From an uncultured Porphyromonadaceae bacterium (lineage in GTDB: Bacteria; Bacteroidota; Bacteroidia; Bacteroidales; Muribaculaceae), in assembly GCA_947166165.1 (NCBI GenBank), contig CAMVDK010000002.1, forward strand, positions 1 to 37,133: 37,133 nt of DNA. The letters are read 5' to 3'. A program made the position numbers and the translations under genes. The notes under the pieces are model-generated. The model was given only the letters and a program-made list of their open reading frames with translations, was not told the origin of the DNA and searched no databases. Below, piece by piece: positions 1 to 37,133 of the stretch (position 1 is the first letter of the stretch; each line of letters begins with the position of its first letter).

Positions 1-1605
1 TCCGCACTCTTTGCAGCGCACCATGGGCGCATAGCCGCGGCGGTTCTGGAACAGGATCACCTGCTCGCCGCGCTCGAGGGCGTGGCGGCAGTCGGCGATG
101 AGCTCCTGGCTGAAGAGTCCGCGCATCTCCCGCTTTTTGCGTGCCTGGCGGGTGTCGATCACCTTGACCGTGGGCAGCTGGAGGTCGGCGTAGCGGGTGA
201 GCAGCTGCACGAGGGCGTATTGGCCTTGGCGGGCGCGGTGGTAGACCTCGATGGCGGGTGTGGCCGAGCCGAGCAGGGTCTTGGCGCCGTGCATGCCGGC
301 GAGCATGATGGCGGCGTTGCGCCCGTTGTAGCGTGGCGCGGGGTCTTGCTGCTTGTAGCTGCTGTCGTGCTCCTCGTCGACAATCACAAGTCCGAGCTTG
401 CTGTAGGGCAGGAATACGCTCGAGCGCACGCCGAGCACCACGCACGGCTCGCTGCTGTGCAGCAGCCGTTTCCAGATGTCGACGCGCTCGTTGTCGCTGA
501 ACTTGGAGTGGTAGATGAGCAGTCGGTCGCCCAGCACTCGCCGCAGCCGCTTGGTGAGCTGGGTGGTGAGGGCGATTTCGGGCACGAGGTAGAGCACCTG
601 CAGGCCGAGCTTGAGGGCGTCGAGGATGAGGTGGAGATAGACGGTGGTCTTGCCGCTCGAGGTGACGCCGTGCAGCAGGGCAATGGCGTGGGTCTTGAAG
701 GCCTGGTGGATTTCGGTGTAGGCCCGCCGCTGCTCGTCGGTGAGCTGCGGTGGCGGCTGCGTGTGCGCGTCGGTGGAGGCGAAGCGGTTGATTTCGCGCT
801 TGTAGGTCTGCAGGAATCCCCGCTGCACGGCGGCGCTGAGCACGGCGGCGCTGACGTCGGCGCGGCGCAGCAGGTCGTCCTTGGTCACCTCGCGGGGCTC
901 GCCGCCGGGGTTGAGCCAGTGTGCCAGGTCGAGGTAGGCAAGCAGGAGCTGCTCCTGCTTGCGGGCGCGGCTCACGCTGTCGAACAGCCGGTGGAGGCCG
1001 TCGTCGTCGCCGCGCTCAAGGGTGAGGCGCACGCAGGTCTCGGTCTTGGGGCGGTAGTTGTCGATCACGCGCTCGCTCACGTGGATGGCTCCGCGGTCGA
1101 GCAGGCGGTGCACGGTGCCTTCCACGGTCTTGAAGCCGGTGGCCTGGGCGATGTCGGCAATCTGCACGCGTCCGCGCTGCGCCGTGAGGTCGAGCACCAC
1201 GCGCTCGCGGTCGCTCAGCCGGTGGTCGGGGTCTTCCTCGAAGTCGGCGTTGGGGCTGATGAAGGTCTCGCTCTCCACCTTGAGGCCGCTGGGTACGGCG
1301 GCCTTGTAGACCTCGCCCATCGAGCAGAGGCAGTATTCGGCCATCCACTGCCAGAACTTGAGCTGCGGGTGCCGCACGATGGGGGCGCCGTCGAGGGCGG
1401 CCAGCAGTTGCTTGACCTCGTAGCCGGTGGGCTGCTGGTGGTGGAGGCTCTCCACGATGCCGGTGTAGATTTTTTTGCGTCCGAAGGGCACGAGCACACG
1501 GCTGCCCACGGCTACGGTGATTGCGGGCGGGACGAGGTAGGTGTAGGTGCCTGGTATCGACAGTGGCAGCAGGACTTCGGCAAACTGTGGGGTGGCGGGT
1601 TGCAT
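1..1605 (-). CDS. priA: Primosomal protein N' / replication restart helicase PriA (3' end truncated by window edge)
   Basis: Minus-strand translation from ATG at 1605: MQPATPQFAEVLLPLSIPGTYTYLVP...; helicase motifs LLHGVTSSGKTTVYLHLI, IVDEEHDSSYKQ, LLGSATPAIEVY, ILFQNRRGYAPMVRCKECG. Not in the supplied ORF track, probably because its stop lies outside the window. Confidence 0.95.
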   Translation of the reverse strand, partial: MQPATPQFAEVLLPLSIPGTYTYLVPPAITVAVGSRVLVPFGRKKIYTGIVESLHHQQPTGYEVKQLLAALDGAPIVRHPQLKFWQWMAEYCLCSMGEVYKAAVPSGLKVESETFISPNADFEEDPDHRLSDRERVVLDLTAQRGRVQIADIAQATGFKTVEGTVHRLLDRGAIHVSERVIDNYRPKTETCVRLTLERGDDDGLHRLFDSVSRARKQEQLLLAYLDLAHWLNPGGEPREVTKDDLLRRADVSAAVLSAAVQRGFLQTYKREINRFASTDAHTQPPPQLTDEQRRAYTEIHQAFKTHAIALLHGVTSSGKTTVYLHLILDALKLGLQVLYLVPEIALTTQLTKRLRRVLGDRLLIYHSKFSDNERVDIWKRLLHSSEPCVVLGVRSSVFLPYSKLGLVIVDEEHDSSYKQQDPAPRYNGRNAAIMLAGMHGAKTLLGSATPAIEVYHRARQGQYALVQLLTRYADLQLPTVKVIDTRQARKKREMRGLFSQELIADCRHALERGEQVILFQNRRGYAPMVRCKECG

Positions 1606-1664
1606 ATGGCTCGGTGGGTGAGGGGTTGTGCGGCCGGCGGGCGGGGCCGGGCTTGATTTCAGTG

Positions 1665-1696
1665 CAAAGGTAGCGATTGTTTCCGATTCGGGCAAA
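1665..1696 (-). promoter_or_regulatory. Bacteroidota-type promoter for priA
   Basis: On the minus strand TTTG-N20-TACCTTTG (plus strand CAAAGGTA at 1665-1672, CAAA at 1693-1696), matching consensus TTTG-N19/20-TAnnTTTG, about 60 nt upstream of the priA ATG. Confidence 0.7.
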
Positions 1697-1862
1697 TCCG
1701 ACGGGCTAAAAAAGCGGCTTGCCGGCTCCCTCGGCGTGCTGCTGCGCGAAGGCCCGGCGGCCCGCCGTCGCAGCCACCTCGGCGCGCTGCCGGCGTGAGG
1801 GGCCGTGACGCGCTGCCATTCAGCTCCGTAAAATCTTAAAACAATGAAAAATTGGTGGTTTG

Positions 1863-1894
1863 TTTGGCGCTTTGGGCAGAAATCGATAAATTTG
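1863..1894 (+). promoter_or_regulatory. Bacteroidota-type promoter
   Basis: TTTG (1863-1866)-N20-TAAATTTG (1887-1894), 29 nt before ATG at 1923. Confidence 0.7.
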
Positions 1895-1922
1895 CAGGTT
1901 CAAACGATAAACTATCCAGGCG

Positions 1923-3278
1923 ATGAGACGTATTTTCACCCTATTGACGCTACTTATATCTGTTGGTTCGCTGTGCGCCGGGGCTGCTGAATCGGCCCCG
2001 CTGAGGGCGAAGCTCACCGGCAACAACCTGATGGTTTCGGTTGACAGCGGCGACGCCGACGAGATGTGCTTCTGCTTCAGGCCGTGCATGCAGAACAAGC
2101 TGATGACGTTCTCGCACGTCGGATTGCGCGAATCGCTCGTCGACTCGGTGCGCGACCCGTCGGACATGCTGCGCGACACCACCATGCGCTGGCTCAACAG
2201 TGCCACGAGCGACAACATCGGCCCCGTGGGCGTGAATGGGTATGCCAACTTCGTGGGCGGCAACCACCTGTGGCAGGCCCCCGACGAATACGGCACTCCC
2301 GGCAAAGGGGCCGCGACGAAGGTGCTCACGGCCGTGTGCGACAGTTTCCTGATTCTTGCCGACGGCGCGCCGCTGGCGTCCGGCGTGCTCACCGAGTGCC
2401 GCCAGATCACGGTGGAGGTGTGGAACACGCTCATGGACCCGCTCGTGCCGCCGCTCGATGGCGCCAAGGCGCTCCACTCGCCGCTCATCGGCGAGCATGC
2501 GCGCTACACGCTCGAGCACAACACCATAGTCGTGGATATGGAGCACAGCTATTATAAGGACTTCACCGTGAGCCGCTACTACGGCATGCAGTCGATGTTT
2601 GTAGGCGAGGACGAAATCTTCACGCCCAGCGGAGTGTACCGCTCGTGGACCATACAGGAGGCCGTGCTGAATTTCAAAAAGTCGCGCTGCCCGTGGCTCT
2701 CGCATTTCGTTGAGCGACAGCCGAGCGGCTGGTGCCAGACCACCTGGCTCATGAACGACGGCCTGGGCTCGCACGAGTTCATCCAGGACGACGCACCCAT
2801 CTTTGTGCGTGGCAGCCGCAAGTGCTACCACGTGCTGATGAACAACACGCCCGTCATGGCTGGCGAGCGTCACAGCTGGCGCGGGGCCTATGTGTGGAGC
2901 CGGCCCGATGTCGACGACGACTTCTTGTTCATGACGCGCGGGCGCATCAACGGCCGCGAGCTGGTCTTCATCGACACCAAGTGCGCCGGCTCGGTCACCA
3001 TCGCCCGTCCGGAGTGGTGGAACGCGTTCTACATGCCCATCGACAGCCACGACATCACCATCACCGGCACCGCCGACGACATCACCATCACCGCCACCAA
3101 GGCCAGCGGCGAGGTGCTTGTCGAGCTGACGGAGACCGATGCCGTGCGCGACATCGGCGCCGACCGGCGCAGCGCGGGTGGCGATGTGTGGCACACCATG
3201 CAGGGGCAGCGCATCGCCCCGCCGTCGCAGCCCGGCATCTATGTGCACAACGGCGCCAAGGTGCTCATCACGCCTTAG
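1923..3278 (+). CDS. Secreted protein of unknown function with a C-terminal sorting-domain-like tail
   Basis: 451 aa ORF with signal peptide (MRRIFTLLTLLISVGSLCAGAAES). C-terminus VWHTMQGQRIAPPSQPGIYVHNGAKVLITP resembles the ...NLQGQRV...GIYIVNGKKVLVK tails of Bacteroidales surface proteins. Confidence 0.75.
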   Translation: MRRIFTLLTLLISVGSLCAGAAESAPLRAKLTGNNLMVSVDSGDADEMCFCFRPCMQNKLMTFSHVGLRESLVDSVRDPSDMLRDTTMRWLNSATSDNIGPVGVNGYANFVGGNHLWQAPDEYGTPGKGAATKVLTAVCDSFLILADGAPLASGVLTECRQITVEVWNTLMDPLVPPLDGAKALHSPLIGEHARYTLEHNTIVVDMEHSYYKDFTVSRYYGMQSMFVGEDEIFTPSGVYRSWTIQEAVLNFKKSRCPWLSHFVERQPSGWCQTTWLMNDGLGSHEFIQDDAPIFVRGSRKCYHVLMNNTPVMAGERHSWRGAYVWSRPDVDDDFLFMTRGRINGRELVFIDTKCAGSVTIARPEWWNAFYMPIDSHDITITGTADDITITATKASGEVLVELTETDAVRDIGADRRSAGGDVWHTMQGQRIAPPSQPGIYVHNGAKVLITP

Positions 3279-3314
3279 CGGGGGGGGGCACCGCCAACGC
3301 GGAAGTCAGGCCAC

Positions 3315-3359
3315 AGGCGGCCATCGGGTGCGGCACCGGCGCGCACGCGATGGCCGCCT
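3315..3359. terminator. Bidirectional terminator-like hairpin between convergent genes
   Basis: AGGCGGCCATCGGGTGCG (3315-3332) / CGCACGCGATGGCCGCCT (3342-3359): 17 of 18 positions complementary; the right arm overlaps the stop codon of the minus-strand gene. Confidence 0.6.
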
Positions 3360-4038
3360 AACTTGTGGAAGCTTGCGCCAGGGCTTGCCAGAGCGGGTCG
3401 GGCGGCAGCGGCGCGGTGAGGTCGATGTCGATGTGGCTCACGGGGTGACTGAAGCGGATGCGGTGGCTCTGCAGGCAGATGCCGCCGTCGGGGTTGCTGC
3501 GGCGGGCGCCATACTTCAGGTCGCCCTTGATGGGGCAGCCTATGGCGGCCAGCTGGCAGCGAATCTGGTGCTTGCGGCCGGTGACCAGGTCCACCTCCAC
3601 GAGGTGGTAGTGCTCGCCGCTGGCCAGCAGGCGGTAGTGGAGCACAGCCTTCTGGGCGCCGTCGACCGGCGTGGGCGAGGCGTAGGTCTTGTTGGTGCGC
3701 TCCACGCTGGTGAGCCAGTGGGTGAGCGTGCCAGTGGGCTGGGGTGGGGCGGCGCAGGTGATGGCCCAGTAGGTCTTGTGCACCTCGCCGCGGCGCAGCA
3801 GCTCGTTCATGCGCGAAAGCCCCTTGCTCGTGCGGGCAAACACCACCAGCCCCCACGTGGGGCGGTCGAGGCGGTGCACCACGCCGCAGAACACGTTGCC
3901 CGGCTTGTTGTATTTCGCTTTGATCCACCGCTTCAGCGTCTCGACGAGCGGCTCGTCGCCCGTGCGGTCGCCCTGCACGAGCTCGCCGGCCGCTTTGTTC
4001 ACCACGATGAGGTGGTTGTCTTCGTAGATGACTTCCAT
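3358..4038 (-). CDS. RluA-family pseudouridine synthase
   Basis: 226 aa; IIYEDNHLIVVNKAAG-like N-terminus, catalytic motif HRLDRPTWGLVVFART, KTYWAI, LVTGRKHQIRCQLAAIGCPIKGDLKYG. Confidence 0.9.
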   Translation of the reverse strand: MEVIYEDNHLIVVNKAAGELVQGDRTGDEPLVETLKRWIKAKYNKPGNVFCGVVHRLDRPTWGLVVFARTSKGLSRMNELLRRGEVHKTYWAITCAAPPQPTGTLTHWLTSVERTNKTYASPTPVDGAQKAVLHYRLLASGEHYHLVEVDLVTGRKHQIRCQLAAIGCPIKGDLKYGARRSNPDGGICLQSHRIRFSHPVSHIDIDLTAPLPPDPLWQALAQASTS

Positions 4039-4128
4039 AGTCCCTTACACCTTTATTTATATAGTAACTGTTGCGATTCGTTGAAAAAATGCCAAAATGG
4101 TCGCAACCCGCCCCAAGATTCAGCGCTG

Positions 4129-4159
4129 CAAAATTAGTGCAAACCGAGCGCAATGGCAA
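4129..4159 (-). promoter_or_regulatory. Promoter of the RluA-type gene, embedded in a repeated 27-mer
   Basis: Minus strand TTG-CCATTGCGCTCGGTTTGCAC-TAATTTTG (TTG-N20-TAnnTTTG). Confidence 0.6.
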
Positions 4160-4273
4160 GTAAACGGCAAGCAAAATTTATTTTGAATTGCCTGTTTACT
4201 TGCCATTGCCGAGGTGCCGCCTAATTTCGAGGGCAAAGCCCTCAACATTAGTGCAAACCGAGCGCAATGGCAA
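4133..4273. repeat. Intergenic repeat cluster: 27-bp perfect direct repeat plus long imperfect palindrome
   Basis: ATTAGTGCAAACCGAGCGCAATGGCAA at 4133-4159 and 4247-4273. Inverted repeat CAATGGCAAGTAAAC (4151-4165) / GTTTACTTGCCATTG (4194-4208) with internal GGCAA..CAAAAT/ATTTTG..TTGCC pairing. Small hairpin GAGGGC-AAA-GCCCTC (4229-4243). Confidence 0.85.
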
Positions 4274-4446
4274 TCGTTTGCTCCGTTTTTTTCCAAAAGA
4301 GGGACAATGGGGTCGGAGGTTGTTGTCCCGCTTTTGGCTGGTTATGAACTATAAGTGTTAATTTTTTGTAATAGGGTGGGTGGAGTGGGGCGGAGGGGGG
4401 AATATCGATTTTTTTTCCCGAAATGCGTCAATTTTAACACTGGAGA

Positions 4447-4477
4447 TTGCGTTTTTGAAAAATTTTGTTTACCTTTG
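4447..4477 (+). promoter_or_regulatory. Promoter of the susC-led operon
   Basis: TTG (4447-4449)-N20-TACCTTTG (4470-4477); implies a roughly 170-nt 5' UTR before the likely susC start at 4655. Confidence 0.6.
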
Positions 4478-4654
4478 CGAACTGAAATTTGCTTATTGTT
4501 AAGAACCTACCAATCTAAGGTGCTGCTAAATGGGTGAGAGCTAGAGACTTCGGCGTAGCGCGGAGGTCGCTGCATCCATCTATGGGCGGCAGAGTTACGG
4601 TTTGATACTTTTGAGAATAGAATTATGTTTAAGATACAATTAAAAACAGTGCTT

Positions 4655-7600
4655 ATGAGTCTTAAGAAATTGCTTTCGCTCATTGTGCTCTCGCTGGTGG
4701 CCTTCACCATCAACGCCCAAGTAAAGGCGAGTGGTGTGGTGCTCGACGAGAACAATGAGCCTGTGATTGGTGCGACCGTTGTCCAGAAGGACAAACCGGG
4801 CAACGGAACCGCGACCGATTTCGACGGAAACTTCACGCTGACCGTGCCCAACGGGGCGCAAATCAAAATCACGTACATCGGCTATGAGGACGTGATTGTG
4901 GCAGCGAAGAGTGGAATGAAAATCACCTTGAAGCCGAGTGAGTCAACAACTCTTCAGGAGGTGGTCGTGACGGGTTACCAGAAAGTGGACAAACGTCTGT
5001 TTACTGGTGCCACGACGAGCGTTGACGCGAGCAAGGCCAAGCTCGACGGTGTGGCCGACGTGAGCCGCTCGCTCGAGGGCCGCGCCGCCGGTGTGCAGGT
5101 GCAGAACGTGTCGGGTACCTTCGGTACCGCCCCCAAGATCCGCGTGCGCGGTGCCACCTCTATCTATGGTAGTTCCAAGCCGCTGTGGGTGGTGGACGGT
5201 GTGATTCTGGAGGACAACGTCGACATCAGCGCCGACGACCTGTCGTCGGGCGACGCCACCACGCTGATTGCCTCGGCAGTGGCCGGCCTGAACGCCGACG
5301 ACATCGCCAGCTTCCAGATTCTGAAGGACGGCTCGGCAACCTCAATCTATGGCGCCAAGGCCAACGCCGGTGTGATTGTGATCACCACCAAGACCGGTCG
5401 CAAGGGCCACACGTCGATCAACTACACGGGTGAGTTTACCTACCGCCTGAAGCCCAACTACCGCGACTTCAACATCAGCAACTCGCAGGAGCAGATGGGC
5501 ATCTACAAGGAGATGGAGCAGAAGGGCTGGCTCGAGATGGCCAACCTGATCAACGGTTCCACTTCGGGTACCTACGGCCAGATGTACTTGCTCATGAACC
5601 AGTTCAACAAGACCAACGGCCAATTCGGTCTGGAGAACAGCCGCTCGGCCATGAATGCCTACCTGCGCAAGGCCGAGATGAACAACACCGACTGGTTCGA
5701 CCTGCTGTTCAACAACAACATTATGCAGAACCACGCTGTGAGCATCAGCGGCGGTACCGACAAGGGCTCGTTCTACACGTCGGTCTCGCTGATGAACGAC
5801 CCGGGCTGGTACAAGCAGAGTACTGTGGAGCGCTACACGTTCAACAGCAACGCCATTTACCAGATTACCGACAAGGTGCGCGTCAAGATCCTGAACAGCG
5901 ACAGTTACCGCCGTCAGCGCGCTCCGGGCACCCTGGCCCAGAACGTGGACGTGGTGAGTGGTAACGTGAGCCGCTCGTTCGATATCAACCCCTACAGCTT
6001 CGCCATCAACTCGAGCCGCGCGCTCGACCCGACGCTGACCTATCGCCGCAACTACACCGACTTCAACATCTTCCATGAGCTGGAGAACAACTACATCGAC
6101 CTTAACGTGCTCGATGTCAAGTTCCAGGGTGAGTTGCAGATCAAGCCCATCATGAAGCAGGACCAGAACCTGGAAATCAACCTGCTGGCCAGCTACCGTT
6201 ACAGCAACTCGGAGCAGAACCACTATGTGACCGACAACAGTAACCAGGCCATGGCCTACCGTGCCGGTGTCGACCCCGAGGACGCCATCGTCCGCTCGAG
6301 CAACACCTACCTCTACACCGACCCCGACGAGCCCAACGCGCTGCCCGAGACGGTGCTCCCCCGCGGTGGTATGCTGTTCTACAACAAGTACACCATCACC
6401 CAGGTTGACTTCCGCGCCCAGGCGCAGTACATGAAGAACTTCAACGAGAAGCACCTGTTCCAGATCATGGCCGGTGCCGAAGCCAGCCGCGTGGACCGCT
6501 ACTCGCAGAGCTTCGAGGGCTGGGGCATCGAGTACAGTGGCCACTTGACCAACATCCGCTCCACCTTATTTAAACAGAAAGAGGAGGAGAACGGCAGCTA
6601 CTTCACCGACTCGCGCGGTTACCGCCGCAACGCCGCCTTCTATGCGCTGGCTACTTACAGCTACATGGGCAAGTACATCTTCAACGCCACCGGCCGCTAC
6701 GAGGGTTCGAACCTCATGGGCCGCACACGTCAGAGCCGCTGGCTGCCCACGTGGAACCTCTCGGCCGCTTGGAACGTGCACGACGAGACCTTCTTCCAGC
6801 AGGCTCCGTTCAACCGCTGGTGGAACACCGCCAAGCTGCGTCTGAGCTACTCGCTCACCGGCGAGAGCGGCCCCACGGGCTATGCCAACGCCGAGGCGCT
6901 CTACTATCCCTACCACCCGTGGCGTCCCGAGACCGAGACCAAGGAGGTGGGTATCGGCCTGAACGGCCTTGCCAACTCCGAGCTGAGCTACGAGAAGAAG
7001 CATGAGTTCGACGTGGGTGTCGACCTGGGTTTCCTGGGCAACCGCATCAACCTCGAGTTCGACTGGTACAAGCGTAACAACTTCGACCTGATTGGCCGCA
7101 TCAACACCACCGGTGTGGGTGGCTTCATCAGCAAGTATGCCAACGTGGCCGAGATGAGGTCGCATGGTGTGGAGTTCACCTTGTCGACGCGCAACATCGA
7201 CCCCGTGAAGCCCACCGACTTCAGCTGGAGCACCGACTTCACCTTCTCCTACTCGAAGACGAAGATCACCAAGCTCGATTCGCGCAGTAACGTCATCGGC
7301 CTGGTTCAAGGTAATGGCTTCCCCCTCGAGGGCTATCCCCACCGCGCTGTGTTCTCGATCCCCTTCGTGGGCCTCGACAACCACGGTGTGCCCCAAATCA
7401 TCAACGAGAACGGCGAGGTGACCACCAGCTCGATCAACTTCCAGGAGTATGAGAAGCTCGACTTCCTGAAATATGAGGGTCCCGTCGACGCTCCCTACTC
7501 GGGCGGTTTCGGCAACATGTTCGGCTGGAAGGGCTTCCACCTGAACGTGTTCATCACCTATTCGTTTGGCAACGTGCTTCGCTTGACGCCGAGCTTCGGC

Positions 7601-8005
7601 GCCGCCTACAGCGACCAGCGCGCCATGGCCAAGGAGTTCAAGAACCGCTGGGTGATTCCCGGCGATGAGAAGCTGACCGACATCCCCGGCATCGCTTCGC
7701 GCCGCCAGACCTACAGCGACCCCTACATCAGCTATGCCTACAACGCCTACAACTACAGCACGGCCCGCATCGCCGACGGCGGCTTCATCCGCCTGAAAGA
7801 GGTGTCGCTCACCTACGACCTCCCCAAGTCGTTCATCTCCAAGCTGCGCATGACCAGCGCTTCGGTGAAGCTCGCAGCCACCAACATCTGCCTGCTCTAC
7901 GCCGACAAGAAGCTCAACGGCGAGGATCCCGAGTTCTTCAACACCGGTGGTGTGGCATCGCCCAACCCCAAGCAGCTCACCTTCACGCTGCGTTTCGGAC
8001 TCTGA
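4655..8005 (+). CDS. SusC/RagA family TonB-linked outer membrane protein
   Basis: Signal peptide MSLKKLLSLIVLSLVAFTINAQ, carboxypeptidase-regulatory-like domain (VLDENNEPVIGATVVQKDKPGNGTATDFDGNFTL), plug motifs (LQEVVVTGYQ, IRVRGATSIYGSSKPLWVVDGV, ILKDGSATSIYGAKANAGVIVITTK), C-terminal beta strand LTFTLRFGL. Alternative upstream ATG at 4625. Confidence 0.95.
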   Translation: MSLKKLLSLIVLSLVAFTINAQVKASGVVLDENNEPVIGATVVQKDKPGNGTATDFDGNFTLTVPNGAQIKITYIGYEDVIVAAKSGMKITLKPSESTTLQEVVVTGYQKVDKRLFTGATTSVDASKAKLDGVADVSRSLEGRAAGVQVQNVSGTFGTAPKIRVRGATSIYGSSKPLWVVDGVILEDNVDISADDLSSGDATTLIASAVAGLNADDIASFQILKDGSATSIYGAKANAGVIVITTKTGRKGHTSINYTGEFTYRLKPNYRDFNISNSQEQMGIYKEMEQKGWLEMANLINGSTSGTYGQMYLLMNQFNKTNGQFGLENSRSAMNAYLRKAEMNNTDWFDLLFNNNIMQNHAVSISGGTDKGSFYTSVSLMNDPGWYKQSTVERYTFNSNAIYQITDKVRVKILNSDSYRRQRAPGTLAQNVDVVSGNVSRSFDINPYSFAINSSRALDPTLTYRRNYTDFNIFHELENNYIDLNVLDVKFQGELQIKPIMKQDQNLEINLLASYRYSNSEQNHYVTDNSNQAMAYRAGVDPEDAIVRSSNTYLYTDPDEPNALPETVLPRGGMLFYNKYTITQVDFRAQAQYMKNFNEKHLFQIMAGAEASRVDRYSQSFEGWGIEYSGHLTNIRSTLFKQKEEENGSYFTDSRGYRRNAAFYALATYSYMGKYIFNATGRYEGSNLMGRTRQSRWLPTWNLSAAWNVHDETFFQQAPFNRWWNTAKLRLSYSLTGESGPTGYANAEALYYPYHPWRPETETKEVGIGLNGLANSELSYEKKHEFDVGVDLGFLGNRINLEFDWYKRNNFDLIGRINTTGVGGFISKYANVAEMRSHGVEFTLSTRNIDPVKPTDFSWSTDFTFSYSKTKITKLDSRSNVIGLVQGNGFPLEGYPHRAVFSIPFVGLDNHGVPQIINENGEVTTSSINFQEYEKLDFLKYEGPVDAPYSGGFGNMFGWKGFHLNVFITYSFGNVLRLTPSFGAAYSDQRAMAKEFKNRWVIPGDEKLTDIPGIASRRQTYSDPYISYAYNAYNYSTARIADGGFIRLKEVSLTYDLPKSFISKLRMTSASVKLAATNICLLYADKKLNGEDPEFFNTGGVASPNPKQLTFTLRFGL

Positions 8006-8049
8006 TTCTCCATGAAGTATAGTAGAACAATTAAAGCGCTATATATAAT

Positions 8050-9720
8050 ATGAAATTGAAATACACATCGATGATTGCCGCGCTCGGCCTGCTGGCCCTG
8101 TCGTCGTGCAACGATTATCTGGACAAGACGCCCGACACGCGCGTCTACCTGCAGAATGTGGACCAGTTGCGCCAACTGCTCGTTGACGGTTACATGGGCA
8201 ACGACTATGTGACCCCCTGCGAGCTGGCGAGCGACAACATGGTCGACAACACTGCGCCCGACAAGAGCGGCAACCGCTACAACCTGGCCGCCTACGACCT
8301 GACCGACAACCAGCTCTTCGCCTGGGAGGACGTCACGCTGGGCACCGGCGAGGACACACCCTACTCGGTGTGGAACTCGTGCTACGCCGCCATCGCCAAC
8401 GCCAACGCCGCGCTCGACCGCGCAGCCGAGTTTGAGGCCAACATGGCCGACGACGACGGCCCGCTGAGCTACACCGACTCGCTGAAGCTGCAGGCCGTGA
8501 AGGGTGAGGCCTACCTGATTCGCGCCTACCACCACTTCATCCTGGCCAATGTGTTCTGCATGCCCTATGCCGGCCCCGTCGATGGCAAGAAACAGCAGGG
8601 TCTGCCCTACATGAAGGCTTGCGAGACCACCGTCAGCCCGAATTACGACCGCGGCAACCTGGCCGACTTCTACGCCAACATCGAGGCCGACCTCAAGGAG
8701 GGCCTGCGGTTGGTGAGCGACCAGTTCTACGAGGTGCCCCGTTACCACTTCAACCGCACCGCCGCCAACGCTTTCGCCGGTCGCTTCTACCTGTGGATCC
8801 GCGACTATGAGAAGGCCAAGTACTATGCCACCCTGGCCCTGGGCGACAACCCCGAGGTGAACATGAACCCCCTGTGGCGCCGCTCTGACCTCTACACCGG
8901 TGAGGACCATGTGCGTGCCAACAGCGGCATCACCAACCCGTCGGTGATGATGTCGATTGCCACCTATTCGGTGTTCAGCCGCCGTCCGGGCGACCGCTAC
9001 GGCTGCAAGGACAACGCCGCCAGCGGCACTTTCCGCGGCCCTGGCCCGACTTGGAACAACTCCCATCCGTGCTTCACCGGTATGATTTTCTACCGTGGCT
9101 CGACCGAGTACGGCTCGATGTTCTTCGCCAACTGCGGCGAGCTCTTCGAGTACACCGACAAGCTGGCCGGCATCGGCTACGTGCACATGATGCGCAACGA
9201 GTTCACCGTGGAGAAGTGCCTGCTCGAGCGCGCCGAGGCCGAGATTTTCCTCGAGGAGTATGACGCTGCTTTGGCCGACCTGGACATGTGGCTGGCCAAC
9301 CGCGACAACTGCGTCAACAAAATCGGCAGCTCGCGCACGCCGCTCACCGAGGCCGCCATGCAGCGCTTCTACGGCAAGGCCCCGTCGGCCAACTACGAGA
9401 TCAACAAGCCGATGCACATCGACGAGGTGTTCCACAGCGACAAGTACAGCGTCAACGACCGCATGATTCCTTGGCTGCAGTGCGTGCAGCACTTCCGCCG
9501 CATCGAGACCGTGCATAAGGGCGACCGCTGGTTCGACATCAAGCGCTACGGCATCGTACTCACCCACCGCATCGGCACCAACCGTGTGGAGACCCTCACG
9601 CTCAACGACAAGCGCCGCGCCATCCAGCTGCCCTACGAGGTGTGGATTGCCGGACTGGAGAAGAACGTGCGCGACGACATCCCCACTGATGTCAATCCCG
9701 GCGTGGAGCCTGAGGAGTGA
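8050..9720 (+). CDS. RagB/SusD family nutrient uptake outer membrane lipoprotein
   Basis: Lipobox LLALSSCNDYLDKTPDTRVY; SusD-like AYLIRAYHHFILANVFCMPY and RWFDIKRYGIVLTH; directly downstream of SusC. Confidence 0.92.
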   Translation: MKLKYTSMIAALGLLALSSCNDYLDKTPDTRVYLQNVDQLRQLLVDGYMGNDYVTPCELASDNMVDNTAPDKSGNRYNLAAYDLTDNQLFAWEDVTLGTGEDTPYSVWNSCYAAIANANAALDRAAEFEANMADDDGPLSYTDSLKLQAVKGEAYLIRAYHHFILANVFCMPYAGPVDGKKQQGLPYMKACETTVSPNYDRGNLADFYANIEADLKEGLRLVSDQFYEVPRYHFNRTAANAFAGRFYLWIRDYEKAKYYATLALGDNPEVNMNPLWRRSDLYTGEDHVRANSGITNPSVMMSIATYSVFSRRPGDRYGCKDNAASGTFRGPGPTWNNSHPCFTGMIFYRGSTEYGSMFFANCGELFEYTDKLAGIGYVHMMRNEFTVEKCLLERAEAEIFLEEYDAALADLDMWLANRDNCVNKIGSSRTPLTEAAMQRFYGKAPSANYEINKPMHIDEVFHSDKYSVNDRMIPWLQCVQHFRRIETVHKGDRWFDIKRYGIVLTHRIGTNRVETLTLNDKRRAIQLPYEVWIAGLEKNVRDDIPTDVNPGVEPEE

Positions 9721-9755
9721 CTTGTGGACAACATGACAATCATTAATCAAAACTG

Positions 9756-11075
9756 ATGAACATGAAAAAGTCAAAATTATATTTCATCTCGCTTCTGCTT
9801 GGCGGAGTGGCGCTGCTGTCGCTCCCCTCATGTAGCGACGACAAGTTCGGCGAGTCGATTTTCCCCGAAGAGGAAGACGTGCTCGATCCCAACTCGGTGA
9901 CCTATGAGTTCGACAAGTGGCTCGAAGAGAACTACCGCAAGCCCTACAACGTGCAGTACATCTACAAGATGGAGGACGTGGGCACCAACATGAACTACAA
10001 CCTCATCCCGGCCGACTACGACAAGGCAGTCGACCTGGCACTGCTGGTGAAGTACCTGTGGTTCGACGTCTACACCCTGGTGGCCGACGACAGCATCCAG
10101 TTCCTTCAGACCAACGCCCCGCGCCAGCTGCAAATCATCGGCTCGGCAGCCATGAACCCCAACAGCGGTTATGAGACTGTGGGTCTGGCCGAGGGCGGCG
10201 TGAAGGTGAACCTGTTCAAGGTGAACTCGATGAACCTGAACGACTTCAATATGATGAATGAGTACTACTTCCATACCATGCATCATGAGTTCACCCACAT
10301 CCTGCACCAGAAGATCAACTACCCGAAAGAGTTCGACGAGATCAGCAACTCGAAGTACGATGCCAACGACTGGACCAGCCGTGGCGGCACCGAGCACGAC
10401 GGCGTGGTGAACTCGATGGGCTTCGTGACCAAATATGCCTCGAGCGCCAAGCGCGAGGACTTCGCCGAGGTGGTGGCCAACCGCATCACCATGAGCGACG
10501 AGGACTGGGCCGCGATGATTGACCGCGCAGGCCGTGGATGGGCCGAATACCAGGTGACCACCGGTACCTTCTATTGCTCCTATTTCTACTTCACCAACAA
10601 CAAGGCTGGTGACGAGAACAAGGCCTACTTCCTGCCGAGCATGGGCTACACCACCAAGGAGGCCGAGAATGGCGACATCTATCTGGTGCGCTATGGCATC
10701 GACCAGTATCAGGAGGCCATTGCTCCCATCACGAGTGAGAACGTCTACGACCAGACCGGCTCGCTGGTGCGTGTGAACTACTACGACGCCAACGGCTCGC
10801 GCTGCGAGAAGGACGATGCCGGCCGCTGGCTGGTGATCGACATGACGGGCAACTACATCCCCATCAAGGTCTACCCTGTCGAGGACGAGGACGATGTCGA
10901 CGGCGCCCGCGCCATCAACCAGAAGGTGGAAATCGCCACCAAGTGGCTCCACGACCAGTGGGGAATCGACCTCGAGAAGCTCCGCGCCGAGGTCCAGAAA
11001 CGCCAGGAAGAGTACAAAGCCGACCCCACGGGGCTCATCAAGCGCCTGCGCAAAGAGGCTTTTGGACACGAATGA
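9756..11075 (+). CDS. Substrate import-associated zinc metallohydrolase lipoprotein (HExxH, Sus-linked)
   Basis: Lipobox LLSLPSCSDDKF; HHEFTHILHQKINYP (HExxH); position after SusCD matches the known HExxH lipoprotein-with-SusCD family (TIGR04549-like; not searched). Start could also be ATG at 9762. Confidence 0.82.
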   Translation: MNMKKSKLYFISLLLGGVALLSLPSCSDDKFGESIFPEEEDVLDPNSVTYEFDKWLEENYRKPYNVQYIYKMEDVGTNMNYNLIPADYDKAVDLALLVKYLWFDVYTLVADDSIQFLQTNAPRQLQIIGSAAMNPNSGYETVGLAEGGVKVNLFKVNSMNLNDFNMMNEYYFHTMHHEFTHILHQKINYPKEFDEISNSKYDANDWTSRGGTEHDGVVNSMGFVTKYASSAKREDFAEVVANRITMSDEDWAAMIDRAGRGWAEYQVTTGTFYCSYFYFTNNKAGDENKAYFLPSMGYTTKEAENGDIYLVRYGIDQYQEAIAPITSENVYDQTGSLVRVNYYDANGSRCEKDDAGRWLVIDMTGNYIPIKVYPVEDEDDVDGARAINQKVEIATKWLHDQWGIDLEKLRAEVQKRQEEYKADPTGLIKRLRKEAFGHE

Positions 11076-11104
11076 CACATCAATCCTTTAATTGACATCA
11101 GACA

Positions 11105-12598
11105 ATGAAAAAGATATTCAAAATTTCAGCTTTATTGCTGCTGTTGCCGATGGTGGCCACCTCGTGCTTCAAGCTTGAGCAGGACGACATCTTCGACAAG
11201 AGCGCTGCCGTGCGCCTCGACGAGGCCGCCGACAACTTCGCCCAGGTGCTGCTCGACAAGGGCGGCGTGTGGCAGATGGAGTATTACGCCAACGAAGGCA
11301 TGCAGGGCTACGTCTATGTGATGAAGTTCTACGACAACGGCAACGTCGACATCTCGGGCCACAACCCCTACATCGGCGCTGTGGACAAGGGCAATGGCTC
11401 CACCGAGGTGAAATATGGCAAAGCCACCTCGCAGTGGGACATGATCACCGACAACGGCCCCGTGCTCTCGTTCAGCTCCTACAACAAGTACTTCCACGTC
11501 TTCTCGCGTCCCGACGACATCCTGAACACCGGCAACGGTGTGGGCAACGACGGCCGTGGCTTCGAGGGCGACTATGAGTTCACCGTGCTCAAGTACAGTG
11601 GCGACACGCTCTACGTGCAGGGCAAGAAGTACAACATCCCCATGCTCATGACCCGCCTGCCTGCCGACACCAACGACCAGGAGTACCTCCAGACCGTGGT
11701 CGACAACTGGTCGAAGTACTTCAGCCCGCTCATCCCTCGCGTGTTCTTGACCTATCCCAACGGCAAGCGCTACGTGATCCAGGATGGCTCGGGCCTGATC
11801 ATGACCCTCTACGAGGAGAGCCGCGACGACGACCCCGACTACGACCCGCTGGTGAACACCTTCACCCGCAACGGCATCATCGGCCACGACGCCTTCGGCT
11901 TCATGAACCCGCTCGAGTATGACGGCTTCAACGTGCAGCACTTCGTGCCGCAAGAAGATGGCACCCTGCTGTGCACCGACGACAACACGTCGACCATCTC
12001 GGCTGGCGACCTGGCCAAGGACTGCTTCACCGACACGCTCCACCGCATGCGTCCCAAGAACCAGCCCAAGGGCGGCACCCCCGAGGCACTCGAGGCTGCC
12101 AAGCAGGCCGTGAAGGCCGAGAAGCCCAGCGAGGCCGTGGTGCGCACCACCTATTGGGAAATCAACCAGTCGCTGTCGACCGGAGCCGTGAAGGCCGCCC
12201 TCGACGAGCTCAACAGCCAGCTGCCCAAGCGCGGCAGCTTCAAGCAGACTGTAGGCTCGGTGAAGTTCAACTACATGGGCTACCCCATGGAGAGCTATCA
12301 GGTGATTATCGACATCAAGATCTCGCAGTCGAGCACGCAGTCGTTGAAGTTCTACTACGAGCCCGTGTTCACCGGCCCGAACGCTATCGAGTTCAAATTA
12401 ATCGAGAGCGACGGTCAGGCAGCCACGCTGGCCTACTACGACAGCGAAGCCTACAGCGGCACGAAGCACCTCATCGAGGCCATCATGCAGTCGTTCAAGA
12501 TCAGCACGCCCTCGATGCTCGCTCCCACGCGCATGGACTTCACCTCCACCGCCAATGCCGGCGATGTGATGGTGCTCAACGTGAGACGTTGGAATTAA
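11105..12598 (+). CDS. DUF4302-like lipoprotein
   Basis: Lipobox LLLLPMVATSCFKLEQDDIFDKSAAVRLDEA; WQMEYYANEGMQGYVYVMKF; the usual downstream neighbour of the HExxH lipoprotein in Sus-like loci. Confidence 0.72.
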   Translation: MKKIFKISALLLLLPMVATSCFKLEQDDIFDKSAAVRLDEAADNFAQVLLDKGGVWQMEYYANEGMQGYVYVMKFYDNGNVDISGHNPYIGAVDKGNGSTEVKYGKATSQWDMITDNGPVLSFSSYNKYFHVFSRPDDILNTGNGVGNDGRGFEGDYEFTVLKYSGDTLYVQGKKYNIPMLMTRLPADTNDQEYLQTVVDNWSKYFSPLIPRVFLTYPNGKRYVIQDGSGLIMTLYEESRDDDPDYDPLVNTFTRNGIIGHDAFGFMNPLEYDGFNVQHFVPQEDGTLLCTDDNTSTISAGDLAKDCFTDTLHRMRPKNQPKGGTPEALEAAKQAVKAEKPSEAVVRTTYWEINQSLSTGAVKAALDELNSQLPKRGSFKQTVGSVKFNYMGYPMESYQVIIDIKISQSSTQSLKFYYEPVFTGPNAIEFKLIESDGQAATLAYYDSEAYSGTKHLIEAIMQSFKISTPSMLAPTRMDFTSTANAGDVMVLNVRRWN

Positions 12599-12616
12599 GC
12601 ATAAACAGTGATTGCG

Positions 12617-12648
12617 ATGCCGGGGCGCGCAACCCCGTGTCCCGGCAT
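12617..12648 (+). terminator. Terminator-like hairpin closing the four-gene Sus-like operon
   Basis: ATGCCGGG (12617-12624) / CCCGGCAT (12641-12648). Confidence 0.45.
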
Positions 12649-12709
12649 TCAAATAACCAAAAACAGATTTTTTAATTCACCCTTTTTATTAACTAAACTT
12701 TTTGCAACT

Positions 12710-14554
12710 ATGAAAAAGAGTTTACTTTTTGCAGCTGCGCTGTCGCTGGCCGTTGTGGCTAACGCTCAGGTAGCTCGCAGTGCTGGCGCCGCCACGCAGT
12801 CCAAGGCTGTGGCCACCCAGCAGATGAAGAACGCTCAGATCGAGCACCGCTCGGCTCAGCGTGCCACCGCCGCCTTCGCGCCCCGCGCCAAGAAGGCTGT
12901 GCCCAACAACTACGCATACTATCTGCGTCCGAAGGGCACCATGTATGTGAACTGGGACAAGACCGGTAGCGGCTACATCATGCCGTTCGTCAACACCAAG
13001 CCTTACGACGAGGTGACTTGGCGCAACATGTCGACCGCCACTGGCGCTTCGGAGTGGGGTTATTGGCTGTTCAGCGTCGAGGATCAAGCCCGCGACTCGA
13101 TGACCTACGTTGGCAAGGACCTGACCGTGCGCTATGGCTATGAGTATGAAGACGTGCCCTACCTGACCGTCAGAGGCGCTACCAACAACCCCTACACCTT
13201 GAGTGGCTACCGCGTGAACCGCACCACCGGTGCCATCGAGAGCACTGCTAATTGCGGTGTGATTGCTGTGCCCAACTCGATGGAGTGTTTCAGCGATCAG
13301 GAGACCAACTTGCTGGCTTCGGCTCACTACTATGGCTCGAGCAACCGCTTCGGCACCGAGATGTATGGTTGGACTTACTACAGTGGCGCCCCGGGTCCCG
13401 ACTACGATCCCGATGCTCCCGCCGATCAGCAGGACCGCAGTGGCTACTGGTTCGGTAAGAACTACGGCGACTGGAACGTGTTCGGTTGCGGTTTTGAGAA
13501 ACCCGTCTCGCCCTATGTGCTGAACAAGATCTACTTCTGGGCCACCAGCGTTGAGGTGAGCGAGGATGTGGAGCTCGAGGCCCGCGTCTACCGCGTTGGC
13601 GACGAACTGCCCGCCTACAGCGACACCACCGTTGCCCGCATCGATCCGGCTATGCTCAACGAGGAGAACCTGATCGCCACCGGCCGCACCACCATCACCA
13701 CCGACATGAACGAGGACGGCAGCCCCCTCCTTGAGTTCACCCTCTATGAGACCGATCCCGAGCTGGGCATCGAGTATGAGACCACCCCGCAGATCAACGA
13801 CGCTATCGTGATTCTGATCGTCGGTATGGACCAGGATGCCATCGTTAGCATGTCGGGTCTTGTCACCAACGACGAGGAAGACGAGGGTGTTGGCGAGGTC
13901 ACCTACATGGGCCAGCAGCAGGACGGCGTGATCACCGCCTGCATTGGTCTCAACAACTTCTTCACCAGCGGTGAGCTGAAGGTTGGTAGCTCGATCCTGC
14001 TCGACGTCACCCGTCCGTTCATGACCTTCAACTACACCTTCGAAGAGGGTGAGTACACCTTCCCCAAGGAGGGTGGCAAGCTGGCTTACAGCTTCTCGGA
14101 TGGCACTACGATCGAGGGCATCGACTTCTATGCCACCAGCCCCAAGGCTGACTGGACCGTGACCACCGTCGAAGGCAACGAGGTGCCCGACTGGCTGACC
14201 ATCACGCTGACCGACGAAGAGAAGGACGGCGAGTTCAGCGGCGTTGTCAACGCTGCTGTCACCGCTGCTGCTCTGCCCAACAACCTGCCTGGCCGTGAGG
14301 CTTATGTGCGCTTCGCCATCAACGGCGCCTTCATCGACTATCACTTCATCCAGGGCGAGCCCGTGGTTGGCGTGAAGGGCGATGTGAACGGCGACGGTGC
14401 TGTCGACGTCGACGACATGAACCTCGTGATCAACATCATGCTGAACAAGGGTGCCACGATGGAGGACTATCCCGCAGCCGATGTCGATGGCAGTGGTTCG
14501 GTTGATGTGGATGACATGAACATCATCATCAACATCATGCTCGGCAAGGCCTGA
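12710..14554 (+). CDS. Secreted protein of unknown function with C-terminal dockerin-like tail
   Basis: Signal peptide MKKSLLFAAALSLAVVANAQ (start at 12710 preferred over the ORF-track 12608). C-terminus GDVNGDGAVDVDDMNLVINIMLNK...ADVDGSGSVDVDDMNIIINIMLGKA (14378-14551). Confidence 0.8.
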   Translation: MKKSLLFAAALSLAVVANAQVARSAGAATQSKAVATQQMKNAQIEHRSAQRATAAFAPRAKKAVPNNYAYYLRPKGTMYVNWDKTGSGYIMPFVNTKPYDEVTWRNMSTATGASEWGYWLFSVEDQARDSMTYVGKDLTVRYGYEYEDVPYLTVRGATNNPYTLSGYRVNRTTGAIESTANCGVIAVPNSMECFSDQETNLLASAHYYGSSNRFGTEMYGWTYYSGAPGPDYDPDAPADQQDRSGYWFGKNYGDWNVFGCGFEKPVSPYVLNKIYFWATSVEVSEDVELEARVYRVGDELPAYSDTTVARIDPAMLNEENLIATGRTTITTDMNEDGSPLLEFTLYETDPELGIEYETTPQINDAIVILIVGMDQDAIVSMSGLVTNDEEDEGVGEVTYMGQQQDGVITACIGLNNFFTSGELKVGSSILLDVTRPFMTFNYTFEEGEYTFPKEGGKLAYSFSDGTTIEGIDFYATSPKADWTVTTVEGNEVPDWLTITLTDEEKDGEFSGVVNAAVTAAALPNNLPGREAYVRFAINGAFIDYHFIQGEPVVGVKGDVNGDGAVDVDDMNLVINIMLNKGATMEDYPAADVDGSGSVDVDDMNIIINIMLGKA

Positions 14555-14608
14555 AAGCCAAGCTGAACCTATGTTATGAACTAAGCAGTTTCTTAACATA
14601 ATTTCTCG

Positions 14609-14639
14609 AAAGGGGGTGGCTGTGAAAGCCATCCCCTTT
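14609..14639 (+). terminator. Terminator hairpin after the dockerin-tagged unknown protein
   Basis: AAAGGGGGTGGCT (14609-14621) / AGCCATCCCCTTT (14627-14639), 13-bp stem with one G-U pair, 5-nt loop. Confidence 0.6.
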
Positions 14640-14729
14640 CCACAGTGTTATAGAGTCTGAGGCGGCAGGGGCGTGGAAGGCCGCGTCGAAGGTCACAGGG
14701 TCAAAGATTGGCGAGAACAATCCACGACT

Positions 14730-15026
14730 GTAGGGGCGTGACCTGTCACGCCCGGTTGCCGGGTCAAAGGTTCGCCGAAAAACCTTCATTCTGTTGATGT
14801 TACCATTCCATTCGGTCATCCGGCCATGACAGGTCATGGCCCTACTGCCGCGCTTTTGTGCGATTGCGAATCCGTTGATGTTACCATCCTATTTGGTCAT
14901 CCGGCCATGACAGGTCATGGCCCTACTGCCGCGCTTTTGTCCGATTACCGCGTTTTTTTCCGATTGCGAATCCGTTGATGTTTCCATCCTGTTCGGTTAT
15001 CCGGCCATGACAGGTCATGGCCTTAG
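14730..15026. repeat. Cluster of four 24-bp palindromic repeat units (one forward, three reverse)
   Basis: GTAGGGGCGTGACCTGTCACGCCC at 14730-14753; GGCCATGACAGGTCATGGCCCTAC at 14822-14845 and 14903-14926; variant GGCCATGACAGGTCATGGCCTTAG at 15003-15026, within longer units (...TGCGAATCCGTTGATGTTACCATCC...GGTCATCC...CTACTGCCGCGCTTTTGT). Confidence 0.9.
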
Positions 15027-15110
15027 TGCCGCACTTTTCTTGTTTGATGTAATTTGGGGTTAGGAATATTGGCTTTGTTTTCGAAATTACGTTAAAATGA
15101 AGCGTGTTGG

Positions 15111-15141
15111 TTGGTGGTGTGAGTTTTTTTTCGCAAATTTG
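15111..15141 (+). promoter_or_regulatory. Possible promoter for the first M6 protease gene
   Basis: TTG (15111-15113)-N20-CAAATTTG (15134-15141); one mismatch to TAnnTTTG. Confidence 0.35.
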
Positions 15142-15225
15142 CACTTTCAAGCCGATGTGTGCATTTTCGGCTGTATCCTTGTGCCAATCACCAGTCGCCG
15201 CTGTGCGACATAAACATAGACCGAA

Positions 15226-17436
15226 ATGAAAAAATTGCTTACCCTTTTGGCCGGTGGCCTGCTGACGCTGAGCGCGGTGGCCATTCCTGCCGACCCGCGT
15301 CCGCTGGTGGTGGACCAGCCCGATGGCACGCAGGTCACGCTTCGCCTGCGCGGCGACGAGTTCTATAGTTTCAGGACCACCATCGATGGCTACACGGTGC
15401 TTCGTGGTGCCAGCGGCGCGTGGGAGTATGCCCGCAGCGAGAACGGCCGCCTTCTGCCCACCGGCGTGGTGGCTCACGATGCCGCCTCGCGCACTCCCGC
15501 CGAGGTGATGCTGCTGGCGGCCACCGCGCGTGGCCTGGTCGACGTGCCGGGAGTCGGGGCGTCGAAGGTGGCGCGCGCCGAGGCGCAGTGGCCCGACCGT
15601 GTGCGCAAAATCGACCTCGACAAGTTTCATGGGCTCATCATCCTGATTGAGCCGTCGGACGTGTCGTTCAGCATGGGCGATCAAGCCAATAAGTTCTACG
15701 ACGAGATGGTCAATGCCAAGAACATGACGCAAATCAGTTTCGGCAACTATGGCTCGTGGACGGGCAGCGTGCGCGACTACTTCTACGACAACACGATGGG
15801 CGTGTTCGACCCGCATTTCGACATTGTGGGCCCGGTGAAGGTGAGCCAGGCGTCGACCACCTTCCGCAACAACAACCGCCAGGCGTTCAACGAGGCCTTG
15901 CGCAAGGTTGAGATTGACATCGACTTCACGCAGTACGACGGCGACGGCGACGGCGTGGTCGACAACGTGTGCTTCGTGGTGGCCGGCTATGGGTCGCATT
16001 CGGGCAACGATGAGGGCCTGCTGTGGCCTCACGAGAGCTCGAGGCTGGGCGATGGAGGCCGCTATGACGGCGTGAAGCTTGACAAGTATTCCTGCTCCAC
16101 TGAGATGGGCGGCACACCCTCCTATGGCTATGTGGACGGCATCGGCACCTTCTGCCATGAGTTCACCCACGTGTTGGGCTTCCCCGACCTCTACGACACC
16201 GACTATGAGCTAGGCGGCGGGCAGTCGCACGACCCTGGCGACTGGGACCTGATGGCCAGCGGCTCGTATCTGAACCGCAGCCGCACGCCGGCCGGCTATG
16301 GCATCTTTGAGCGTTATGCGCTCGGATTCGCCAATCCGCAATACATCACCGAGGTGGGCAGCTACACGCTCAACCCGCTGGGCGAGAGCAACGAGGGCCT
16401 GATTCTGCGCACGCCGCAAAACAAGGAGTACTTCATCATGGAGAACCGCCAGAAGTCGTCGAAGTGGGACAAGTATCTGCCCGGCAGCGGCATGCTGGTG
16501 ACGCGCGTCGACTCCACGACGGCCTATCTGTGGACCACCAACAAGGTGAACTGCAACCCTGCGCACATGTACTATGAGATGCTCCGCGCGGGCAACACCA
16601 CCAGCGGCTCGCGCGCCAGCGACCCCTTCCCCGGTTCGGCCGGTGTGCCGGTCATCACCAACGAGTCGACGCCCAGCCTGGTGACGTGGAGCGGAAAGCA
16701 GAACTCCTACTCGATTCTCGACATCACCTCTGCCAACGGCGTGGTGAACTTCCTGGTGGCGCAAGCCGGCGAGGAGACGATGCTCTATGAGACCTTCGAC
16801 CGCATCCCCATCACCACCACCACGACCACCGAGGCTGAGGGCGACATCGCCTCGTGGAAGCTGTCGCTGTGCCATGCGGTGCGCGTGGCAACCCGCGACC
16901 GTGCCATCGAGATGAAGAATCCCAGTGTGGCCCAGATGACCACTCCGGTCTATTGCGACGTGCGCATGGTGTCGGTGCTGGCCACCAACACCTCGGGCGA
17001 CGCCGCCAAGATTGCCCTGCAGTACAGCACCGACGGCGGCAGCAAGTGGACGTCGGCCAAGACCTACAGCGGCGCCACCACCTACAGCGTGCCAGGCACC
17101 ACCGAGCAGAATGTGTACTGGAACGTGAAACTGACCAAGGACCAGCCCGTGATGTTCCGCCTGCAGATGACCGGCGGCAGCAAGACGGCTCCCTGCATGC
17201 TCAACGACCTGATGATTTACTACACCGGCGAGCCTGGCGGCCCCGACCCGGGCATGCGTGGCGACGTGGACAACAACGGCGTGGTGGACATCGACGACAT
17301 GAACCTGATCATCAACATCATGCTCCACAAAGCCGAGGCCAGCGACTATCCCGGCCAGGCCGACGTGGACGGCAATGGCGTGGTGGACATCGACGACATG
17401 AACATCGTGATCAACATCATGCTGCACAAGGAATAA
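15226..17436 (+). CDS. M6-family (immune inhibitor A-like) metalloprotease with dockerin-like tail, paralog 1
   Basis: TFCHEFTHVLGFPDLYDTDY (HExxHxxGxxD), signal peptide; dockerin tail MRGDVDNNGVVDIDDMNLIINIMLHK...ADVDGNGVVDIDDMNIVINIMLHKE (from about 17260). Confidence 0.9.
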   Translation: MKKLLTLLAGGLLTLSAVAIPADPRPLVVDQPDGTQVTLRLRGDEFYSFRTTIDGYTVLRGASGAWEYARSENGRLLPTGVVAHDAASRTPAEVMLLAATARGLVDVPGVGASKVARAEAQWPDRVRKIDLDKFHGLIILIEPSDVSFSMGDQANKFYDEMVNAKNMTQISFGNYGSWTGSVRDYFYDNTMGVFDPHFDIVGPVKVSQASTTFRNNNRQAFNEALRKVEIDIDFTQYDGDGDGVVDNVCFVVAGYGSHSGNDEGLLWPHESSRLGDGGRYDGVKLDKYSCSTEMGGTPSYGYVDGIGTFCHEFTHVLGFPDLYDTDYELGGGQSHDPGDWDLMASGSYLNRSRTPAGYGIFERYALGFANPQYITEVGSYTLNPLGESNEGLILRTPQNKEYFIMENRQKSSKWDKYLPGSGMLVTRVDSTTAYLWTTNKVNCNPAHMYYEMLRAGNTTSGSRASDPFPGSAGVPVITNESTPSLVTWSGKQNSYSILDITSANGVVNFLVAQAGEETMLYETFDRIPITTTTTTEAEGDIASWKLSLCHAVRVATRDRAIEMKNPSVAQMTTPVYCDVRMVSVLATNTSGDAAKIALQYSTDGGSKWTSAKTYSGATTYSVPGTTEQNVYWNVKLTKDQPVMFRLQMTGGSKTAPCMLNDLMIYYTGEPGGPDPGMRGDVDNNGVVDIDDMNLIINIMLHKAEASDYPGQADVDGNGVVDIDDMNIVINIMLHKE

Positions 17437-17439
17437 TGC

Positions 17440-17620
17440 ACAATGCACAATTTCGCAATGCATAATTGAATGCACAATTTACAATGAGGCTGTTTTAGGA
17501 CTTAAGAACATAAGAGTTTAGAAAGGAACAAAAGAATCATTTTGTCGATTGGGAAAAAATAATCTTTTGTTCTTATGTCCACTCGAATATAAAGGCTTTT
17601 GTTCTTCTGTCTTCATTCGC
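17440..17620. repeat. AT-rich intergenic repeats: degenerate AATGCACAATT repeats and a GAACAAAAGA/TCTTTTGTTC hairpin
   Basis: aatgcacaatgcacaatttcgcaatgcataattgaatgcacaattt; inverted repeat GAACAAAAGA (17526-17535) / TCTTTTGTTC (17563-17572); second CTTTTGTTCTT copy just downstream. Confidence 0.65.
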
Positions 17621-17697
17621 ACAGTTCTGTGCATGATTTGAGTGTTGTGTGACTATTTAACTACTTGAACCTCAACAAACTATTATAGATTTAGAAA

Positions 17698-19908
17698 ATG
17701 AGAAGATTTCTGGCAATGTTGGCCGTGGTGGCGATGGTGCTTGGCGCCAGCGCCCGTCCGGCCCACCGTATGGCTGTGGCCATTCCGCAGCCCGACGGCA
17801 CACAGGTCACCCTGCAGCTGCACGGCGACGAGTTTTATCACTTCAGCACCACCACCGATGGCTACACCGTGATGCAGAACAGCGCGGGCTACTGGGTGTA
17901 TGCTCAAAGCGTGGGCGGCAGGTTGGTGCCCACCAGCCAGGTGGCGCACGACGCCGCTCAGCGCGACGCCGCCGAGCAGGCACTGCTGGCCGTCACGCCG
18001 CGCGGCCTGACCGACGACTTGAGCGTGGCCGACAGCAAGCGCGCCCGTGCCGCCGTGCAGGGACCGGCGCGCGCGTCGTTCGACTTCACCAAGTTCCGCG
18101 GACTCATCATCCTGGTGCAACCCAGCGACATTGAGTTCAGCATGGGCGCCGACGCCAACCGGTTCTATAACACCATCGTCAACCAGGAGGACATGACCTC
18201 GGTGGGCTTCGGCAACTATGGCTCGTGGACGGGCAGCGTGCGCGACTACTACCGCGACAATTCGATGGGCGTGTTTGCGCCTGAGTTCGACATCGTGGGC
18301 CCCATCAAGGTGAACTACAAGGCCACGCAGATTGGCAACTACTATGGCCAGGCGTTCCGCCAGGCGCTCAACAGTGCCAACGCGCAGGTCGACTACTCGA
18401 AATATGACGGCGACGGCAACGGCGAGGTAGACATGGTGTTCTTCCTCGTGGCCGGCAACACGGCCGCCGTGGAGGGTAACGAAAATCTGGGCTACCTGTG
18501 GCCTCACGCGAGCTCGGGCATCGGCGCCGGCACCTACGACGGCAAGCGCATCAGCCGCTACGCCTGCTCCACCGAGCTCAATGGCCCGGTCGACTATTCG
18601 TTTATCGACGGCATTGGCACCATCTGCCACGAGTTCACCCACGTGCTGGGCTTCCCCGACCTCTACGACGCCAACTACGCTACCGACGGCCTGGCCCACG
18701 ACCCGGGCGACTGGGACATCATGGCCGCAGGCACCGACCTCAACTACGGCCGCACGCCGGCCGGCTACAGCATCTTTGAGCGCTACACCTTCGGCTTTGC
18801 CAACCCCCAGGTGCTCAACGTGATGGGCGAGGGCGCGTACACGCTCAACTCGCTGGCCGAGAGCAACGAAGGCTTCATCCTGCGCACACCGCAGAACAAG
18901 GAGTACTTCATCATGGAGAACCGCCAGAAGACCTCGAAGTGGGATGCCTACCTGCCCGGCCACGGCATGCTGGTGACGCGCGTCGACTCCACCAACACCT
19001 ACTACTGGACCGTGAACCAGGTGAACAACAACGCCTCCCGCATGTACTACGAGCTGCTTCGTGCCGGCAACACCAGCACGGGCGCACTGGCCAGCGACCC
19101 CTTCCCCGGCACCTATGGCGTGGCCGCACTCACCAACACCACCCAGCCGAACCTGAAGACCTACAGCGGCCGTGCCTGCTCCTACATCATCACCAACATT
19201 GCCGAGAGCAATGGTGTGATTTCGTTCAACCTCAAGACACCCGGCAACGAGAAGACGCTCGTTGAGACCTTCAACCAGATTGGCGAGAGCACCGAGAACA
19301 TCTACGAGGCGCAGGGCGACATCGCGCTGTGGCGACTGGCGCAGTGCCAGAGCGTGGTGGTGGACGGCACCAACCGCGCCGTGGCGATGAAGAACCCCAG
19401 CGTGCTGCAAATGCAGGAGCCCATCTACTACAACATCGAGCAGGTGACCTTCGAGGTGAACAACACGTCGAGCGTCGCCGCCAAGATTGCGCTGCAATAC
19501 ACCGTCGACGGCGGCAAGAAGTGGAACAATGCCAAGACAAGCACGGGCGCCACATCGTTCAGCGTGGCCGGCAACGCGGCCATCACCACCTACTGGGCCG
19601 TGGAGCTGAGCAACATGCAGCCCACGCAGTTCCGCATCCAGATGACCGGCGGCAGCAAGACGGCCCCCATGCAGGTGGACAACTTCACCGTCTACTACAC
19701 CGGCGAGCAGGGACAGGGAACAACCTATGAGACTGGCGACGTGAATGGTGACGGCGTGGTTGATGTCAATGATATCAACATCCTGATTAACATCATCCTC
19801 GAGCGCGACAGCGCCGACAACTATGACGGCCGTGCCTACATCGCAGGAGGAACCACGGTGAGCATCGAAGACTTGAACATGCTGATCAACATCATGCTCA
19901 CTCAATAA
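17698..19908 (+). CDS. M6-family metalloprotease with dockerin-like tail, paralog 2
   Basis: TICHEFTHVLGFPDLYDANY; tail GDVNGDGVVDVNDINILINIILERDSADNYDGRAYIAGGTTVSIEDLNMLINIMLTQ. Confidence 0.9.
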   Translation: MRRFLAMLAVVAMVLGASARPAHRMAVAIPQPDGTQVTLQLHGDEFYHFSTTTDGYTVMQNSAGYWVYAQSVGGRLVPTSQVAHDAAQRDAAEQALLAVTPRGLTDDLSVADSKRARAAVQGPARASFDFTKFRGLIILVQPSDIEFSMGADANRFYNTIVNQEDMTSVGFGNYGSWTGSVRDYYRDNSMGVFAPEFDIVGPIKVNYKATQIGNYYGQAFRQALNSANAQVDYSKYDGDGNGEVDMVFFLVAGNTAAVEGNENLGYLWPHASSGIGAGTYDGKRISRYACSTELNGPVDYSFIDGIGTICHEFTHVLGFPDLYDANYATDGLAHDPGDWDIMAAGTDLNYGRTPAGYSIFERYTFGFANPQVLNVMGEGAYTLNSLAESNEGFILRTPQNKEYFIMENRQKTSKWDAYLPGHGMLVTRVDSTNTYYWTVNQVNNNASRMYYELLRAGNTSTGALASDPFPGTYGVAALTNTTQPNLKTYSGRACSYIITNIAESNGVISFNLKTPGNEKTLVETFNQIGESTENIYEAQGDIALWRLAQCQSVVVDGTNRAVAMKNPSVLQMQEPIYYNIEQVTFEVNNTSSVAAKIALQYTVDGGKKWNNAKTSTGATSFSVAGNAAITTYWAVELSNMQPTQFRIQMTGGSKTAPMQVDNFTVYYTGEQGQGTTYETGDVNGDGVVDVNDINILINIILERDSADNYDGRAYIAGGTTVSIEDLNMLINIMLTQ

Positions 19909-19925
19909 CACAGAATCCATAGTCG

Positions 19926-19950
19926 GGGGCGGGCCGTTGCGTCTCGCCCC
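19926..19950 (+). terminator. Weak hairpin between M6 paralogs 2 and 3
   Basis: GGGGCG (19926-19931) / CGCCCC (19945-19950). Confidence 0.35.
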
Positions 19951-19986
19951 TTGACTTTCACCAAAATTCAATAATCATTCCTCGAA

Positions 19987-22224
19987 ATGAAGAAATTATT
20001 TGCTTTGTTAACTTGTGCGGCAGCCGCGTTGCTGCTGCACGCAGTGCCTGCGCATCGCATGGCAGTCAATGTTGCCCAACCCGATGGCGACAGCCTCACC
20101 ATCAGTCTGGTGGGCGATGAGTACTATCATTACAATACCACTATCGACGGCTACACGGTCGTCAACACCGGCCACGGCTGGGAATATGCGCGTCTGGCCG
20201 GCCAACGCCTGTCGTCGACGGGTGTGCTGGCCCACAATGCCTCGCGCCGCAGCGCCAGCGAGCAGGCCCTGCTGGCCTCGCTCGGCCGCCACCTCACCGA
20301 CCGCGCCCAGGTGGAGAGCGGGCTGCAGGCCCGCCGTGCCCGCGACGCCCGCAACCAGCGGCCCAACCGCGAGCCGGTGGTGGACTACAGCAGCTTCCGC
20401 GGGCTGATTGTGCTCATCAACTTCAACGACAAGTCGTTCCTGATGGACGACCCGCACGCCTTCTACGACGACATGGTCAACACCAAGGGCTTCACGGGCT
20501 ACTACACCGGCACAAGCTGGTGGAACCGCCGCTTCAACGAGTGCTACGGCAGTATGCGCGACTACTTCTCCGATCAGTCGATGGGCGTGTTCGACCCGCA
20601 GTTCGACGTGGTGGGGCCGGTCGACGTGCCCTATTCGTGCCGCGAGTGTGGCGACAACTATTCCACCATCTTCCGCGCGGCCCTCGACGCCATCGACGAC
20701 CAGGTCGACTTCACGCGCTACGACAGCGACAGCAACGGCGAAATCGACATGGTGTTCTTCATGGTGGCCGGTTATGCGGCCAGCTACAGCGGCAACAGCG
20801 ATGACTATCTGTGGCCGCACATGAGCTACCTCTACGGCCGTGACCCGCAGAGCGGCTATTACTATTATCTGCAATACGACGGCATGTACATGGGCCGCTA
20901 TGCGTCGTCGACCGAAATCTACGGCTGGGAGTCGTATGGCATGACCGGCGCGGCGGGCATCGGCACCATGTGCCACGAGTTCAGCCACGTGCTCGGCCTG
21001 CCCGACCTCTACGACACCGACTACAGCAGCGGCGGCGGCCAGAGCAACGACCCCGGTGACTGGGACGTGATGGCCGGCGGCAGCCACGCCGACCAGGGCC
21101 GCAACCCCGTGGGCTACAGCCTGTGGGAGCGCCACGAGCTGGGATGGACCGAGCCGCAGGCCATCAATCACGCTGGCAACTACGAGCTCACCGACGTGAG
21201 CAAGAGCAACCAGGGATATGTGATGGCCACGCCGGTGGCAGGCGAGACGTTCTACTTCGAGAACCGCCAGCAGAGCAAGTGGGACAGCGCGCTGCCCGGC
21301 CACGGCATGCTGGTGGCACGCGTCGACCGCACCAACCAGGACATCTGGGACAGCAACCGCGTGAACGCCAACCCGAGCCACAATTATTACGAGCTCGTCC
21401 GCTCGGGAGGCAGTGCCGAGCGCACCACCTTCCCCGGCCCATCGGGCGTGACGGCCCTCAGCCAGGACACCGACCCCGCGCTGCTCACCTGGAACGGCAC
21501 GCCGTGCGACTTCGCGCTGAGCAACATCGCCGAGACCGGCGGCAAAATCACCTTCACCGTGGTGGCTGAGCAGCAAATGGACAACGTGGTGGAAGACTTC
21601 GAGACCATGCCCCTGACCACCGACCCGATGGCCACCGGCCTGAGCGGGCGCTTTGCCGCGTGGAACTTCACGCAGACCCTCGTGGTGCGCGACGAGCACT
21701 TCGGCTCCACGCGCGAGTGCGCCATCGCCATGCCCGGCGCGCTCGCCATGGCCACCGACGTGCAGGGCAACATCGCCCTGGTGAGCGTCGACGCCTTCAA
21801 CCCGTCGTCGACACTTGCCAAGCTGCAGCTCTACTACTCCACCGACCAGGGGGCCAGCTGGAACGCCCTGGGCGCGCAGGAAGTGCCTGCCGGCGAGACG
21901 GTGAACCTGGTGTGGCGCACCGTGCAGAAGCAGCCCGTGCGCTTCCGCCTGACGCGCACCGCCGGCAGCAAGACGGCCAACCTCTATGTCGACAACCTGG
22001 CCATAGGCTGCTACGGCGAACTCACCCACGACGAGCTGCCCGCCCTGCGAGGTGACATCGACGGCAACGGGACGGTCGACATCGAGGACGTGAACATCCT
22101 CATCAACATCATCCTCGAGCGCGACAGCGCCGACAACTACGGCGGCCGCGCCTACGTGGTTGGCGGCGACACGGTGAGCATCGAGGACGTGAACGCTCTG
22201 ATCAACATTCTGCTGGCCAACTGA
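19987..22224 (+). CDS. M6-family metalloprotease with dockerin-like tail, paralog 3
   Basis: TMCHEFSHVLGLPDLYDTDY; tail RGDIDGNGTVDIEDVNILINIILERDSADNYGGRAYVVGGDTVSIEDVNALINILLAN. Confidence 0.9.
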   Translation: MKKLFALLTCAAAALLLHAVPAHRMAVNVAQPDGDSLTISLVGDEYYHYNTTIDGYTVVNTGHGWEYARLAGQRLSSTGVLAHNASRRSASEQALLASLGRHLTDRAQVESGLQARRARDARNQRPNREPVVDYSSFRGLIVLINFNDKSFLMDDPHAFYDDMVNTKGFTGYYTGTSWWNRRFNECYGSMRDYFSDQSMGVFDPQFDVVGPVDVPYSCRECGDNYSTIFRAALDAIDDQVDFTRYDSDSNGEIDMVFFMVAGYAASYSGNSDDYLWPHMSYLYGRDPQSGYYYYLQYDGMYMGRYASSTEIYGWESYGMTGAAGIGTMCHEFSHVLGLPDLYDTDYSSGGGQSNDPGDWDVMAGGSHADQGRNPVGYSLWERHELGWTEPQAINHAGNYELTDVSKSNQGYVMATPVAGETFYFENRQQSKWDSALPGHGMLVARVDRTNQDIWDSNRVNANPSHNYYELVRSGGSAERTTFPGPSGVTALSQDTDPALLTWNGTPCDFALSNIAETGGKITFTVVAEQQMDNVVEDFETMPLTTDPMATGLSGRFAAWNFTQTLVVRDEHFGSTRECAIAMPGALAMATDVQGNIALVSVDAFNPSSTLAKLQLYYSTDQGASWNALGAQEVPAGETVNLVWRTVQKQPVRFRLTRTAGSKTANLYVDNLAIGCYGELTHDELPALRGDIDGNGTVDIEDVNILINIILERDSADNYGGRAYVVGGDTVSIEDVNALINILLAN

Positions 22225-22244
22225 CCGGCGCAAACCTAACCACA

Positions 22245-22283
22245 TTGGCCTAAGCGGCGCGGGCCCCGCACCGCTTGGGCCAA
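22245..22283 (+). terminator. Hairpin between M6 paralogs 3 and 4
   Basis: TTGGCCTAAGCGG (22245-22257) / CCGCTTGGGCCAA (22271-22283), 13-bp stem with one U-G pair. Confidence 0.5.
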
Positions 22284-22310
22284 CCAACAAATAAAAAGTA
22301 TTAAGAATAG

Positions 22311-24542
22311 ATGAAAAAACTTGTCACCTTGTTGGCCGGCGCCGTGGCAGCCCTCGCGCTGCACGCCATTCCCGCCGACCCCACGCCCGTCCGTGTCGGC
22401 CAGCCGGGCGGCGACAGCCTCACGCTCAAGCTGGTGGGCGATGAATTCTACCACTACAACGCCACTACTGACGGCTACACCGTGCTCCATACCGGGGCGG
22501 GGTGGGAGTATGCCTGCCTGACGGGCGGCCGCCTGGCCCCCACCGGCGTGCTGGCCCACGACGCCGGCCGCCGCACCGCCGCCGAGCAGAGCCTGCTGGC
22601 CACGCTCGCCCGCCACGTCACCGACCGCGCTGCGGTGCAGACGGGCATGCTCGCCCGCCGTGCACGCGACACCCGCAACCAGCGTCCCAACCGCGCCGCG
22701 GTGGTGGATTACAGCAAATTCCGCGGCCTGATCGTGCTCATCAACTTCACCGACAAGAAGTTCCTGATGAATGACCCCAATGGCTTCTACAGCGACATGG
22801 TGAACACCAAAGACTATGAAGGCTACTACACCGGCACCGGAGCCACGGCGCGTCTCAACCGGTGCACGGGCAGCATGCGCGACTACTTCTACGACCAGTC
22901 GATGGGGCAGTTCGACCCGCAGTTCGACGTGGTGGGGCCCGTCGAGGTGCCTTTCTCGTGCCGCGAGTGTGGCGAGAACTATTCCACCATCTTCCGTGCT
23001 GCCCTCGACAGCATTGATGCGCAGGTCGACTTCACCCAGTATGACAGCGACAGCGACCATGGCATCGACATGGTGTTCTTCATGGTGGCGGGCTACTCGG
23101 CCAGCTACAGCGGCAACAGCCAGGAGTACCTCTGGCCGCACATGAGCTACCTGTATGGCTACGATGCTGAACACGACCGGTGGGAGTTCCTCACCTACGA
23201 CGGCATGGCGATGGGCCGCTATGCGTCGTCGACCGAGATTTATGGTTGGGAGTCGTATGGCCAAACTGGTCCTGCGGGCATTGGCACCATGTGCCATGAG
23301 TTCAGCCACGTGCTCGGCCTGCCCGACCTCTACGACACCGACTACGAGGATGGCGGCGGCCAGAGCAACCATCCAGGCGACTGGGACGTGATGGCCGGTG
23401 GAAGCCACGTCGACCAGGGCCGCACCCCCGTGGGCTACAGCCTGTGGGAACGCAGCGAACTGGGGTGGGCGATTCCCGGCAAACTCGACGTCGAGGGGCA
23501 GTACACGCTCACCGACATCAGCAAGAGCAACGAGGGCTTCATCATGCAGTCGCCCGTCGAAGGCGAGATTTTCTACTTCGAGAACCGCCAGAACACCAAG
23601 TGGGACCGTGCGCTGCCCGGCCATGGCCTGCTCGTGGCGCGCGTCGACCGCACCAACCGCCGCATTTGGGACTGGAACCGCGTGAATGCCGACCCCAGTC
23701 ATAACTATTATGAGCTGATACGTTCGGCCTTTTCGGAGCAGAACACCACCTACCCCGGCCCGACGGGAGCCAACGAGCTGAATGCCATCAGCAATCCGCC
23801 ATTGGCCACTTGGAATGGCACGGTGTGCCCGCTGGGCCTGACGAATATTGCCGAGACCGATGGCGTGATTACCTTCGACCTCGGTTCGCTGGGCGAGCTC
23901 AACAGCGTGGTGGAGGACTTCGAGGCGATGGATACCACCGTCGATGTGAAGGTGACCGGTGTGCAGGGCAACTTTGCGGTGTGGGATTTCGTGCAGGCTA
24001 ATGTGGCCAACGACGAGCACTTCGCCTCGGCGCGTGAGTGCAAGATGGCCATGCCGTCGACCATGACAATGGTCAGCGATTTCGACGCCGACGTGTATCA
24101 AATCACCCTCGATGCCTATAATCCCTCGAGCCAGGATGCCAAGTTCCAATTGTCCTATTCGTTCGACAAGGGAGCCACGTGGAAGAGTCTGGGCAATTCT
24201 GTGACTGTGCCAGGCCTCGAGACGTCGCAACTGTCGTGGCGGCCTAAGTTCCGCCAGCCGTTCCGCTTGCGCCTCACGCGCAATGGCGGCAACAAGAACC
24301 TGCCGGTCTACATCGATAATCTCACCATCAACTTCATCGGCGAGCAGCGCGTGGCCGAGGGTGTCAAGGGCGATGTGGACGGCAACGGCGTGGTGGACGT
24401 CGACGACCTGAACATCATCATCAACGTCATGCTGCGCAAGGCCACGCTGGCCCAATGGCCCCAGGCCGACGCCGACGGCAGCGGCGAGGTGGACATCGAC
24501 GACCTGAACATCGTCATCAACATCATGGTGCACAAGGACTGA
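22311..24542 (+). CDS. M6-family metalloprotease with dockerin-like tail, paralog 4
   Basis: TMCHEFSHVLGLPDLYDTDY; tail KGDVDGNGVVDVDDLNIIINVMLRK...ADADGSGEVDIDDLNIVINIMVHKD. Confidence 0.9.
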   Translation: MKKLVTLLAGAVAALALHAIPADPTPVRVGQPGGDSLTLKLVGDEFYHYNATTDGYTVLHTGAGWEYACLTGGRLAPTGVLAHDAGRRTAAEQSLLATLARHVTDRAAVQTGMLARRARDTRNQRPNRAAVVDYSKFRGLIVLINFTDKKFLMNDPNGFYSDMVNTKDYEGYYTGTGATARLNRCTGSMRDYFYDQSMGQFDPQFDVVGPVEVPFSCRECGENYSTIFRAALDSIDAQVDFTQYDSDSDHGIDMVFFMVAGYSASYSGNSQEYLWPHMSYLYGYDAEHDRWEFLTYDGMAMGRYASSTEIYGWESYGQTGPAGIGTMCHEFSHVLGLPDLYDTDYEDGGGQSNHPGDWDVMAGGSHVDQGRTPVGYSLWERSELGWAIPGKLDVEGQYTLTDISKSNEGFIMQSPVEGEIFYFENRQNTKWDRALPGHGLLVARVDRTNRRIWDWNRVNADPSHNYYELIRSAFSEQNTTYPGPTGANELNAISNPPLATWNGTVCPLGLTNIAETDGVITFDLGSLGELNSVVEDFEAMDTTVDVKVTGVQGNFAVWDFVQANVANDEHFASARECKMAMPSTMTMVSDFDADVYQITLDAYNPSSQDAKFQLSYSFDKGATWKSLGNSVTVPGLETSQLSWRPKFRQPFRLRLTRNGGNKNLPVYIDNLTINFIGEQRVAEGVKGDVDGNGVVDVDDLNIIINVMLRKATLAQWPQADADGSGEVDIDDLNIVINIMVHKD

Positions 24543-24640
24543 CCTTGCGGTATTATTTTTGGCAAAATATGCCGTCGTGCGCCAATTTTTCGCCATGGGT
24601 CACGTTATAAATAATGAAAGAACTATAAAAAATCGACGAT

Positions 24641-26194
24641 ATGGCAATCAATCGACTACTCTTAGTGTTGTGTGCAGTGCTGTTGTGGCTGCAAGTGTCG
24701 GCTTTCGAGGTGGGAGGCGTGGCCTACGAGGTCACCTCCGGCACGAATGTCGACGTGGTGGAACGCTGGCCCATCTACGAGGGCGATGTGGTGGTTCCCG
24801 CCTCGGTGCGCTATAACGGCCAGGTGTATGCCGTGACGGGAATTGCCCGTGGTGCCTTTGCCGATGCCGAGGGTCTGACCTCCATCCGCCTGTCCGAGGG
24901 CTTGAAGTCGATCGGCATCGAAGCCTTCAAAGGCTGCATGCAGCTGCAGGAGGTGGTGGTGCCCAACAGTGTGACCGAAATCGGCCTGCGCGCCTTCTAC
25001 AACTGCGGCTGGCTGCAGCGCATCACTTTAGGCACGGGTGTGACCATGATTCCCTATGCCATGTGCATGGACTGCTACAGTCTGCGCACGGTGTCGATTC
25101 CCGACCAGGTGACCACCGTCGGCTCGTATGCCTTTGCCAACACGCCGATTGTCGAGCTTTCCATAGGCCGTGGCGTGGTCACCATCGAGTCGAACGCCTT
25201 CAGCGGCTGCAAGCAGGTGCGCCAGCTCAACATCGGCGACATGGCGCACTGGTGCGGCTTCGACTTCTATTCGCCCGACCAGAACCCGCTCTACTATGCC
25301 CGCACGTTCACGCTCAACGGCGAGGCGGTGACCAGCATCGTCGTGCCCGAGGGCGTGGAGGAACTGAAGCCCTATGCGTTTGCCTACACGTCGATCACGT
25401 CGATCACGCTGCCGCAGACGCTCAAGACGTTTCACGTGCTCAGCTGCTACCGCGCGGCGTTCGCGAGTCTCGACCTCCCCAACTCGGTGACCACCATCGT
25501 GCCGCCGGGCATCACGGTGCCCTACATCACCTCGTTGCGCTCGTTGACGATTGGCTCGGGTGTCAAGGTGCTCGAGGCCGGCACGTTCAAAAGCGCCACT
25601 AATCTGGCGGAGATCCACCTGAGCGAGGGCCTGGAGGCCATCTACGACTATGTGTTCGGCGAAACCCCTATCACCGAAATCGTGATTCCCAACTCGGTGA
25701 CCACGGTGAGCAGCGCCTTTGTGGGATGCACCAAGTTGCAGAAGGTGACGTTCGGCACTGGGCTGGAGCATCTCGATCACTTCTCGTTTCGTGGCTGTCC
25801 TAGCATCTCGGAGATTCACATCCCCATCCGCTACCCGGAGCAGATTATGAACGATGGCATAGGGCAGTTCGGCTCCATGAATTCCGAGGCCACCGATAGC
25901 GTCGACCGCGCCACCTGCGTGCTCTACGTGCCGCTGGGCAGCGCCGAGTATTACCGCAACCACCCGCTGTGGGGGCAGTTTGTCAACATCAGCGAGGAGG
26001 GCGCGTCGATGCCCGGCGATGTGGATGGCAACGGTGTGGTCGACATCGACGATGTGAACCAAGTCATCAACTGCATGATCCACAAGCCGGTGTGCGAGGG
26101 ATTCATCTTCGAGAACGCCGACTACAATGGCGACGGCGTGGTCGACATCGACGACCTGAACCTCGTCATCAACAAGATGGTGCATAAGGGCTGA
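24641..26194 (+). CDS. BspA-like leucine-rich-repeat surface protein with dockerin-like tail
   Basis: LRR_5-type repeats (LTSIRLSEGLKSIGIEAFKGCMQLQEVVVPNSVTEIGLRAFYNC...); tail PGDVDGNGVVDIDDVNQVINCMIHK...ADYNGDGVVDIDDLNLVINKMVHKG. Confidence 0.88.
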   Translation: MAINRLLLVLCAVLLWLQVSAFEVGGVAYEVTSGTNVDVVERWPIYEGDVVVPASVRYNGQVYAVTGIARGAFADAEGLTSIRLSEGLKSIGIEAFKGCMQLQEVVVPNSVTEIGLRAFYNCGWLQRITLGTGVTMIPYAMCMDCYSLRTVSIPDQVTTVGSYAFANTPIVELSIGRGVVTIESNAFSGCKQVRQLNIGDMAHWCGFDFYSPDQNPLYYARTFTLNGEAVTSIVVPEGVEELKPYAFAYTSITSITLPQTLKTFHVLSCYRAAFASLDLPNSVTTIVPPGITVPYITSLRSLTIGSGVKVLEAGTFKSATNLAEIHLSEGLEAIYDYVFGETPITEIVIPNSVTTVSSAFVGCTKLQKVTFGTGLEHLDHFSFRGCPSISEIHIPIRYPEQIMNDGIGQFGSMNSEATDSVDRATCVLYVPLGSAEYYRNHPLWGQFVNISEEGASMPGDVDGNGVVDIDDVNQVINCMIHKPVCEGFIFENADYNGDGVVDIDDLNLVINKMVHKG

Positions 26195-26237
26195 CGCTTC
26201 AGCCTGAGGGGGGCCGTGTGCCCGCCTGTTGACCTAG

Positions 26238-26285
26238 ACGGTTTTGGCCGCAACGCATAACTTTGCGGCCAAAACCGTTTTTTTT
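26238..26285 (+). terminator. Intrinsic-terminator-like hairpin with T8 tract
   Basis: ACGGTTTTGGCCGCAA (26238-26253) / TTGCGGCCAAAACCGT (26263-26278), perfect 16-bp stem, 9-nt loop, followed by an 8-T tract (26278-26285) ending 1 nt before the ATG at 26287. Confidence 0.8.
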
Positions 26286-26286
26286 C

Positions 26287-28164
26287 ATGCACAACGACCT
26301 GAGCGAAATCTACCATGAGAACCAGCGCCGGCTGCTGGCGCGGCAGTCGGCCTACGACCCGCTCACGGGCGCCGGCTGCTGCGGCGAGCGGGTGCCGGTG
26401 GGCGGCGAGTGGCTGCCGCGGGCCGTGATCGACGAGGCACCGGCCTACGCCACGCTGCCCGAGCTCGAGCGCCGCCGCCTGCGCGTGCGCCACGACTTTG
26501 AATACTGGTGCGCCACGTGTGCCACCGTGCGCGACAAGACCACCGGCCGCGCGGTGCCCTTCGTGCTCAACGCCCCACAGCGGCGCCTGGCCGCCGAGAT
26601 GGAGCGCCAGCGGCTGGCACACCGGCCCATACGCGTGATTCTGCTCAAAGCCCGGCAGTGGGGCGGCTCCACGCTCGTGCAGATGTACATGGCCTGGATG
26701 CAGCTCGTGCGCCACAAGGGCTGGAACAGCCTCATCGTGGGCCACAAGCGGCAGTCGTCGCGCTCCATCAAGGGCATGTACAACCTGCTGCTGCGCCACT
26801 ATCCGGCCGAGCTGGCCGAGCTGGCCGACGGCCCGCTGGCGTTCCGCAACTTTGAGGGCGGCAACACCGTGCAGCAGCTCGCTGCGCGCGAGTGCCTGGT
26901 GGTGATGGGCTCGTCGATGAATGGCGACGACGTGCGCGGCTATGCCATCGCCATGGCCCATCTCACCGAGGTGGCCTACTGGCGCGACTCGCCGCTGCTC
27001 TCGCCCGACGACGTGATGCGCAGCGTGAACGGCACCGTGGGCCTGCTCGACGACACCGTGGTCGTGCTCGAGTCGACGGCCAACGGCATGGGCAACTACT
27101 TCCACACCGAGTGGCTGCGCGCCTCGGCCGGCAAGAGCGACAAGACACCCGTGTTCGTGCCCTGGCACGAAATCGAAATCTACCGCTCGCCCGTGCGCGA
27201 CCTGGCGGCCCTCTGGCAGACCATGGACCCTTACGAGCGGCAGCTGTGGGACGACGGCCTCACGCTCGAGCAGATACAGTGGTACCACGACAAGCGCCAG
27301 GAGGCCTCGAGCCATGCCGCCATGATGGCCGAGTTTCCCACCACGGCCACCGAGGCGTTTGCCTGTTCGGGCTTCTCGGTGTTCAACCTCGAGAGTCTAG
27401 AGCGGCTGCGTGGGCTGTGCCGACCGCCGCTCGACGTGGGCGACGTGGCCGCCGACTACTGCACGCTGCGCAACATCCGCTTCGTGCACGATGCCGTGGG
27501 GCTGTTCAAGGTGTGGTGCTTCCCGCAGCCCGACCAGCGCTATCTGGTCACCGTCGACGTGGGCGGACGCTCCGACAAGGCCGACTACTCGGTGGTGGCG
27601 GTGATACGCGTCACCGACGTGGAGCATCGGCCGCCCGAGGTGGTGGCCCAGTGGCGCGGACACATCGACCGCGACCTGCTCGCCTGGAAGGCCGCCCAGA
27701 TTGCCGAGTACTACCGCCACGCGCTGCTCGTGGTGGAGAGCAACACCTACGAGACCCACTGCAACGACCCCGGGGCCGGCAGCTTCGTGCTCGACGTGCT
27801 GCGGGGCACTCGCGTGAACCTCTATGTGCGCGACTCCGGGCGCGCGGGCTTCCACACCGACCGCAGCAACAAGTATGGCATGATCCAGTACCTGATTGGG
27901 GCCGTGCGCGACCTCACCTATGTGGAGCGCGACACGGGCGCGGTCGACGAGATGGCCGTCTACGAGAGCCGGAGCAATGGCAGCTACGCCGCGCGGCGCG
28001 GCCACCACGACGACATCCTGATGACGCGCGCCATAGCCCTGTGGGTGCTGAAAATGGAGCCCGGGCTGCGGCCGCCGCGGCGCGCCACCGTGGACAAGGG
28101 CGACCTGCCCACGCTGGCCGGTCCGCAGGTGGGCAATCTGTGGGAGGGCCTCGCGCAAAGCTGA
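26287..28164 (+). CDS. Phage-type terminase large subunit (TerL)-like ATPase/nuclease
   Basis: Walker A-like VILLKARQWGGSTLVQMYMAW; ATPase/coupling segment TVVVLESTANGMGNYF; RNase H-like nuclease motifs YLVTVDVGGRSDKADYSVVAV, ALLVVESNTYE, HHDDILMTRAIALW. Confidence 0.85.
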   Translation: MHNDLSEIYHENQRRLLARQSAYDPLTGAGCCGERVPVGGEWLPRAVIDEAPAYATLPELERRRLRVRHDFEYWCATCATVRDKTTGRAVPFVLNAPQRRLAAEMERQRLAHRPIRVILLKARQWGGSTLVQMYMAWMQLVRHKGWNSLIVGHKRQSSRSIKGMYNLLLRHYPAELAELADGPLAFRNFEGGNTVQQLAARECLVVMGSSMNGDDVRGYAIAMAHLTEVAYWRDSPLLSPDDVMRSVNGTVGLLDDTVVVLESTANGMGNYFHTEWLRASAGKSDKTPVFVPWHEIEIYRSPVRDLAALWQTMDPYERQLWDDGLTLEQIQWYHDKRQEASSHAAMMAEFPTTATEAFACSGFSVFNLESLERLRGLCRPPLDVGDVAADYCTLRNIRFVHDAVGLFKVWCFPQPDQRYLVTVDVGGRSDKADYSVVAVIRVTDVEHRPPEVVAQWRGHIDRDLLAWKAAQIAEYYRHALLVVESNTYETHCNDPGAGSFVLDVLRGTRVNLYVRDSGRAGFHTDRSNKYGMIQYLIGAVRDLTYVERDTGAVDEMAVYESRSNGSYAARRGHHDDILMTRAIALWVLKMEPGLRPPRRATVDKGDLPTLAGPQVGNLWEGLAQS

Positions 28165-28215
28165 GCATCTGTTTTTTCGCATTTCCGTTCAATCATCAAA
28201 ACCTTCTATCTTATC

Positions 28216-30108
28216 ATGAACACCACCAATCTTCGCAATCATTCCACAACGGGCGGCTTCGAGGTTGTCGGCCAGCCCGTGGCCGCTGGCCAAGTGCCTG
28301 CCGGTCATAGTCTTGTGCTTGTCGACGGCAACCGTTACCTCACTGCCTCGCAAGGCCGGCTGTGGTGCGGCGGGCAGGAGCTGTGTGCCATTGCCGGCGA
28401 GCTGCTCGGGGTGCACCGCGTGGGGCCCTTTGTGGTTGTGGCCGGCACGCAGGGCGCGGTCTATCTGGCCGAGCAGGGCGGCGCGCTCGTGCCGGCCGAC
28501 GTGACGGCGGCGCGGCCATCGCTCACCCTCACCCAGCAGGCCGCCGCCCCGCTCACCGTGGGCGTGCCCGCGCTGGCCTTCGCCGAGCCTTACAGCCGCT
28601 GGCAGGCCCCTCTGCGCCAGCCCGATGTGACCGCCATCACCGCCGCGCTGCGGGCGGCCTGGACCACCGTCACCGGCCAGGCGCGCACCGCCGGCAGGCA
28701 CTATGCGCCGTGCCGCGTGCGCTATGGCGTGAGGCTCTGGGACGACTCTTACCTCTGGCTCAGCGACCCGGTGGAGCTGGGCGGCAACACCCTCGCCGGG
28801 GCGGCCTCGCTCACCGCCGAGGCCACCACCGATGGCGGCGACGTCACCGGACTCGAGGCCACCACGCTCAGCCTGCCCACGTTCACCATCGGCATTGCCG
28901 TGGGCGGCGGGGTGGGGCAGCAGTGGCGGGCGATGGTCAAGGCTGTCGACGTGCTCGCCACCGCGCCGGCCACCCTCGTGCAGTCGACGGCCGTGGTCGA
29001 CTATCACGTGCGCAACACCAGCGGTGGACAGCGCCTGGCGATGCTCGATTGGGCCTTCCCCGTGAGCTCGTTGGCGCAGGTGCAGGCCGAGCTCGACGGC
29101 AGCGCGTGGCAGGTGGTGGCCTCGACCACCGACCTCGACGCCCTGGCGCAGGGGTGCTGGCAGGACAGCGGCCACTATCCCTCCACGCCGCTCAGCGCCG
29201 CTCAGGCGCGTGCCGTCGACGAGGCCACTGCCCAGGCCTCCACGCGGCGCCTGGTGGCCACGCTGGTGTGCAACGGCCGCCTCTATGCCGCCGACGACCG
29301 TGGCCTGATGACCACCAGCCTGCCCGCCAACCCGCTCGTGGTGGAGCGCCAGTGCGTGGTGACGGGCAGCGCGGTGGTGGGTCTGGCCGCCGTGCCGCGC
29401 TCGCTCTACTCCGGAGGCTTTGGCCGCTACCCGGTCTACCTGTTCACCACCGAGGGAATCTTCGCCCTGCCGCTCACCGCCCAGGGTGCCTACGGCGAGC
29501 CACGGCTGCTGAGCCGCGAACTGCTCGCCGCCGGTATGCGCCCCGTGGAGGCCGACCGCGACGTCTACTTCACCACCGCCCGCGGCCACCTGTGCCGCCT
29601 GCGCGGCAGCGAGGCCACGGTGGTGGCACGGGGCGTGGCCATGGGCAGCATGGTGTGGGACGATGAGCACCGCGAGCTGTGGTGCCTCGACTCAATGGGC
29701 CGGCTGTGGGCGCTGCTCGACGATGGCCATCTCGACCGCCGCACGCTCACCGCCGCCCACCTCTGCAGAGCCGAGGGCCAGGCCCTGGCGGTGGAGGCCG
29801 GCGGCACTGTGCGCGACCTCACCACCGAGCAGCCGGCGGTGGTGGATGTGGAGTGGCTCAGCGACGCCGTGGCCTGCGCAGCGCCGCCCCGCGAGGTGGA
29901 GTGGCACGTGTATGGCGACCAGCTGCGGCTGCGCTTGCTCCTGCTCGGCGAGCGCGGAGTGAGCTGCCACGGGTTCATCGTCGGCGAGCTCAACGTGGAG
30001 GGGCGCTTGGGTGCTCCGCTGCGCACCCCCGTGTTCGCGCCGCCCCTGCGCACCCTGCGCCGCCACATCACCGGGCAGGCCGCCACCGGCACGCTCATCA
30101 TTCCGTGA
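28216..30108 (+). CDS. Conserved hypothetical protein, possible beta-propeller/virion-structural-like
   Basis: 630 aa, no signal peptide; CRVRYGVRLWDDSYLWLSDPVEL and recurrent propeller-like strands (GRLYAADDRGLMTTSL, YPVYLFTTEGIFALPL, DVYFTTARGHLCRL, RELWCLDSMGRLWALL); directly follows the terminase. Confidence 0.5.
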   Translation: MNTTNLRNHSTTGGFEVVGQPVAAGQVPAGHSLVLVDGNRYLTASQGRLWCGGQELCAIAGELLGVHRVGPFVVVAGTQGAVYLAEQGGALVPADVTAARPSLTLTQQAAAPLTVGVPALAFAEPYSRWQAPLRQPDVTAITAALRAAWTTVTGQARTAGRHYAPCRVRYGVRLWDDSYLWLSDPVELGGNTLAGAASLTAEATTDGGDVTGLEATTLSLPTFTIGIAVGGGVGQQWRAMVKAVDVLATAPATLVQSTAVVDYHVRNTSGGQRLAMLDWAFPVSSLAQVQAELDGSAWQVVASTTDLDALAQGCWQDSGHYPSTPLSAAQARAVDEATAQASTRRLVATLVCNGRLYAADDRGLMTTSLPANPLVVERQCVVTGSAVVGLAAVPRSLYSGGFGRYPVYLFTTEGIFALPLTAQGAYGEPRLLSRELLAAGMRPVEADRDVYFTTARGHLCRLRGSEATVVARGVAMGSMVWDDEHRELWCLDSMGRLWALLDDGHLDRRTLTAAHLCRAEGQALAVEAGGTVRDLTTEQPAVVDVEWLSDAVACAAPPREVEWHVYGDQLRLRLLLLGERGVSCHGFIVGELNVEGRLGAPLRTPVFAPPLRTLRRHITGQAATGTLIIP

Positions 30109-30135
30109 GAGGCCAGCACAGCGAAGCGTAAAGTT

Positions 30136-30166
30136 TTGTTTACTTGAAAAAATAGTTGTAATTTTG
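30136..30166 (+). promoter_or_regulatory. Bacteroidota-type promoter for the C11 peptidase gene
   Basis: TTG (30136-30138)-N20-TAATTTTG (30159-30166), 27 nt before ATG at 30194. Confidence 0.7.
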
Positions 30167-30193
30167 CACCGCCGAATCTACAACCAAAACGCA

Positions 30194-31369
30194 ATGAAAA
30201 TCAAGTTTAAAACGCTGATAATGGCGGCATTGCTGCCGCTGCTGTGCGTCGTTGTCGCCGCTTGTGGCAGCGATGAGCCCGACCCCGAGCCCCCGGTGGT
30301 GACCCCGGCGCGGCGCACCATCCTGGTCTACATGGTGGCCAACAACAGCCTGGGCGCCGGCGGACGCGACGAGCAGGACCTCGTGGAGATGGAGCGCGCC
30401 ATCGCCGCCGGCGCGCTGAACGGCTGCCGCGTGCTGGTGTACCGCATCGGCTACAAAGAGACGCAAGCCGCCCTCACCGAGCTCACGCTCGGCGCCGACG
30501 GCGCGGCCCACCGCACCGTGCTCGAAGCCTATCCGGCTGTCGAGGCGGCCTCGGTGACTGGCGAGCGCCTGGGCGAGGTGATTGCCGACATGAAGGAGCA
30601 CGCCCCGGCCGGCGACTACGGCCTCGTGCTCTGGTCGCACGCCACCGGGTGGGCACCGTCGCTCACCACCAAGCCCTCGGACGCGCCGCAGCGCGTGTTC
30701 GGGCTCGATGCCGACCGCTCGATGCCCGTCGACGAGCTGGCGCGGGCCATCCCCGAAGGGCTCTTCAGCTGGATCTACGCCGACGCCTGCTACATGGGCG
30801 GCATCGAGGTGGCCTACGAGCTGCGCCGCTGCTGCCGCCGCTTTGTGGCCTATCCCACCGAGATTCCCGGCACCGGCATGCCCTACGACCTCACGCTGCC
30901 GCTGCTGTGCCAGACGCAGGCTGACCTCGTGGGGGCCTGCCGCGCCACCTACGACTACTACAACGCCCAGAGCGGCGCGCAGCGCACGTTCAGCGGGGTG
31001 GTGGTCGACTGCACGCAGCTCGACGCCCTTGCCGGCGTGTGCCGCCGCATCCACGCCAGCGCCGACGCCACGCCCACGCTCGGCTCGCTGCAGTGCTACA
31101 ACCTGGGCTCGTCGCGCTTCCTCTACGACTTCGACCAGTACACCACGGCCTGCACCACGTCGCAGGTGCTGCACGACGAGTTCCACGCCGCCCTCCAGCG
31201 CGTGGTGCTCGACCGCATGGCCACCCCGGCCATTTTCAACCGGTTCATCATTTTCGAATCCGCCTTCTCTGGTCTGTCGACCTACGCCCTCGGCTCCTCG
31301 CTGGGGGTCAACGAGGACTATTACCGCTCCCTGCAGTGGTATCGCGACGTCTACCCCGCAGCCCCCTGA
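30194..31369 (+). CDS. Clostripain-family (C11-like) cysteine peptidase, lipoprotein
   Basis: Lipobox LLCVVVAACGSDEPDPE; RTILVYMVANNSLG; catalytic-like LVLWSHATGW (His) and IYADACYMGGIEVAYEL (Cys). ORF-track start at 30011 overlaps the previous gene; 30194 preferred. Confidence 0.85.
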   Translation: MKIKFKTLIMAALLPLLCVVVAACGSDEPDPEPPVVTPARRTILVYMVANNSLGAGGRDEQDLVEMERAIAAGALNGCRVLVYRIGYKETQAALTELTLGADGAAHRTVLEAYPAVEAASVTGERLGEVIADMKEHAPAGDYGLVLWSHATGWAPSLTTKPSDAPQRVFGLDADRSMPVDELARAIPEGLFSWIYADACYMGGIEVAYELRRCCRRFVAYPTEIPGTGMPYDLTLPLLCQTQADLVGACRATYDYYNAQSGAQRTFSGVVVDCTQLDALAGVCRRIHASADATPTLGSLQCYNLGSSRFLYDFDQYTTACTTSQVLHDEFHAALQRVVLDRMATPAIFNRFIIFESAFSGLSTYALGSSLGVNEDYYRSLQWYRDVYPAAP

Positions 31370-31395
31370 CAGTGACGATGGTGCTGTGCCTCTGA

Positions 31396-31440
31396 AGGAG
31401 GCCACACCAGAACCAATGGTTGCTGCCACAGTGGCCTCCT
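31396..31440 (+). terminator. Hairpin downstream of the C11 peptidase
   Basis: AGGAGGCCAC (31396-31405) / GTGGCCTCCT (31431-31440). Confidence 0.45.
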
Positions 31441-31470
31441 CCGGAGGCATTTCCGTCAGTTCGAGATGTT

Positions 31471-31642
31471 CCCTGGGCCACCGCTGCGCGGTGTTCCAGG
31501 GTTATTAAGATATTGCCCTCTGGGCAAATCAACGCCCCCCCTTTTTGTGGTTTCAGTTGCGGCACCTGCAAAAGCCTGTGTCTATATCGACAACCAACAC
31601 TCGAAGAGTGTCCTTTTAGTAACCCCCCCAGTGCGACTGCAC
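31471..31642. repeat. Mosaic of small palindromic intergenic elements
   Basis: CCCTGG..CACCGC-TGC-GCGGTG..CCAGGG (31471-31501); TTGCCC-TCT-GGGCAA (31513-31527); ACACTC-GAA-GAGTGT (31597-31611); GTGC-GACT-GCAC (31631-31642). Confidence 0.6.
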
Positions 31643-31736
31643 TCCGAACATCAAGCCGGTGGCAAACGCAGTAGAGCCGTCATACATGGCGGCTCGGCGG
31701 CCAGGTCAAAATGTTGCCGCGGTCACCCCGGCGAAG

Positions 31737-31919
31737 GTAGGGGCGTGACCTGTCACGCCTGGGGGCCGGGTCAAGGGATGATGGCATCACATTCGGTCAT
31801 CCGGCCATGACAGGTCATGGCCCTACTGCCGTGGTTGCCGAAGTGATTGCCGCGGTCGCCGGGTCAAAGGATGATGGCATCAGATTCGGTCACCTGGCCA
31901 TGATAGGTCATGGCTCTAC
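31737..31919. repeat. Second cluster of the 24-bp palindromic repeat (one forward, two reverse)
   Basis: GTAGGGGCGTGACCTGTCACGCCT (31737-31760); GGCCATGACAGGTCATGGCCCTAC (31803-31826); GGCCATGATAGGTCATGGCTCTAC (31896-31919). Confidence 0.9.
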
Positions 31920-31959
31920 TGCCGCGCGGGTTGGCTCGGCCGCGGAGCCGCCATGTGTG

Positions 31960-32805
31960 TCAAGTCCAGAAGGCTTTGAGTTGGTCGAGGCGTTGCTGGG
32001 CTTGGCGGCGGCCCTGGTCGTAGGTGCGCTGGAGCACGTCGGGGTCGCTGCAAATGTGGCCGATTTCGAGCGGCGGGTCGGGGCGGAACACCAGCACGCG
32101 TCCGACCGCCTCCTCGCTGGCCACATGGTCGAGCTGGGCGTTGTACATCTCGTGGCGGCGCGCCACGGTCTCCACCAGGCGCGGGTGGCGGCGGTAGAGC
32201 ATTCGCACCAGCGGCAGGATGCCGGTGGGCTGCTTGCGGTAGCCGGGCGGGCGGGTGAGGATGACCACGTTGCGGTCGTAGCCGCGCTGCTCGAAGTAGC
32301 GCAGCGGGATGGAGTCGGCCAGTCCGCCGTCGAGCAGGCGCTGGCGGCCGATGGTCACGATGCGCGCCGCCAGGGGCAGCGACGACGAGGCGCGAATCCA
32401 CTCCAGCTCTTCGCTGTCGATGTGATGGCACTGGTGGTAGACGGCCTGGCCGGTGTCCACGTCGGTGCAAACGAGGTGGAACTCCATGGGGCTGGCGGCG
32501 AAGGCCTCGGTGTCGAAGAGGTCGAGCTGCGTGGGCACGATGTGGTAGCAGAATCGGGCGTTGTAGTAGTTGCCGGTGGTGAGCAGCGACCACAGGCCGG
32601 CATAGCGGCGGTCGCCGGCAAAGCGCAGGTTGTAGCGCAGCGCGCGCCCGGGCTGGCCCGACTTGATGTTGCAGCCGAAAGCCGCCCCAGCCGACACGCC
32701 CACCACCCCGTCGGGCAGCAGGCCGGCCTCCATCATCACATCGGTGATGCCGCAGGTATACATCCCCCGCATGGCACCGCCTTCAAGAATCAATCCACGT
32801 TTCAT
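31960..32805 (-). CDS. Patatin-like phospholipase family protein
   Basis: GLILEGGAMRGMYTCGI, nucleophile elbow GVSAGAAFG, LLDGGLADSIPL (Asp of DGG). Confidence 0.9.
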   Translation of the reverse strand: MKRGLILEGGAMRGMYTCGITDVMMEAGLLPDGVVGVSAGAAFGCNIKSGQPGRALRYNLRFAGDRRYAGLWSLLTTGNYYNARFCYHIVPTQLDLFDTEAFAASPMEFHLVCTDVDTGQAVYHQCHHIDSEELEWIRASSSLPLAARIVTIGRQRLLDGGLADSIPLRYFEQRGYDRNVVILTRPPGYRKQPTGILPLVRMLYRRHPRLVETVARRHEMYNAQLDHVASEEAVGRVLVFRPDPPLEIGHICSDPDVLQRTYDQGRRQAQQRLDQLKAFWT

Positions 32806-32836
32806 GGCCTGAAAGTTACGAAGAGTTACGAAAAGC

Positions 32837-33529
32837 CTACTGCCGTGCCATGGCCAGTGTGAACAGGCTGACGGTGACGGCTGGGATGGTGTTGAGCCAG
32901 CGTGCGCACACCTCGAGCGTGCTGCCGGTGGTCACCACATCGTCGACGAGCAGCAGGTGCTTGCCGGCCAGGCGGCGCTCCATGCCCGGCGCCAGGGCGT
33001 AGACGTGCTGGATGTTGTGCCATCGCTCGTGGGCGGAGAGGTGGGTCTGCGTGCTGTGTGGCCGCACGGCCTTGAGGGCCTGCACCACTTTGGCTCCGGT
33101 GGCGCGGGCTATGCCCTGGGCGATGTAGAGGCTCTGGTTGTAGCCTCGGCTGATGAGTTTGTCGGAGTGCAGCGGCACGGGCACCACGGCGTCGACGTCG
33201 GCGGCAAAGGCGGGCATCTGCCGCATGGCGCGCTCGGCCAGCCACCGGCCCAGGCGGGGCATGTCGCGGTACTTGATGTCGTGCAGTATGCCAGCGTAGG
33301 GGCTGGCCTTGTCGTAGTAGAAGTAGGCCGTGGCGCGCTCCACGGGCGTCTTGCCGGCAAAGAGCTGCTCCATGGCGTTGAAGGGCTGCTCGTCGAGGTG
33401 GGTGAGCGGCAACTGGGCCAGGCAGCGGCGGCAGAGCCACTGCTCGTCGGCGCCCAGCTCGTGCTGGCAGGCCGAGCACACGCGCGGCATCACCACATCG
33501 GCGGCGGCTTGCAGCCAACGCTTAATCAT
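32837..33529 (-). CDS. ComF-family phosphoribosyltransferase
   Basis: N-terminal Cys pairs CSACQHEL..WLCRRCLAQLP; PRTase motif LLLVDDVVTTGSTLEVCA; RGYNQSLYIAQGIA. Start at 33529 preferred; overlaps the recX 3' end. Confidence 0.88.
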   Translation of the reverse strand: MIKRWLQAAADVVMPRVCSACQHELGADEQWLCRRCLAQLPLTHLDEQPFNAMEQLFAGKTPVERATAYFYYDKASPYAGILHDIKYRDMPRLGRWLAERAMRQMPAFAADVDAVVPVPLHSDKLISRGYNQSLYIAQGIARATGAKVVQALKAVRPHSTQTHLSAHERWHNIQHVYALAPGMERRLAGKHLLLVDDVVTTGSTLEVCARWLNTIPAVTVSLFTLAMARQ

Positions 33530-33998
33530 CGCTGCCGAAAGAACCGCTGACAATCCCATCGACCGCCGCATAACTCAAGTCGGACTCAAAACCACGGCTG
33601 GCGGCAAAGCGCAGCAGTGCCGCCCGTGCCAGTCGCGGCTCACGCTGGCCCACGCTGCGCCACTTGCCTAGCAGCAGGCGCAGCAGGGTGGCGCGGTAGT
33701 CCTCCTCGTTGATCTGGGCCAGGGCGGCGCGCGCGGCGTCGGCGTCGATGCCCTTCTGCCGCAGCAGGGCGGCCAGCTTGACGCGTCCCCAGCCGTTGTA
33801 GAGATGCTTGTCGTGGACAAAGGCGCGGGCATAGCGCGCGTCGTCGACAAAGCCGTCGGCCCGCAGCCGAGCCACGATGGCGTCGGCGCTGGCCGAGTCC
33901 ACCTGCCACTGCGTGAGCTTGGCGCGGATGTCGCTCTCGCAGTGCTCGCTGCGGCTGCACAGTGCCGCAGCACGGCTCATCGCTTTCTCGTCCATCAT
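33522..33998 (-). CDS. recX: RecX-family regulatory protein
   Basis: MMDEKAMSRAAALCSRSEHCESDIRAKLTQW...DGFVDDARYARAFVHDKHLYNGWGRVKLAALLRQKGI; typical RecX helical repeats. ORF-track start (34298) runs antiframe through the next gene and is not preferred. Confidence 0.85.
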   Translation of the reverse strand: MMDEKAMSRAAALCSRSEHCESDIRAKLTQWQVDSASADAIVARLRADGFVDDARYARAFVHDKHLYNGWGRVKLAALLRQKGIDADAARAALAQINEEDYRATLLRLLLGKWRSVGQREPRLARAALLRFAASRGFESDLSYAAVDGIVSGSFGSDD

Positions 33999-34017
33999 GC
34001 GGGTGGCTAAACGCTTG

Positions 34018-34461
34018 TCACAAACTTTGATAGGGCAGCTGCGCCAGCATCTCGCCGAATTTGGCGGCTGCCTGCTCGAGCTGGTTGCCCACCATGGCGC
34101 GCATGAACACGGGCAGGTCGAGCTGCAAGGCGGCCACACTCTCGGTGTGCTGCCCGTCGATGGCGTTGAGCTCGATGACCATGTTGAAGCGCACGGGCGA
34201 CTGCGCGGCGGTGTAGACCACGCGTCCCGGGGCCTGGCTCTGCTCCGCGTCGACGGCCAGCCGCAGCTGACCCATGGGCGACTCGATGGCGATGGCATCG
34301 TCGAGAAACTGCACCTTGTCGAGGTTGGCGCGCGCCTCGTCGGGCAGGCGGTCGAGGTTGGCCTCGATGTGGCTGCGGAACACTGCCGGCGAAGCCAGTT
34401 TGCTGAAGATGGTGTCGATGTCGCAGTCGATGCGCTGCGGATTGCTCTTGTATGTCTCCAT
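34018..34461 (-). CDS. Conserved hypothetical (SRPBCC/START-like) protein
   Basis: 147 aa ORF METYKSNPQRIDCDIDTIFSKLASPAVFRSHIEANLDRLP...; alternating beta pattern and C-terminal helix typical of small Bacteroidales SRPBCC-like proteins. Confidence 0.55.
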   Translation of the reverse strand: METYKSNPQRIDCDIDTIFSKLASPAVFRSHIEANLDRLPDEARANLDKVQFLDDAIAIESPMGQLRLAVDAEQSQAPGRVVYTAAQSPVRFNMVIELNAIDGQHTESVAALQLDLPVFMRAMVGNQLEQAAAKFGEMLAQLPYQSL

Positions 34462-34508
34462 AAATCAACTCTTTATACTCTTCTAGTCTAAAAAAAGACC
34501 CTGTCCTC

Positions 34509-35156
34509 TCAGTCCACCTCGCTGCTGGGAGTCCAGTTGGCGGGGTCTTGCCGCCACTGCTGCAGGGTGGCGATGTCGCTCTCTTTCACATAGTTGCACT
34601 GTGCTGCAGCCTCGATCATGGCCGAGTAGGTGCTGATGGTGAGCAGGCGTATGCCGGCCTCCTTGAAGGCGCGCTCGGCCACGGGGAACTCGTAGGTGAA
34701 GATGGCCACCATGCCCACCACCTCGCCCCCTGCCTCGGTGATGGCCTGCGCGGCCTTGAGGCTGCTCTTGCCGGTCGACACCAGGTCTTCGACAATCACC
34801 ACCTTCTGGCCAGGCTTGATGTTGCCCTCGATGAGGTTTTCCAGTCCGTGGTCCTTGGGGGTGGAGCGCACGTAGACGAAGGGCAGGCCGAGCGTGTCGG
34901 CCACGAGCGCGCCCTGGGCGATGGCTCCGGTGGCCACTCCGGCCACCACATTTGCCTGGCCGAAGTTCTCGGCAATTAGGCGCGAGAGTTCCACCTTGAT
35001 GAAGTTGCGCACCTCGGGATAGGAAAGCGTGACGCGGTTGTCGGTATAGATGGGCGAATTCCAGCCCGAGGCCCACACGAAGGGGTTGGCCGGCTGGAGT
35101 TTGATGGCGCTGATGTGAAGCAGTTTCTCGGCGAGAATCTTGTCGATTTGTTTCAT
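34509..35156 (-). CDS. pyrE: Orotate phosphoribosyltransferase
   Basis: IKLQPANPFVWASGWNSPIYTDNRVTLSYPEVR; VVIVEDLVSTGKSSLKAA; VVAGVATGAIAQGALVAD. Confidence 0.95.
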   Translation of the reverse strand: MKQIDKILAEKLLHISAIKLQPANPFVWASGWNSPIYTDNRVTLSYPEVRNFIKVELSRLIAENFGQANVVAGVATGAIAQGALVADTLGLPFVYVRSTPKDHGLENLIEGNIKPGQKVVIVEDLVSTGKSSLKAAQAITEAGGEVVGMVAIFTYEFPVAERAFKEAGIRLLTISTYSAMIEAAAQCNYVKESDIATLQQWRQDPANWTPSSEVD

Positions 35157-35296
35157 GCGATTGATTGGCGGTTAAAAAGTAAGCGTATCTAGGGCTTTTC
35201 CCATTTCAAGCTGCAAAGATACGAAAATAATAGATACGGAAGCCGATGAGGCCGCAATTTTTCGCATCGATGCTCAATCGGGCGTGAATCGGGGGG

Positions 35297-35328
35297 GCAG
35301 GGCCGCGCTGTGATGGGCGCGGCCCTGC
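35297..35328. terminator. Terminator-like hairpin downstream of the minus-strand nuclease gene
   Basis: GCAGGGCCGCGC (35297-35308) / GCGCGGCCCTGC (35317-35328), perfect 12-bp stem. Confidence 0.5.
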
Positions 35329-35357
35329 TCCTGCGCGGGTGAAGGCCGGCCGGCGCG

Positions 35358-36077
35358 CTATTGGTTGCGCATGATGGCCACCACCTCGTCTTTCAAATAA
35401 GGCACGTCGACCACATAGGGGCGGTTGTAGTCGGGATGCAGCACGGCCAGGCGCGAGTGCGACACGTTGATGCCGTAGTGCTTCTCCAGGATGTAGCGGT
35501 AGAAGCTCAGCTGCAGCGCGTAGTGCCAATAGGTGGTGTCGGGGATGTGGGCGATGGGCGCAAAAGCCCTCTTTCCCCACCGGCTCACCTTTTCGGGCTC
35601 GCCGTTGACGATGATTTTGTTGCTCCGCTTCCAGTCGTAGATGGTGAATACGCCATCTTTGAGGTTCAAGAAGTCGAGCGTTCCGGCCACGCCGCTGTCC
35701 TCGTCGTAAATGGCCCATTCGGTGCGATATGGGGTCAATTCATATTGCTGGGCGAATTGGCTGAACAGCCGGTAGGTGTCGTCAGTGGCATTGGGAAGCC
35801 CCAGATAGTGACGCTCGATTTTCTCGTGCATCTGCGTTCCCAGATTGCGTGCCGCTTCTCCATTGCGTTCCCACATCGCCTTGACGGCTTCGGGCGTCAT
35901 GCCCATGTCCGGGGCCTTGCGCGCGGCCCAGTAATCGGCGTCGAACTGCTCGAAGCAGCTCTCCACAACAGTCGACACCGACTTGAACCGCCGGCCGTGG
36001 CAGGTGTAGGTGTGGCTGTCGCCGTCGAAGTGGAGCTGCGAGTCGCGCGCATGCCGGTTCAATTCATTGTAGTTCAT
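35358..36077 (-). CDS. PD-(D/E)XK (RecB/Cas4-like) nuclease family protein
   Basis: GTQMHEKIERHYLG; GVAGTLDFLNLKDGVFTIYDWKRSNKI (D...DWK core); HYALQLSFYRYILEKHYG (QxxxY). Confidence 0.8.
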   Translation of the reverse strand: MNYNELNRHARDSQLHFDGDSHTYTCHGRRFKSVSTVVESCFEQFDADYWAARKAPDMGMTPEAVKAMWERNGEAARNLGTQMHEKIERHYLGLPNATDDTYRLFSQFAQQYELTPYRTEWAIYDEDSGVAGTLDFLNLKDGVFTIYDWKRSNKIIVNGEPEKVSRWGKRAFAPIAHIPDTTYWHYALQLSFYRYILEKHYGINVSHSRLAVLHPDYNRPYVVDVPYLKDEVVAIMRNQ

Positions 36078-36127
36078 GTGTTTTTATTGTTTCATGAGTG
36101 AAATATGGTTGTCGTCCGCCATTTGTC

Positions 36128-37133
<1,006 letters not shown>

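Follow-up and report, generated by a model that had tools for sequence, protein, structure and literature searches.

The duplicated EF-hand tails that end six neighbouring secreted proteins of an uncultured Porphyromonadaceae bacterium are probably the plug half of a genome-wide, cellulosome-like display system, in which dockerins would bind cohesins carried by surface anchors with a T9SS-type tail. The six genes lie in a window of 37,133 nucleotides, the whole stretch of DNA that was analysed (GCA_947166165.1, CAMVDK010000002.1:1-37133). An outline of the proposed assembly is as follows: cargo proteins have Sec signal peptides, and their C-terminal dockerins would bind divergent cohesins. The T9SS and PorU would export anchors that bear cohesins and a T9SS-type sorting tail and attach them to the surface. 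Further cohesins would be provided by adaptors and scaffoldins, which are encoded beside an anchor, contain between one and six cohesins, and themselves end in a dockerin. In this way LRR adhesin-like proteins and peptidases, presumably including the four M6 enzymes of the window, would be assembled on the surface. The export route of the dockerin cargo is likewise a predicted part of this display model.

The cluster (12710-26194) consists of six adjoining genes, all on the plus strand and all with secreted products. The genes and their tails are as follows.

12710-14554, + strand: gene 1, secreted protein of 614 aa, body without Pfam match, C-terminal dockerin (Dockerin_1 E 5.4e-8, residues 556-610)
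14360-14551, + strand: dockerin tail of gene 1 (modelled span 14345-14551, AlphaFold2 pLDDT 88.9, two helices; Foldseek)
15226-17436, + strand: gene 2, secreted M6 metallopeptidase of 736 aa, C-terminal dockerin (TIGR03296 160.7 bits; Dockerin_1 E 3.1e-6)
17239-17433, + strand: dockerin tail of gene 2 (alignment A2)
17698-19908, + strand: gene 3, secreted M6 metallopeptidase of 736 aa, C-terminal dockerin with degenerate second calcium loop (TIGR03296 143.1 bits; alignment)
19714-19905, + strand: dockerin tail of gene 3 (alignment A2)
19987-22224, + strand: gene 4, secreted M6 metallopeptidase of 745 aa, dockerin-type tail with degenerate second calcium loop (TIGR03296 181.9 bits; custom HMM; alignment)
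22027-22221, + strand: dockerin tail of gene 4 (alignment A2)
22311-24542, + strand: gene 5, secreted M6 metallopeptidase of 743 aa, C-terminal dockerin (TIGR03296 177.1 bits; Dockerin_1 E 4.8e-6)
24342-24539, + strand: dockerin tail of gene 5 (alignment A2)
24641-26194, + strand: gene 6, secreted BspA-type LRR protein of 517 aa, C-terminal dockerin (LRR_5 E 1.2e-59; Dockerin_1 E 2.5e-7)
25994-26191, + strand: dockerin tail of gene 6 (alignment A2)

The original prediction, that six neighbouring plus-strand genes end in a duplicated motif and that four of them encode M6 proteases, is confirmed: four proteins exceed the TIGR03296 cut-off of 110.8 bits (143-182 bits), and HExxHxxGxxD is intact and invariant in all four, which places them in the M6 family. 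Gene 1 starts with an ATG at 12710 within an ORF whose GTG opening is at 12608, and its signal peptide was called by a heuristic. A duplicated calcium-loop-helix motif of about 55-60 residues can be aligned in all six tails and ends each protein as predicted, 2-3 residues ahead of the stop codon by a custom dockerin HMM. Pfam Dockerin_1 (PF00404) is above its cut-off in four tails (12710, 15226, 22311 and 24641); that of gene 3 scores 20.3 bits, just under the cut-off of 22.9, and that of gene 4 has no Pfam Dockerin_1 match and was detected by the custom HMM only. This HMM matched all six tails with domain E-values of 3e-17 to 4e-20, which are not independent because it was seeded partly with tails of the cluster. 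In the alignment, the second calcium loop is degenerate in the tails of genes 3 and 4; its acidic residues are absent (AYIAGGTTVSIED, AYVVGGDTVSIED) from the tails of 17698-19908 and 19987-22224 and also from that of L160:8774-9211, a sub-type that recurs in the window's genome.

Support for the dockerin identity that does not depend on the custom HMM has come from the fold. Failure of the tails to model as dockerins would have told against the original prediction; AlphaFold2, applied to the tail of gene 1 only, with 53 homologous tails, gave a confident two-helix model, the best 29 PDB matches of which were all dockerins, mostly from cohesin-dockerin complexes (Foldseek probability 0.90-1.00), whereas calmodulin-like EF-hands reached a probability of at most 0.06. 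By E-value these Foldseek matches are weak, the best at 6e-3, which is normal for a very small domain. Judged from sequence and modelled fold, the tails of the cluster are genuine type I dockerins, for which cohesin binding is predicted.

The tail is not particular to the cluster. In the window's assembly (2.94 Mb in 341 contigs, 83% complete), dockerin matches number at least 127, so that the tail is genome-wide, and all 24 genus-mates have from 29 to about 120 or more matches each, counts that are lower bounds. The other Bacteroidales families in this comparison have 0 or 1, except for G027 with 38. The named relatives of the M6 proteases come from rumen and gut MAGs labelled Muribaculaceae, Prevotellaceae, Porphyromonadaceae or Bacteroidales, and the genus of this rumen Bacteroidales appears to be Muribaculaceae-like.

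At the protein level, the analysis covered samples of about 400 kb per genome in five genomes, and any total for a genome is an estimate from such stretches. The domain lies within 12 residues of the protein end in 87 of 102 dockerin proteins, and a signal peptide is found in 92 of 94 complete dockerin frames by a crude hydrophobicity rule, which fires on 33% of control frames too. The tail is thus mostly, but not always, C-terminal: in a minority of the proteins, FGE-sulfatase-like ones for example, the dockerin lies internally or close to the N-terminus, indicating that a C-terminal position is not obligatory. Two exceptions to the C-terminal rule, L165:7415-8569 (+) and L165:16267-19182 (-), are secreted proteins in which the dockerin is internal or N-terminal and one end is FGE-sulfatase-like, an architecture that recurs in genus-mates. 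None of the 87 C-terminal-dockerin proteins has a T9SS sorting domain. A lipoprotein route for the dockerin cargo was also considered and dropped: a lipobox-like site occurs in none of the 25 complete proteins of the window's genome and in two across all five genomes.

What does the tail carry? Among the 25 commonest families listed for 71 dockerin proteins of four genomes, LRR_5 is the commonest body (22 of 71), and the others include C10, M6, S8 and C39-like peptidases, CotH-like, FGE-like and GHL10 proteins. The window's cluster, with its four M6 proteases and its LRR protein, represents the dockerin cargo fairly. The suggestion that the tails assemble a purely protease complex is not supported as stated, since LRR_5 tops the list beside M6, C10, S8, CotH and others. 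Polysaccharide-degrading enzymes, whose dominance marks a cellulosome, do not dominate the cargo, which is mainly LRR_5, peptidases, CotH and FGE-like proteins, and a classical fibre-degrading cellulosome was rejected on this ground.

The socket half is where the window's genome had seemed empty, as Pfam PF00963 finds no cohesin in it. In genus-mates the same model gives weak to good matches, some above cut-off. A profile (A3) was built from 14 genus-type domains, with PF00963 hits as seeds and two rows from G027; with it, the window's genome yields nine cohesins at E ≤1e-3 (best 2.7e-29), and the Pfam result here is therefore a false negative. At least one A3 cohesin is present in each of 25 same-genus genomes and in G027, whereas seven dockerin-poor families gave no A3 match. 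In the first 432 kb sampled of the window's genome, a local cohesin HMM had no match; the cohesins sit on other contigs. PF00963 is matched by 15 of 31 diverse members, no other family recurs among them, and the best eleven PDB matches of the cohesin profile are all cohesins, including ones solved in complex with dockerins. AlphaFold2 on a natural chain with both cohesin and dockerin (L108), run on a single sequence without an alignment, gave a model too poor to show the cohesin fold (pLDDT 39). By sequence, then, the A3 domains are cohesins, detected in the window's genome by the genus profile only. This favours the first alternative of the original prediction, a distantly encoded cohesin-like partner, which the tails would be predicted to bind. 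Its second, a generic C-terminal tag of the lineage, is right as a description, as the tail is terminal in most cases and occupies the position of the T9SS tail of homologous proteases; the two are compatible if the tag works by binding cohesin.

The proteins that bear cohesins fall into two classes. Anchors combine a signal peptide with an internal dockerin, one or two cohesins and, at the C-terminus, a T9SS-type tail, and they often contain LRR or Ig-like repeats as well. The second class, that of adaptors or scaffoldins, combines a signal peptide with between one and six cohesins and ends in a dockerin. Genes of the two classes adjoin in the same orientation at G000:C293, G002:C260, G004:C37, G010:C22, G010:C43, G011:C1 and G018:C20, that is, in six genomes including the window's own. 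Two genus-mates, G010 and G011, have six-cohesin scaffoldins; the largest number on any one protein of the window's genome is two cohesins, and that protein is partial. No cellulose-binding module was found on the scaffold and anchor proteins scanned with Pfam. The internal dockerins of anchors are mostly of a distinct type with an NPxPF-like linker. Such dockerins lie between or beside cohesins at L248, L255, L256, L262, L263 and L266, and they are conserved across genomes, while the C-terminal tails vary by genome.

Do the cohesins have the dockerins as partners at all? In a survey of 217 Bacteroidales genomes, which are not independent, and with dockerin counts as lower bounds, a dockerin match occurs in 20 of 21 genomes with an A3-type cohesin and in 58 of 196 without (Fisher p 3e-9). 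Within the genus, the co-occurrence is perfect. Six Bacteroidales genomes with at least 10 dockerin matches have no A3-type cohesin. The cohesin-like domains might instead have a structural or ligand-binding role and the dockerins a different target, such as another surface protein, as the many dockerin-rich Bacteroidales genomes without A3-type cohesins, the small number of cohesins for many dockerins, and the frequent presence of both domains side by side on one chain, where they could pair internally, would allow. We regard this as unlikely in view of the perfect co-occurrence inside the genus, the multi-cohesin scaffoldins with a C-terminal dockerin and an adjoining anchor gene, and the PDB matches to cohesins, some of them solved with dockerins. 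In six genomes of other families (G075, G114, G126, G135, G138 and G205), each with at least 10 dockerin matches, many matches span model positions 8-56 only; these dockerins may have another partner, or may be another EF-hand repeat.

The link to the surface is suggested by the anchor tails, which carry motifs B, D and E as in the short T9SS domains of Prevotella intermedia (PMC11969387). Their T9SS scores are above cut-off in G027 and below it for several genus anchors, which were judged by motif. In the window's genome, three PorU-type sortase genes lie consecutively (NF033707, 668-914 bits, cut-off 420) at L250 (G000:C31) 4173-15373 (-), adjoining two cohesin genes. SprA is present in 21 of 25 genus genomes and was not found in the window's 83% complete assembly. 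TIGR04183 matches for T9SS tails number 3-14 per genus genome, few compared with dockerins. The window itself encodes, at 1923-3278 (+), a secreted protein without family match that ends in a short T9SS-type tail (GIYVHNGAKVLITP), and thus holds both tail types.

Homologous M6 proteins end in one or the other of the two tail types. Among 69 M6 proteins with complete 3' ends, compared as homologues, not as proven orthologues, a simple rule assigned 38 to dockerin tails, 14 to T9SS-like tails and 17 to other; of these 17, many are T9SS-like by eye and three are dockerins missed by the rule. The Muribaculaceae-labelled group has mostly dockerin tails and the Prevotella-labelled group mostly T9SS-like ones, with exceptions both ways; L105 and L110, for example, are M6 proteins of the Muribaculaceae-labelled group with a T9SS-like tail. 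This swap could mean that the dockerin tail has taken over from the T9SS C-terminal domain as an outer-membrane sorting signal and is read directly by the secretion machine, the cohesins being incidental. The scarcity of T9SS tails beside many dockerins while the SprA pore is retained, and the mostly C-terminal position on proteins with signal peptides, would fit such a role. It is nevertheless quite improbable, as the tail has the helical fold of a dockerin and the T9SS domain is beta-stranded (PMC11969387), dockerins also occur internally or close to the N-terminus, and every genome of the genus has cohesins.

Cohesin-dockerin display, the reading that we prefer, raises a question of its own if true: how does cargo that lacks a T9SS signal get across the outer membrane? 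It is possible, if doubtful, that the cargo binds cohesin carriers in the periplasm and crosses the T9SS pore by means of the carrier's sorting tail. If so, a few tailed carriers would export more than 100 proteins without an outer-membrane signal of their own.

The tails are also specific to each genome. Tail identity is 0.565 between unrelated proteins within one genome and 0.416 between related proteins across genomes (baseline 0.41), and the difference was reached in none of 2000 label permutations; the tails thus cluster by genome, not by protein body. At loop positions 10, 11, 14 and 15, which face cohesin in other dockerins, the two repeats of a tail have the residues of their genome in common (0.74, against 0.25 between genomes). 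Such tails, together with the tail swap of the M6 proteins, are expected if the tails fit one genome-specific partner. A common partner of this kind would yield concerted tails; gene conversion would be an alternative explanation. The homogenised tails, and the degenerate second calcium loop of two tails in the window, might even suggest a partnerless domain, either a calcium-binding cap for stability or a relic spread by gene conversion. This is very hard to reconcile with the almost exclusive occurrence of the tails on proteins with signal peptides, their co-occurrence with cohesins, and the joint change of both repeats at the positions presumed to face cohesin, and we give it hardly any weight.

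Like the cellulosomes of clostridia and ruminococci, the system presented here has the dockerin fold, numerous secreted proteins with dockerins, scaffoldins that carry cohesins, adaptors that combine cohesin and dockerin, and separate anchor proteins. It differs in its Gram-negative host, its anchors with a T9SS-type tail, its cargo of mostly LRR proteins and peptidases, and cohesins that in the window's genome are too divergent for Pfam. Dockerins far outnumber cohesins also in Ruminococcus albus-like systems, in which a cohesin is thought to anchor enzymes singly to the surface (PMC6118326); here, the phylum and the anchoring are different, there are several cohesin proteins, and genus-mates have six-cohesin scaffoldins. 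With the short-CTD T9SS cargo of Prevotella intermedia (PMC11969387), the anchors and some M6 homologues share motifs B, D and E in their tails, whereas the dockerin cargo lacks such a tail. The NagJ cohesin and NagH dockerin of Clostridium perfringens likewise pair outside a cellulosome, and the NagJ cohesin is among the PDB matches of the profile, but few enzymes are paired there, against a genome-wide system here.

Bacteroidetes MAGs with dockerins had no recognizable cohesin, leaving the role of the dockerins unclear (PMC7260996), and rumen surveys have suggested that these bacteria may not need a cellulosome, or else that their cohesins have diverged too far to be recognized (PMC7260996; also PMC7480376). 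The role of dockerins in rumen Bacteroidetes has not been defined (PMC7480376). One study found cohesins in Firmicutes_A only (PMC9177762), and another mentions them in some Bacteroidetes bins, with no system described (PMC6071333). Among open-licence papers we found no description of a Bacteroidota cohesin-dockerin system with T9SS anchors; an earlier one may exist elsewhere. Divergent cohesins may explain the rumen Bacteroidota that have dockerins yet seemingly lack cohesins. Distant cohesins with adaptors, scaffoldins and T9SS-tailed anchors address this published question, which now becomes a direct binding test. If true, the model would mean that cellulosome-like assembly also takes place on a Gram-negative surface, based on the T9SS, and with proteases and adhesins as cargo.

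Two further features of the window concern the surroundings of the cluster. SusCD/HExxH/DUF4302 genes adjoin it, and from this adjacency the original prediction derives a putative coupling of the two. Directly after the LRR gene, 26263-30108 (+) encodes a terminase large subunit (phrog_2, E 4e-22) and a protein matching phrog_32516, and an exonuclease (phrog_298) is encoded farther along, at 35358-36077 (-); a prophage or prophage remnant thus seems to border the six genes.

Follow-up and report, generated by a model that had tools for sequence, protein, structure and literature searches.

Dockerin-type tails of tandem M6 peptidases follow genome-wide classes rather than enzyme ancestry in a Muribaculaceae genus

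Introduction

Cohesin is the usual partner of dockerin, and within a given cellulosome species the dockerins resemble one another and form groups. Cohesin modules also occur outside cellulosomes, where they join few enzymes. In rumen Bacteroidetes bins dockerin modules have been reported (PMC6071333, PMC7480376), with a functional role that is as yet undefined according to the accessible portion of PMC7480376. In the accessible portions of both papers there is no mention of classes of tail, of likeness among tails inside a genome or of a family of LRR-dockerin-cohesin anchors, and no account of dockerin tail classes in Muribaculaceae was seen in the largely non-subscription literature available to us.

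Here we analyse a stretch of 37,133 nucleotides (the window) from an uncultured Muribaculaceae bacterium (assembly GCA_947166165.1, contig CAMVDK010000002.1). Like clostridial and ruminococcal cellulosomes, its genome encodes many secreted proteins with C-terminal dockerins, whose tails are alike within the species and form more than one class, alongside predicted cohesin modules; scaffold proteins bearing a dockerin of their own are found in relatives, and PDB titles among the structural matches name Ruminococcus flavefaciens group 1 and group 2 dockerins. Unlike in cellulosomes the host belongs to the Bacteroidota, the cargo consists mostly of LRR proteins and peptidases, one diverged cohesin-fold module was found per anchor in this genome and a second class of tail lacks the acidic second loop.

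Results

The window contains four tandem genes, M6_1 (15226..17436), M6_2 (17698..19908), M6_3 (19987..22224) and M6_4 (22311..24542), which like all features described below lie on the forward strand. Their products are, by sequence, predicted M6 peptidases with a HExxH-containing catalytic domain. A profile search placed PF05547 above its cut-off in all four proteins (44.2, 24.1 and 47.5 bits for M6_1, M6_2 and M6_3) and TIGR03296 in both of the two scanned (160.7 bits for M6_1), and every translation has the HExxH motif as HEFTH or HEFSH. These features are shared with the immune inhibitor A-like M6 metalloproteases, from which our proteins differ in having a C-terminal dockerin tail and, for the two scanned, in the absence of TIGR04183 from their matches. 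In M6_1 a signal peptide, the peptidase and a beta region precede a class I tail with two acidic calcium loops (17260..17433), and M6_4 ends in a tail of the same class (24369..24539). M6_2 (19735..19905) and M6_3 (22051..22221) have a dockerin-like class II tail, where RAYxxGG, devoid of acidic calcium-type residues, stands in place of the second calcium-type loop (RAYIAGGTTV and RAYVVGGDTV, respectively). The PF00404 cut-off of 22.9 is exceeded by M6_1 (27.7) and M6_4 (27.1); M6_2 reaches 20.3 and no match is listed for M6_3. The array is flanked by a protein with a class I dockerin tail and otherwise without Pfam match (12608..14554) and by an LRR_5 protein that also carries a dockerin tail (24641..26194). 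M6_4 is the positional orthologue of a gene on locus L197 in the relative G063, with the LRR gene next in both. The first-pass annotation had the coordinates and motifs of the quartet right save for two details: VPYSCRECG occurs only in M6_3, M6_4 reading VPFSCRECG, and INIMLHK, given as the mark of the two-loop tail, is present twice in M6_1 whereas M6_4 has INVMLRK and INIMVHK.

The cores and the tails of the four proteins are related differently, making the genes mosaics at their C-terminal end. As first proposed from the translations, the catalytic and beta bodies pair M6_1 with M6_2 and M6_3 with its sister M6_4, and the dockerin tails pair M6_1 with M6_4 and M6_2 with M6_3. Across the whole alignment 73 informative protein sites support 12|34, 17 support 14|23 and 5 support 13|24. 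The breakpoint is sharp, lying between alignment columns 717 and 723 (matched by none of 2000 permutations), and from column 721 onwards all nine sites of the types 12|34 and 14|23 are of the latter type.

The original claim had been that both ends were mosaic, having moved by recombination or gene conversion among the tandem copies. The tail breakpoint, a nominal signal at the N-terminal end and the tandem arrangement itself speak for such conversion, but each tail has its best match outside the array. The M6_1 tail is 0.74 identical to its best match elsewhere in the genome and 0.68 to that of M6_4, which in turn reaches 0.81 with three genes elsewhere; the tails of M6_2 and M6_3 are each 0.74 identical to that of one distant M6 gene on contig C27, and 0.72 to one another. 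Moreover, M6_2 and M6_3 agree at 41 of 57 tail residues, but just 8 of the 17 fourfold sites there are equal, close to the chance level of 0.42-0.45. Synonymous likeness, by which a converted tract would be recognised, is thus lacking between these two genes in the tail (8/17) and equally at the N-terminus (0/5).

At the N-terminus, IPADP occupies the presumed mature end in M6_1 (15283..15297) and recurs in M6_4 (22368..22382), and PAHRMAV is read in M6_2 (17758..17778) and M6_3 (20047..20067). With the tail sites removed, four of the first five informative sites (columns 6, 23, 24 and 26) are of type 14|23, a run matched by 4 of 2000 permutations; with four informative sites this amounts to a switch only formally. 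PAHRMAV is encoded by CCG GCC CAC CGT ATG GCT GTG in M6_2 and by CCT GCG CAT CGC ATG GCA GTC in M6_3, every codon but ATG differing, and over residues 20-31 none of five fourfold sites is equal. The surroundings of the motif in M6_3 follow M6_4, to which residues 1-31 are nearer (57%) than to M6_2 (43%). At the IPADP position the nearest A-clade relatives of M6_1 have PANP or PACP, PADP is the common state across the clade of M6_3 and M6_4, and IPADP in M6_1 and M6_4 looks like shared background. We reject an N-terminal end-swap, which these data do not support. Nor did the suggested co-selection of N-terminus and tail hold in relatives: the orthologue of M6_2 in G061 has PAHSMAV beside that genome's main tail, and the one in G063 has PANPLAV beside a RAY-type tail. 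When the proposed comparison of N-terminal motif and tail type was extended to 139 M6 genes of the genus, with core identity and genome allowed for, their association was negative (r = -0.149, a value equalled or exceeded in 998 of 999 permutations). The residue after PA is uninformative here, the RAY-type tail being present in 3 of the 139 genes (two with H, one with N). Taking both ends together, we consider conversion within the tandem array highly improbable.

Dockerin-type tails are not restricted to the M6 genes, the genome encoding at least about 146. Of 105 C-terminal tails read from its readable contigs, 11 are of the class II type found in M6_2 and M6_3, some on unrelated proteins. 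The class II tail is predicted to have a dockerin fold: a model of the M6_3 tail (pLDDT 93.1) folds as a dockerin and its best 32 PDB matches are by title dockerins or cohesin-dockerin complexes, with TM up to 0.80 and a best E of only 0.021. Of the 105 tail-bearing ORFs 89 were eligible for a scan of the cargo, and 66 of these were scanned. Among the families listed (the best 25 of 49) we counted 21 LRR_5, 6 C10, 6 M6, 5 CotH and 4 C39 proteins, so that the scanned ORFs carry mainly LRR_5 and peptidase domains and not, as for a cellulosome, mainly plant-wall enzymes.

We compared the M6 genes of 20 related genomes and found tails to be alike within a genome, the catalytic and N-terminal parts not. 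The retrieved loci of the genus, to which the count applies, gave 145 distinct ORFs; four without a start or with an open end were dropped, as were two on C27 for their length of at least 800 aa, leaving the 139 genes, which midpoint rooting divided into core clades of 103 and 36. For pairs across core clades tail identity was 0.654 within the same genome (43 pairs) and 0.433 between genomes (3665 pairs), an excess reached by none of 2000 genome permutations. The corresponding values were 0.469 and 0.466 for the catalytic part (297/2000 permutations) and 0.457 and 0.454 for the N-terminus (790/2000). The likeness is only partial, since for 107 of 132 genes the nearest tail lies in another genome; same-genome pairs inside one core clade have a tail identity of 0.563, below that of cross-clade pairs.

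Such likeness could be a by-product, free of selection, of short-tract recombination copying tails between unrelated dockerin genes throughout the genome. Consistent with copying, same-genome pairs show a synonymous identity that is higher in the tail than in the catalytic part by 0.042 (95% 0.003-0.081), and fourfold sites of this genome's tails agree at 0.635 in aligned columns against 0.570 in others. Yet the synonymous excess is small, comparable to that found when homologues from different genomes are compared, and even tail pairs at least 65% identical disagree at 31% of their fourfold sites. As the full cause of the likeness we regard copying as unlikely; because a small signal remains at the DNA level (0.042), with which occasional recombination is compatible, tails may nevertheless recombine now and then.

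A candidate partner for the tails is a predicted cohesin-fold module in the LRR-dockerin protein L397, relatives of which are present in 60 of 61 genus genomes. The module was modelled with a pLDDT of 91.5; its best 22 Foldseek matches are cohesin entries (best E 3.6e-07) and its best VIA Z is 15.8. Most though not all of its best 38 structural matches are titled cohesin, and the few that are not (such as 2o4e) are presumably cohesin modules too. The best matches are non-cellulosomal cohesins, from Clostridium perfringens glycosidases and Archaeoglobus fulgidus; unlike in those systems, the tails here exceed one hundred. PF00963 matches 2 of 30 anchor-family members and not L397, searching the own genome for Pfam cohesins produced no match and a PDB sequence search with one relative's cohesin module gave nothing useful. 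The relative G112 has a protein with four cohesins and a dockerin. In the own genome (G000, 83% complete) we did not find a multi-cohesin scaffold, and alignment of the scaffold against it returned tails and some weak stretches. The dockerin of the anchor itself is unlike any M6 tail encoded here (best 0.26); across genomes, the anchors' dockerins are closer to M6 tails of the same genome (0.465) than to those of other genomes (0.410; 0/2000 permutations).

The tails might alternatively be a C-terminal sorting or anchoring signal, kept alike by one export machine and binding no partner. They do sit C-terminally on secreted proteins, T9SS sorting domains occur in 61 of 61 genus genomes and SprA in 56 of 61, and Pfam cohesins are few. 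Against this stand the predicted dockerin fold of the tail, the joining of a cohesin-fold module and an internal dockerin in one protein family and the multi-cohesin proteins of relatives, which make a pure sorting signal distinctly improbable. Speaking against the docking reading with its surface anchor, SprA did not turn up in the genome studied here, which is 83% complete, and TIGR04183 does not recognise the T9SS-like C-terminus of the anchor.

Discussion

The M6 quartet switches between body and tail, tail classes run through the whole genome and tails resemble one another within genomes. That tail types follow the genome and not enzyme ancestry suggests that the tail labels its protein for delivery to a docking system at the surface. 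We think it probable, with some reserve, that the M6 tail is such a dockerin-type label with a genome-wide evolution of its own, while enzyme and N-terminus pass on by ordinary gene descent. This genome carries well over a hundred tails in at least two classes, the main one two-loop as in M6_1 and M6_4 and the other RAYxxGG as in M6_2 and M6_3. Tails would switch class from time to time and stay alike within one genome, the simplest reason being a need to match the same partner modules, to which occasional recombination may add.

We infer that the cohesin-fold modules bind the tails and that the LRR-dockerin-cohesin protein serves as a surface anchor. Class I and class II would then be two specificities, directing M6_1 and M6_4 on the one hand and M6_2 and M6_3 on the other to different partners. 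Partner specificity, which had been suggested for N-terminus and tail jointly, remains a good idea for the tail alone. The best reading of our data is that a Muribaculaceae genus of the rumen has a cohesin-dockerin display system, with putative binding, whose load is chiefly LRR proteins and peptidases and which uses two or more tail codes. Put more fully, and more tentatively, this Bacteroidota genus may display peptidases and LRR proteins through cohesin and dockerin with at least two concertedly evolving tail codes per genome, protease paralogs switching code and so reaching different docking partners; we hold this stronger version to be possible but somewhat doubtful.

The tandem M6 genes are a natural experiment in which related catalytic bodies carry different tail classes. 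Together with the cohesin-fold module, whose protein family has members in 60 of 61 genus genomes, they make it directly testable with small purified domains which partners the dockerins have and whether the tail classes select among them.

Bodies and tails of the tandem M6 genes

The four tandem M6 metalloprotease genes on the forward strand (M6_1, 15226-17436; M6_2, 17698-19908; M6_3, 19987-22224; M6_4, 22311-24542; genes 1-4) each encode a Peptidase_M6 domain. A C-terminal Dockerin_1 match lies over the cut-off in genes 1 and 4 and slightly below it in gene 2, and is not among the matches listed for gene 3. The first-pass annotation had read these genes as mosaics from translated motifs, all of which we found, except that VPYSCRECG of gene 3 is VPFSCRECG in gene 4; the gene 4 tail, reading INVMLRK and INIMVHK, also departs slightly from the motif proposed. 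The informative protein sites group genes 1 with 2 and 3 with 4 at 73 positions, 1 with 4 and 2 with 3 at 17, and 1 with 3 and 2 with 4 at 5. The best single switch falls between alignment columns 717 and 723, within the dockerin tail, and was reached in 0 of 2000 permutations; from column 721 onward the first grouping has 0 sites and the second 9. The different pairing of bodies (1,2)/(3,4) and tails (1,4)/(2,3) is thus real, with its breakpoint inside the tail. Upstream of gene 1, a 98-nt near-tandem array consists of three copies of a palindromic, REP-like intergenic repeat (core TGACCTGTCA, often GTAGGGGCGTGACCTGTCACGCC; 14739-15038 and 31746-31830). The repeat occurs six times in the window, and a search of about 0.85 Mb from other contigs of this genome gave 7 hits.

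The N-terminus had been proposed to be swapped as well. With the tail removed, the 14|23 grouping holds at 4 of the first 5 informative sites (matched by 4 of 2000 permutations), but this support is confined to columns 6, 23, 24 and 26, residues 1-31 of gene 3 are closer to gene 4 (57% identity) than to gene 2 (43%), and the PAHRMAV codons of genes 2 and 3 differ at every residue but methionine, with 0 of 5 fourfold sites equal over residues 20-31. These results speak against a swap. IPADP in genes 1 and 4 requires no exchange, since PADP is the usual state of the genes 3/4 clade and the nearest relatives of gene 1 have PANP or PACP. As PAH[RS]MAV is the motif of the gene-2 lineage, including that of the relative G061, its presence in gene 3 would, judging from the sequences, reflect convergence, or else an event that was both old and very short. 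Nor did N-terminal motif and tail co-vary. In a comparison of 139 M6 genes from the genus that controlled for catalytic identity and genome, N-terminal identity was negatively associated with tail identity (r = -0.149; 998 of 999 permutations gave this value or a higher one). The gene-2 orthologue of G061 joins PAHSMAV to the main tail of that genome, and that of a second relative, G063, joins PANPLAV to a RAY-type tail.

Tail classes across the genome

The genome holds at least about 146 dockerin-like tails. Class II, in which RAYxxGG or similar replaces the acidic calcium-type second loop, accounts for 11 of the 105 C-terminal tails at the loci read. Its carriers are genes 2 and 3, two more distant M6 genes on another contig (C27), two calycin-like proteins, one protein each of LRR_5, Big_5, PKD and amidase-like type and one small protein, some of the Pfam matches behind these names being below cut-off. 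Exchange among the tandem copies, as first suggested, is not borne out, since all four tails match best outside the array: gene 1 at 0.74 and gene 4 at 0.81 on three genes (0.68 to each other), and genes 2 and 3 each at 0.74 to a C27 gene (0.72 to each other, with 8 of 17 fourfold sites equal). On C27, a row of three more distant M6 proteases (L274) carries class II tails on two and another tail on the third. Several genomes of the genus have a third M6 lineage (L248, L242, L225, L259, L252, L255, L228) with its own dockerin tail of INxxAA...LIDMLL type, a further class outside this genome.

We compared M6 pairs across the two main core clades, 43 within 20 genomes and 3665 between genomes. 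Tail identity was 0.654 within and 0.433 between genomes (0 of 2000 genome permutations reached the difference), whereas the catalytic part (0.469 and 0.466; 297 of 2000) and the N-terminus (0.457 and 0.454; 790 of 2000) were level and the beta region showed a small effect (0.353 and 0.322; 0 of 2000). Two results count against a simple picture: the nearest tail lies in a different genome for 107 of 132 genes, and same-genome pairs within one core clade reach just 0.563. Synonymous likeness of same-genome tails exceeds the prediction from the catalytic part by 0.042 (95% 0.003-0.081), so some tail recombination is possible, although the tails of genes 2 and 3 agree at so few fourfold sites.

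Gene 4 is the positional orthologue of a G063 gene (locus L197), an LRR gene coming next after both. Over residues 1-480 genes 3, 4 and the G063 gene are roughly equidistant; over 481-720 gene 4 and the G063 gene are closer. This pattern would fit a gene that duplicated around the time of the split, with gene 3 later switching its tail class. The gene-2 lineage shares its class II tail with G063.

A candidate docking partner

The Pfam cohesin model (PF00963) gave no match in this genome and exceeded its cut-off in 28 of 61 genomes of the genus; one relative (G112) encodes a protein in which four cohesins are combined with a dockerin (111.6 bits). A protein at L397:441-2522:- combines LRR_5 repeats, an internal dockerin and one further module, and has relatives in 60 of the 61 genomes, PF00963 matching only 2 of 30 aligned. 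The model of this module (pLDDT 91.5) had cohesins as its best 22 Foldseek matches listed (best E 3.6e-07), with VIA-align Z up to 15.8. Modelled jointly with other tails from this genome, the tail of gene 3 reached pLDDT 93.1 and had dockerins or cohesin-dockerin complexes as its best 32 matches listed (best E 0.021). From these models the L397 module is a possible docking partner of the tails, although likeness of fold does not by itself imply binding. The C-terminus of the L397 protein looks like a T9SS tail; the T9SS sorting-domain model gives no match there. Many genomes of the genus have at least two adjoining copies of such LRR-dockerin-cohesin-fold proteins (L397:441-2522:-, L398-L427), and neighbouring copies bear internal dockerins of different classes. 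In two scaffold-like proteins (L366:496-2646:- and L367:1878-4076:+) the starts run through segments of the form MRHNLPSPPGEGxGVRP, which are probably repeat DNA in translation.

T9SS sorting domains occur in 61 of 61 genomes and SprA in 56, the same search finding no SprA match in this genome. Among 66 tail-bearing ORFs scanned (of 89 eligible, drawn from 105), the cargo comprised LRR_5 (21), peptidase C10 (6), peptidase M6 (6), CotH (5) and C39-like (4) families, with few glycoside hydrolases (best 25 of 49 families). In this respect the system differs from, and is not, a plain cellulosome. Most named contigs found by a search with the same alignment came from rumen and gut metagenome genomes assigned to Muribaculaceae, Prevotellaceae or unplaced Bacteroidales, and the genus is taken here to belong to Muribaculaceae. 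Passages of two papers note dockerins in rumen Bacteroidetes (PMC6071333, PMC7480376), one terming their role undefined (PMC7480376). We propose that M6 bodies would keep to descent and tails to genome-wide classes, which would give these genes their mosaic look. The tail is probably best seen as an address label in a system of cohesin-dockerin type that uses two or more codes.
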